A DNA stretch of 48,408 nt from contig JAFRWY010000007.1 in the NCBI GenBank assembly GCA_017437905.1, forward strand, positions 1 through 48,408, written 5' to 3'. Source of the stretch: Eubacterium sp. (GTDB lineage Bacteria; Bacillota; Clostridia; Lachnospirales; Lachnospiraceae). The notes under the pieces were generated by a model. It saw nothing but the letters and a program-made list of their open reading frames with translations. It did no database searches and was not told where the DNA came from. The stretch's first letter is position 1, and each line of letters starts with the position of its first letter. Below are positions 1 to 48,408 of this stretch, piece by piece. Position numbers and translations under genes: made by a program.

Positions 1-750
1 GCTGCCAGCGAGCGTATCCCGGAGGATGCAAAGAAGAAGGCAGAAGAACTTGAGGAGAAGAATGTACATGTTCTCCTGATCCCCGAGAAGGACGGACACA
101 TTGATGTGGATGCCCTGATGGACAAACTGGGTGAGATGGAGATCAGCGGCATCATGTCCGAGGGTGGCGGTAACCTGTCCTGGAGTCTGCTTCGGGAAGG
201 AATTGTAAATGAAGTCGTTATGTTCATCGCTCCGAAGATCTTCGGCGGAATCACAGCCATGACTCCGGTAGAAGGCGAGGGTGTGAATTTTGTGGAAGAT
301 GCGCTTCCTCTGCATTTAGTAGAGTCTGAGATCCTTCCGGGCGGAGATATCTACGCACGGTATATCGTAGGACCGGAGCCGGAGGAAGAGGATGAACCCA
401 TGGATATCGAGACGGCAGAGCCCCGTCCGTTGGCATGGATCTCTTCCAGTCCCGCACCGGAAGCTCCGAAGGATTTCCAGTCGGGTGCGGTTATTGAGAC
501 CCCGAAGACCGAGGAGGCCGCTCCGGCAGCAGATTCACTGGAAGCTATGGAGATGGGAAGCGTATCCAGAAGCAAAAAGCAGCAGGAAGGCTGGGTAGAA
601 GCAGATGCGATCCCGTCTCAGGAACCGGAAGGCGCGGACCTGGAGGATCTGTATGACAGACCTCCGGTAGAACTGGAGAACCGGATCGTGACAGCAGTTC
701 TTTCTGCGGATCTGAATCCGTTCAACATTGACGAGAATAAGGATAAGTAG
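1..750 (+). CDS. ribD: RibD, C-terminal reductase domain (5' end outside window)
   Basis: The open frame enters from the left edge, so only the 3' part is present. Residues such as GIMSEGGGNLSWSLL and FIAPKIFGG match the C-terminal part of the RibD reductase domain. In this family that domain reduces the ribosylamino-pyrimidine intermediate with NADPH after the N-terminal deaminase has acted. The position immediately before ribE, ribBA and ribH fits a rib operon. The reductase homology ends near position 370 (motif YARYIVG). It is followed by about 120 extra residues that are rich in Glu, Pro and Ala, and this tail is not typical of RibD. The tail may be disordered; its role is unknown. The deaminase domain and any FMN riboswitch would lie upstream of the window. 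Confidence 0.88.
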   Translation, partial: AASERIPEDAKKKAEELEEKNVHVLLIPEKDGHIDVDALMDKLGEMEISGIMSEGGGNLSWSLLREGIVNEVVMFIAPKIFGGITAMTPVEGEGVNFVEDALPLHLVESEILPGGDIYARYIVGPEPEEEDEPMDIETAEPRPLAWISSSPAPEAPKDFQSGAVIETPKTEEAAPAADSLEAMEMGSVSRSKKQQEGWVEADAIPSQEPEGADLEDLYDRPPVELENRIVTAVLSADLNPFNIDENKDK

Positions 751-774
751 GTTCCATACGGAATACTTTTTAAG

Positions 775-796
775 CAGGCACGTGAATACGTGCCTG
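775..796 (+). other. Perfect 9-bp stem-loop between ribD and ribE
   Basis: CAGGCACGT, a GAAT loop and ACGTGCCTG form a perfect hairpin in the ribD-ribE gap. No T-run follows on either strand, so it does not look like an intrinsic terminator. It could stabilise or process the mRNA, or modulate ribE expression; that is inference. Confidence 0.5.
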
Positions 797-839
797 TATC
801 ACCGATTGGCGTTTCTTGGTCAGAAGAAAGGAATGACGC

Positions 840-1520
840 ATGTTTACAGGGATCGTTGAAGAAAAAGGAGAGATCCTTTCCATAGAGCGGGGAAGTATAT
901 CCGCGATCCTTACCATTCGTGCGAAGGAGGTCCTTACCGGAACGAAGATCGGCGACAGCATCGCGGTCAGCGGTGTATGTCTTACGGTGACCCGGCTTTC
1001 GGGTGACCGTTTTTCAGCGGATGTGATGGCAGAGACTCTTCGGAGATCCGCACTGGGTGAACTGCGCGTGGGAAGTCATGTAAATCTGGAACGTGCGCTT
1101 GCCGTGGGAGGCCGCATGGGCGGACATATCGTATCCGGACATATCGACGGAACCGGAAAGATCCTTGGTATCCGTACGGAAGACAATGCGGTCTGGTATC
1201 GTATCACGGCAGATCCGAAGATCATACGGCTTGTGGTTGAGAAAGGGTCCGTGACCATCGACGGCATCAGCCTTACGGTGGCAGCGGTACATGCGGACAG
1301 TTTCGAGGTATCCGTGATCCCGCACACCAGGGAAGTGACCACACTGTCGGAAAAGGGCGTGGGTGATTCCGTTAATCTTGAAAATGACATCATCGGGAAA
1401 TATGTGGAACGCCTGTTGCAGGGGCAGGGCGGGATCGCGCCGATGTCCTCGGAGACTCCCCGAGCATCAGCATCCGGAGCGCTGACCATGGAATTCCTGA
1501 CAGAGCATGGGTTCGGCTGA
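840..1520 (+). CDS. ribE: Riboflavin synthase, alpha chain
   Basis: 226 residues beginning with the hallmark [10 protein letters not shown]. The protein has the two tandem lumazine-binding barrels of the family: roughly residues 1-95 and 96-195, the second opening with [10 protein letters not shown]. The enzyme dismutates two 6,7-dimethyl-8-ribityllumazine molecules into riboflavin and the pyrimidinedione, working with the RibH capsid. The length is close to the usual 200-220. The last 25 residues after the second barrel are a poorly conserved tail. An AAAGGAA site precedes the ATG. It sits between ribD and ribBA, as in a normal Firmicutes rib operon. Confidence 0.95.
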
Positions 1521-1584
1521 GCCATCGGATCCCGTGGGGAATTATACGAGAAATAATTATACTATTCGGAAGGACATGAAACAT

Positions 1585-2787
1585 ATGTCAGAGTTAAATA
1601 CGATCGAAGAAATCCTGGAGGATCTTGCCAAGGGTAAGATTGTCGTGGTCATGGATGACGAAGATCGGGAGAATGAGGGTGACGTGATCTGCGCGGCGGA
1701 ATTTGCAACCACAGAGAACGTCAATTTTATGGCAAAATATGCAAGGGGACTGATCTGTATGCCGATGGATCCGTCGTATTCGGACCGGTACAATCTTCCC
1801 CAGATGTGCATCGTGAATACGGATAATCATTGTACGGCATTTTCCGTGTCCGTGGATCATGTATCCACCACCACGGGAATCTCCGCGGAGGAGCGGGGGA
1901 TCACGGCCAGAGCCTTTGCATCGAAGGACGCAACGAAGGAGGATTTCCGGAGACCGGGACACATGTTCCCGCTGGAATCCAAGCCCGGGGGAGTCATCGA
2001 GCGGAACGGCCACACGGAAGCAACCGTGGACCTGTGCAGGATGGCCGGTCTGCAACCGGTGGGACTTTGCTGTGAGATCATGAAGGAAGACGGCACCATG
2101 GCCAGATATGATGATCTGGTGGCATTTGCGAAGGAGCATGACCTGAAGATCTGCACGATTGATAAACTGGTGCAGTACCGGAAGGAACATGAAGTCTTCG
2201 TAAAGGAAGTGACACGGGCAAAGCTTCCGACACGTTACGGGAATTTCATCATTCACGGATACATCAACCAGCTGAACGGAGAGCATCATGTGGCGCTTAC
2301 CATGGGAGATGTAACAGACGGTTCGCCGGTGCTGGTGCGTGTTCATTCCGAGTGCCTGACGGGAGATGCCTTCGGGTCCCTTAAATGTGACTGCGGTGAA
2401 CAGCTGGATGCGGCCATGAAGCAGATCGCAGCGGAGGGAAGAGGCGTTCTTCTCTACATGCGACAGGAAGGCCGGGGAATCGGCCTCATCAACAAGATCC
2501 GTGCCTATGCTCTGCAGGATCAGGGAAGAGACACGGTGGAGGCAAATCTGGAACTCGGCTTCCCGGAGGATGCGAGAGACTACACCATCGGAACACAGAT
2601 CCTTGTGGATCTGGGAGTCCGGAAGATGCGGCTTCTTACCAACAATCCGTCGAAGATCTACGGGCTTGCGGGTTACAGATTGGAGATCGTGGAGCGTGTG
2701 CCCATCGAGATCGCACCGTCCACCTATGACCGGTTCTACCTGCAGACCAAGAAGGAGAAGATGGGACATATCCTGGAGGATGTGTAA
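1585..2787 (+). CDS. ribBA: Bifunctional DHBP synthase / GTP cyclohydrolase II
   Basis: 400 residues from the preferred start. The N-terminal half (about 1-200) is 3,4-dihydroxy-2-butanone-4-phosphate synthase, with [10 protein letters not shown] and RPGHMFPL. The C-terminal half (about 205-400) is GTP cyclohydrolase II, with [11 protein letters not shown], the zinc cysteines near residues 257, 268 and 270, and RQEGRGIGL. Both precursors of riboflavin therefore come from one protein. The frame is open back to an ATG at 1507, inside ribE, and there is an ATG at 1576. GGAAGG at 1568-1573 is well spaced only for the ATG at 1585. All key catalytic motifs appear intact. Confidence 0.95.
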
Positions 2788-2791
2788 AGCA

Positions 2792-2935
2792 GTCACCTGA
2801 GGAGTGAACGCAAGGAGAATCACGGTGTCATTCCGGGGAGCGAACGAAGGGAGAAGCACGGAGTCATTCCGAAGAGCGTCCACAGAGAGAACCCGGATGT
2901 CATCCTGAGGAGCGTAAGCGACGAAGGATCTCAAT
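2792..2935 (+). repeat. Four degenerate ~35-bp tandem repeats between ribBA and ribH
   Basis: Units begin at about 2792, 2827, 2862 and 2899, each with a GTCAYYC...GAGCG pattern. The last, TGTCATCCTGAGGAGCG, is closest to the family consensus that recurs at 4361, 4456 and, inverted, around 6215-6420. The gap holds no convincing gene. This is a dispersed intergenic repeat, not a CRISPR array, because there are no unique spacers. Confidence 0.7.
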
Positions 2936-2969
2936 ATGAACAAGAATAGATCGTTAGGAGAAAAGTATC

Positions 2970-3431
2970 ATGAAGAAGATCGAAGGAAATGTAGTAGCAG
3001 AGAATCTGAAAGTCGGTATCGTTGCAGCACGTTTCAACGAGTTCATCGTATCCAAACTGGTGGCAGGTGCTGAGGACGGCCTGGTACGTCACAATGTGAA
3101 TCCGGACGATATCACGGTTGCCTGGGTTCCGGGTGCATTTGAGATTCCTGTCGTAGCGAAGAAGATGGCACTGTCCGGCAAATACGACGCAGTGATCTGT
3201 GTGGGTGCCGTGATCCGCGGACAGACCAGCCATTACGATTACGTATGCGCAGAGGTTTCCAAGGGGATCGCCCAGGTTTCCATGGAAGCGGGCATTCCGG
3301 TTATGTTCGGTATTCTTACCACGGATAATATCGAGCAGGCCGTAGAGCGTGCAGGAACCAAGGCAGGTAACAAGGGCTATGACTGCGCACTGGGTGCCAT
3401 CGAGATGGTCAACCTGATGAAGCAGCTGTAA
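2970..3431 (+). CDS. ribH: 6,7-dimethyl-8-ribityllumazine synthase
   Basis: 153 residues, the usual length for the family. It shows [22 protein letters not shown], the active-site segment [14 protein letters not shown] with its catalytic His, and [11 protein letters not shown]. It condenses the RibA-derived aminopyrimidine with the RibB-derived butanone phosphate, giving the substrate of RibE. Family members form hollow capsids or pentamers in the cytosol. AGGAG lies upstream of the ATG. It is separated from ribBA by the repeat array at 2792-2935 but is probably still in the same transcript, since no terminator is visible. Confidence 0.96.
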
Positions 3432-3476
3432 GAGGCTTGCATCGGGAAACCATGTATGGATCCAAAGCGGAGATAT

Positions 3477-4310
3477 ATGAAGAATCTACTATTTTTTGAT
3501 ATAGACGGAACACTGATCACGGATGATGAGAGGCACATGTTCCCGGCAGATGCAGCGGCCGCGCTTACGGCTGCAAGATCCGCCGGGAATCTCTGCTTTA
3601 TCAACACCGGACGTGTAAGATGCAATGTGGAGACGTACATCACGGCTCCTGGCTTTGACGGACTGGTCTGCGGTTGCGGAACCTATATCGAGTATCATGG
3701 CAGGGTGCTTCACCGTCATGAGATCTCCCGGGAACGCTGCCACCAGCTGGCTCATATCTGCCGGGAATGCAGGATGCAGGCCTTCTTTGAGCATACGGAT
3801 GTTGCATTTTATGATGCAGGACTGGACATGCCCTACATTTTACCTGCAGTTGATTCCATGCAGCAGCAGGAGCGCCCCATGCCGGGAGATATTGATGCGC
3901 CGGATTTTCGTTTTGACAAGTTCTCCGGCTGGTTTGATGAAACCAGTGATGTTGCCCGCTTCCGCCGGGAGATCGAGAAGGACTTTGTCTATATCGACCG
4001 GGGAGAAATGGCATGGGAATCCGGGGAGGACGGCAGGGAACGAAAGACCGCCTTCTTCGAGGTGGAGCCTGTGGGTTATTCCAAGGCCAGCGGCATGCGG
4101 TTCCTGATGGAATACTTCGGAGTTGACCGGGATGCGGTCTATGCCTTCGGAGACAGTAATAATGATCTGGAAATGATGGAATATGCCGGCCACAGCATAT
4201 GTATGGCTGGTGGGAGTGAGGCCTGTAAGGCGGCTGCGGACTATGTGACAGCGGCTGTGGATGAAGGCGGCCTTCATCAGGCATTGGAGCATTTCCGGCT
4301 GTTATCCTGA
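3477..4310 (+). CDS. Cof-type HAD-superfamily hydrolase
   Basis: 277 residues from ATG 3477. Motif I is FFDIDGTL (Asp8 and Asp10) and motif IV is GDSNNDLEMM (about 225-234). The intervening region has the length of the C2B cap found in Cof/YidA-type sugar-phosphate or flavin-precursor phosphatases. These are cytosolic Mg-dependent phosphatases of broad specificity. Its place just after ribH makes dephosphorylation of the pyrimidinedione intermediate of riboflavin synthesis attractive, since that step is performed by Cof-type HADs in other bacteria, but this is inference. A longer start at ATG 3456 is possible; GGAG at 3469-3472 is close to 3477. Confidence 0.85.
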   Translation: MKNLLFFDIDGTLITDDERHMFPADAAAALTAARSAGNLCFINTGRVRCNVETYITAPGFDGLVCGCGTYIEYHGRVLHRHEISRERCHQLAHICRECRMQAFFEHTDVAFYDAGLDMPYILPAVDSMQQQERPMPGDIDAPDFRFDKFSGWFDETSDVARFRREIEKDFVYIDRGEMAWESGEDGRERKTAFFEVEPVGYSKASGMRFLMEYFGVDRDAVYAFGDSNNDLEMMEYAGHSICMAGGSEACKAAADYVTAAVDEGGLHQALEHFRLLS

Positions 4311-4357
4311 CCGTAGGTTGAATCATCCGGAGTTGCCCCATGTTATCCGGAGTTACC

Positions 4358-4513
4358 CCATGTCATCCTGAGGCGGAGCCGAAGGATCTGAATTGTCCCA
4401 TAGACGGAACACAACCGGCTGAACCGTAGTTACCAAGGCTGATCAGAGTCGACCATGTCATCCTGAGGCAAAGCCGAAGGATCTGAATTGTCCCATAGAC
4501 GGAACACAACCGG
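4358..4513 (+). repeat. Two 61-bp direct repeats of the dispersed TGTCATCCTGAGG family
   Basis: Copies at 4358-4418 and 4453-4513 differ at only two positions. Each runs from CCATGTCATCCTGAGG to ACACAACCGG. They occupy most of the 240-bp gap between the HAD gene and the membrane protein gene. A partial upstream echo (GGAGTTRCCCCATGT) occurs at about 4329 and 4350. No gene is evident in the gap. Confidence 0.8.
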
Positions 4514-4551
4514 TGGGCGGGAGTTTGCCCCGGCTATGAATCGGAGTAAGT

Positions 4552-5475
4552 ATGCGCGAGTATATCAACGACGAAGAACGAAGAAAATATGAGGGAGAAC
4601 CGCCGAAGCCACAACCGGGCGGATCACCGGAGGGAGAGAACGGTTCCGATGACTCCTCCGGACAGTCTTCCCTGGAATTTGAGGTTCCGAAGAAGATGTC
4701 CGTGATCGAGCAGTTCCGGATATCGATCACGCAGCCAAAGCAGCTGATCGGTCTTTCGGAGCTTTCCGTAGGTCGTTTTGTCCGTTACACCCTGTTTCTG
4801 GGGCTTCTGATCGAGTTCATGCTGTATGTGATCCCGGTGGCGGCGACGATCATTCATGTCGGCGGCTTCCGGAATCTCTTTGAGAACAATACGCCGGAAT
4901 TCTCCATGAGGGATGGGAAACTCACGGCGGAAGAACCCTTTACCATCGGACTCGGGACCTACGAGATCGTTGTCAATACAAAGGAAGCCAGAGTGCCGAA
5001 GGACAGTCTGGGAACGGTGCCGCTGACTTTTGCTATCGGCAGCGAGCGGATTCAGGTGATCGTCACGGAGAACGGGCTTCAGCAGGTATTGCTGGATCAG
5101 AACCTTTCGGGATATTTTCCGGATGGATTTAACAAGGAGATGCTGATCTCTGCCATTCCGGGTTTCTATATCGCACTGGTTCTTACGGGACTGCTGATGA
5201 TGGCTGCAACGCTGGTCAAATACCTTCTGGCAGCGCTTCTTTATATGCTGATTGCGAATCCCATTGCAAGGAATAGCGGGCTTTATCTTAATAAAGGAAA
5301 TGTATTCCGGCTCTGCTTCTATGCGCAGACCATCGGCATGCTGTTGGTCAATGTAAATAAAGCAACCGGCGGTTATATCCCGGGAATGATCGTATCCATG
5401 GTGGGGATATTCATTACACTGCGGTACATCTTCAAGACCTTCGCTCCGTACATGCGGTATGGGACGGATGAGTAG
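4552..5475 (+). CDS. DUF1189-like polytopic membrane protein
   Basis: 307 residues. The first 45 are hydrophilic and rich in Gly, Pro, Glu and Ser. FRISITQPKQLIGLSE precedes a first membrane helix (about 80-105). An extracytoplasmic segment of about 90 residues follows, then three or four closely spaced hydrophobic helices (about 200-290). This layout, with a soluble insert after helix 1 and a C-terminal helical bundle, resembles DUF1189 proteins of Firmicutes; the assignment is by pattern only. Function is unknown. It stands alone between two repeat-bearing gaps. GGAG precedes the ATG. Confidence 0.6.
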   Translation: MREYINDEERRKYEGEPPKPQPGGSPEGENGSDDSSGQSSLEFEVPKKMSVIEQFRISITQPKQLIGLSELSVGRFVRYTLFLGLLIEFMLYVIPVAATIIHVGGFRNLFENNTPEFSMRDGKLTAEEPFTIGLGTYEIVVNTKEARVPKDSLGTVPLTFAIGSERIQVIVTENGLQQVLLDQNLSGYFPDGFNKEMLISAIPGFYIALVLTGLLMMAATLVKYLLAALLYMLIANPIARNSGLYLNKGNVFRLCFYAQTIGMLLVNVNKATGGYIPGMIVSMVGIFITLRYIFKTFAPYMRYGTDE

Positions 5476-5512
5476 AAGAAATGTACCCTCGAACCGGTTA
5501 AACAACAAGGGG

Positions 5513-5584
5513 ATGAATCGACTGTTATTCAATGAGCGGATTCCTTGTCTGTACTTTCTGAACACCGGGAACAGCTATGAATAA
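5513..5584 (+). CDS. Possible 23-residue peptide or 5' gene remnant
   Basis: ATG at 5513 follows AAGGGG directly and opens a short frame, MNRLLFNERIPCLYF then LNTGNSYE, ending in TAA at 5582. The composition looks protein-like and the end is abrupt, so it may be the 5' stub of a lost gene. The Shine-Dalgarno spacing is poor and I cannot name a family. It may be chance. Confidence 0.25.
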   Translation: MNRLLFNERIPCLYFLNTGNSYE

Positions 5585-5607
5585 GAATGAAATAAGGGTA
5601 GCAGGCT

Positions 5608-6201
5608 ATGGAGATTGAACGTAAATTCCTGGCGGATCCTTCGGGACTGGATCTGTCGAAATATCGAAAGAAAGAAATGTCCCAGGGATACGTGTCCACG
5701 GATCCGGTGATCCGTATCCGGAGAAGTAACGAGGACTACATTCTCACGGTAAAAAACGGAGGGCTGCTGGTTCGGGAGGAATTTGAGACACCGCTTACGG
5801 CAGAGCAGTATGCAGCGCTGTCGGGGAAGGTAGAAGGCATCTTTCTCAGTAAGACACGGTATCTGATCCCAATCCGCTGTGACGCGGCAGGTGTGAGGGA
5901 AGTGACGGATGATGAGCCCGACGGGAAAGATCGCAGAATGATTGCGGAGACCTCCGGCGGACCAGACCGGGGAACGGAGGATTCAGTTGAGAAAGCGTAC
6001 TCCATCGAACTGGATATCTTCCACGGAGCATTGGACGGACTGATCTATGCAGAGGTGGAATTCCCCACTGTGGAAGAGGCAGAACAGTTTACACCGCCGT
6101 CCTGGTTTCTGCGCGAAGTCACTGAGGACGGATCCTACACAAATGCGGCGCTCAGCCGCATGACTCCCGAAGAACTGCAGGCCTTTCTCGACCGACTGTA
6201 A
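5608..6201 (+). CDS. CYTH domain protein
   Basis: 197 residues beginning MEIERKFL, the ExExK signature (Glu2, Glu4, Lys6) of the CYTH / triphosphate tunnel metalloenzyme superfamily. The paired basic-strand motifs VIRIRRSNEDYILTVK and the acidic strand YAEVEFPTVEEAE also fit. Members hydrolyse inorganic triphosphate or thiamine triphosphate, or act as class IV adenylate cyclases, using metal ions in a beta tunnel. The short form without a CHAD domain is most often a triphosphatase. The substrate cannot be told from the sequence. An acidic insert sits near residues 105-125. Confidence 0.88.
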   Translation: MEIERKFLADPSGLDLSKYRKKEMSQGYVSTDPVIRIRRSNEDYILTVKNGGLLVREEFETPLTAEQYAALSGKVEGIFLSKTRYLIPIRCDAAGVREVTDDEPDGKDRRMIAETSGGPDRGTEDSVEKAYSIELDIFHGALDGLIYAEVEFPTVEEAEQFTPPSWFLREVTEDGSYTNAALSRMTPEELQAFLDRL

Positions 6202-6214
6202 ACCGGAGAATCCG

Positions 6215-6420
6215 ACTGAAGGGATTCTCCGGCTGACGCCTCAGAATGACAGGGGGGGGTGTCATACGAAATGGAGCGAGCCCCGGGAGTGAAGTGATTC
6301 TCCGGCTGACGCCTCAGAATGACAGGGTGCCGTCATACGAACTGATGCACGGAGCTAAGCTGAAGGGATTCCTGGGCTGGCACCTCAGAATGGCAGGGTG
6401 CTGACATACGAAGAGAAGGT
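6215..6420 (-). repeat. Three tandem 71-73-bp units of the dispersed repeat, inverted
   Basis: Units start at about 6215, 6288 and 6359. Each contains a GATTC...GGCTGRCRCCTCAGAATGRCAGG core. Read on the - strand this is TGTCATTCTGAGGCGTCAGC, clearly the same family as the + strand copies at 2899, 4361 and 4456. They fill almost the whole gap of about 290 bp between the CYTH and DJ-1 genes, in which I see no gene. Confidence 0.75.
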
Positions 6421-6489
6421 TCTTTATAACAAGATATCTGACAACGAGTCATAGTTGAAATTATTGAAAAGAAAAAGGGGGAACACAGT

Positions 6490-7050
6490 ATGAGCAAAGT
6501 ATATGTATTTCTTGCAGAAGGCTTTGAGGAGAGTGAGGCCGTAGTACCCATTGATCTGATGCGCCGGGCACGTCTGGAGGTTGTGACGGTCTCCGTCACG
6601 GAGGATCCGGTGGTGGTCAGCTCCCATGGGATTCCGGTAACGGCGGATACCACCATTTCCGAACTGACGGAGTTAGCTGACGCGATCTTTCTTCCGGGGG
6701 GACTGAAGGGAACCAATAACCTGAAGGCGAGTGAAGCAGTTGCGGCTAAGATCCTTGCACATAAGGAAGCGGGAAAGTATCTTTCCGCCATCTGTGCGGC
6801 ACCGACGGTTTACGGACTGATGGGGCTTCTGGAAGGAAAGAAAGCAACCTGTTATCCGGGCAAGGAGGCCGAGTTGCTGGGTGCCGAGTGGACAGGTGCG
6901 GTTCAGACCGTAACCGTTGACGGCCAGTTCATTACAAGCAGGGGCATGGGAACCTCCATCGATTTCGGTCTCAAAATGATCGAACTGCTGGTTTCCCGGG
7001 AGAAAGCACAGGAGATCGCAAACCAGGTACTGTATCCGACGGCCTTCTAG
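6490..7050 (+). CDS. DJ-1/PfpI family protein
   Basis: 186 residues with the class I amidotransferase-like fold of DJ-1/ThiJ. The start is KVYVFLAEGFEESEAV, carrying the conserved Glu. LPGG follows near residue 75, and the nucleophile elbow SAICAAP has Cys102. Bacterial relatives are cytosolic stress proteins proposed to act as glyoxalases or protein/nucleotide deglycases, and the exact activity is debated. AAAGGGGG lies nine bases before the ATG. No specific partner is apparent nearby. Confidence 0.88.
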   Translation: MSKVYVFLAEGFEESEAVVPIDLMRRARLEVVTVSVTEDPVVVSSHGIPVTADTTISELTELADAIFLPGGLKGTNNLKASEAVAAKILAHKEAGKYLSAICAAPTVYGLMGLLEGKKATCYPGKEAELLGAEWTGAVQTVTVDGQFITSRGMGTSIDFGLKMIELLVSREKAQEIANQVLYPTAF

Positions 7051-7100
7051 AGCATTCGGGCTGTATAGACTATAATACGAAAGATCAGGAAAGGAACGAA

Positions 7101-8528
7101 ATGAAAAATATCACGATCCGCGACATTGTACGGACAACGGAAGGGACTCTTATCTGCATGAGAGAGTCGGAGGATGAAGGAGAGGTAGCCGAACGGAGCG
7201 TCCGCGATATCTGCCTGGATTCCAGATCTGTAAATGAGGGAGACCTGTTCGTGGCACTGGCAGGCGAGAATACCGACGGACACAGGTATATCTCACAGGC
7301 TCTTGAAACGGCAGCGGCTGCACTTACCATGCGGGCGCCAGAGGAGGTTTATACCACGCCGGAATCCCTGGAAGCTGCAAAAAAACACGGAGACATACTG
7401 ATCCTTGTAAAGGATACGGAGAAAGCGCTGCAGGACATCGGAGCATACATCCGTATGCAGTATGAGCCTACGGTGATCGGTGTAACGGGAAGCGTCGGCA
7501 AGACCACCACCCGTCGCATGATCGCAACTGCACTCGGAAGCAGCCGGGAGGTCTATGAAACGCCGGGCAATCTGAATTCCAGATACGGCGTCCCCATCGC
7601 CACCAGCAGGATGCTGGACGAACCCTCGGAGATCGCGGTGCTGGAACTGGGTATCGACCGGATCGGAGAGATGGATATCCTTCAGTCTGTTGCAAGGCCC
7701 GAGATCGCAGTGGTAACCATGATCGGAACCTGCCACATGGAGTATTTCGGGACACAGGAAATGATCCGCGAGCAGAAACTCCGTTGTGCATCTTCGGACG
7801 CAGTTCTTTTCCTGAATGCAGATGATCCGATGCTCTGGGAGATGAAGGGGCATACCATCACGAAAGAGACCTGTTATTACGGCTTCCGTCCTGAAGCGGA
7901 ATATCGTGCGGAGGATGTGGAACAGACCGAAACCGGCGTACGTTTCCGGTATTGTCATGAAGATACCCGGATCCCCGTGGAGCTTCCCGTGGCGGGACAG
8001 CACAATGTACGGAACGCCGTTGTGGCCATGGCCATCACGGATTATCTGGGAATGGATCTTACGGCAGCGGCAGAGGCGCTGGGTGAGTTCCGCCCGCTGC
8101 GTCAGATCACCCGCCGGATGGAGTCCGGAACCGTAGTGATCGATGATACGTACAACGCCAGCCCGGATTCCATGAAGGCATTGCTTTCGGTGCTTTCGGA
8201 TTATCATACGGCGGGAAAGCGCTGGGCAGTGCTGGGTGATATGTTTGAACTGGGCGAGAACGAACTGGCCCGCCATGCGGAGGTGGGTGATTTCTTTGCA
8301 GGAAAGAATATCGATCATCTGGTAACGGTCGGAAATATGTCGAAGGAGATCGCGGCTCATGCCAAAGAAGCCCTTCCGACCCTTGATGTAAAGTCTTTCG
8401 ATGATCTTTCCGAAGCTTCCGGATATCTGAAAAAAGAGTTGGCTCCGGAAGACGTTGCGGTAGTGAAAGCATCCCACGGAATGCATTTTGATGAGATCGT
8501 GAAAGCGCTGATCCCGGATGCAAAATAA
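7101..8528 (+). CDS. murF: UDP-N-acetylmuramoyl-tripeptide--D-alanyl-D-alanine ligase
   Basis: 475 residues with the three-domain Mur ligase layout. The N-terminal substrate domain has CLDSRSVNEGDLFVAL. The ATP-binding domain has GVTGSVGKTTT (P-loop Lys near 134), and LELGIDRIGEMDIL and HNVRNAVVAMA follow. The C-terminal domain starts near residue 335, with DDTYNASPDS. MurF adds D-Ala-D-Ala to the UDP-MurNAc-tripeptide in the cytosol, the last soluble step of wall precursor synthesis. The length is typical. GGAAAGGA precedes the ATG, and TATAAT at 7071 could be a -10 box, but no good -35 was found. It is not in a dcw cluster here. Confidence 0.95.
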   Translation: MKNITIRDIVRTTEGTLICMRESEDEGEVAERSVRDICLDSRSVNEGDLFVALAGENTDGHRYISQALETAAAALTMRAPEEVYTTPESLEAAKKHGDILILVKDTEKALQDIGAYIRMQYEPTVIGVTGSVGKTTTRRMIATALGSSREVYETPGNLNSRYGVPIATSRMLDEPSEIAVLELGIDRIGEMDILQSVARPEIAVVTMIGTCHMEYFGTQEMIREQKLRCASSDAVLFLNADDPMLWEMKGHTITKETCYYGFRPEAEYRAEDVEQTETGVRFRYCHEDTRIPVELPVAGQHNVRNAVVAMAITDYLGMDLTAAAEALGEFRPLRQITRRMESGTVVIDDTYNASPDSMKALLSVLSDYHTAGKRWAVLGDMFELGENELARHAEVGDFFAGKNIDHLVTVGNMSKEIAAHAKEALPTLDVKSFDDLSEASGYLKKELAPEDVAVVKASHGMHFDEIVKALIPDAK

Positions 8529-8703
8529 TCGAATCGATGACTGTAAAAAGTGTGATCCAAGGCAGGGAAGAAGAAGCCGCTTCCGGGCAAATGAGGGCTA
8601 GCGTAAAGTTTTTGTAGGAATAATTGAAAAAGGGGATATCCTTCATGATATAGTTGATATTCGGGTGCACAAACCTAATACAACTAAATGGAGGAGTCCC
8701 CTT

Positions 8704-10176
8704 GTGTTAAATAGTATACAGCATTTTATTGAGAATGGAGTACCAAATCTTCAGAAGGCATCAAAAGATTTTTCAGAGAATCCAAAGGACTTTGCAGGGT
8801 TTGTGAAAAGAGTAAGGAATGAAGCATTACAGATGGCATTGGACTACATATCAGAAACACTCTGTACCTGTAACCAGATTCTTAAAGACAGTCCCATGAG
8901 AAGGGAAAAATGGGAAGTGGTAAGAACAGATGAGAAAACCCTGATCACATCAATCGGAAAGGTTATGTTCTCAAAGACTTTATTTAAGAACAAGGAAACT
9001 GGAGAAAGAAGATATCTTCTGGATGACATGCTCCAGTTTGATCCTCATGAAAGAATGTCTGAAGATGCCATAGCGCAGCTTCTTTCAGAGACAGTACAGA
9101 CCTCATATCGCAAAGGAGGACAGGCTGCAAGCATCCTTGATGAGGTAAGTAAGGAGACTGTAAAGGATAAGATCCATGCGTTGGAATTCCCCAAGGAACA
9201 AAAGCGAAGTGGAAGAAAACGTAAGGTTGAGTACCTGTATATCGAAGCTGATGAAGATCATGTATCCCTGCAGTTCCAGAAGCAAAAGGGGGATCTTCAG
9301 GTCAATCAGTATGGAAGAAAGCTAAATGGCATGATAAATAAGCTTATATATGTCCATGAGGGCATCGAAAAGGATGCCCCCAAAAGTAAACGGCATCACC
9401 TTGTTAATGCCCATTACTTCTGTGGTGCTTATGAAGGAAAAGCTAATGGCGAGTTATGGGATGAAGTCTACACCTACATAGATAATAACTATGATATAAG
9501 CAGTATCAAGAGAATATATCTGGGTGCTGATGGCGGAGCCTGGATTAAGGCTGGTGGCAAGAGGATCAGCGGAATCACATACATACTTGATGAATTCCAT
9601 CTTAAAAAGTATCTGATAAAGATGACCAATCATATGTTGGACAGCGCCGAAGATGCAAGGAAGGTGCTGTCAGAGACGATAAAAGACGGGAGCAAGAAAG
9701 ATTTCCTGTCTGTAGTAGATATGCTTGAGTATCATGCCGAAAGTGCCAAGGAGAAGAAGCACATTCAGGAAGGTGCTTCATATATCCTTGAGAACTGGTC
9801 TGCTGCAAAGATCAGACTGAGATACAGAAGGATTCCCGGATGTAGTACTGAAGGTCATGTCAGCCATGTCCTTTCAAAGAGAATGAGCATGACACCTATG
9901 GGATGGAGTCGTAAAGGGGCAGACAAAATGGCAAAGTTAAGCGCATATGCATGGAATCAAAAGGACATGCTTGAATTAGTGCGCTACCAGAAAACAGTTC
10001 TCTCAAAAGCTGCAGGTGCAGAAGAAGTATCAACAGTAGTGACAGAAATCAGAAACACCATACGAAAGCAACCGGCATGGGGGAAATACTACGATAGCAT
10101 GCAGGTGGAATTAAGTGCAGAATTAAAAAAGTGGATGAGCATAGGAATGCATAACTACATCTGGAAACTGTTCTAG
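8704..10176 (+). CDS. ISLre2-family transposase
   Basis: About 490 residues from a GTG at 8704 that has GGAGGA at 8690-8695, eight bases upstream. The frame stays open to an ATG at 8665, but that lacks a site. Recognisable blocks include KVEYLYIEADEDHVSLQ, RIYLGADGGAWIK and YILDEFHLKKYL, which carry the acidic residues expected of the DDE-type catalytic core. GCSTEGHVSHVLSKRMS follows near the C-terminus. The family name comes from recall of ISLre2 transposases, usually 400-500 residues. The gene appears intact, so the element may be active. Confidence 0.88.
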   Translation: MLNSIQHFIENGVPNLQKASKDFSENPKDFAGFVKRVRNEALQMALDYISETLCTCNQILKDSPMRREKWEVVRTDEKTLITSIGKVMFSKTLFKNKETGERRYLLDDMLQFDPHERMSEDAIAQLLSETVQTSYRKGGQAASILDEVSKETVKDKIHALEFPKEQKRSGRKRKVEYLYIEADEDHVSLQFQKQKGDLQVNQYGRKLNGMINKLIYVHEGIEKDAPKSKRHHLVNAHYFCGAYEGKANGELWDEVYTYIDNNYDISSIKRIYLGADGGAWIKAGGKRISGITYILDEFHLKKYLIKMTNHMLDSAEDARKVLSETIKDGSKKDFLSVVDMLEYHAESAKEKKHIQEGASYILENWSAAKIRLRYRRIPGCSTEGHVSHVLSKRMSMTPMGWSRKGADKMAKLSAYAWNQKDMLELVRYQKTVLSKAAGAEEVSTVVTEIRNTIRKQPAWGKYYDSMQVELSAELKKWMSIGMHNYIWKLF

Positions 10177-10235
10177 GAAGGAAGCCAGAGGCTTACGCCT
10201 CTGCCCTTGAATAAAGTGCGCTGGAGCGCACAATT

Positions 10236-10369
10236 ATCCTTGATCTGCTTGACTACAGACTATCTGTAAGGAAATGTCTGTCAACCCCGAAGCCGCTACG
10301 CGGTGCGCTTTGCGCAGGGTTGACTGATATTCCCTGACAGATAACGTAGTCACCAAGCAGACCAAGGAT
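10236..10369 (+). other. 134-nt nested palindrome downstream of the transposase
   Basis: ATCCTTGATCTGCTTG (10236-10251) and CAAGCAGACCAAGGAT (10354-10369) are complementary with one mismatch. Inside them GACTAC...GTAGTC, GTCAACCC (10280-10287) with GGGTTGAC (10317-10324), and GCGC-TTT-GCGC continue the fold. Smaller hairpins flank it: AGAGGC/GCCTCT near 10190, GTGCGCT/AGCGCAC near 10216 and TGACAG/CTGTCA near 10375-10392. Together these fill the non-coding part of the insertion sequence. It may be a structured RNA, a transposase recognition structure or a transcription block. Confidence 0.65.
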
Positions 10370-10492
10370 AAAAATGACAGCCTTGAACTGTCATCTTATC
10401 AAGCGGTATAATGAGTAAGGTTTGAACATCTGAACTGATCACAGGGCATAATTACCCTTTTAAATCCTACAGTAAATTTACGCCGTCGAGAC

Positions 10493-10521
10493 TTGACATT
10501 TCTTTGCAAAATGGATAAGAT
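10493..10521 (+). promoter_or_regulatory. Consensus promoter for the DUF6465 gene
   Basis: TTGACA (10493-10498), a 17-bp spacer and TAAGAT (10516-10521). It begins ten bases outside the right end of the insertion sequence. Transcription would start near 10528, which rules out the longer in-frame start at 10493. Confidence 0.7.
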
Positions 10522-10573
10522 AATAGCGTTAGTTGAAGGGACTTATTTCAGTCGAATAGTTAGGAGGACACAG

Positions 10574-10873
10574 ATGAAGACATCCGTATATGTTGAGTTT
10601 TACGGTGAGCAGATCAGTCAGGATGAACTGGTGGCTGAGGTTAAGAAGATCTGGGAAGCAAGCGGCAAGAAGGCGTCCGATCTGAAGAGCATTGCTCTCT
10701 ATGTAAAGCCGGAGGAGGATAAGGCATACTACGTGATCAACGGAGATGAGACCGGATCCTTCACATCATTAACACACAGAATGATTTCTAAAGAGATCAG
10801 AAACGGCGCTTCACCGTCAGGTGGGGCGCTTTTCGGTTCCTGTGGAAATGTTGCGCCTGATATGTTAGAATAA
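10574..10873 (+). CDS. DUF6465 family protein with atypical C-terminal tail
   Basis: 99 residues from ATG 10574, which has AGGAGG at 10561-10566. The body, MKTSVYVEFYGEQISQDE to AYYVINGDETGSF, matches the small DUF6465 proteins common in Clostridia; their function is unknown. Those proteins usually stop right after this point. Here the frame runs on for about 35 residues, across a perfect hairpin and T-run at 10806-10833 that looks like the gene's own terminator. The tail may therefore come from a frameshift or lost stop, since a TAA lies in another frame at about 10770. The upstream in-frame ATG is ignored. Confidence 0.75.
   Translation: MKTSVYVEFYGEQISQDELVAEVKKIWEASGKKASDLKSIALYVKPEEDKAYYVINGDETGSFTSLTHRMISKEIRNGASPSGGALFGSCGNVAPDMLE
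10806..10833 (+). terminator. Terminator-like hairpin inside the 3' end of the DUF6465 frame
   Basis: GCGCTTCACC (10806-10815), loop GTCA, GGTGGGGCGC (10820-10829) and TTTT. The 10-bp stem includes two G-T pairs, and an A-rich stretch precedes it. It sits within the annotated reading frame, 65 bp before hisH. Confidence 0.55.
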
Positions 10874-10895
10874 GGCTCTGTAGGAGGATGGAACA

Positions 10896-11501
10896 TTGAT
10901 AGCAATGATCGATTATGATGCCGGAAATATAAAGAGTGTAGAGAAAGCACTGCAGTTCCTGAAGCAGGATGTGATCCTTACCAGAGACCGGGAGGAGATA
11001 CTTGCGGCTGACCGGGTGATCCTTCCGGGAGTCGGCTGCTTCGGCGATGCCATGGAGAAACTCCGGGGGTATGGACTGGAACCCGTGATCCATGAATATG
11101 TGGAATCCGGGCGTCCGTTTCTGGGGATATGTCTCGGCCTTCAGCTGCTCTTCGAGGAGAGTGAGGAAAGTCCGGGCGTGCGCGGCCTCGGCCTGCTGGA
11201 AGGGAAGATCAGGAAGATCCCCGAGGGAGAAGGACGGAAGGTTCCGCAGATCGGGTGGAACGACATTTCCCTGAATCCCGCATCCCGTCTCTTTGCGGGA
11301 GTTCCGGATCACAGCTACGTTTATTTCGTTCATTCCTTCTACCTGGATGCAAAGAACCGGGAGGAGGTGGCCGCTACCACGGAGTACGGCGTTCGGATCG
11401 ATGCGGCCGTGGAAGCCGGAAATGTATATGCATGCCAGTTCCATCCTGAGAAAAGCTCGGATGTGGGACTGAAGATCCTGACGAATTTTGTGAATCTGTA
11501 A
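10896..11501 (+). CDS. hisH: Imidazole glycerol phosphate synthase, glutaminase subunit
   Basis: 201 residues from a TTG start, with GGAGG at 10883-10887 eight bases before it; an ATG at 10905 is the alternative. It is a class I glutamine amidotransferase: [11 protein letters not shown] at the N-terminus, [11 protein letters not shown], the nucleophile Cys79 in GICLGLQ, and His183 with the adjacent Glu in CQFHPEKSS. It supplies ammonia through a tunnel to HisF for histidine and purine-precursor (AICAR) formation. hisF follows eleven bases later, so the heterodimer is co-expressed. The rest of the histidine pathway is not in the window. Confidence 0.95.
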
Positions 11502-11512
11502 GGAGTATGCCC

Positions 11513-12274
11513 ATGCACACAAAAAGAATCATACCCTGTCTGGATGTTAAGGACGGACGGGTCGTTAAGGGAATCAATTTCGTAAATCTGATCGATGCCG
11601 GTGATCCGGTGGCCTGCGGGAAAGCCTATGATTCTGCTGGTGCGGATGAACTGGTATTCCTGGATATCACTGCGTCCAGTGACCGGAGAGCCATTGTGGC
11701 GGACATGGTGCGCCGTGTGGCCGAAACGGTATTTATCCCGTTCACTGTGGGCGGAGGCATCCGTACCGTAGACGATTTCCGGGAGATCCTCAGGGAGGGA
11801 GCGGATAAGATCGCGATCAATTCCGCGGCGATCGATAATCCGCAGCTGATCTCGGATGCGGCGGACAGGTTCGGAAGCCAGTGTGTGGTTGTTGCTATCG
11901 ATGCAAAGCGGAGAGCGGACGGCAACGGATGGACGATCTATAAACACGGCGGACGTCTGGACTGCGGGATCGACGCGATAGAGTGGGCTGCCAGGGCAGA
12001 CCGCCTGGGCGCCGGTGAGATCCTGCTAACCAGCATGGATTGTGACGGAACAAAGGCAGGCTATGATATTGAACTGACACGTGCAGTTTCGGAAGCGGTC
12101 TCTATTCCGGTCATTGCCTCCGGCGGAGCGGGAACCGTGGATCATTTCTATGATGCGGTAACGGCAGGTAAGGCGGATGCGGCACTTGCGGCATCACTGT
12201 TCCATTTCAAGGAACTGGAGATCCGTGAGGTGAAGGAGGCGCTGCGGGCACGGGGAGTATCCGTGCGGCTGTAA
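11513..12274 (+). CDS. hisF: Imidazole glycerol phosphate synthase, cyclase subunit
   Basis: 253 residues, a (beta/alpha)8 barrel. Asp11 in [13 protein letters not shown] and Asp130 in VVVAIDAKR correspond to the two catalytic aspartates, and the phosphate-binding segments VGGGIRT and ASGGAG are intact. It cyclises PRFAR with ammonia from HisH to give IGP and AICAR. AGGAG at 11501-11505 fits ATG 11513 (seven bases) rather than ATG 11507 (one base), and [12 protein letters not shown] is the usual N-terminus. It is coupled to hisH. Confidence 0.96.
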
Positions 12275-12397
12275 CGTTCAGCTTCTTTAGATGTATCGCG
12301 GTCGTTCTGTGTGGATAAGAGTGTTGTCTGAATGGCCGGCGGGCTATTCTTTAGTTTTGAGGAGGACGGAAGAAGAAAGCGATTCTTCCGGAGCAAT

Positions 12398-12841
12398 ATG
12401 ATCGAATATAAGTATTTACGGCTTCCTAAAGACCTTTATCTCGGGCTTCGCGCTTCTGTCGGCTGGAAGCATCTTTCGGACCGGCAGGTGGACGCTGCCA
12501 TAAATGGCTGTAAGGCCATGATCACGGCCTGGGACACGGAGACGGGTCAGGTGGTGGGTATGGGACGTCTGGTGGGAGATGAACTGGTTATCATGAATAT
12601 CCAGGACCTGATCGTTCGTCCGGAATACCACGGGCATGGCATCGGCTCCCAATTGATCCGCTACCTTCGTGAGAAGGCGGCGGAGGCTCTGGAACCCGGC
12701 GAAGAACTGATGTTCACGCTGATGTGTGCCAAGGGACGCGAACGCTTCTACGAGAAGAACGGCTTTATCGCAAGACCGACTCCGGATCTGGGCCCCGGGA
12801 TGATCATGTATCTGCATGAAGAAGACGGGCCGGAGGAGTAG
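12398..12841 (+). CDS. GNAT-family N-acetyltransferase
   Basis: 147 residues from ATG 12398, with GGAG at 12390-12393. The frame is open to 12332, but that start lacks a site and adds atypical residues. The acetyl-CoA-binding motif A is IVRPEYHGHGIGSQLIRYL (R/Q-x-x-G-x-G/A type). FYEKNGFIARP is the usual C-terminal beta strand and helix of the family. The acceptor substrate cannot be predicted. It is last before a strong terminator and may be co-transcribed with hisHF. Confidence 0.88.
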   Translation: MIEYKYLRLPKDLYLGLRASVGWKHLSDRQVDAAINGCKAMITAWDTETGQVVGMGRLVGDELVIMNIQDLIVRPEYHGHGIGSQLIRYLREKAAEALEPGEELMFTLMCAKGRERFYEKNGFIARPTPDLGPGMIMYLHEEDGPEE

Positions 12842-12910
12842 ACTCCGGGAATGGATGATTGCCCGGATCGGATTCTGATCTGTGAAACATTATTTTCGAT
12901 TTATAAAGAG

Positions 12911-12946
12911 GGCGGCTGCACCGGGATCGTGCAGCTGCCTTTCTTT
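12911..12946 (+). terminator. Rho-independent terminator after the his/GNAT genes
   Basis: GGCGGCTGCAC (12911-12921), a seven-base loop, GTGCAGCTGCC (12929-12939) and TTTCTTT. The 11-bp stem has one G-T pair. It marks the boundary between the housekeeping region and the signalling locus. Confidence 0.85.
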
Positions 12947-13020
12947 GCATGGATCCTGTTTTGGGTTTACCTTCTGATTCTACGAAATAGAAGAAAATCG
13001 TACCCGCTGAACTTAAATCA

Positions 13021-13029
13021 TGGTATAAT
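13021..13029 (+). promoter_or_regulatory. Extended -10 promoter ahead of the signalling locus
   Basis: TGGTATAAT is an extended -10 element (TGn-TATAAT). No clear -35 is seen 17 bp upstream, as is tolerated by extended -10 promoters. It lies 107 bp before the FHA gene start at 13136 and after the terminator at 12911. Confidence 0.55.
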
Positions 13030-13135
13030 AACCGTGGGAATCCGGGTAAGATTCTGAAAAAAACGGATGGAAAGAATGGAAGGATAACAGGAACAGGTTG
13101 CGAATTATAATGTGGTGGAATGGAGGAACCAGGAC

Positions 13136-14875
13136 ATGAAGGTAACTGTAACAGATTCAACCTATGGCATGAAACAGTATGATCTGGATGCCTACGGCAA
13201 GGATTCAATTGTATTCGGCCGTCAGCAGGATTGCGATATCGTGATCTTATCGGGATTTGTATCCCGACCGCACGGTGTTCTCTTCCGGCAGAACGGCCGG
13301 TGGTATATCCAGGATATGATGAGCAAATGCGGCTTCACGGTGAACGGTGTTCGGATGGAGAAAGCGGAGATCGGCGATGGTACAATAGTGCGGATCGCTT
13401 CCAACAGTCCGGCGTCGCAGGGTTACGTGGAAATGGTATTTGAAGCAGTGGCAGGCGCGCAGACGGCGGGTATGAATCAGCAGGCATATGGCGGCCGGCA
13501 GCAGTACGGAAATCAGCCGTACGGCGGCCAGCAGCAGTATGATAATCAGCCGTACGGCGGTCAGCAGCAGTACGGAAATCAGCCGTACGGCGGCCAGCAG
13601 CAGTACGGAAATCAGCCGTACGGCGGCCAGCAGCAGTATGGAGATCAGCCGTACGGGGGGCAGCAGTATGGGAATCAGCCGTACGGCGGCCAGCAGCAAT
13701 ATGGGAATCAGCAGTATGGTGACCAGCAGCAGAACGGAAATCAGCAGTATGGCAACCGGCAGCAGTACGATAATCAGCCGTACGGCGGTCAGCAGCAGTA
13801 CGGAAATCAGCCGTACGGCGGCCAGCAGCAGTACAATGATCAGCAGTATGACGATCAGGAGCGCAACGGGAATCAGCATTCCGATGAGGGACAGGATACA
13901 CCTCCGAAGAAGAAAAAGAGTAAGCTTCCGATCATCATTATCTCTTCCGTAGTGGCAGCCGGTGCAATCTTCTTTGCAGTATGGTTCTTCTTCCTTCGAA
14001 GCAGTGGCGGATACAAGACCCCTGAGGAGGCGGCGGATGCATTCCTGGAAGCAACCGCAACTGCGAAATATCAGGAGCTTATCGACGGAATCCCGGATTT
14101 TGAGATTGAATTCTGTCTGGAGCATTTCGCATACCTGAAATCGGAGCTTGGCATCGAGGATGTATCCTCATTCCGTTCCAAAACGCTGGCTTATATTACC
14201 GATGTTGAGCATGCACTTCCTATGAAGTATGAAAGAGTGAAGAATTATGAGGAGGATTCGGAGGAACTCGAGGAAGAACTTGAGGATGACGAGTATTTAA
14301 GAGCATTTTCAAAGGAGGTGGAAGAACTTCGGTATATTCGTACGAGAATCTCCTATACAGACGAGAGTGGAAAAGAGAGAGACAGACGTTTCGATTCGAT
14401 CTTATATAAATATAAAGGGAAATGGTACTATCCGGTGGGCCTTATGATGTCTGAATCGATGGTACGATACACAGACAAAGGCTCAAAAGCGGATGATCTT
14501 ATGTCTGCGGGAACGGTCAATACAGCATTGATGACATGTTTGGCAAATGAGGACGCGTATGACGAGTATATGACCATTAATTCCAAGTATCCGGCGGATA
14601 CCCGGGATGCTTCCGGAAATGATGTAACCCTTATCTTCCGTGCGGAGAGTGAAGGAGAGATTACTCTGTACCACTCCGATATCAATGGGGATTCGATTCG
14701 GGCGGAAATGTCATCAAATCTCGGGGGCAAGGCTCCGAAGATCAAATACGAGAAAAACGGAGCAGACCATTGGCTGGTTGGAATCGCCAGATCCAAACCG
14801 GTGGTTTATATAACGAATAAAGATGAAACCGTGAAATATGAACTCCAACCGACCATTGATGATGAATACAAGTAA
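13136..14875 (+). CDS. FHA-domain membrane protein with Gln/Tyr/Gly repeat linker
   Basis: 579 residues from ATG 13136 (GGAGG at 13122-13126; the open frame reaches a GTG at 13112). Order: an FHA phosphothreonine-binding domain (about 1-100) with [11 protein letters not shown] and VSRPHGVLF, holding the FHA Gly-Arg and Ser-Arg-x-His; a linker of about ten YGGQQQYGNQP-type units (about 118-245); a Lys-rich stop; one membrane helix (about 263-286); and an extracellular domain of about 290 residues resembling small NTF2/DUF4878-like folds (KTPEEAADAFLEA). The FHA should be cytoplasmic and the C-terminus outside. Close paralogues begin at 23145 and 36495. A terminator follows. Confidence 0.82.
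   Translation: MKVTVTDSTYGMKQYDLDAYGKDSIVFGRQQDCDIVILSGFVSRPHGVLFRQNGRWYIQDMMSKCGFTVNGVRMEKAEIGDGTIVRIASNSPASQGYVEMVFEAVAGAQTAGMNQQAYGGRQQYGNQPYGGQQQYDNQPYGGQQQYGNQPYGGQQQYGNQPYGGQQQYGDQPYGGQQYGNQPYGGQQQYGNQQYGDQQQNGNQQYGNRQQYDNQPYGGQQQYGNQPYGGQQQYNDQQYDDQERNGNQHSDEGQDTPPKKKKSKLPIIIISSVVAAGAIFFAVWFFFLRSSGGYKTPEEAADAFLEATATAKYQELIDGIPDFEIEFCLEHFAYLKSELGIEDVSSFRSKTLAYITDVEHALPMKYERVKNYEEDSEELEEELEDDEYLRAFSKEVEELRYIRTRISYTDESGKERDRRFDSILYKYKGKWYYPVGLMMSESMVRYTDKGSKADDLMSAGTVNTALMTCLANEDAYDEYMTINSKYPADTRDASGNDVTLIFRAESEGEITLYHSDINGDSIRAEMSSNLGGKAPKIKYEKNGADHWLVGIARSKPVVYITNKDETVKYELQPTIDDEYK
13488..13859 (+). repeat. In-frame ~33-bp tandem repeats encoding QQQYGNQPYGG
   Basis: About eleven units of CAGCAGCAGTACGGAAATCA-type sequence keep the reading frame; one unit is shorter by a codon and later units drift. 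Long antisense open frames here are a by-product of the repeats. Confidence 0.85.
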
Positions 14876-14904
14876 AGCGGCGATCTTTGCCGACATGGAT
14901 CAGA

Positions 14905-14936
14905 GAACGGGATGGGATACCATTCCGTTCTTTTTT
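14905..14936 (+). terminator. Rho-independent terminator after the first FHA gene
   Basis: GAACGGGATGG (14905-14915), loop GATA, CCATTCCGTTC (14920-14930) and TTTTTT. The 11-bp stem contains one G-T pair. It separates the FHA gene from the lipoprotein group. Confidence 0.85.
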
Positions 14937-14997
14937 GAAATACTGTTTCCATGACATCGGAGCAGTAGTAAGATTTGTTTTCTAATAAGTGGATTCG

Positions 14998-15006
14998 TGG
15001 TAAGAT
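14998..15006 (+). promoter_or_regulatory. Possible extended -10 promoter for the lipoprotein genes
   Basis: TGGTAAGAT fits an extended -10 box and lies between the terminator at 14905 and the clostripain-like gene. A second candidate is TTGAAA at 15032 with a weak -10 near 15054. Neither is strong. Confidence 0.35.
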
Positions 15007-15091
15007 ATGTATGGGTATATGTATCAGAATTTTGAAAAAGATTGTTTGAGAAATAGGAATACTCATGTGTTTTAAGAAAGGGCGGATCTTT

Positions 15092-17947
15092 ATGAAGAAA
15101 AAACGTTTCTCAATACTCCTTTTTGTTGTTCTTCTGCTTGGTTTATCTGCATGCGGGAAGTCTGGAAGAGACTCTTCGCATAATTCAAACGATAAGAGTG
15201 TTATTGATAGATTGTCAGAGGGTCGGGGTGATAACTGGTTTGGTGATGAAAAGACAACTGTTATGATCTACATGATCGGTTCGGATCTGGAAAGCGGATT
15301 TGCTGCGGCCACGGATGATATGAAAGAGATGGAAGATAGCGGTGTGGATCCGGAACTGGTCACGGTGTTGGTTTATACCGGAGGGGCTGAATCGTGGCAT
15401 AGTGATATTCCGACCGATAAAAACACAGTTTTCAGACTTACAGCAGATGGTTTCCAAAAAGAAACTGAATTTGAATTAATGTCAATGGGGGATCCTGATA
15501 ATCTCGATCGCTTTTTAAACTATGCATGGGAAAACTTTCCGGCTGACAGATTTCACCTGTTGTTTTGGGATCACGGAAGTGGGCCGGTTATGGGATATGG
15601 TCATGATATGCTATTTGACGGAGACTGTATCACCCTTCCGGAATTAAGAACTGCCCTGGAGAATAGTCCCTTTAGTAAAGAGAATAAACTCGGAGTTATT
15701 GGCTTTGATGCATGCCTGATGGCATCTGTTGAGTTGGCTTGTGTAACCGGTGACTATGCTGAATATCTTGTCTCATCGCAGGAAGTGGAGCCGAGTTATG
15801 GATGGAATTATGCACTTCTGGAGAAATGCGGGAAAGTAAGCATAAGTGATTTCACACAGGAAATCGTTGATACATATATGAGTTACAATGAAGCCGCCTT
15901 TCATGAAAATGAGTTCTTTCATTGCGGTGTAACCCTGTCGGTTGTGGATCTCTCATATGCAGATGAATTACGAGAGAAGGTGAGCGGGCTCTTTTCCGTA
16001 GCAAAAGGCGATGTTGACGGTGATTTCAACAAACTTGTAGGAGCGAGAGTCCAGACCCGCGCATTGGGAAGAGCCAGTACGGGATCGGAATATGATTTGG
16101 TGGATCTGGGAAGCTTGTCGGAAATGATGTCCGATCGTTATTCAGAGGCTGCATCCGAACTTCGTGATGTTTTGAATAATGCGGTCATTGTTTCTGCATC
16201 TAATATAGAGAATTGCAGCGGACTTAGTATTTATTTTCCGTATTATAATAAAGAGTATTACTCGGCTGAATGGAAAAAGGAATATAGTGCAATCGGATTG
16301 TTCCCGGAATATCAGGCTTTTTTGGAAGCATATGAAAGCCACTGGATGGAATCTGATTTGAAAGAGTTTTATAAAGGGAAACTTGTTCCTTTGCAGGGAA
16401 GTGCCAAGACACAGTTTAATTTGAGGCTAACAGAAGAACAGAAGGAATCTTATGCTGAAAGCAGGTATTATATCCTGAAAAAAGTCGGAGAAGACATGTA
16501 TAGAGATGTTTTTCTATCAGCAAATGTAAAAGAGAATAACGGACTCCTTACAGCGGATTTTGACGGAAGAATTCTATATGTATCTAATAATAGTGGAGAA
16601 AAACATATTCCGGTGACAGTAATGAAAGATACGGTTGGGGATGTAACACATTATTCTATTCTTAACAGCGCTGTTGAGCGTGAGGAAGAGACGGACGCAC
16701 TCATTGGTTCATGGGAAACTGAATCGATCGAGTATCAGATTTCGGTTAATACGAAAAGCGGAGAGTGTATCATTAACGGAATCTATTCTATAGAAGATGA
16801 TACGGAAATCATTTCAGGAAAGAGAAAAGCGATTAATCCTTCAGAATGGGATAATTACTTGTTTTTAAACGGGATTACACGGTATTTGACCCGTGATGAG
16901 AATGGAACCATCCTGAGCCTTAGTGACTGGCCGAAAGAAGATGTGATTTCAGGATGGGAACCACGGGTGGCTGATGGGCTGTATTTTACATACGATGCAT
17001 TGGTGGATGATGGAAGTGAATATTTCCTGATGTTTGAAATTGAAGATGTTCAGAATAACAGATACTCTTCAGAACTCTTCCCTATTGACTTTGCATATGA
17101 GCTGACGGATCCGGAGGTGAAGGAAACTGAGGTTGAGACGATTGAATGGAACTCAAACAATATGGAACAGACAATATACAGCCGTGATGGAGTCGAGGTA
17201 AAAATGGTCATATGTAAGAGTGTACTCGATGGCGATTTTACCTATGGGGTTGAGGCGTTGAATAATGGGGATACCGGGGTTGAAGTGTGGTTTGATTCGT
17301 TCGGAATAAATGATCTGGTTTGCGGACAGGAGAACTATTTTAGTATTGAGTTAGAGCCGGGCAACAAAAAATACCATGTTCTCGGCGATGTTCGAGGGTT
17401 ATGTATGTATGAAGGGATTATGATGCCGGAATCAATTCAATTATCTCTATCATTATCAAAGAGTAGTGGTGAAACAGTTTTTAGAAATCAGCGGATAAGC
17501 ATTCGGCTAAATAAGGATATGGCTATCGATTATTATTCAGTACCGATTAAAGGAGCCTATGCGGATGAACAAATTCTTTTAGATGATGAAGTTACAATTA
17601 CACTGTTGGGAATGGGGTGTTATTTTGATCATGAGTGGCATGGACCGGAATCACAATTTGCAGAATTGACGGTTTTGTGCAGGGTTGAGAATAAATCAGG
17701 TGAAGAAAAAAAAGTATTTTTCAGTGATGCGGAGATAAATGTAGGATTCAGCGGCTATTTATCCGAGGCAAAATTCGTGACATTGAATCCGGGGGGGACT
17801 GCATATCTTCAGACAACGATTGATATGAGCGCTGTATCATCGGAGGAAACCGGCGAAAGAGTTGATCTGGAAACGGTTAATTCCATTTCTCTCCAGTTCA
17901 GCATAGATAATAAGGAGTATTCATTACCTGTTCATCTAACACATTGA
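15092..17947 (+). CDS. Clostripain-like (C11) lipoprotein protease
   Basis: 951 residues from ATG 15092 (AAAGGGCGG upstream; the frame opens at 15065). A lipoprotein signal peptide ends in the lipobox LSAC. The peptidase C11 domain (about 50-440) has TTVMIYMIGSDLESG, LLFWDHGSGP (His161) and GFDACLMASVEL (Cys208), the expected His/Cys dyad. C11 enzymes cleave after Arg or Lys and are often self-activated. The 500 C-terminal residues hold beta-rich domains. One, with PIKGAYADEQILLDDEV near residue 820, is shared with the next lipoprotein. The protein should be anchored on the outer face of the membrane. Base composition is more AT-rich than the flanking FHA genes. Confidence 0.85.
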   Translation: MKKKRFSILLFVVLLLGLSACGKSGRDSSHNSNDKSVIDRLSEGRGDNWFGDEKTTVMIYMIGSDLESGFAAATDDMKEMEDSGVDPELVTVLVYTGGAESWHSDIPTDKNTVFRLTADGFQKETEFELMSMGDPDNLDRFLNYAWENFPADRFHLLFWDHGSGPVMGYGHDMLFDGDCITLPELRTALENSPFSKENKLGVIGFDACLMASVELACVTGDYAEYLVSSQEVEPSYGWNYALLEKCGKVSISDFTQEIVDTYMSYNEAAFHENEFFHCGVTLSVVDLSYADELREKVSGLFSVAKGDVDGDFNKLVGARVQTRALGRASTGSEYDLVDLGSLSEMMSDRYSEAASELRDVLNNAVIVSASNIENCSGLSIYFPYYNKEYYSAEWKKEYSAIGLFPEYQAFLEAYESHWMESDLKEFYKGKLVPLQGSAKTQFNLRLTEEQKESYAESRYYILKKVGEDMYRDVFLSANVKENNGLLTADFDGRILYVSNNSGEKHIPVTVMKDTVGDVTHYSILNSAVEREEETDALIGSWETESIEYQISVNTKSGECIINGIYSIEDDTEIISGKRKAINPSEWDNYLFLNGITRYLTRDENGTILSLSDWPKEDVISGWEPRVADGLYFTYDALVDDGSEYFLMFEIEDVQNNRYSSELFPIDFAYELTDPEVKETEVETIEWNSNNMEQTIYSRDGVEVKMVICKSVLDGDFTYGVEALNNGDTGVEVWFDSFGINDLVCGQENYFSIELEPGNKKYHVLGDVRGLCMYEGIMMPESIQLSLSLSKSSGETVFRNQRISIRLNKDMAIDYYSVPIKGAYADEQILLDDEVTITLLGMGCYFDHEWHGPESQFAELTVLCRVENKSGEEKKVFFSDAEINVGFSGYLSEAKFVTLNPGGTAYLQTTIDMSAVSSEETGERVDLETVNSISLQFSIDNKEYSLPVHLTH

Positions 17948-17979
17948 AAATGAGTATATTATGATGGGGGTGTGATTCA

Positions 17980-19419
17980 ATGAGAAAAAAGCGATTAATC
18001 TGTATTATACTCATCCTTTCAGTTTTTCTCTGTTCCTGTGGGAAGAAGAGTGATTCGGAAGAGCAAAAAAAACGTTTTATCGATCCGTTTCAAGCGTCAA
18101 CGTCTGATAACGATGATCATAGTAGTGATATATCCTCTACTGCTGATACCGAACAACAGGAATCGGATACAAGGGATTTTCAACCGCGTGTCAGTGAAAA
18201 GATAGAGAATAAACTAAAATGCAAATGGACGATCTACGATAAAGACGGGACCCAATTATATTTCTTCATAGGGAAAAAGCCGGATTCGGGTGAGCTGACC
18301 AGTGCTCTAAGGTTTTCATCGGAAAAAAAAGAGAGCGTGGAAGTGGAACTGTCCAATGTTGTTTTAAATCATTCACTTTGTGTCGAAGATGTTGAGATTT
18401 GGTATTACAGGTCGGATGATAATGTAGATCAGAAGGTTGTTACATTCTGTAAAGAAACTACATGGCATTCATCCATACCGTTTCTGCAGGATTCGAAGTT
18501 GTCCGATATATCCATGGATCTGACGATTACTGACGAAGAAGACAATGTTATTTCGGAGTCCATATCATTTTCATTTCCTGAATATGACGGTTATGATTAT
18601 GCGCTTGTTCCCTGCAGAGGGGCATTTGCCGATGAACAGGAACTCTGTGATGATGAAGAGTTGATGATAAAACTTCATTTTGCGGGTGCCAATGCTTATG
18701 AGAACGTTAGTATTTCGGATTTGGAAGTGCTGTTAGAAGTGAAAAATAAAACACAAAAGCAGATTCCGTTTAATGTAGATGCATGTCTGATTAATGGGAT
18801 GTATGTAGAAGTTCATCATCCGGAAGTTACGATTGGAGGAGGGGTAACACAATACGTTTTGGCAAACGTTTATAATATGGACCTGGATGAGCAACAGATT
18901 GATGAGATATGTGATCTTGCAATTGATTATTCAACATACAGAAGAGACATAGTGGAAGGGGTGGTGGTCAACCCGGAAGGAGGGGACTACAGATGTCATG
19001 TTGAACTTGCGGAAGCGGGGACGAAGAAAAATGAGGTTGAAGTGGGAACGGTTTTGTATTCGAAAGACGGATTAACGATTGGAATTCGTTCAAAACGGGT
19101 GGATGAAAGCTCGGATGACATACGGTTTACCTGGGAGTTTACGATCATGAACCAGTCATCAACGAAAATTGAACTGGAAGATAAAAATTTACTGATTAAC
19201 GATGCTGCAAAAGATGCAGAGTGTAATGCGGGTTTCAGTCTTGTCATTTTGCCCTACGGACTAATCGGGGCGGAAAGTACGCTTTACTTTGAAGGGGGAG
19301 TAACGGCTGAACCGGGAACGAAACGCCCCAAACTTTCAGTTGGTTATCTTTTTGTCAATGGTAGGGGAGAAGTAATAGCGCAAACAGATGAACCCATAGT
19401 AATTGATGCGGATGAATGA
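17980..19419 (+). CDS. Lipoprotein sharing a C-terminal domain with the C11 protease
   Basis: 479 residues with a lipoprotein signal peptide and lipobox LCSC (Cys near residue 20), then a Ser/Asp/Glu-rich linker. The motif PCRGAFADEQELCDDEEL near residue 213 matches PIKGAYADEQILLDDEV of the preceding C11 protease, as does the adjacent beta-rich context, so the two genes share an ancestral domain. No catalytic motif is seen. It starts 32 bases after the protease gene, after a GGGGGTG site, and is probably co-transcribed. It could be a binding or inhibitor partner of the protease, but that is a guess. Confidence 0.7.
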   Translation: MRKKRLICIILILSVFLCSCGKKSDSEEQKKRFIDPFQASTSDNDDHSSDISSTADTEQQESDTRDFQPRVSEKIENKLKCKWTIYDKDGTQLYFFIGKKPDSGELTSALRFSSEKKESVEVELSNVVLNHSLCVEDVEIWYYRSDDNVDQKVVTFCKETTWHSSIPFLQDSKLSDISMDLTITDEEDNVISESISFSFPEYDGYDYALVPCRGAFADEQELCDDEELMIKLHFAGANAYENVSISDLEVLLEVKNKTQKQIPFNVDACLINGMYVEVHHPEVTIGGGVTQYVLANVYNMDLDEQQIDEICDLAIDYSTYRRDIVEGVVVNPEGGDYRCHVELAEAGTKKNEVEVGTVLYSKDGLTIGIRSKRVDESSDDIRFTWEFTIMNQSSTKIELEDKNLLINDAAKDAECNAGFSLVILPYGLIGAESTLYFEGGVTAEPGTKRPKLSVGYLFVNGRGEVIAQTDEPIVIDADE

Positions 19420-19433
19420 TTTGGTGATTTGCT

Positions 19434-19688
19434 ATGAAGAAACGGTGTGTTGTTTTTCTTTTGATCCTGTTTTTGTTAGCCTTATCCACCTGCGGAAAGT
19501 CGAAGCAGGACTCGGAAGACAGTGTAGGTAAAAATGAGTTCATAGAGAGGTTAAAGAAAAAAACATTCAATTATTACAAAAAGGGGGACAAAAATGAAAC
19601 GATCAAAGAAAAACCAAAAAGTTGTGCTACTATTGTGTATGTGCCTGGTACTGTGTTTGTTGGCAGGGTGCGGGAAAAAGAAAAGTAG
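19434..19688 (+). pseudogene. Truncated lipoprotein fragment
   Basis: An 84-codon frame beginning with a good lipoprotein signal peptide and lipobox LSTC. After the Cys, GKSKQDSEDSVGKNEFIERL resembles GKSGRDSSHNSNDKSVIDRL of the C11 lipoprotein at 15092. The frame then runs for 95 bases into the start of the next gene in a different frame and ends without a recognisable domain. I read it as the 5' remnant of a duplicated lipoprotein gene cut off near 19560. It might still yield a short lipopeptide. Confidence 0.5.
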
Positions 19689-21207
19689 TGGGGGCTTTGG
19701 AGGTCTGGTAGGACATAAGTCAACTGAGTCTGAGAAAGAATTTCCGTGGGGTAAAAAAACGGAAGAGACAACCCGGGAACCTAAGACAACATCAACGGAT
19801 AACACCACACAGGAGACCACCACAACAGAAGATATTACGGAACCTCCGGCAACAGTCAATGGCAGGATTGAGAATGCTGCCTATGTGATGATCTATAATC
19901 CGAAAATCTTTGATGAATACAATGAAAATACAATCAGTCTGACCAGTCTGAATACAGGAGATATCAGCTCACAGATCCAGACCGGAATAAAGAGGGCGGA
20001 AGGTCTGCAACCGGAGATGCCGGTTATGGTTTCGCCAAAGCAGGTGGATTTTGGAGGCGATGCGAAGCCAAAGCAGGGGAATCGTGCCGGCGGAATGGAT
20101 CCTGCATACAGTAAAGGGGATGTTCATGATTTCTTCGTATATGATGATTATTTACAGAATCGTTTAAAAAAATCATTTACCTGCATCTATGAGGGAGATC
20201 ATTGCTATCTCTGGGATGTAGACGGATCTGTCTCTTCGGGAGATGCGAAGACGCTTGGAAAGGCCTTTGATGAGGATATCTATGATAAGGATGTCAAGGC
20301 GTTTGGAACCGGACGATTTACGGAAAACGGAGGAAAAGTGAATATCCTTCTGTACCCGATGATGGATAACCTCGGTGGATTTCAGACAACATATGATATG
20401 TTTGCAACCGGAGAATACACAAAGGAAGAAGCTGATACGTTTAAACTCAATCTGGATCATGCTATCATTAATATCAATTCGAGGGTAATTGCAGATGATA
20501 TGGCATTTGTAAAATCCACACTTGCTCACGAATTCCAGCATCAGATCTGTGCGACAGATTCTGTAAACAAAAATGCATATCTCATTCGGGCCTGGTTGAA
20601 TGAGGCAATGAGCGCCTATGCTGAGGAACTGGTATATCCGGGGATCAAGTATGAGAAGGGATACGATCAGTGCTACTTTGAAAGCGAAGAAAACTGTAAG
20701 GGGGAATCCTTATTTAATTTTGACAATGAACTGGGATCCTATGGTGCGGTTTATCTTTTTGAGAAATATATAACGGAAAAAAGCAGTGGGGATGTGTTTA
20801 CGAAGGTACATTCTTCGTGGAGATCATCTACCGAAGATATGCCAAGTGAAGCGAACCTTCTTTATGACAGCGTATCTGCATCCTTCCGTGATGAAATATC
20901 AGACAAATACCAGTATTCTTCCTCAATCGATGGGGCTGTTGGTTCGGCAAAAGATGTTTGGATGAGTAAAATGACATTGGATTTCAATCTGTATTGCCTG
21001 AAACATAAGATCAGCGAAAACGAATCACAGCTCCACGAAGCTATGTTGTATTCAGAGATTAATCCGGTCAGCATCGAAGGCGGCGGACGCATTATCGTGG
21101 AACTGAAGAACGGATCCTTTGATATACCGGATGATGCGGATTCCGGGTTGGTTTATATCGGTTTGGACCGTGACTATAACCCAGTGACGGGTATTGTTAC
21201 GAAATAA
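19594..21207 (+). CDS. M30-like zinc metallopeptidase lipoprotein
   Basis: 537 residues with a signal peptide ending in lipobox LAGC, and a Thr/Glu-rich linker (about 45-90). The zinc motif LAHEFQHQI has His312, Glu313 and His316. It is followed by WLNEAMSAYAEEL, whose Glu337 is the likely third ligand. This HEFQH...NEAxSxYAEE pattern is that of the M30 (hyicolysin) group. The enzyme should act at the cell surface. AAGGGGG lies eight bases before the ATG. It is the second surface protease of this lipoprotein group. Confidence 0.82.
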   Translation: MKRSKKNQKVVLLLCMCLVLCLLAGCGKKKSSGGFGGLVGHKSTESEKEFPWGKKTEETTREPKTTSTDNTTQETTTTEDITEPPATVNGRIENAAYVMIYNPKIFDEYNENTISLTSLNTGDISSQIQTGIKRAEGLQPEMPVMVSPKQVDFGGDAKPKQGNRAGGMDPAYSKGDVHDFFVYDDYLQNRLKKSFTCIYEGDHCYLWDVDGSVSSGDAKTLGKAFDEDIYDKDVKAFGTGRFTENGGKVNILLYPMMDNLGGFQTTYDMFATGEYTKEEADTFKLNLDHAIININSRVIADDMAFVKSTLAHEFQHQICATDSVNKNAYLIRAWLNEAMSAYAEELVYPGIKYEKGYDQCYFESEENCKGESLFNFDNELGSYGAVYLFEKYITEKSSGDVFTKVHSSWRSSTEDMPSEANLLYDSVSASFRDEISDKYQYSSSIDGAVGSAKDVWMSKMTLDFNLYCLKHKISENESQLHEAMLYSEINPVSIEGGGRIIVELKNGSFDIPDDADSGLVYIGLDRDYNPVTGIVTK

Positions 21208-21278
21208 CCGGAAGAAGTTTTTTGGATAGTGATGTAAAAGATGATCATCACCCCGAATGAATTGTTCAGGATATACAT

Positions 21279-21680
21279 ATGTTAGATTATCATAAAGAAC
21301 TGAAATCTGTTCTGAAGCGCGGCGGGATTTTTCTCCTGATCGGTACGGTGTACCTTCTCTGGTGCTGTTTCAGCCCCATCAGGATCCCCTGCGTGTTCAA
21401 TCTGATCACAGGCTGGGATTGCCCCGGTTGTGGGATGACGAGAGCCATGGTGGAGATTGCCCATCTGAATTTCGGCAGGGCCATGGAGTATAATCTGCTC
21501 TCCCTGACGGTACTTCCCGTGACCGTTCTACTGCTGGTCTATATGGAGATAAGGTATCTTCGCACAGGTGAGCGGAAGATGGAATTGCCGGAGACGATTC
21601 TGGTTACATTCATGCTGGTCGTAGCGATCGGTTATGCGATTCTGAGAAATGTATTTCATTTTTCGGATTTATGGGCATAA
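21279..21680 (+). CDS. DUF2752 membrane protein
   Basis: 133 residues with three predicted membrane helices. Between the first two is the DUF2752 signature CPGCGMTRA, followed by the usual small region before the next helix. The function of the family is unknown; the Cys pair could bind metal or be redox active. Members often sit next to DUF898 or zinc-ribbon membrane proteins, as here (21756). The start ATG follows AGGA weakly. Confidence 0.85.
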   Translation: MLDYHKELKSVLKRGGIFLLIGTVYLLWCCFSPIRIPCVFNLITGWDCPGCGMTRAMVEIAHLNFGRAMEYNLLSLTVLPVTVLLLVYMEIRYLRTGERKMELPETILVTFMLVVAIGYAILRNVFHFSDLWA

Positions 21681-21755
21681 CGGAACCGTGATGCATATGG
21701 GCTGGTTTGAATCAGATATACAGATTGAATTCATTTTGGGAGGTTTATCAAAAGA

Positions 21756-22940
21756 ATGAAATGTGCATCTTGTGGATTTAATAATCCGGACGGAGTAGGC
21801 GTCTGTGGAGGCTGTGGACGACCGCTTATAGCAAATGCACGCGGTCAGACTCCGCGGCATAATCCGACCCCGCAGGGTCGCGGCCAGCATCCGAACGGTG
21901 GAGGAACCCCATTGAATCGGGGGCCGCATCCGGGCAGCCGGGGCCAGACACCGGCAGGTGGAGGGAATACGCCGGGTGGCTATCATCCGGGCAGCGGCGG
22001 AACACCGTCAACCCCCGGCCCGTATCCGGGCGGCCGGGGCCAGGCACCGGTCGGCGGAGGGAATCCACCGGGCGGTTATCATCCGGGCAGCGGCGGAACA
22101 CCGTCGAACCCCGGCCCACATCCGGGCGGTCGGGGCCAGGCACCGGTCGGCGGAGGGAATCCACCGGTCATTCAGACACCGCCGGTCATACCGGTACAAC
22201 CGGTTATCGTACAACCGAGCGTTCCTGTGATGATTCTTCCGGAAGGTCAGCCGGTCTATGCCCAGTATGGGTTTTTTGACGGAACCGGAGGATCATTTCT
22301 CGGAATCTATATCGTAAATGTGCTTCTGCTGATCCTGACGCTTGGGATCATATTCCCATGGGTTCATTGCAGGAACCTTCGGTGGCGTAAGAGTCATACG
22401 GTCATTAACGGAAGAAGGCTGGTGTTCACGGGGACGGCCGGACAGCTGTTCGGCAGATATATCCTGTGGTGGTTCCTGATCATCATCACGATCGGGTTCA
22501 TAAGCTTCTGGGTGGCGATTCAGTTCAAACGCTGGGAGATCGAGCATACCGGATTTGCGGATCAACCGCATGTGATGGGCATGAAATGTGAAGGCTCATT
22601 CTATGATGGATCAGCGGGTTCATACTTCGGGGAATCCCTTCTGGTTGCATTCCTGACACTCATTACCTGTGGCATCTATTCCAACTGGGGCAGGGTTCGC
22701 CTTACGAAGTTCCATACGGCGCATAGTGTTATCGAGGGGAATCGTTATGTCTTCAATGGAACCGGCGGCGGCCTCTGGGGTGAGACCACACTGGTCGGGC
22801 TGTTGATACTGGTTACCTGCGGAATCTATTACAGCTGGGGAGTTGTTCGGGTCAACAAATGGGTTTATAGTCATACCTTCCAGCTGGCGCCGGTTCAGTG
22901 TGTACCGGTTATGGGTGGGTATCCTTACCGGCTGTATTAA
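21756..22940 (+). CDS. Zinc-ribbon, Gly/Pro-repeat, DUF898 membrane protein
   Basis: 394 residues. The N-terminal zinc ribbon is CASCGFNNPDGVGVCGGCG (about 3-21). A Gly/Pro/Arg-rich linker (about 25-165) carries 32-residue repeats. The C-terminal 220 residues match DUF898 (YjgN-like) with four copies of a module: an F-x-G-T/S-x-G turn, a helix with ITCGIYxxWG, then R-x-x-K-W-x-x-H-T. Function is unknown. The zinc ribbon should face the cytoplasm. The combination of ribbon, disordered repeat and membrane helix recurs in the neighbours. GGGAGG precedes the ATG. Confidence 0.8.
   Translation: MKCASCGFNNPDGVGVCGGCGRPLIANARGQTPRHNPTPQGRGQHPNGGGTPLNRGPHPGSRGQTPAGGGNTPGGYHPGSGGTPSTPGPYPGGRGQAPVGGGNPPGGYHPGSGGTPSNPGPHPGGRGQAPVGGGNPPVIQTPPVIPVQPVIVQPSVPVMILPEGQPVYAQYGFFDGTGGSFLGIYIVNVLLLILTLGIIFPWVHCRNLRWRKSHTVINGRRLVFTGTAGQLFGRYILWWFLIIITIGFISFWVAIQFKRWEIEHTGFADQPHVMGMKCEGSFYDGSAGSYFGESLLVAFLTLITCGIYSNWGRVRLTKFHTAHSVIEGNRYVFNGTGGGLWGETTLVGLLILVTCGIYYSWGVVRVNKWVYSHTFQLAPVQCVPVMGGYPYRLY
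21961..22168 (+). repeat. 96-bp in-frame tandem repeat (Gly/Pro-rich linker)
   Basis: GAGGGAAT marks unit starts at 21961, 22057 and 22153, exactly 96 bp (32 codons) apart. Adjacent units are nearly identical, suggesting recent expansion or homogenisation. The third unit is partial. Confidence 0.85.
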
Positions 22941-23035
22941 TGGCAGAATCCTGTGTATGATAATGTTGCAGAAGGGAAAAAATTCACTCAGGGCATCTTA
23001 TTTGGTTCAAAAGTAGGATGATCGTGATTTCGCTC

Positions 23036-23064
23036 TTGAAATAATGACGGATTTTACATAAAAT
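23036..23064 (+). promoter_or_regulatory. Promoter for the second FHA membrane protein
   Basis: TTGAAA (23036-23041), a 17-bp spacer and TAAAAT (23059-23064), 80 bp before the start codon at 23145. The rest of the 200-bp gap shows nothing else. Confidence 0.7.
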
Positions 23065-23144
23065 GGAACAAATATGTCATGATCGTTTCAGATGGCCTGA
23101 AATGGTTTATGATGATATTATCAAGAAAGAACGGAGGGTTCACT

Positions 23145-24263
23145 ATGATAGTAACAGTTAGAGACTCAAAGCACGGCACACGTGAGTATGACCTGGATGC
23201 ATCCGGAAAGCTGAACTGGGCGTTTGGACGCCAACAGGATTGCGATATCGTCCTTCAGTCGGCATTTGTATCCCGTCCGCATGGCGTGATCTACAAGGAG
23301 AATGGGAACTGGTATGTCCAGGACATGAAGAGTACCTATGGTATCTACTGGATGAACAGAAAGGTTGAGAAGGTGCCGGCGACTGACGGAACCTCCGTCC
23401 GGATCTTTGCGGATGATCCGAACAATTATGTAGAATTAAAGTTCAGGGAAGTTAATCAGAACTATGCATCAGGTGGCTATGGAAATGACGGAATGACCGT
23501 GGGCTATGGCGGATATGATCAGGGTCAGCAGGGCTATGGCCAGCAGGGTTACGGCCAGCAGGGCTATGGCCAGGGCCAGCAGTATGGCGGTGGTTACGAT
23601 CAGGGCCAGCAGTATGGCGGTGGTTACGATCAGGGCCAGCAGTATGGCGGTGGTTATGATCAGGGCCAGCAGTACGGCGGCGGTTACGATCAGGGCCAGG
23701 ACTTTGGCGGCGGTTACAATGAAGGCGCAGATGCCGTTGAAGAAAAGAAAGGCAGCGGAAAGAAGATTGCCATTATCATCTGCTCTATAGCAGCAGTAGT
23801 GGCTATCGGACTTGTTCTCTTCTTTGTACTTCGTTCTTCGGGCGGAGGAGCTTCTACGAAGGAAGACGCAGTTAAGACATATATTGAAGCCATCAATGAT
23901 GGGGATGTTGATAAGCTTCTGGATATCATGTTCCCGCCTTCTGTATTGGATAAGGTGGAAGAATCGGCTAAGGACGCAGGAGTCGATTTCAGGAGTTACA
24001 TGAAGGAGCTGTATATGCAGGCGGCAGGAAACCGGACTGAAACCCTTGAGTTTGTCAGCCTGGAAGAAAAGTCGCAGTACACCTCCAGTGAAATCAGCAC
24101 TCTGAAAAGAACGTTTACTGCATTTGGTGTTGATTTGGACATTGAAGAAGCAGTGAAGGTGAGAGTTACTGTGAAGGTTACTGGGGGGTCAACAGATACA
24201 GATACGGAAACCTTGGTTCTGTATAAAACAGATGGAAAATGGTTTGTATTCCCCGACTTCTAA
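23145..24263 (+). CDS. FHA-domain membrane protein with [10 protein letters not shown] repeat linker
   Basis: 372 residues from ATG 23145 (GGAGGG upstream; the frame is open from 23079). The order matches the protein at 13136: FHA (about 1-95) with [20 protein letters not shown] and KSTYGIYW; a Gly/Gln/Tyr linker with five 10-residue repeats (about 110-192); a Lys-rich stretch; one membrane helix (about 206-228); and an extracellular DUF4878-like domain ([20 protein letters not shown]) of about 140 residues. The FHA should read phosphothreonine made by the nearby kinases. The PP2C gene follows from its own promoter. Confidence 0.82.
23571..23720 (+). repeat. Five 30-bp in-frame tandem repeats
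   Basis: Units of CAGGGCCAGCAGTATGGCGG followed by ten more bases start at 23571, 23601, 23631, 23661 and 23691. The first three are almost identical and the last has diverged. They encode [10 protein letters not shown]. Confidence 0.9.
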
Positions 24264-24264
24264 T

Positions 24265-24293
24265 TTGACGTTTTCGTCAGAATGTGTTAAACT
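24265..24293 (+). promoter_or_regulatory. Promoter for the PP2C gene, overlapping a small palindrome
   Basis: TTGACG (24265-24270), a 17-bp spacer and TAAACT (24288-24293) preceded by TGT, an extended -10. The -35 is part of TGACG-TTTT-CGTCA, an inverted repeat that could be an operator or a weak terminator for the gene before. Transcription would begin downstream of the ATG at 24284, supporting ATG 24323 as the start. Confidence 0.6.
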
Positions 24294-24322
24294 TTACCTA
24301 TCTATTTTGGGGGATTTGCACA

Positions 24323-25054
24323 ATGATAACATACAAGTTATATACGAATGTCGGCAACAGAGAAAACAATGAGGACAGCGTCGGACAACTTGAGAAAGAC
24401 GGTACTTATTGTTTCGTGCTGGCAGACGGTCTGGGAGGCCACGGCTGCGGCGAAGTGGCCTCCTCTGTTGCTGTTGAGACGGTGCTTCAGCTCTTTGATT
24501 CCGAAGGAAGCGAGGAGGATTTTCTGGGGAAAGCCTTTACGGATGCACAGGAGAAGGTTCTGAGGGAACAGAAGACTTCTTCGGAACTTGCAGACATGAA
24601 GACCACCATGGTCATTCTGAAGCTTGCAAATGATACTGTGCAATGGGGACATATCGGTGATTCCAGAATGTATCTCTTCCATGCCGGTAAGTACAGATCC
24701 CATACACTGGATCACAGCGTTCCGCAGATGCTGGTGAGTGCCGGTGAGATCAAGGATAAGGATATCCGGTTCCATGAAGACAGGAACCGTTTGTTACGTG
24801 TGATCGGAACAGAGTGGGGAAACCGTTCCTTCGATCTTTCCGAAGTCATCCCACTGAAGGTCGGACAGGCGTTTTTGCTGTGCTCGGACGGCTTTTGGGA
24901 ACTGATCGATGAGCGTCAGATGCAAAAGACGCTCCGGGCGTCAGATTCCGTGGAAGAGTGGATGGATGCAATGGTCGAGATCGTGAACACGGAAGGCGCA
25001 GACCGTGATATGGACAACAATTCCGCAATCGCCGTCTGGGTTACACGGGACTGA
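24323..25054 (+). CDS. PP2C-family Ser/Thr phosphatase
   Basis: 243 residues from ATG 24323 with GGGGGA eight bases upstream. Motifs of metal-dependent PP2C phosphatases are in order: NRENNEDSVG, VLADGLGGHG (metal Asp35), WGHIGDSRMYLF, LLCSDGFWE and the final DNNSAIAVW. It is cytosolic, with no membrane helix. It should reverse phosphorylation by the kinases encoded directly downstream at 25147 and 27407, an arrangement like the PrpC-PrkC pair. Length is typical. Confidence 0.92.
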   Translation: MITYKLYTNVGNRENNEDSVGQLEKDGTYCFVLADGLGGHGCGEVASSVAVETVLQLFDSEGSEEDFLGKAFTDAQEKVLREQKTSSELADMKTTMVILKLANDTVQWGHIGDSRMYLFHAGKYRSHTLDHSVPQMLVSAGEIKDKDIRFHEDRNRLLRVIGTEWGNRSFDLSEVIPLKVGQAFLLCSDGFWELIDERQMQKTLRASDSVEEWMDAMVEIVNTEGADRDMDNNSAIAVWVTRD

Positions 25055-25146
25055 TCACGGCAGCGGATCGAAGCAGGAGAGGGTCCGGGAGATGTCCGGA
25101 TCATTTGGTGATTTGAGAATAAGGGTAAATCGGAGAGTTTAGGACA

Positions 25147-27405
25147 ATGGTCATCAGACGTTGTATGAAGTGCATGAAGGAATTCTCGATTCCGGAAGGC
25201 CACGAAAATGAAAATTTTTGTTGTCCGCATTGTGGATTTGTAGAAGGAACACCACCGAAGGAATCGAATCATCTCTATCCGGGGATGGTTCTGCAGAACC
25301 GGTATCAGATCGGAATCGTTGTGGGTTTCGGTGGATTCGGAATCACGTATAAGGCATGGGACCGGGAACTCGGAATCGCTGTCGCTATCAAGGAGTACTA
25401 TCCCAGCGGCGTTGTAATGCGTGAGCCGGGCAAGAAGGAAGTCATCGTTTATGAGGGCAACCGGAAGGAAGAGTTCTACATCGGTCTGGAGCGTTTCCTG
25501 GAAGAAGCACGTCGTACGGCGCAGTTTGAACATAGTAAGCATATCGTCCAGGTAAAGAATTTCTTCCGTGAGAACAATACGGCTTACCTGGTTATGGAAT
25601 TCCTGGACGGCGCATCCGTCAAGGATTATCTGAAAATGAACAAGAAGATGCCCGTGAAGGATGCAGTGGCCGTAACGGATTCGGTGCTGGATGCTTTGAA
25701 GGAGATGCATGCGGCAGGAATCCTTCACCGTGATATCGGTCCGGGCAATATTTTCCTGTGCGGACGAAATGTCAAGATCATCGATTTCGGTGCAGCCAGA
25801 CTGTCTGACGGTGATAAGGAGGTGACACGTTCCGTAATCGTAACTCCCGGGTTCGCGCCGGCGGAGCAGTATCAGTCGAAGAGTAAGCAGGGTCCCTGGA
25901 CGGACCTTTATGCAGTCGCTGCAACCCTCTACAATATGGTTACCGGAAAGCGTCCGGACGAAAGTACGGATCGTATGATGGATGATCAGGTGGAGGATCC
26001 GGACAAACTGAACCCGGAGGTCTCTCACGAACTCAGCAATACCATCATGAAAGGTATGGCCGTGAATCCGAACCTGCGTTTCCGCTCGGTGGATGAATTC
26101 TCGGATGCACTTCATGAGAAAAAGAAGGTTGAGAATCCCAAGCAGGAACTGAAGAGACGTAAGAAACGCAGGATCATATCGATCGCTGCGGTTATTGCGG
26201 TTCTCCTCTTTGCGGCAGGCGTTGCAATTACGCTCTTCATGGATAATTACCATCGAACCCATCTTCGGGAGGCGGAGCTTTCAATCTGGATTCCGTATGA
26301 TAGTGCCCTATATACGGAGGAGCAGGCGAAAACGCATTATGAAGAGAGCGTATTCGCTGCATTTACGAGTGATGTAAATAATTCGAAGGTAACGCTGAGT
26401 ATCGTCTATATTCCCGAAAATGAATATTCAGCGAAACTGAGGGATGCGGTTGAGAAGGGGAATCTTCCGGCGGTGTTCATGATGGATGAACTGGATACGG
26501 AAATCCTGAAATATACCGAGTCCCTGAAAAGTGTATTTGGTGATGATGTACTTGAGGCAACGGATGATTTCTATTATCTGGATACCTACAAGTCTCTTTA
26601 CGGAGATCCGCAGGCACTTCCGACCGGAATCAATGTCCCGATCGTTTACGGTAACCGTTCCGGCAACAAGCAGTCCACGCTGGATGTTGACGGTGTGAAC
26701 GTAACCGGCCTGGCAAGTCTTAAGGATAATGGATCTGCCGGATACTATGTGTCCGGAAGGGTTTATTCGGAGTTTGTAAATTCACTGGGTGGAAGTTATA
26801 CCTATGACGGTAAACTCCGGCTGGATGATACGGCAAAGCAGACAGTGGAAGAATTCCGCAATTCTTCGGTTGCCCTGACGTACAATGCTTCCGATGCGGG
26901 AAATAACGTAAGTGGCGAAGGCGCCTATATCGACGGCCTGGCACTCGCTGCATTTGATGGGAATCAGATCGATTTCTATGTCGGCGATATCACGGATCTT
27001 CGTGTATTGAACCAGGATGATAAGGGCCTGGTCGGACGTTATGTGCCGAAGGCCATCCAGCAGGATAAGATTTATGCGGATTTCTGCGCATACTGGTGTA
27101 TCAGTGACGCGGCCGCATCCAAGAGCAGACCGGTGAAATACGCGGCAGAGCGTTTCCTGGTGTATCTGATGATCTCGGATTCCCAGAAGGCACATTTCCA
27201 TAATGATTACAAATCCGCATTACCGATCCGGAAGGATGCATATTCGGATATTGATGCCCAGTTGAAGTTTATCGAAACGGAGTATATGGGCAAGCTGCAG
27301 TTCCTCAAGGAGGATCGTGCGGCTGAGACCGCAGCATCTGTTCAGCTTCAGAAGGATGCAGTGATCGAAAAGAAGAAGACAGTACAGGAATGTCTGGGGG
27401 AATAA
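25147..27405 (+). CDS. Membrane Ser/Thr kinase with solute-binding-like ectodomain
   Basis: 752 residues. A zinc ribbon (CMKC near residue 6, CPHCG near 26) precedes a Hanks-type kinase domain (about 52-325) with VGFGGFGITYKA, AIKEYYP, LHRDIGPGN and IDFGAAR. The catalytic Asp, Asn and DFG are kept, but Gly replaces the usual Lys/Ser after HRD. A Lys/Arg-rich juxtamembrane stretch leads to one helix (about 343-363). The 390-residue extracellular part (LSIWIPYDSALYTEE, ALPTGINVPIVYGN) resembles family 1 solute-binding proteins, so the kinase may sense a ligand. Its stop is one base before the next kinase's ATG, implying coupled translation. Confidence 0.85.
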   Translation: MVIRRCMKCMKEFSIPEGHENENFCCPHCGFVEGTPPKESNHLYPGMVLQNRYQIGIVVGFGGFGITYKAWDRELGIAVAIKEYYPSGVVMREPGKKEVIVYEGNRKEEFYIGLERFLEEARRTAQFEHSKHIVQVKNFFRENNTAYLVMEFLDGASVKDYLKMNKKMPVKDAVAVTDSVLDALKEMHAAGILHRDIGPGNIFLCGRNVKIIDFGAARLSDGDKEVTRSVIVTPGFAPAEQYQSKSKQGPWTDLYAVAATLYNMVTGKRPDESTDRMMDDQVEDPDKLNPEVSHELSNTIMKGMAVNPNLRFRSVDEFSDALHEKKKVENPKQELKRRKKRRIISIAAVIAVLLFAAGVAITLFMDNYHRTHLREAELSIWIPYDSALYTEEQAKTHYEESVFAAFTSDVNNSKVTLSIVYIPENEYSAKLRDAVEKGNLPAVFMMDELDTEILKYTESLKSVFGDDVLEATDDFYYLDTYKSLYGDPQALPTGINVPIVYGNRSGNKQSTLDVDGVNVTGLASLKDNGSAGYYVSGRVYSEFVNSLGGSYTYDGKLRLDDTAKQTVEEFRNSSVALTYNASDAGNNVSGEGAYIDGLALAAFDGNQIDFYVGDITDLRVLNQDDKGLVGRYVPKAIQQDKIYADFCAYWCISDAAASKSRPVKYAAERFLVYLMISDSQKAHFHNDYKSALPIRKDAYSDIDAQLKFIETEYMGKLQFLKEDRAAETAASVQLQKDAVIEKKKTVQECLGE

Positions 27406-27406
27406 G

Positions 27407-30400
27407 ATGGGTAAGAAGAGATGTTTAGGCTGTATGGAAAGCTACGACGACGGATTCCAGGTCTGCCCGCATTGCGGTTATGTGGAAGGGACTCCGGCGA
27501 AGGAAGCGTATCATCTGGAGCCTGGAACCGTTCTGAATAAAAAATACACCGTCGGCCGTGTCCTCGGATACGGTGGATTCGGTGTCACCTATATCGGTTA
27601 CGATAATCTGATGAACCGCCGTGTGGCCATCAAGGAATATCTTCCGACGGAATTCTCCACCAGAAGTTCCGGTACCATTGCCATCACGATCTTCAGCGGC
27701 GAGAAGGAAGAGCAGTTCCTGAGCGGTATCGCCAAGTTCTCCGACGAGGCGAAGCGTCTGGCAAATCTGGAGCAGGTTCCGGGCGTTGTAAGGATCTATG
27801 ATACATTTACCGAGAACAACACCGCGTACATCGTCATGGAGTATCTGGACGGAGAGACTCTGAAGGAACGGCTGAAACGCGAGGAGAAAATTCCCGTAGA
27901 AGAAGCAGTCAAGATCATACTTCCGATTCTCGGAGCGCTGAAAGAAGTACATGCCAGCGGTCTTCTCCACAGGGATGTTTCGCCGGATAACATTTTCCTG
28001 ACCAGGGACGGTGATGTAAAACTGCTGGACTTTGGTGCGGCACGTTTTGCGACCACATCCCACAGCCGGAGTCTGTCCGTTATTGTAAAGGAAGGCTATG
28101 CTCCGGAAGAGCAGTATCGAAGCAAGGGCGAGCAGGGAACCTGGACGGATGTCTATGCCTGCGGCGCGACCCTGTATAAGATGATCACGGGCGTGACACC
28201 GGAAGGCGCCATGGAACGCCGTGAGAAGGATGAACTGCAGCGCCCGTCCAAGCTGGGCATCAAGATCGACCGCAGTACGGAAACGGCCATCATGAATGCC
28301 ATGAATATCCGCATCCAGGATCGTACACAGACCGCAGCGGATTTTGAGCGTGAGCTTACTTCCGAGACTACCGTTAAGACCAGAAAGAGTCATTTGAAAA
28401 CCGAGGACAGCGGCAAATGGCCCCGCTGGGTGAAGATGGCGATCGCCGGAGCCGGTTTGATCGTGGCAACGGTGCTTGTTTTGCTCCTCACCGGAATTAT
28501 TGAGATCGGAGGAGAAACCGGTGGAGGGGATAAACTGGCAGAAGATGAAGTTCGTATGCCCGGTGTCATGAATATATCCCAGGCAGAGGCATTGTCGATA
28601 CTTACGGCCAGTGAGCTTAATCCCAAAACGGAGAACGCATTATACAATGACAGTATTAAGGAAGGTTATATCATCTGGCAGCAGTACGCGCAGGGTGAAA
28701 TTCTGAAAAAACAGTCGACAGTGGAGATCCGTGCCAGCATCGGAACGCACGTGGAACCGTTGGTTGATCTGTCCGGAAAGACACAGCAGGAAGCGGAAGA
28801 ATTGCTGAAGGCTGCCGGATTTGAAAATGTTAAGATCGAGGAAGTTGCCAGCAGTACAAAGAAGGGACTGGTTGACAGGATGTCTCCGGAACCGGGAGCG
28901 GAGTATGCTGTAGATACGGAGATTATCCTGTATGTTTCCAGAGGTATGGATTATGATCCGACCAAGGAAACCACCATCCCGAATGTGATCGGTAAGACCC
29001 AGGAGGAAGCAAAGACTCTTGCGGAACAGCACAGAGTAGCGATTGAAGTAAAGGAAGCAGCGAAATACGATTCCTCGAAACCGGAGGGCGTGGTTGTTGA
29101 TCAGTCACCGGCCGGAGATACTCAGGGACATGAAGGTGATACGCTGATCATTTACATCAACAAGAAGAATCTTGTTAAGGTACCGAGCATCAAGAAGGGT
29201 GAAAGCAAGTCGGTTGTTGAATCCAGACTGAAGAGCGTTGGTCTTGTTCCGAAATTTGTATATCAGAAGTCTGAAGAGGCACGTGATACCGTTCTTTCGG
29301 TGAGTGTGGCATCCGGAACCGAAGTGGAGAAGGGTACAACCATCACCATTTATATATCCGATAAGGAAGAAGAAAAGGTTTCAGTTCCGTCGCTGATCGG
29401 TTCAACGGAAGACGCGGCAAAGAGTACTCTGAATCAGGCAGGCTTGAATGTCAGCATAAAATACGAAGAATCGACGAAAACCGCAGGAACGGTTCTGGCG
29501 CAGAATCCGTCATCCGGAACTAAGGTTGCAAAGGGCTCTTCTGTTACGATTACAGTGGCTAAAAAGGCCGCGGATCCTGAGGTGAAGGTTCCGAATCTGA
29601 TCGGACAGACGGAAGGAGGAGCAAAATCGTCTCTGAAAGCGGTAAATCTGAACTGTTCCGTAAAGTATGAAGAATCTTCCGATATGCCGGGAACCGTTAT
29701 TGGTCAGGGGACAATTGCGGGAACTATGGTTCCCGAAGGGACTACCGTAAGTATAACAGTGGCTAAGAAAGCCCCGGATCCGGTTGGTGATACAGTAAAT
29801 GTGCCCAACTTGATTGGAAAAACCCAATCGCAGGCGGAATCAGCACTCAGCAGCGTCGGATTGAAACTGGGATCTGTTACAGAAGAGGAATCAACCAAAA
29901 CGGAAGGTACTGTAATCAGACAGGGGACTTCTTCGGGAACTGAAGTTAAAAAGGGAACGTCAGTATCGATTACGATAGCTAAGGCACCTGTTGGAACGGG
30001 GGTGCCAGTTCCGGACTTGACAGGAAAGACAAAAGCACAGGCGGAATCTGCGCTCAGCAGCGTCGGATTGAAACTGGGATCTGTTACAGAAGAAGAATCA
30101 ACCAAAACGGCAGGAACCGTAATTAAACAGGGAACGGCAGCGGGTATCAAGGTGGAGAAAGGTACTTCCGTTTCGATCACGATTGCAAAGGGAGTGACTG
30201 AGATTCCAGTAAACGTTCCGGATCTCAGCAGTTACAGTGAGTCACAGGTGAAGTCAGTTCTCCAGGATGCCGGCTTGTCCCTTGGCACAATTACGAGAAA
30301 ACATGATACATCACATTCCACCGGAGATGTGATCGGCCAGAACCCGAAGGCCGGGAGTTCTGTCGCCAAGGGATCCACAGTAAATGTAACGATCTGTGAC

Positions 30401-30640
30401 AATACACAGGTAACGATGTACCGTTACAAAGAAGTGGTTGACTGGGAATACACAACGACAACTGTAAACTCAGCTCCCGGTTCGGATTGGGTGAAGGATA
30501 AGAACCCCACAACAGAAGGGGATGTAACTACCTATTACTGGAAGAAGGCTGTCTGGTCCGGCTGGTCTGAGTGGAGCACCGAGAAGGTGAAGCCGAACAG
30601 TGAGAGACAGGTTGAGACAGACGAACAGTATGTATATTGA
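27407..30640 (+). CDS. Membrane Ser/Thr kinase with nine PASTA repeats and Trp-rich C-terminus
   Basis: 1077 residues. N-terminal zinc ribbon (Cys 6, 9, 20, 23); Hanks kinase domain (about 48-310) with LGYGGFGVTYIG, AIKEYLP, LLHRDVSPDN and LDFGAAR; one membrane helix (about 342-366); nine PASTA-like repeats (about 380-1000); and a 75-residue end with AVWSGWSEWST and ERQVET. PASTA domains of PrkC/StkP-type kinases bind peptidoglycan; three to five is usual, so nine is long. Repeats seven and eight are nearly identical, 207 bp apart, a recent duplication. The C-terminal Trp module recurs in the surface protein at 44952. It likely senses wall state. Confidence 0.92.
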   Translation: MGKKRCLGCMESYDDGFQVCPHCGYVEGTPAKEAYHLEPGTVLNKKYTVGRVLGYGGFGVTYIGYDNLMNRRVAIKEYLPTEFSTRSSGTIAITIFSGEKEEQFLSGIAKFSDEAKRLANLEQVPGVVRIYDTFTENNTAYIVMEYLDGETLKERLKREEKIPVEEAVKIILPILGALKEVHASGLLHRDVSPDNIFLTRDGDVKLLDFGAARFATTSHSRSLSVIVKEGYAPEEQYRSKGEQGTWTDVYACGATLYKMITGVTPEGAMERREKDELQRPSKLGIKIDRSTETAIMNAMNIRIQDRTQTAADFERELTSETTVKTRKSHLKTEDSGKWPRWVKMAIAGAGLIVATVLVLLLTGIIEIGGETGGGDKLAEDEVRMPGVMNISQAEALSILTASELNPKTENALYNDSIKEGYIIWQQYAQGEILKKQSTVEIRASIGTHVEPLVDLSGKTQQEAEELLKAAGFENVKIEEVASSTKKGLVDRMSPEPGAEYAVDTEIILYVSRGMDYDPTKETTIPNVIGKTQEEAKTLAEQHRVAIEVKEAAKYDSSKPEGVVVDQSPAGDTQGHEGDTLIIYINKKNLVKVPSIKKGESKSVVESRLKSVGLVPKFVYQKSEEARDTVLSVSVASGTEVEKGTTITIYISDKEEEKVSVPSLIGSTEDAAKSTLNQAGLNVSIKYEESTKTAGTVLAQNPSSGTKVAKGSSVTITVAKKAADPEVKVPNLIGQTEGGAKSSLKAVNLNCSVKYEESSDMPGTVIGQGTIAGTMVPEGTTVSITVAKKAPDPVGDTVNVPNLIGKTQSQAESALSSVGLKLGSVTEEESTKTEGTVIRQGTSSGTEVKKGTSVSITIAKAPVGTGVPVPDLTGKTKAQAESALSSVGLKLGSVTEEESTKTAGTVIKQGTAAGIKVEKGTSVSITIAKGVTEIPVNVPDLSSYSESQVKSVLQDAGLSLGTITRKHDTSHSTGDVIGQNPKAGSSVAKGSTVNVTICDNTQVTMYRYKEVVDWEYTTTTVNSAPGSDWVKDKNPTTEGDVTTYYWKKAVWSGWSEWSTEKVKPNSERQVETDEQYVY

Positions 30641-30667
30641 TCGTACGTTTTTCGAGGTGTTATGAAA

Positions 30668-30696
30668 TCGAAAAAGGTATGAGCGGTTAGTATACT
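30668..30696 (+). promoter_or_regulatory. Candidate promoter for the response regulator gene
   Basis: TCGAAA (30668-30673), a 17-bp spacer and TATACT (30691-30696), 25 bp before the start codon at 30721. The -35 matches TTGAAA at five of six positions. Confidence 0.45.
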
Positions 30697-30720
30697 GATC
30701 AGATGTAACAGAGGTGAGTT

Positions 30721-31410
30721 ATGCTTCAGATAGCTTTGTGTGATGATGACAGGAAAGATCTGGATCGGATCAGCGAGATCGTGAGCAAAACGCTCTTCGA
30801 TGTGGAGGATATCCAGATCAAGGCATATGACAGCGGAAAGGCTCTGATTGACGCACTGGAAGAGAATCCGGGAAGTGTCGATCTTTTGCTGCTGGACATC
30901 GGTATGGAGCCGGTGGACGGCATGGAAGCGGCTGCATATATCCGGGATCATAAGCTGGATATGGACATCATTTTCATAACGAAATCGACGGAGCATGTCT
31001 ACCGGGGATATCAGTTTCGGGCATATGCCTACATTCTGAAGGAACGGATCGAACAGGATATTCCGACAGAACTTCTTCGCTACCTGGAGGAACTGTCCCT
31101 CAGTGAGGCGTATCTGAATATTACGATTTCCGGAGAACTTCACAGAATTCCGGTTTCGTCTATCCGCTACATAGAAAGTGACGGCAGAAAGCTGATCCTT
31201 CACAGAAATGAGGACGAAATCTCGTTCTACAGCAAGATGACGGATATTGAGGAGGATATGATGAAGCAGGGCTTCCTCCGTATCCACCAGAGTTACATGG
31301 TTGCAAAGAAGGAGGTCTGCTCCGTCAGAAAGGATACCGTAGTTCTGAAGGACACGGAGCTTCCTGTGAGCAGAAGATATGCGGATCAGACGAAGAAGGC
31401 CTTCGAATAA
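30721..31410 (+). CDS. LytTR-family response regulator
   Basis: 229 residues. The receiver domain (about 1-120) has the acidic triad CDDD (8-10), phosphoacceptor Asp59 in LLLLDIGMEP, and the conserved Thr/Ser and Lys in FITKSTEHV and YILKERI. A LytTR DNA-binding domain (about 130-229) follows, with IRYIESDGRKLILH and FLRIHQSYMVA. Such regulators (AgrA, VirR) control peptide-responsive or surface genes. No histidine kinase is encoded in the window, so the partner is elsewhere, or the receiver is addressed by the Ser/Thr kinases here. GAGGTGAG precedes the ATG. Confidence 0.92.
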   Translation: MLQIALCDDDRKDLDRISEIVSKTLFDVEDIQIKAYDSGKALIDALEENPGSVDLLLLDIGMEPVDGMEAAAYIRDHKLDMDIIFITKSTEHVYRGYQFRAYAYILKERIEQDIPTELLRYLEELSLSEAYLNITISGELHRIPVSSIRYIESDGRKLILHRNEDEISFYSKMTDIEEDMMKQGFLRIHQSYMVAKKEVCSVRKDTVVLKDTELPVSRRYADQTKKAFE

Positions 31411-31440
31411 GGCCCGTTCAGGAAAGGATGGGGTGAATAT

Positions 31441-31815
31441 ATGCTTGCAAACAGAAGGGGTGAAACAGCATCCGTAACAAAGAGTCTTGCCATGAATCGC
31501 GAGGAATGCGGGACTATCATCGGCGTAAAGGGTGAACTGACGGGGAAGTATTTCCGCTTCCTGCCACACGAGAAGGTTCTGATCGGAAAGGATAAAACAC
31601 AGTGCGATCTGTGCCTGTCGGATGCCAGGATTAGTCGTATCCATTGTGAGGTTTATTTTAACGCGGATAAGAAGTGTTATTCCGTAAAGGATGTTTCGAA
31701 GAACGGAGTCGTTCTTGATAATAAAGCGAAACTGAAGAAAGATGTTCTGACGGATGTTCCACCCGGAAGCCATCTCTTTATTGGCAGCACGGATGATGAA
31801 GTCGTACTGGGATAA
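31441..31815 (+). CDS. Small FHA-domain protein
   Basis: 124 residues, almost all of it one FHA domain: VLIGKDKTQCDLCL, ISRIHCEVYF with the Ser-Arg-x-His, and VKDVSKNGVVLDN. The first 25 residues include a Thr/Ser-rich stretch that could be phosphorylated. With no membrane helix it resembles a stand-alone adaptor such as GarA. It lies 30 bases after the response regulator gene and just before the FHA membrane protein at 31842, so the three are probably one transcript. Partner and target are unknown. Confidence 0.85.
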   Translation: MLANRRGETASVTKSLAMNREECGTIIGVKGELTGKYFRFLPHEKVLIGKDKTQCDLCLSDARISRIHCEVYFNADKKCYSVKDVSKNGVVLDNKAKLKKDVLTDVPPGSHLFIGSTDDEVVLG

Positions 31816-31841
31816 TCTGTGATAATGTGAGGATGAACAGG

Positions 31842-33524
31842 ATGAAGATGAAGAAAAGAATTATCATAGGGTTGATGTTCGTGCTGGTGGCTGTTGCAGC
31901 ATTTATGATGAATGGGACTGCGAGGGCAGAGAATGAACTAAGTGCAGATAGTGTTAAGACTCAAATTGAAGGGTTAGAGAAATATAGCACTTTTTTTGGC
32001 CAAAGATATAATGAGCTTTCTCAGGACGATCATGATGAATTGAAAAGTATTGATGAGAACCTCAAGGAAATCAATGGGACCATAGGCGATGGTGAGGAAA
32101 TTTCGGAGGAAGAACTGGAACGATACTCATACACCATCAAACTGATGGAGTATAAATACAACTGTCTGGTTTTGAATTATAGGTGTAATAAATCCAATCT
32201 TAACTGGGGTGAATCACAGGTAGAAGATGTTCGGCAGGAAATAATAAATAATGAAGGTAGTGTTAAATCTGGTGAGGACTTTGGTAACAAGGTGACAGAT
32301 CTGGGATATGAAATCAGACGGATTAACATTTTTATTACTTATAATGAGATTAAAGAGGTTCAAGACAAGGAAAAAATCAGTTTATCTGAAGACAATCAGT
32401 CTAAAATGACTGACTTGGAAGATGATCTGAACCAGGGGAGTTTGTATGAAAAAATAGAAAGAGTAATAAATCAAAACCATGATAAGACAGAAACGGATGA
32501 ATTGATCGGAAGATTTGAAAAACATGAAGAAAAACTGAACGATATTATAGTTGAATTGTGTGAGAAGCTTAAAACTAAGTATACTACGATTGATTCATGG
32601 AATTATGGATCAGAAGGCTTGTCTGTAAATAAAATAGAAAAAACGAATGAATCCGGCGATCAGGAGGGGATGATTCTTTCCATAACTGCATCAGAGTATC
32701 CGGGAACAGGAGTAAAGAGTATATCTTTATTAGATGTTGAAGTTCTAAAGATAGATTCCTCCCCAACAGACCCGAAAGAAGATAACACGGAACCAGGTAC
32801 CGAAGAAGAACCCAAAACAGAGGCTACAACGGGTAAACCTGCAGGCAAAGATACCGGAAAGACAGAGGCTGACACGAATACTCAAGAAGGAGAGAAAAAC
32901 GGGACAGGCAACTGGTTCAAAGAACACCTTGTATTAGTCATCATTGTCTTCTCATCCTTCATAATCCTTCTCATCCTTCTGATCGTTCTTCTCTCGATCC
33001 GTTCGAAGAACAAGAGAAAGGAAATCGCTGAGAAGAGAAGACGTCTGATTAAAGAAAGGGACGATGAGAAAACCCGGTTGTTACAACAACAAAGCACATC
33101 GGCATCGTCCGGAAATATCAGAATAAACCAGGCTCCTATGCAGGGCGGATCGAATACTATGAATGATCCGAACCGGGGCGTTCTGTTCGCGGATGACAGC
33201 GAGGAGCAGACACTTCTTCTGGATCAGATTCAGTCCAAAGGAATCAATGTATATCTGACATTAAATGGAACGAATGAAGTATCGCTCCTGCTTCAGGGTC
33301 GTGCAATCATCGGCCGGGGTAATGAATGTGATGTACAGGTTACGGATCCCGGATTCTCACGAAGGCATTTTATGCTGGAATGGGATGGCGAGAGTGTCTA
33401 TGTAAGTGATCTGGGCACGACAAACGGAACAGTGATGAACGGCGTCCGTCTCCGCCATAAGAGGAGACTGGAACCCGGAGACGTATTGAAGGTTGGATCC
33501 ACAGAGATCAGAATCAGGTGGTAA
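31842..33524 (+). CDS. Membrane protein with helical ectodomain and C-terminal cytoplasmic FHA
   Basis: 560 residues from ATG 31842 (TGAGG nine bases upstream; a GTG at 31827 is in frame). A signal peptide or anchor ends near TARAENE. An extracellular region of about 330 residues is highly charged and probably coiled-coil. A Thr/Glu/Lys linker leads to a helix (about 363-387), then a basic segment and a cytoplasmic FHA domain (about 465-560) with IIGRGNECDVQV, FSRRHFMLEW and DLGTTNGTVMNG. Topology is opposite to the proteins at 13136 and 23145. EEQTLLLD just before the FHA may be a kinase site. It could couple an outside signal to phosphothreonine binding. Confidence 0.8.
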   Translation: MKMKKRIIIGLMFVLVAVAAFMMNGTARAENELSADSVKTQIEGLEKYSTFFGQRYNELSQDDHDELKSIDENLKEINGTIGDGEEISEEELERYSYTIKLMEYKYNCLVLNYRCNKSNLNWGESQVEDVRQEIINNEGSVKSGEDFGNKVTDLGYEIRRINIFITYNEIKEVQDKEKISLSEDNQSKMTDLEDDLNQGSLYEKIERVINQNHDKTETDELIGRFEKHEEKLNDIIVELCEKLKTKYTTIDSWNYGSEGLSVNKIEKTNESGDQEGMILSITASEYPGTGVKSISLLDVEVLKIDSSPTDPKEDNTEPGTEEEPKTEATTGKPAGKDTGKTEADTNTQEGEKNGTGNWFKEHLVLVIIVFSSFIILLILLIVLLSIRSKNKRKEIAEKRRRLIKERDDEKTRLLQQQSTSASSGNIRINQAPMQGGSNTMNDPNRGVLFADDSEEQTLLLDQIQSKGINVYLTLNGTNEVSLLLQGRAIIGRGNECDVQVTDPGFSRRHFMLEWDGESVYVSDLGTTNGTVMNGVRLRHKRRLEPGDVLKVGSTEIRIRW

Positions 33525-33526
33525 GA

Positions 33527-34927
33527 TTGAACGAACGATATTATTTAAGTGAAAACGCACAATTACATAACAGATATATCGTGCAGAAACCGGTTGGCGC
33601 CGGTGGGTTCGGAATTACCTACAAGGCATATGACCGTATGAAGAACCAGCCGTGCTGCATCAAGGAATTGTTCCCGAGAGATACAGTTTACCGCGTACAG
33701 AACAGCATGTCTCTGGCACCGCTTTCTGCCGATAAAAAGGGAATGATGGAGCACTGTATCCAGCGATTCGGAGAGGAAGCTCAGGTCCTTCAGAAACTGA
33801 ATTCCGTCAAGTCCGTTGTGGATATCTATGATTTCTTCTATGAGAATGAAACCTGTTATTTCGTGATGGAATTTCTGGATGGAATGAATCTGAAATCCGC
33901 CATGAAGAAAATGGGAGGAAAACTGGAAGCGGCTCTGGTCTGGGATGTGGCTGAACAGGCAGGAAATGCACTGGTTCAGGTCCACAGGATGGGAATCTTT
34001 CACAGGGATATCTCGCCGGATAACATCTTTATCACAAGACAGGGCAGGATCAAGATCATAGATTTTGGTAACGCCAAGCACCTGGTAAAGCAGTATGGGG
34101 AGATTCATTCAGTCGTTCTTAAGAAGGGGTACTCTCCGATCGAACAGTATTCCTCCAAGGGCGTGCAGGGAACCTATACGGATGTGTATGCATTTGCGTT
34201 CACGCTTTATCATGCACTGACAGGGATCAAACCCCCGGATGTATTTGACAGGCAGTCGAAGGATTACACCAAGCTGGTAGAACTCGGATTCCAACAAAAC
34301 ATTTCGGATGTATTTGATCGTGCGCTGATCATAAATGCAAAACAACGTACGCAGACGGTGGGACAGTTCCTGGCTGAATTATTACCGTTAGTCAGGCGCG
34401 TCAATAAAAATGAGGTTACTCCGGGAACAACTTCGGTTTCAGTGAAAACTGGATCCGGCGCAGGGAAAGGCAAGACCGGTGGAGGAACTGCCGACGGAAA
34501 GAGTGATATTCTAAGTAAGGATCTCGGGCCGTCGGATAAGACCAGTCGTACAGAAAAGCCTTCGGATAAACCTAATACACCCAGAACGCCTGGAACTATT
34601 ATGCCCACTGCGAAAAACCCTGCCATTGAGGTTGTGGTTAACAATCGTTCGATCGGACAATTCAAGATTCGTCCGAATGTGAATATTTCGATTGGCCGGA
34701 CACCAACGAAATCCAGTTTCGTGGTAGATGAGATTCATATCAGCGGACTCCATTGTGAGATCAGATATGCAACAGTAGATCGAAAGTTTTATATCGTGGA
34801 TCGTTCCACCAACGGGACCTATATTAATGGGGTACGTATCAAACCCGGAGGATATGTTGCAGCAAAAGCAAAGGATAAGATCGCTCTTGGAAGCACAAAT
34901 GCAATTCTTATTTTAAAGGAAGTATAA
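33527..34927 (+). CDS. Soluble Ser/Thr kinase fused to an FHA domain
   Basis: 466 residues from TTG 33527, which has AGGTGG at 33515-33520; an upstream in-frame GTG at 33518 lacks a site. The kinase domain (about 10-280) has VGAGGFGITYKA, CIKELFP, FHRDISPDN and IDFGNAK, all key residues kept. A Ser/Thr/Pro/Gly-rich linker (about 300-370) contains many possible phosphosites. The FHA domain (about 375-466) has ISIGRTPTKSSFV and DRSTNGTYINGV, but ISGLHCEI has Gly where FHA normally has Arg. There is no membrane helix, so it is cytosolic. It overlaps the end of the preceding gene region and is followed four bases later by PP2C. Confidence 0.9.
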   Translation: MNERYYLSENAQLHNRYIVQKPVGAGGFGITYKAYDRMKNQPCCIKELFPRDTVYRVQNSMSLAPLSADKKGMMEHCIQRFGEEAQVLQKLNSVKSVVDIYDFFYENETCYFVMEFLDGMNLKSAMKKMGGKLEAALVWDVAEQAGNALVQVHRMGIFHRDISPDNIFITRQGRIKIIDFGNAKHLVKQYGEIHSVVLKKGYSPIEQYSSKGVQGTYTDVYAFAFTLYHALTGIKPPDVFDRQSKDYTKLVELGFQQNISDVFDRALIINAKQRTQTVGQFLAELLPLVRRVNKNEVTPGTTSVSVKTGSGAGKGKTGGGTADGKSDILSKDLGPSDKTSRTEKPSDKPNTPRTPGTIMPTAKNPAIEVVVNNRSIGQFKIRPNVNISIGRTPTKSSFVVDEIHISGLHCEIRYATVDRKFYIVDRSTNGTYINGVRIKPGGYVAAKAKDKIALGSTNAILILKEV

Positions 34928-34931
34928 TCAT

Positions 34932-35777
34932 ATGCCAAATCAAATTGAGATATCGGATGAACCTACGATCCTTGTGTCGACTCCGGAAATGAAGATGGAT
35001 GGTTTCTCACTGAAGATGAGTTTTTCCAATATTCTCGGGACCAGAAAGAATCAGCAGGACACCGTGTTCGGCCACGTGGACGGGAATCGCTCCATTGCCG
35101 TTGTCTGTGACGGAATGGGTGGATTGAATGGCGGAGAGATGGCCAGCCAGACCGCAGCGGGGATTCTTTTGAACGATTTTTACAATGAAAAGCCCGATTC
35201 TGACATTCCGGAGTTTTTTCGCAGAGAAGCGTATAAAATGAATGATGCAGTGAGGAACTTAAAGAATGCCAAGGGAGAGCCGCTGGATGGAGGAACTACC
35301 ATAGTTGCAACCATCACGGTAGATGATAAGGTTTACTGGCTTTCCGTGGGTGACAGCAAGATCTACCTCATTCGCGAGAACAATATCAAGGCTGTTTGCA
35401 AGGAACACAATGTGAGAACCAAGATCAATGAACAGCTGAAGGCAGGCGTTATCACGCAGCAGGAGTATAAGAAGGAAGAGCGACAGGCCGAGGCACTGAC
35501 CAGTTATCTGGGAATTCCGAGTCTGGAGCTGATGGAGATCAATAAAAAGCCCTTCATCCTGAAGGAAAACGACATCCTTCTTCTCTGCAGTGACGGACTC
35601 TACAAATGTCTGTCGGAGAAGGATATTGCGAACATCGTGTATTACGAAGAGCCTGATATGGAAAGGGCTGCGCGAAGACTGCTGGATGTGGTCGTGAAAA
35701 AGAGGAAGAGAGCGCAGGATAATACGTCACTTGTGATCATGCAGTACAATAAAGTACTAAGCGATAAATCTATTTAA
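34932..35777 (+). CDS. PP2C-family Ser/Thr phosphatase
   Basis: 281 residues. Motifs: GTRKNQQDTVFG, VVCDGMGGLNGGEMAS (metal Asp60), GGTTIVATI, LSVGDSKIYLI, LLCSDGLYKCL and DNTSLVIMQY. It is cytosolic and has an N-terminal extension of about 30 residues, SDEPTILVSTPEM, that may hold a regulatory threonine. It begins four bases after the kinase-FHA gene, so the two are translationally close and probably a matched kinase/phosphatase pair. It is distinct from the PP2C at 24323, which pairs with the membrane kinases. Confidence 0.92.
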   Translation: MPNQIEISDEPTILVSTPEMKMDGFSLKMSFSNILGTRKNQQDTVFGHVDGNRSIAVVCDGMGGLNGGEMASQTAAGILLNDFYNEKPDSDIPEFFRREAYKMNDAVRNLKNAKGEPLDGGTTIVATITVDDKVYWLSVGDSKIYLIRENNIKAVCKEHNVRTKINEQLKAGVITQQEYKKEERQAEALTSYLGIPSLELMEINKKPFILKENDILLLCSDGLYKCLSEKDIANIVYYEEPDMERAARRLLDVVVKKRKRAQDNTSLVIMQYNKVLSDKSI

Positions 35778-35795
35778 TTTTAAGGAGGAGAGATT

Positions 35796-36476
35796 ATGAA
35801 CCTTGTGAGATGTGAAAGTGGACACTTCTATGATGCGGATCGTTTTCAGAGCTGCCCGCACTGTGTGGGAGGACCTGCTCCCGCCGGTGGCCCTATGGGT
35901 GGTGGTATGATGGATGCAACTGCTCCGTACACGAATTTTGATAACAGTGATGTCTTCGATAATCCGACAGCTGCCGTTACCATGCCGGCAAATAATCCGG
36001 TTCCGCCTATGTTTGAGGCGCAGCAGACGGTATCTGACGCAGGCCTTGATGTGTTCAAGGACTTTGAAGAGGAATCAGATGACGACAAGACCACCAGAGC
36101 TATTATGGGTGATATGAATGATGAACCTGTCGTTGGCTGGCTGGTATGCGTTACCGGAGAAGAGAAGGGTAAGAGCTATACACTGAAGAGCGGCCGTAAC
36201 TTTGTCGGAAGAGGCGATGATCAGGACGTAGTGATCAAGGGTGACCAGAGCATTTCCAGAAGTAAGCATGTAATCCTTCTTTATGATCCGAAGTCCCGTC
36301 AGTTCCTGGTACAGCCGGGTGAATCCCATGAGCTGTCCTATCTGAATGATGAGGTGATCCTGAATCCGGCGAAGCTCAGCCTGATGGATAAGCTTCAGAT
36401 CGGTGAGACCAAGCTGATCTTTGTACCGCTCTGCGGACCGGAATTTGCATGGGAAGACCTGGCTGGCGCTGAATAA
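35796..36476 (+). CDS. FHA protein with CxxGH...CPxC N-terminus
   Basis: 226 residues. The N-terminus, RCESGHFYDADRFQSCPHC, is a probable small zinc-binding element shared with the genes at 37484 and 42820. A Gly/Pro/Ala-rich linker with many Thr follows (about 28-100). An FHA domain (about 110-215) has NFVGRGDDQDVVI and SISRSKHVILLY. This has Ser-Arg-Ser-Lys-His, one residue longer than the normal spacing, so phosphothreonine binding may be altered. DDKTTRAIMG just before the FHA resembles a GarA-type phosphosite. No membrane helix is seen. AAGGAGGAG precedes the ATG. Confidence 0.8.
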   Translation: MNLVRCESGHFYDADRFQSCPHCVGGPAPAGGPMGGGMMDATAPYTNFDNSDVFDNPTAAVTMPANNPVPPMFEAQQTVSDAGLDVFKDFEEESDDDKTTRAIMGDMNDEPVVGWLVCVTGEEKGKSYTLKSGRNFVGRGDDQDVVIKGDQSISRSKHVILLYDPKSRQFLVQPGESHELSYLNDEVILNPAKLSLMDKLQIGETKLIFVPLCGPEFAWEDLAGAE

Positions 36477-36494
36477 TCGAAAGGGGACCAGGAT

Positions 36495-37394
36495 ATGAAA
36501 GTAACTATACGTGATTCCCATCATGGAGTCCAGGAGTTCGATCTGGAGCGGATGGGGAAGGACAGTCTGGCATTCGGACGTATGCCGGAGTGTGATATTG
36601 TTCTTCATTCTGCATTTGTATCCAGACCGCATGGTATCATCTATCGTGAGAACGGCAACTGGTACATCCAGGATATGAAGAGTACCTATGGTACCTATTA
36701 CATGGATCGTCCCATCGAGAAGATGCCCATCACGGACGGAACCGTGATCCGGCTTTATTCCGAGAATAAGGACAGCAACCATTGCGTGGAAATGCGGTTT
36801 ACTGAGCCGTATATCCCACCGGAACCGCAGTACAATCCGCCGCAGCCGCCGCCATATATCCCCCCGGAACCGGATCCGGATCCATATTATCCGCCGGATG
36901 AACCCGGAATGTCTCCGTTCGCGTTGATCTCGCTGATCTCCGGATGTCTGTCCATTATCCTGTTCTTCATTTGCTCGAAGACAGGTGTATGGCTTCCGCT
37001 TCTGTTCGCCCTGGTTGCAGTTGCATTTGCAATCGTTGCACTTGTAGGCGGGAGATCCAAGGGAATGTCCATTACAGGCGTCTGCACAGGTGGTCTGGTA
37101 TTTATCCTCTCTATCTGGCTGCTGATCTGCTCCGGATGCATCGGACCTTTCTCCTGGTGCGTTGAGGGAAGAAAGTTCCCGTTGTCAACTCCGTTGGCAC
37201 ATGTGTTTGATACGGCTGACAGCATCGATAACTCCTTCGATAGCATATCAGATGAGGAAGCAGCTGAAATCTTCACAGATAAGGACGCTTTAAAGCTGAT
37301 AGAGGAAATCTATTTCGGAGAAGCGGCTAATGTAGTGGACGAATACGTGGATGACTTAGACATCGATTTGGATGATTTGGATGACTTGTTCTAA
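36495..37394 (+). CDS. FHA-domain polytopic membrane protein (DUF4190-like)
   Basis: 299 residues. The FHA domain (about 1-98) has FGRMPECDIVL, VSRPHGIIY and KSTYGTYYM, close to the paralogues at 13136 and 23145. A Pro/Tyr-rich linker, EPQYNPPQPPPYIPPEPD, follows. Three membrane helices (about 139-158, 163-184 and 192-213) resemble DUF4190. The acidic C-terminal tail ends with repeated Asp-Leu-Asp. It starts 18 bases after the preceding FHA gene, and a strong terminator lies just downstream, so it ends a transcript. Function is not known. Confidence 0.82.
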   Translation: MKVTIRDSHHGVQEFDLERMGKDSLAFGRMPECDIVLHSAFVSRPHGIIYRENGNWYIQDMKSTYGTYYMDRPIEKMPITDGTVIRLYSENKDSNHCVEMRFTEPYIPPEPQYNPPQPPPYIPPEPDPDPYYPPDEPGMSPFALISLISGCLSIILFFICSKTGVWLPLLFALVAVAFAIVALVGGRSKGMSITGVCTGGLVFILSIWLLICSGCIGPFSWCVEGRKFPLSTPLAHVFDTADSIDNSFDSISDEEAAEIFTDKDALKLIEEIYFGEAANVVDEYVDDLDIDLDDLDDLF

Positions 37395-37416
37395 AGTTTC
37401 ATTTTGATAAGAAAAA

Positions 37417-37458
37417 CCCTTGCTGTCCGGGAAATGTGCCCGGACAGTGAGGGGATTT
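37417..37458 (+). terminator. Rho-independent terminator after the FHA/DUF4190 gene
   Basis: CCCTTGCTGTCCGGG (37417-37431), a seven-base loop and CCCGGACAGTGAGGG (37439-37453), then GATTTTG. The inner nine base pairs are perfect and an outer stem adds four more around a TG/TG bulge. Confidence 0.85.
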
Positions 37459-37483
37459 TGTGTAAAAGAGGGTTGGTGGATTT

Positions 37484-38797
37484 ATGAACATAGTTCAATG
37501 CAGATATGGACATTTTTTTGATAATGATGTATTCCTGGAGTGCCCGCATTGCGCAAAACCGGCAGATGCGCCTTCACCGAGTTCCTTTGGCGGAGGAGAT
37601 GAGGAGTTTCAGACAGTGTTGATCGGCCGTGAGGATGCGGTGACGGTTGCGGCACCACGCGGAATGGATCTGAGTGACGGCTTCCGGGATGTGTCTGTAA
37701 AATCAGGAGTACATTCGAAACGTCCGGATCCGGATGCAATCCCTCAGAGAAGGCCGGGTATGCCGCATGTCGCAGTTCCGGCAGGGCATTCCGTACCGGG
37801 AACTTCAGTTCCGCCGGTGGCAGAACCCGCAGGTGGATCGAAGCCTGCTGAAGCATCTGCATCTGTAAAGAAATCGAATGAGGCAGCACCATCAACCAAT
37901 CCGAAGGTTCCGCCGATGGCCGCACCTGCACCGGAGACCGGATCCACGGTTCTGCCGATAACCGCATCTCTGCCGGAGACCGGATCCAAAGTTCCGCCGA
38001 TGGCCGCACCTGCACCGGAGACCGGATCCAAGGTTCCGCCCATGGCAACACCTGCGCATGTTGCAACATCAGAATCGGTTTTTGCAGCAACGCCTACCAC
38101 CAATTCTTATCTCGGAACACCCGCGAAGGCGGAAGAGGACGAACAGGCCGAAGTAAATACGACGGTTCTTTTTTCAGTACATGAAGTGGCACCCTCCGGA
38201 CGGACGTACGGAGAGGAAAATATTCTCCGCAGTCAGCAGCTGAATGCACTTGGCCGGGAGTATCAGGAGAAGAATAAACATGAGAAGAAGCGCGGACTGA
38301 TCGTCGGATGGCTGATCGGTGTAACCGGCGCGGATTACGGGAATTTCTACCCGCTTTATACGGATGATAACTGGGTAGGAAAGGATAAGGATGACCGGCT
38401 GCATGTTGGTTCCTACAAGGATTCCTTCGCCAGCGTGAATTGTGTGATCAGTTTTGACATGCAGGGAAAGGAATTCTATTTCAACGACGAGATATTTATC
38501 GAACATCGGGATCCGGATCCTATCTATGTGGATGGAAAGCAGATTACGAATACCATTTATCTGAACGATCAGGACATTCTTGAAATCCGTGGTATTCAGT
38601 ACCAGCTGATCAAACTCTGCAAGGACGGCTTCTCCTGGTGGAAGGAGAAGAAGAAAACCGGACGTACGGAGATGCTTACCCTGGATGATGTTATGAAGTC
38701 CGAACCTGAGGATGATTATTGGATGTGTCCGATCTGCTCTTCGAAGAATCATAAGATTCAGAGATATTGCCTGACCTGTGGAAGAAGCAGAGTATAG
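37484..38797 (+). CDS. FHA-like protein with CxxGH...CPxC N-terminus and C-terminal zinc ribbon
   Basis: 437 residues. N-terminal QCRYGHFFDNDVFLECPHC, then a long Pro/Ala/Thr linker with four 15-residue repeats (PPMAAPAPETGSK, about 140-190). An FHA-like region (about 265-390) lines up with the protein at 35796: GWLIGVTGADYG against GWLVCVTGEEKG, and NWVGKDKDD against NFVGRGDDQ. The phosphothreonine-binding Ser-Arg-x-His is replaced by SVNCVI, so the domain is probably degenerate. A C-terminal zinc ribbon, CPICSSKNHKIQRYCLTCG, ends it. It is predicted soluble. It could compete with, or scaffold, the true FHA readers. Confidence 0.78.
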   Translation: MNIVQCRYGHFFDNDVFLECPHCAKPADAPSPSSFGGGDEEFQTVLIGREDAVTVAAPRGMDLSDGFRDVSVKSGVHSKRPDPDAIPQRRPGMPHVAVPAGHSVPGTSVPPVAEPAGGSKPAEASASVKKSNEAAPSTNPKVPPMAAPAPETGSTVLPITASLPETGSKVPPMAAPAPETGSKVPPMATPAHVATSESVFAATPTTNSYLGTPAKAEEDEQAEVNTTVLFSVHEVAPSGRTYGEENILRSQQLNALGREYQEKNKHEKKRGLIVGWLIGVTGADYGNFYPLYTDDNWVGKDKDDRLHVGSYKDSFASVNCVISFDMQGKEFYFNDEIFIEHRDPDPIYVDGKQITNTIYLNDQDILEIRGIQYQLIKLCKDGFSWWKEKKKTGRTEMLTLDDVMKSEPEDDYWMCPICSSKNHKIQRYCLTCGRSRV

Positions 38798-38798
38798 C

Positions 38799-38827
38799 AT
38801 AACGTCTCTTAAATAACCGGACGTTAT
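38799..38827 (+). other. Inverted repeat in the gap before the LRR gene
   Basis: ATAACGTC (38799-38806) and GACGTTAT (38820-38827) form an 8-bp stem with a 13-base loop. There is no T-run, so it is a weak terminator at best, or a regulator site. TTGACA occurs at 38857, but no convincing -10 is spaced from it. Confidence 0.4.
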
Positions 38828-38921
38828 ACTTGGAACTTACGTGTTCATAAAACAGATTGACATTTAATAGATCGAATAAAGTGACTGGTTCTATGAATAA
38901 GAAAAGTACGGGAGGATTGCG

Positions 38922-41900
38922 ATGATAAAAGCCAGGAAAAATGTAGTTTGGATGAGTGCTTTGATCGTTGGAATCCTTCTTTTATTGTTCCTGCTCCGTC
39001 AAGAAGCCTTCGCAGCGGGATCATCTGTGCAAATGTCAAAGGTGGCTGCAGAGGGAGAAGACGAAGAAGAGCAGGTGGAAATTGAAGAGTTGCGGTCGTT
39101 TGGAGCATCTCTTTGTATAAAAGTAGGAGAGACAAGACAGTCTCGTATCAGCACAAACCCGTCGATAGAGGATTTCTCTGTCCTGAAGTGGGAATCAGAG
39201 GATGAATCGATTGTAACTACTGACGAATATGGATCTCTGACAGGTGTTTCAGAAGGACTTTCACGAATCCATGTATCAACGAGGGATGGAAAGAAAACGT
39301 GTGCATTTTCTGTTGTGGTTGTCACAGAGAAGGGAATTCCTGTTGATGAAGCGCATTTTCCTGATGAGGTATTTCGCAGTTATATCAGACAGTATGTTGA
39401 TGTGATGAATCATGATGATTATTTGTCACAGATTGAAATCGAATCAGTTGTTGATTTGAGTTATTCGTTTGATTGGTCCGGTGCAGTCAGTCTGAAGGGA
39501 ATCGAGTATTTCCCGAGAATTCAGCATCTGGATCAGATTGAACTGTCGGTCAAAACACTGGATTTATCGTACAATCTTGATTTGGTTGTCTTCAATATTG
39601 AAGGTGGACAGCTAGAGGAACTGTCTTTTGGAGAAAATGGGAATATCGATCGGATACAATGTAATGATAATCAACTGAAACTGTTGGACGTTGCCGGATG
39701 CTCAAATCTCAGACGATTGGAATGTTATAATAACAATCTGGAAGAACTGGATCTGGAAAAATGTGATCTTATGGACATGCTATTGTGTCAGAATAATCAA
39801 TTGAAACATTTGATTATTGATCAGAAAGAGAGGCTAATGGAGATTGATGTAAGCTACAATAATCTGGAGTTGTTAAGGATCACGAATTGTACCAGATTGC
39901 TTTCCGTAAAATGTTCGAACAGTCAGTTGACGGAAGTTGTGCTGTCCGGATGTGAGAGAATAGAAGAGTTTGACTGCTCTGATAATCAATTGACAGAGCT
40001 TACACTTGAAGATGACAATGAGTTAAAATTCATTCGCTGTAGTAACAATCAACTGAAATCCCTGGATTTAAGAAAATTGAGTCGTTTGATGGAAGTGTAT
40101 TGTGCCCATAATAACCTCGAAGAAATACACTTTGGGGATGCGGTTTATGTGGATTGCTCCTACAATCAATTAGAGAGTTTATCTTCTGAGGAAAATAACA
40201 ATCTGGGAACTCTTCTTTGTAATAACAATCGTCTGAAGAGCCTGGATCTGTCTTTGAACAGTGGAGAATTAAGCGTGTTGGATTGTTCTCATAATGAACT
40301 GGAGGAACTGACCAGTAGCGCACTCCAACTGAATTGTTCATACAATCATTTGAAATCACTGAATACCGGCGGAGGGTGGAGTGCGACGCTGGATTGTTCT
40401 CACAATGAGCTGACTTCACTGGAATTCACGGGTGGCGTGGGAGTGGCGGAGCTGATCTGTGATGATAACCAGCTGACCGTATTGGATTTGGGAACGGCAG
40501 CTCCGGTGAAGAAGATCAGTGCCAGGAACAATCAGCTTCGGTGTATCGATCTAAGAAATGCAACGTTTCTGGAATCCTGTGAGCTGGATGACAGCACGAT
40601 CATCATTGATGCAGAGCATGGCCTCAAATGGCGGGAACAGAACGGAAATACCTATTATATCGAGGAACTTGGCGTATGGCCGAGATATACAAGAGTCGTT
40701 ACCGGCTGGAGAGAAATCGATGGGACAGAGTATTTCTTTACGCCGGAAGGTGTTCTGGTGGAGGACGCCATCCGTCTGAACGATGTGAGAATTCGCCAGA
40801 CCGAACTGGAGCTGACCCCCTGGGATACGGAAACGCTTACTGCGATCACCAATCCTGCGGATTTTCCAACGGATTCTCTTGTATGGTCTTCGGAGGATGA
40901 GAGTATAGCAGTTGTAGACAAGACGGGTACCGTGACTCCGGTCTCCACAGGAACCACATTTATCACAGTGTCCTCTGTCTATGATGACAGTGTGTCCTAT
41001 ACGCTCCGGGTGACAGTACGGGACCTCCTGTCCTTTGAAACTCTGCAGATGGATCTGATCCCGGATGAACATCATCAGTTCTATGTAAAGGAGAGCACAT
41101 CACTGGTAACCGGGATCTCGTGGGAGATCAAGGACCCGGGGATTGCGAAGATCTCCGAGGAAGGAGAAGTGACTGCACTCAGTGAAGGAGTGACAGAACT
41201 CGTGATCCATGTAACCGGATCCGGTGGCAGGAAGGAGACTTATACGATTCCGATCACGGTCACAGCTCTGGATTCGGTGGATCTGAATGTGGACAGGATC
41301 GAATTCAGACAGATGGAAACGCTTACGTGGCCGTCTGAGATGGAGTGCGTGGTTGACCAGGTCATAAATATCGATGTTATGGTTTATGTCTCGGATCCTT
41401 TATCCGGTCAGGAAACATCTTACCTGCTGACTTATGACAATCCGGTGGCAGGAACCGGTGCAGGCTTTATCCGTCTGATCTGGAGCTCGACGAATCCGGA
41501 AGTGGCAAGTGTTACGAAGGGACGTGTAGAGATCCGATCGAAGGGAACCGCATTTATCACGGCACAGGTTCTGGGACTGAACGTATCCTCCATGATGGAT
41601 CTTACCGCAAACGGGAAACCGGTACCGCTTAGATCCATAGCCCTTTCCGAATCGGTATATCCTATGAATGTGGGGGCATCGAAGACATTTGCCTACACAC
41701 TGAGTCCCCGGAACGTGGATGAGGATCAGAAGAAGATCCTTTGGAAGACGAGTGATCCGGAGGTGGCAACCGTTGATGCAAACGGCAGAGTGACTGCAGT
41801 GGGATCCGGTATGGCCGAGATCGAGGCGTATTCGGCAGTCGATGATAATATCTATTCCTCCGTTCAGATCTATGTACAGTCACCGGTTGAATCCATAACC

Positions 41901-42782
41901 ATGGAAGAGATCGAGATACAGGAAAGCGATGTGGGCTTTGAAGTTGTGCGAAAGATCAGCGACGGGGATGTGATCTCACTGAAGCATGGTATCGAGAAGA
42001 ACCTGATGATCAGTGCCTATGTAAATGAGTCCGCTGACAAGAAGCTCCTTGCATACGAACTGGATCCGGAGGATGGATCTCTGTCGGTAGAACAGATCGA
42101 GTTCGATTCGGAGGAGATTCCGGACGGACGGAATTTCTTCCGGATCACAGCAGATCAGGTGGGAGAAACAAAAGTATTCATCCGTTCCACGGATGGAAGC
42201 GGTATCTACGGAAGCTTTACTGTAAAGATTCTTCCGTATAATGAATGGATCACTGAGGCGGATGGTACGAAGCGTCATTTTACGGAGGATGTGATGGACA
42301 CCGGCTGGAAGCAGATCGATGGAAAGAAGTACTACTTCTCCGCCAAGGGCGTTCTGCAGACCGGCTGGAAAGAGATCGATAAAAAATGGTACTACTTCGG
42401 GAAAGACGGTGTGACACGCACTGGCTGGCAGAAGATCGGCAAATGGTACTTCTTCGGCGCCGATGGAGTCATGAAGACCGGCTGGCAGAAGTCCGGCGGC
42501 AAATGGTATTATCTCGGAACCGATGGGATCATGCGTACGGGCTGGCAGAAGATCGGGAAAAGCTGGTATTATTTCGGAGCCGACGGGATCATGCGAACCG
42601 GCTGGCAGAAGGTTGGGAAGAACTGGTATTTCTTCAGCAATGGCGTTATGAAGACCGGCTGGCTAAGGAGCGGCGGCTTCTGGTATTATTTCGATTCCCG
42701 GGGAGTGATGGTTACAGGAAACCGGAAGATCGGAACGAAAATCTATCAGTTCAGTTCGGCCGGAATCTGCCTGAATCCGTAA
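38922..42782 (+). CDS. Secreted LRR / Ig-like / wall-binding-repeat surface protein
   Basis: 1286 residues. A signal peptide ends near EAFAAG. A bacterial Ig-like domain (about 50-138) precedes a degenerate EF-hand-like segment (VDVMNHDDYLSQIEIE) and about 18 short leucine-rich repeats (about 165-560) of the CSNNQLKSLDL type. One wall-repeat follows, then several Ig-like (BIG2) domains (about 615-1090) with WSSEDESIAVVD motifs. Eight C-terminal choline/glucan-binding-type repeats (GWQKIGKSWYYFGADGIMRT) end it. It should be exported and held non-covalently on the wall, as an adhesin or receptor. GGGAGGA precedes the ATG. The LRR part is AT-richer than the repeats. Confidence 0.88.
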   Translation: MIKARKNVVWMSALIVGILLLLFLLRQEAFAAGSSVQMSKVAAEGEDEEEQVEIEELRSFGASLCIKVGETRQSRISTNPSIEDFSVLKWESEDESIVTTDEYGSLTGVSEGLSRIHVSTRDGKKTCAFSVVVVTEKGIPVDEAHFPDEVFRSYIRQYVDVMNHDDYLSQIEIESVVDLSYSFDWSGAVSLKGIEYFPRIQHLDQIELSVKTLDLSYNLDLVVFNIEGGQLEELSFGENGNIDRIQCNDNQLKLLDVAGCSNLRRLECYNNNLEELDLEKCDLMDMLLCQNNQLKHLIIDQKERLMEIDVSYNNLELLRITNCTRLLSVKCSNSQLTEVVLSGCERIEEFDCSDNQLTELTLEDDNELKFIRCSNNQLKSLDLRKLSRLMEVYCAHNNLEEIHFGDAVYVDCSYNQLESLSSEENNNLGTLLCNNNRLKSLDLSLNSGELSVLDCSHNELEELTSSALQLNCSYNHLKSLNTGGGWSATLDCSHNELTSLEFTGGVGVAELICDDNQLTVLDLGTAAPVKKISARNNQLRCIDLRNATFLESCELDDSTIIIDAEHGLKWREQNGNTYYIEELGVWPRYTRVVTGWREIDGTEYFFTPEGVLVEDAIRLNDVRIRQTELELTPWDTETLTAITNPADFPTDSLVWSSEDESIAVVDKTGTVTPVSTGTTFITVSSVYDDSVSYTLRVTVRDLLSFETLQMDLIPDEHHQFYVKESTSLVTGISWEIKDPGIAKISEEGEVTALSEGVTELVIHVTGSGGRKETYTIPITVTALDSVDLNVDRIEFRQMETLTWPSEMECVVDQVINIDVMVYVSDPLSGQETSYLLTYDNPVAGTGAGFIRLIWSSTNPEVASVTKGRVEIRSKGTAFITAQVLGLNVSSMMDLTANGKPVPLRSIALSESVYPMNVGASKTFAYTLSPRNVDEDQKKILWKTSDPEVATVDANGRVTAVGSGMAEIEAYSAVDDNIYSSVQIYVQSPVESITMEEIEIQESDVGFEVVRKISDGDVISLKHGIEKNLMISAYVNESADKKLLAYELDPEDGSLSVEQIEFDSEEIPDGRNFFRITADQVGETKVFIRSTDGSGIYGSFTVKILPYNEWITEADGTKRHFTEDVMDTGWKQIDGKKYYFSAKGVLQTGWKEIDKKWYYFGKDGVTRTGWQKIGKWYFFGADGVMKTGWQKSGGKWYYLGTDGIMRTGWQKIGKSWYYFGADGIMRTGWQKVGKNWYFFSNGVMKTGWLRSGGFWYYFDSRGVMVTGNRKIGTKIYQFSSAGICLNP

Positions 42783-42819
42783 GCAGCGTATCAAATGTGA
42801 AAAAGAGAGGATAGAAACT

Positions 42820-44514
42820 ATGAACATTATCACGTGCCCCAAAGGTCATTCTTATGATTCGGATGTATATATGGAATGCCCGTATTGCGCTAATCCGGAG
42901 TATATGGGGAACTACGGGAGCGGTCCCATGGATGATTATCAGACGGTTGTAGGTTCCGGAAATGATTATCGGACCATCGTGGAACCCGCGCCGTCTGCGG
43001 GCTCAACGGACGGACTAACCAGCCTGTTTAACGACGAAGCACCCACCGGTATCCTGATCGATCCGTATTACGAAGCGCAGGGTGGAAATGTGGGAAATCC
43101 GATGTATAACGGCCCTGTGAACCAGAATCCGATGTACAACGGACCAATGGATCCCATGCAGCCGGGCGGGATGCGTCCGGGGATGGGGCCGATGCAGCAG
43201 GATCCCATGAACAGGAATCCGAACATGGGACAGATGCAGCAGGATCCCATGAACAGACGTCCGAATATGGGACAAATGCAGCAGGATCCCATGTGGCAGC
43301 AGGACCCGATGTGGCAGGAGGAACCCCTGGATCCGATGTGGCAGCAGGCTCCGGGAACAAGACAGCCTGGACGTCAGCCGAATCCAGTGCAGTCACCGGA
43401 AACCTCACAGAATCTTCCGGTACTGTATCAGCCGCCGGTACCTAAGAGACTGCCGGCACAGCCACCGGTCCGGAACACCACGCGCCCACCGCAGGGGGGC
43501 GGAGGCGGGAAGGGCAAGGGCCCCGGAACGCCGAAATCCTCCGGCAAGTCTCCGAAGAAGGGACTGGGGAAGGAAGGCGTGGCGATCATTATCGCACTTT
43601 CCGTAATCCTGACGGCTGCCATCATATTGATCGTGGTTCTGCTTGGAAAGAAAAAGGATGATGAAGAAACGGGAAGTACGACTGCGGGAGGTCCGTTCTC
43701 ATCTACAACCAGCCAGGCAGGAAGTGATACATCAACAGAACCTCCGGTGCTGTCCACGTTCAAAGTCGAAGTGAAGCTGGAGAAGATGGATGACGGAAAA
43801 ACGCCGAAGTATGATATGGAAGACGGAAACACTTTGGAGATGCGTACTTCCGGAAAGGCAACGGCTTCTGTTACGGCGGTTTCCGGTGACGCGTCTGTGA
43901 ACAGTGTCAAATGGACAGCGGATAATGAATATCTGACCATTAATGACAAAGGAAGCTTTGTTTTAGGTAAAAAGGTTGAGAAGGAAGACGGCTCGGTTTC
44001 CTGGGAGGAAGGCGATTCCGGCATTACTGCTTCGATTCAGGCATCGGACGGGCAATCCTATACGATCCATTTTACTGTGAAGGCGTTACATCTCGGATGG
44101 GTGAAGGAAGGTAAAAACTTGGTTGTTTATAAGGGAAATGGCTCGAAAGTGACCGGACTCAAGATGATGCGTGGTCAGTATTATTACTTTGACCAGAATG
44201 GTATCATGAAGGAGGGCTTCCAGAAGATTGATGATAAATACTACCTCTTCAAGGCTCCGAAGGAAGGAGAACAGGCCCCCATGGCAACCGGATTCGTCCA
44301 GCACGGAGGCAAATGGTACTATTTCGTGAAGAAGGATGACGGAATGGCCCCGATGATTGAAAAGGATTGGCTTGAACTGAAAGCAGAAGAGAATGGCAAA
44401 AAAGCCGGATGGTACTACTTCGATGAAAACGGCGAAATGGTGACCGGCATAAGGGAAATTGATGGAGTCAAATATGAATTTGATTCGGAAGGGCTGTATA
44501 TCAAAACATACTAA
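42820..44514 (+). CDS. CxxGH...CPxC membrane protein with extracellular wall-binding repeats
   Basis: 564 residues. N-terminal TCPKGHSYDSDVYMECPYC, then YQTVVGSGNDYRTIV, which has two likely Thr sites. A Met/Gln/Pro/Asn-rich linker with 14-residue repeats (QQDPMNRNPNMGQM) spans about 95-225. One membrane helix (about 248-270) follows. Outside lie a Ser/Thr linker, an Ig-like domain (about 305-420) and choline-binding-type repeats (GQYYYFDQNGIMKEG, GGKWYYF). The protein thus joins a cytoplasmic zinc element to the cell wall. It begins 37 bases after the LRR gene and is likely co-expressed. GAGAGGA precedes the ATG. Confidence 0.82.
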   Translation: MNIITCPKGHSYDSDVYMECPYCANPEYMGNYGSGPMDDYQTVVGSGNDYRTIVEPAPSAGSTDGLTSLFNDEAPTGILIDPYYEAQGGNVGNPMYNGPVNQNPMYNGPMDPMQPGGMRPGMGPMQQDPMNRNPNMGQMQQDPMNRRPNMGQMQQDPMWQQDPMWQEEPLDPMWQQAPGTRQPGRQPNPVQSPETSQNLPVLYQPPVPKRLPAQPPVRNTTRPPQGGGGGKGKGPGTPKSSGKSPKKGLGKEGVAIIIALSVILTAAIILIVVLLGKKKDDEETGSTTAGGPFSSTTSQAGSDTSTEPPVLSTFKVEVKLEKMDDGKTPKYDMEDGNTLEMRTSGKATASVTAVSGDASVNSVKWTADNEYLTINDKGSFVLGKKVEKEDGSVSWEEGDSGITASIQASDGQSYTIHFTVKALHLGWVKEGKNLVVYKGNGSKVTGLKMMRGQYYYFDQNGIMKEGFQKIDDKYYLFKAPKEGEQAPMATGFVQHGGKWYYFVKKDDGMAPMIEKDWLELKAEENGKKAGWYYFDENGEMVTGIREIDGVKYEFDSEGLYIKTY

Positions 44515-44581
44515 TCTTTGAGCTCTAAAGAATTATAAGAACTGTATTGCCTTGGAACAGACGAATTCATGCAAAACGGTT

Positions 44582-44689
44582 GGCAAGTGGTATTATTTCG
44601 GAGCCGACGGGATCATGCGTGCCGGCAGTCTGAAGATCCTTACGAAGACCTACAGTTTCAGCAGTTCGGGAGTGTGTCAGAATCCGTAA
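44582..44689 (+). pseudogene. Remnant of a wall-binding-repeat protein C-terminus
   Basis: Codons from 44582 read GKWYYFGADGIMRAGSLKI, then KTYSFSSSGVCQNP and a stop at 44687. This matches the last repeats of the protein at 38922 (KIYQFSSAGICLNP). A run of about 30 bases around 44589-44619 is almost identical to DNA near 42566-42596. There is no start codon or full domain. It is probably left from recombination between repeat-bearing genes. Confidence 0.7.
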
Positions 44690-44705
44690 AAGAATGCCGT
44701 TATTC

Positions 44706-44734
44706 TTGACGTTTCAAGGGATAAAGACTATAAT
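44706..44734 (+). promoter_or_regulatory. Consensus promoter upstream of the c-di-GMP riboswitch
   Basis: TTGACG (44706-44711), a 17-bp spacer and perfect TATAAT (44729-44734). Transcription would start near 44741, just before the aptamer. Confidence 0.85.
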
Positions 44735-44749
44735 CGTATTATAATTGAA

Positions 44750-44815
44750 TTGTTGGCAAAACATGGGAAACCATGCGACGCAAAGCTAGAAGGGCCTGTA
44801 AAATGGCAGCCAGCT
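44750..44815 (+). promoter_or_regulatory. Cyclic di-GMP-I (GEMM) riboswitch aptamer
   Basis: The class I c-di-GMP aptamer core is clear: GGCAAAACATGG, a GAAA tetraloop closed by CATGG/CCATG, GCGACGCAAAGCTA, a GGGCCT receptor region and ATGGCAGCCAGCTGC. Its 5' end lies about ten bases after the predicted transcription start and a terminator follows at 44831-44874, so it should control the surface protein gene at 44952. The segment 44774-44783 (TGCGACGCAA) is an exact complement of 44839-44848 in the terminator. That suggests free RNA forms an antiterminator and ligand binding releases the terminator (an OFF switch); the direction is inference. Confidence 0.92.
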
Positions 44816-44830
44816 GCACCGGATATGAAT

Positions 44831-44874
44831 AAAAGCACTTGCGTCGCAGGATTCTGTGGAGCAGGTGCTTTTTT
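44831..44874 (+). terminator. Riboswitch expression-platform terminator
   Basis: AAAAGCACTTGC (44831-44842) pairs with GCAGGTGCTTTT (44861-44872); an inner stem CGCAG/CTGTG caps it with loop GATT, and T residues run to 44874. It lies 16 bases after the aptamer and 78 bases before the start codon at 44952. Confidence 0.88.
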
Positions 44875-44951
44875 GTTATCACAGGGAGGGGCATTTGTTG
44901 ATTGTCAACAGGAACAAATAAGGTGACGGGTGAGATGGGAGGACAGTATCT

Positions 44952-47900
44952 ATGAGAAAAATGACGCGCATAAGATTTCTTGTAGCGTTGTTCCTGATCA
45001 GTGGTATCGCGATGATTCAGCCGCTCTATACGGAAGCGGCGGATTCCGTCGTGGTTACGGAGTACAGGGTTCGGGTACGTGACGCGAGTGATTTTGAATA
45101 TCAGTCGACCACGATCAAGGGTTCCCTGGGATCTGACTGGGAGTATATCGACTATGATACTACGACGACGTATGGGGAATGGGAAGCCTGGAGTGGATGG
45201 TCCAGAACGGCATATACAAAATCTGAGACTATGGATGTTGAGTCGCGTACTATTCCGGCGACATATAAGACGCAGTATCATTATTCGAGATACATAGGAC
45301 AGAGCTCTTCTTCTGGTTATTGGTATACTTATCCCTGGGCAACCGGAATCTGTCAGTCGTATGACGAAACTGCATGGCTGGATTCTCCGTTACCGGAAGA
45401 ATGGGATGGTGAGTTCTATGGATACGGGAGAGGCTATGATACATATGGTAACTTTCAATATCGAGGAAATGGTCAGAGATGGGATATTTGGTGGTATAAT
45501 CCGGAAACCAGGCAGGTGGTAGCTACCAACGCATATACGGAGTACCGATATCGTACAAGGACGAAGACGGTTACAACAACGTATAATTATCGGCGTGCCG
45601 TATGGGGAGACTGGTCCGACTGGAAAGAAGAGAGCGAATGGAATCCGGATGATATTGTCCCTTCTTCCACAAGACAGGTGCAATCGCGTGAGAAGGAGAA
45701 GGGTATCAAGATTGATGAAACAGTGTTTAAGGATGATAAATTCCGAGAATATGTCATTAATTTTATTGATATCGATACTGATGGTTACCTGAAGCAGGAA
45801 GAAATTGATAATGTGTTAGAAATAGATGTCAACAATATGGAGATTTCCAGTTTGAAAGGAATTGAAGTATTTTCGAAACTGCAAAATCTATATTGTAACA
45901 ATAATCTATTACAGATAACAAAAGAGTCGTCTGAAGATTTTGATTTGAGCCAGAATACGATGCTCATTAATCTATCATGTGCTGAAAATGATATTGCATA
46001 CCTGGATCTTTCTTCAAATATAAAACTGAGGGTATTGAAATGTGGTATGAATGAATTGGTCGAATTAAATTTGGCCAACAATACTGCCTTAACGACACTA
46101 TCATGTGAGATGAATAAGATTCAGTCACTGGTTTTTGGATCTACGTTAATTACATCAATTACCTGTGATGACAATTATATAAAGAATCTGGATCTCAGCA
46201 AATTAAAAATGCTTTCGGCATTAGAAGCGGATAATAATCAGATTGAGGTTCTTGATCTTAGCGCTAATACAAAGCTTGCTACACTTTTTTGTAATAATAA
46301 TAAGTTAACGGAACTGGATTTAAGATATAATCCGAATCTGTCAATTGCTTCATGTGAGGACAATAATATCACGTTAGTTGATTTTCGTAATACACGTATA
46401 AGAACACCCGGTCTGGGACCGACGGATGAAGGTACATTCGCTGTGTACTCCGACGATGATCTCGGTTGGGTTTCCTCAGAGGAGGATACATACTACCTGG
46501 TCGATGATGGCGTTACTCCCTATAGCTGTCATTTTGCGACAGGTTGGACCGTGGTGGAAGAAGAGGGGAAGGAGTATTTGTTCAAAGAATCCGATACTGT
46601 ATTCAAGGATGAAACGCTGAAAGAAAAATATGAGTCAAAACCGAATGGCGTATTGGTTTCGGAGGCGACCAGACTGAAAAAGGTTTTATTTGATTCAAGC
46701 AGTATTACGGTTCGTGAGTGGGATAAAAAGACACTGAATGTAATAACGACACCGGCAAATCTTGAAGATGATCTGATTTGGACATCTTCAGATGAAAGCG
46801 TACTGTCGGTTGATGAAAACGGACAGATTCACGCGCATAAATCGGGAACTGCTTACGTTACCGTTGAGTCCATGTGGGATGGTGGAGACAGTAACATGGT
46901 AGAGGTGACTGTAAAGCCTGCGCTGGAATTTACATCAGATACCATTTCGAATAATAACTGGCTCCTTATGGACTATTATGAGAACCAGGAAATGAATGTA
47001 CCATACGAAATAAAGATTACCTGTGGAGATAATGTAAAGAGCACGACATGGGATATTCTTTATAGAGATCATGACAGTATTTCGATGGAAGGTGAGGGAA
47101 ACAGCCGGTTGATCACTGCCATGGGTGTAGGGATTCCGCAGATACAGATCTCAGTGAATGGACAGGAACCGGATGAAAAGAAGGATTTCTTTGTTAACGT
47201 TCTTTCCGAATCGGAATTTAAATGGTACATGGATATTGTAGATTTCCAGGTCTACTATAAGGACCAGCCGGTTGATGATGATACGGTTTTGGCTCTGACA
47301 GAAGGTGATGAAGCGTATATCGAAATCCATGCAAGGGATTCCAAGGGAAATGAGTTTATTCTGAATAAAACCAATCCCACTGATTCTATCAAAGATGAGT
47401 CAACTCAATCGACAAAGGCTTTGAAGATTGTGCCTTCCTGGAGTTCGACAGGTGATGAGATCAGCGTTTCTGATTGCGTGATTACCGCAGAGGAACCGGG
47501 GGAAGGAAGTTTAACGATTTCCTTGAGAGGATATAGTGATATCCAACAGACGATAGCTTACAAGATCAGTAAGAAACCGAATCCTACGAGTGCGATTCTT
47601 TTCAGTGAGGAAAGCATTTCTCTTGAAGTAGGAAAAAATTTATATCTTCGAAACAGACATGAATACAATATCCTGCCTGCGGATGCGGATGATCAGAATG
47701 ATATTGTATTCAGGTCCCTGAATCCGGGAGTTGCTTCAATTGATTCATCCCAAAAGATAGTCGCGCTCAAGGCAGGAACAGCAATCATACGGGCAGAGTC
47801 TGTAAATAACAGTTTTGTGTATGCTGATCTGAAAGTCGTTGTACATCCGGTTTATGTGAAGGATATCACATTGGAACAGGGTGTCGTCAAGAATGGAGTC

Positions 47901-48408
47901 TTCACCTCAAAAGGAACGGTTTCTGAAGGACAGGAGATTCAGTTCTATAACATGCCGGGAGAAGAACTCTATATCCGATGCAAAGTGAATGAAGATGCAG
48001 GGGAGAAGGATCTGAACTGCTTCCTGAAGCAGGAGTCGGAGGATGACCTTGTATATATCCAGGATGTTTCATTATCGGTAGGAACGGGCGATGAACAGAT
48101 CTTCAGACTCACACCCCTAGCTTCCGGCTCCACGGATGTGTATTTCACAGCCAACGATGAGGGCGGCGTTTATACCTATTTCACGCTCCGGTTACTTCCT
48201 GCGGACGGCTGGATCCGGGATGAGGACACCGGGAAAATGATACATTTCTCCGGGGGAAGCAGGGACTACGGCTGGAAGCAGATTGACGGGAATACATATT
48301 ACTTTAATCCGGAAGATAACTACATGATGACCGGCTGGCAGAAGATTTCCGGGAACTGGTATTATTTCGGAAATAACGGCGTGATGCGTACCGGCTGGAA
48401 GGATATCA
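44952..48408 (+). CDS. Secreted LRR / Ig-like / wall-binding protein under c-di-GMP control (3' end outside window)
   Basis: The frame from ATG 44952 stays open to the window edge, about 1152 codons. A signal peptide ends near YTEAADS. Two Trp-rich modules follow (about 35-110 with EAWSGWSRT; about 195-250 with AVWGDWSDW and TRQVQSRE). Then an intact EF-hand loop, DIDTDGYLKQEE (about 275), LRRs (about 290-490, LYCNNN and LFCNNN types), a short wall-repeat, several Ig-like domains (about 570-1090) and the first choline-binding-type repeats (GWQKISGNWYYFGNNGVMRT). It should be exported and bound to the wall. The Trp module is shared with the PASTA kinase at 27407. Expression is controlled by the upstream riboswitch. 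Confidence 0.87.
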   Translation, partial: MRKMTRIRFLVALFLISGIAMIQPLYTEAADSVVVTEYRVRVRDASDFEYQSTTIKGSLGSDWEYIDYDTTTTYGEWEAWSGWSRTAYTKSETMDVESRTIPATYKTQYHYSRYIGQSSSSGYWYTYPWATGICQSYDETAWLDSPLPEEWDGEFYGYGRGYDTYGNFQYRGNGQRWDIWWYNPETRQVVATNAYTEYRYRTRTKTVTTTYNYRRAVWGDWSDWKEESEWNPDDIVPSSTRQVQSREKEKGIKIDETVFKDDKFREYVINFIDIDTDGYLKQEEIDNVLEIDVNNMEISSLKGIEVFSKLQNLYCNNNLLQITKESSEDFDLSQNTMLINLSCAENDIAYLDLSSNIKLRVLKCGMNELVELNLANNTALTTLSCEMNKIQSLVFGSTLITSITCDDNYIKNLDLSKLKMLSALEADNNQIEVLDLSANTKLATLFCNNNKLTELDLRYNPNLSIASCEDNNITLVDFRNTRIRTPGLGPTDEGTFAVYSDDDLGWVSSEEDTYYLVDDGVTPYSCHFATGWTVVEEEGKEYLFKESDTVFKDETLKEKYESKPNGVLVSEATRLKKVLFDSSSITVREWDKKTLNVITTPANLEDDLIWTSSDESVLSVDENGQIHAHKSGTAYVTVESMWDGGDSNMVEVTVKPALEFTSDTISNNNWLLMDYYENQEMNVPYEIKITCGDNVKSTTWDILYRDHDSISMEGEGNSRLITAMGVGIPQIQISVNGQEPDEKKDFFVNVLSESEFKWYMDIVDFQVYYKDQPVDDDTVLALTEGDEAYIEIHARDSKGNEFILNKTNPTDSIKDESTQSTKALKIVPSWSSTGDEISVSDCVITAEEPGEGSLTISLRGYSDIQQTIAYKISKKPNPTSAILFSEESISLEVGKNLYLRNRHEYNILPADADDQNDIVFRSLNPGVASIDSSQKIVALKAGTAIIRAESVNNSFVYADLKVVVHPVYVKDITLEQGVVKNGVFTSKGTVSEGQEIQFYNMPGEELYIRCKVNEDAGEKDLNCFLKQESEDDLVYIQDVSLSVGTGDEQIFRLTPLASGSTDVYFTANDEGGVYTYFTLRLLPADGWIRDEDTGKMIHFSGGSRDYGWKQIDGNTYYFNPEDNYMMTGWQKISGNWYYFGNNGVMRTGWKDI

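Follow-up and report, generated by a model that had tools for sequence, protein, structure and literature searches.

A c-di-GMP-I riboswitch with a predicted transcriptional OFF switch ahead of a surface-protein gene in Eubacterium sp.

A c-di-GMP-I riboswitch, with a ten-base strand in its aptamer that is exactly complementary to the arm of a downstream terminator, lies towards the end of a 48,408-base stretch of Eubacterium sp. DNA (the window, here meaning the whole stretch analysed). It very probably acts as a transcriptional OFF switch, in which c-di-GMP promotes termination before a surface-protein gene. A preliminary description of this DNA had proposed such an element, and the present analysis supports it on the feature and on the likely direction of control.

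Across the window, the only gathering-level Rfam match is to RF01051 (c-di-GMP-I, GEMM-I), at 44745–44821 on the forward strand, with a covariance-model score of 47.7 bits (gathering score, 35), and spanning model positions 1–87. This bears out the c-di-GMP-I identity first suggested. The element had been placed at 44750–44874, a location that holds, but the aptamer edge has moved, as its true start is 44745. RF01051 is also the best match of the aptamer within its clan; the 59-bit gathering cut-off of RF03167 (c-di-GMP-I-GGC) was not reached anywhere in the window, nor was any overlapping match of the clan reported as left out. RF03167 resembles the window aptamer in having a short P3 (its model has 80 positions), and differs in its consensus, GACGCGAAgC, where the window has GACGCAAAGC at the same place.

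The window aptamer is 77 nt long because its P3 is short, a compact form assigned from the covariance-model score and from pairing across the compact aptamers of the genus. Both the RF01051 model and folding place a P2 hairpin with a GAAA tetraloop at 44762–44775. By alignment to RF01051, and in Vc2 numbering, the equivalents of G20, A47 and C92 are all present: G20 is a G at 44755, while A47 (an A in GACGCAAAGC) and C92 (a C in CUGC) were read by eye. Inspection by eye alone found no convincing P1 helix.

The choice of ligand depends largely on the first of these bases, which was read at RF01051 model position 11; the Bc1 counterpart, G11, corresponds to Vc2 G20 (PMC11218506). The 3.1-Mb genome to which the window belongs contains 41 GGDEF matches, 40 of them above cut-off. 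Given these matches, the G at the Vc2 G20 position and the other binding bases, c-di-GMP is therefore the expected ligand of the riboswitch, as predicted from its sequence. The GGDEF matches do not themselves decide between c-di-GMP and cGAMP, because GGDEF proteins that make cGAMP exist. That the window RNA senses 3′,3′-cGAMP, or both dinucleotides, instead of c-di-GMP is nevertheless most unlikely: although A occupies the G20 position in 25 of the 67 genus aptamers, a class I RNA carrying G20A binds cGAMP (PMC6274999), and G20 is described as contributing to selectivity without being a hard filter (PMC9262584), the base is G in the window and in the three other riboswitches of the same genome. 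A cGAMP-type GEMM-I was rejected for the window copy, model position 11 being G and not A.

The genus aptamers with A at this position include those of loci L039–L041, L044, L046–L048, L050–L052, L054–L056, L066 and L074, and three in L060. Riboswitches for cGAMP are known in several Gram-negative bacteria (PMC9262584), and these relatives, probably Lachnospiraceae, may be cGAMP-responsive or dual switches.

A consensus promoter and a long terminator had been said to flank the aptamer. A putative sigma-70-type promoter, TTGACG-17-TATAAT, lies at 44706–44734 on the forward strand as a scan match only; it agrees with 11 of 12 consensus positions and is the best promoter-like site of the region, but such sites number three against 2.5 expected from shuffles, so that the match stands while the number of sites is no higher than in shuffled sequence. 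Its use in the cell is presumed. The long terminator is plainly present, as an 18-bp hairpin at 44831–44872 within an intrinsic terminator at 44831–44878 (forward strand) that has a U-rich 3′ end. In its stem, 44831–44842 and 44844–44849 pair with 44854–44859 and 44861–44872, and the hairpin folded alone reaches −26.4 kcal/mol (z −7.25; 0/200 shuffles). A simple terminator scan of the region, with an unbroken stem, a loop of 3–8 bases and five Ts within eight as its criteria, returned no sites.

The strand TGCGACGCAA at 44774–44783, at the end of P2 and in the ligand-binding junction, is the exact reverse complement of TTGCGTCGCA at 44839–44848, which belongs to the terminator 5′ arm (44831–44849), both on the forward strand. 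The ten-base complement is thus as first described; its assignment to the ligand-binding core is right for the junction, but the last two bases of the P2 3′ strand are also part of it. Inside the terminator 5′ arm, all of the ten complementary bases but one (44843) take part in pairs. A chance complement was rejected: the core–leader duplex has an energy z of −4.9, with none of 200 dinucleotide shuffles as low, and the frequency of a contiguous complement of at least ten bases is 0.0003 in mononucleotide shuffles and 0.0009 when leaders are swapped. The window terminator has three wobble pairs, and each of them falls at a 5′-arm base that forms a Watson–Crick pair with the aptamer (about 0.1 by chance, from a hand calculation).

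With the aptamer ending at 44821 and the terminator beginning only at 44831, the two have no base in common, whereas the antiterminator takes one strand from the aptamer (44774–44783) and one from the terminator (44839–44848); the arrangement is therefore that of an OFF switch. In the predicted folds the terminator is compatible with the aptamer, and the antiterminator excludes both the ligand-bound junction and the terminator. The opposite arrangement, an ON switch in which ligand prevents termination, has precedent in Bc3-5 of Bacillus thuringiensis, ON c-di-GMP-I switches in which the terminator is predicted to draw on the binding-site C, the P1 stem and a portion of P3 (PMC4759541). In the window it is the antiterminator that the shared strand builds, and as there is no aptamer–terminator overlap, ligand binding cannot block the terminator directly; an ON switch was rejected on these grounds, and there is very little chance indeed that the window holds one.

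Folding by transcript length gives a more detailed picture of the competition. At 3′ ends from 44848 through 44864, the minimum-energy fold is the antiterminator. Its advantage is 2 to 6 kcal/mol over a fold with only P2 and P3 forced, and 5 to 9 kcal/mol over one in which the two junction pairs (44756–44781 and 44757–44780) are forced as well. P2 and P3 can largely persist beside the antiterminator, but the junction and ligand pocket cannot. The two pairings had been presented as mutually exclusive, which is accurate for the junction pairs and ligand pocket and not for the P2 and P3 helices. The terminator is favoured from a 3′ end of 44868 onward, and at 44878 the energies are −46.2 kcal/mol unconstrained, −42.3 kcal/mol with P2, P3 and the junction forced, and −36.6 kcal/mol for the antiterminator, a predicted advantage of 6 to 10 kcal/mol for the full-length terminator over the antiterminator. 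In these models, the full-length leader terminates at equilibrium with or without ligand. Read-through in the ligand-free state must therefore be kinetic, because the terminator is the better structure at full length. The OFF direction in the preliminary description agrees with the overlap logic, but the complement alone would not turn the gene on in the absence of ligand, since the terminator wins at full length.

On the mechanism proposed here, the RNA would start at its own promoter, a few bases ahead of the aptamer. Binding of c-di-GMP before 44839–44848 is transcribed would lock the junction strand 44774–44783 in the aptamer, leaving the downstream strand free to form the terminator hairpin, and transcription would stop ahead of the surface-protein gene. 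With no ligand bound, 44839–44848 would pair with 44774–44783 on emerging from the polymerase. This would open the binding pocket, and the resulting antiterminator would hold the terminator 5′ arm for long enough to let the polymerase pass. Such a leader would be a clean OFF switch for c-di-GMP, its switching strand being short and exactly delimited.

The strength of the terminator also allows another explanation, that it forms regardless of ligand, the leader being either a constitutive attenuator or a decayed switch whose dynamic range is small. Its 6 to 10 kcal/mol lead at full length and the absence of a good P1 by eye would fit this, but decay would not be expected to leave an exact ten-base complement and an intact set of binding-pocket bases. 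Moreover, in the Cd1 riboswitch of Clostridioides difficile no P1 was detected either, and the published account has an antiterminator that is stable only transiently, before the RNA refolds into the terminator (PMC9262584). Ligand-independent termination is accordingly judged unlikely, and the OFF switch preferred.

Relatives of the window riboswitch provide further evidence for the strand exchange. RF01051 is present in 29 of the 41 genomes searched (own, genus and order), with four matches in the window's own genome. The genus set consists of 67 aptamers, including the window and its three sister copies, with matches outside the genus left out; 66 are distinct, as L054 and L055, at contig ends, are identical. 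In 11 of the 67, window included, no more than 2 of 200 shuffles match the core–leader duplex, against an expectation of about one such aptamer. The complement covers the base before GAC in ten of these 11, with C opposite G in four and U opposite A in six. The same complementary pattern fits L072, which is cut by a contig end, and L186, from another genus of the family, has GUCAC in the core and GUGAC in the terminator arm. These compensatory changes in relatives support the predicted competing pairings. Over the terminator set, 14 of 23 wobbles fall at 5′-arm bases that pair Watson–Crick with the aptamer, a proportion that has no chance control; one L060 terminator was left out of this set, and L093 is a ten-base case with no terminator.

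A wider set of 118 distinct aptamers tells rather against the exchange at seven contiguous bases, which 11 reach against about 3 to 6 expected, though four reach ten bases, against about 0.1 or fewer. This set comprises loci fitting a regular expression, which misses unusual aptamers, and the family sample within the work covers 30 loci and 40 regions among the matches listed. On the same side, several copies come from one genome (three from G015, and two each from G002 and G005).

The exchange is not universal. The core–leader complement is absent from the other three riboswitches of the window's genome (z +1.3, +0.7 and +1.4), and the window terminator arm pairs equally well with 21 of the 66 other aptamers (z −0.67), because the aptamer core is conserved. 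L084 has a terminator arm of the window type, GCGTC, but with C opposite A, a mismatch, and the copy at G015:C22:45990 has GCGCCAC, also with a mismatch. The terminator search gave none for seven of the 67 genus aptamers. Other strands appear to be used elsewhere: in L039–L041 the terminator is complementary to the 5′ core strand, and only two other aptamers pair as well, whereas in L042, L044, L045 and L046 it is perhaps complementary to the P3 3′ strand, for which the other-aptamer control gives no support. As far as these comparisons extend, the switching platform of the window appears as one of several, conserved in part of the genus.

Some loci in the set differ from the window in their arrangement. 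At L071:4951-5110, a c-di-GMP-I aptamer whose core has a ten-base complement lacks a clear terminator and has a ribosome-binding site nearby; it may be a translational version of the core strand exchange. Tandem c-di-GMP-I riboswitches are also found, three starting within 1 kb in L045 and two lying 312 bases apart in L071, and L102, L104 and L120 contain arrays of aptamers spaced at about 110–160 bases. Four c-di-GMP-I riboswitches occupy about 18 kb of L060 (G015:C22:41947-61946), among genes for an SPFH protein, a BspA-type LRR protein and three TIR-domain proteins; this is possibly a c-di-GMP-controlled signalling or defence cluster.

The compact P3 of the window aptamer recurs in the genus, and its predicted P2 and P3 helices are supported by covariation. 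Among 23 distinct compact genus aptamers, 97.7% of the model-structure cells are paired, 68 cells are changed on both sides and covariation is 0.551 compared with 0.215 in shuffles, values matched in each case by none of 500 shuffles. The number of pairs with a both-side change (10 of 17; 73/500 shuffles as high) and of further pair types (23; 137/500 as high) is not clearly above shuffles. All 24 compact genus aptamers have the GAAA tetraloop. CTAA, taken as a marker of the tetraloop receptor, occurs within P3 in 27 of the 43 longer aptamers and in none of the 24 compact ones (anywhere in the aptamer, in 31 of 43 and 5 of 24, respectively). In its place the compact aptamers have a short conserved apical P3 loop close to CCTKTNANATGG, or roughly UKUNANAU between CC and GG, with exceptions such as L037.

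A compact P3 special to the genus was rejected, as the pattern also occurs with Rfam-covered aptamers in other genomes of the class. It is found in 25 of 391 class genomes, at least one locus per pattern-bearing genome having been scanned with Rfam, and a c-di-GMP-I or c-di-GMP-I-GGC match covers it in 16 of the 25 (own genome included); read backwards, the pattern matched eight genomes, and the remaining nine of the 25 are therefore probably chance. Some of the compact aptamers from other genomes score best with RF03167. A more speculative reading, possible but doubtful as a whole, is that of a compact clostridial c-di-GMP-I subtype, in which the receptor has been reduced to an 8-nt apical loop that docks the GAAA tetraloop and, in the genus, the terminator 5′ arm keeps wobbles so as to remain an exact complement of the ligand-binding junction. 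If true, the compact aptamer would represent a structurally undescribed tetraloop receptor; in the parts of the open-access literature covered, no description of the short P3 loop as a reduced tetraloop receptor was found.

The presumed target of the switch is the gene that begins at 44952 on the forward strand and runs to 48407, where it is cut by the contig end. The product had been described as an LRR/Ig-like wall protein, of which the Ig-like part stands, as Big_2 is above its Pfam cut-off, but the LRR match, at 22 bits against a cut-off of 27, does not reach it; choline-binding repeats are also above cut-off. A protein search returned one locus, in Lachnospiraceae bacterium AC2029, with 55% in the best segment; no orthology with the wall protein is claimed for it. 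Just ahead of the putative promoter, at 44585–44689, the sequence looks like a leftover 3′ end from a choline-binding-repeat gene (ending in KWYYFGADGIMRAGSLKILTKTYSFSSSGVCQNP and a stop) and is similar to the end of the gene at 38922–42782, which suggests past recombination at this site.

Choline-binding-repeat proteins, with 164 matches in the genome, follow three of its four riboswitches (the window, L034 and L036), and the gene after the fourth, L035, has no Pfam match. In the genus set, four of the 67 aptamers (L054, L055, L072 and L081) have no ORF of at least 60 aa in the DNA covered. Among the first ORFs of the other 63, the Pfam count sets aside nine, either duplicates or short and doubtful (L045:1231, L048, L049, L051, L052, L064, one L071 duplicate, L071:5080 and L078). 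The resulting 54 include 12 with Choline_bind_3, 12 with the N_methyl prepilin motif, six with HTH_17, and two each with PP2C_2 and Pkinase. Choline-binding-repeat, prepilin-like, PP2C and kinase targets across the genus may thus sketch a cell-surface regulon under c-di-GMP control. The profile search of the 3.1-Mb genome gave no PilZ match, and with its many GGDEF matches, riboswitches may be among the main c-di-GMP outputs of this organism.

A dense Ser/Thr phospho-signalling locus occupies 13112–37394 of the window, with kinases at 25147, 27407 (nine PASTA stretches) and 33518 (kinase and FHA), PP2C genes at 24284 and 34932, several FHA proteins, and a clostripain-family protease at 15065; six of the genome's 16 FHA matches are in the window. 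The suggestion that the riboswitch links c-di-GMP to this adjoining locus is not upheld. The kinase, FHA and PP2C genes (24284–37394) are upstream of the putative promoter of the riboswitch, which lies downstream of the locus, and they are therefore probably not its target; a regulatory link from the riboswitch to these genes was rejected. Elsewhere in the genus, the first ORF after the riboswitch is a PP2C, FHA or kinase gene in L037, L059, L062 and L080, that of L059 encoding an FHA protein. No paper on a c-di-GMP riboswitch with PP2C and FHA was found in the open-access literature covered.

The closest parallel to the window is Cd1, from the flagellar operon of C. difficile, a transcriptional OFF switch of the kind proposed here. 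As PMC9262584 describes it, the Cd1 aptamer and terminator can coexist, and compete with an antiterminator built from an aptamer strand and a switching strand, as in the window. The likeness is at the level of mechanism, and the controlled genes differ, Cd1 governing flagella while the window riboswitch precedes a surface-protein gene. Class I c-di-GMP switches of C. difficile are transcriptional OFF switches according to PMC11477304, and one of them stands before the calcium-binding adhesion protein CD2797, a surface adhesin, which belongs to another gene family and another organism than the window gene. The window riboswitch is a well-supported, ordinary member of its class, with a predicted mechanism that is already known from Clostridioides difficile.
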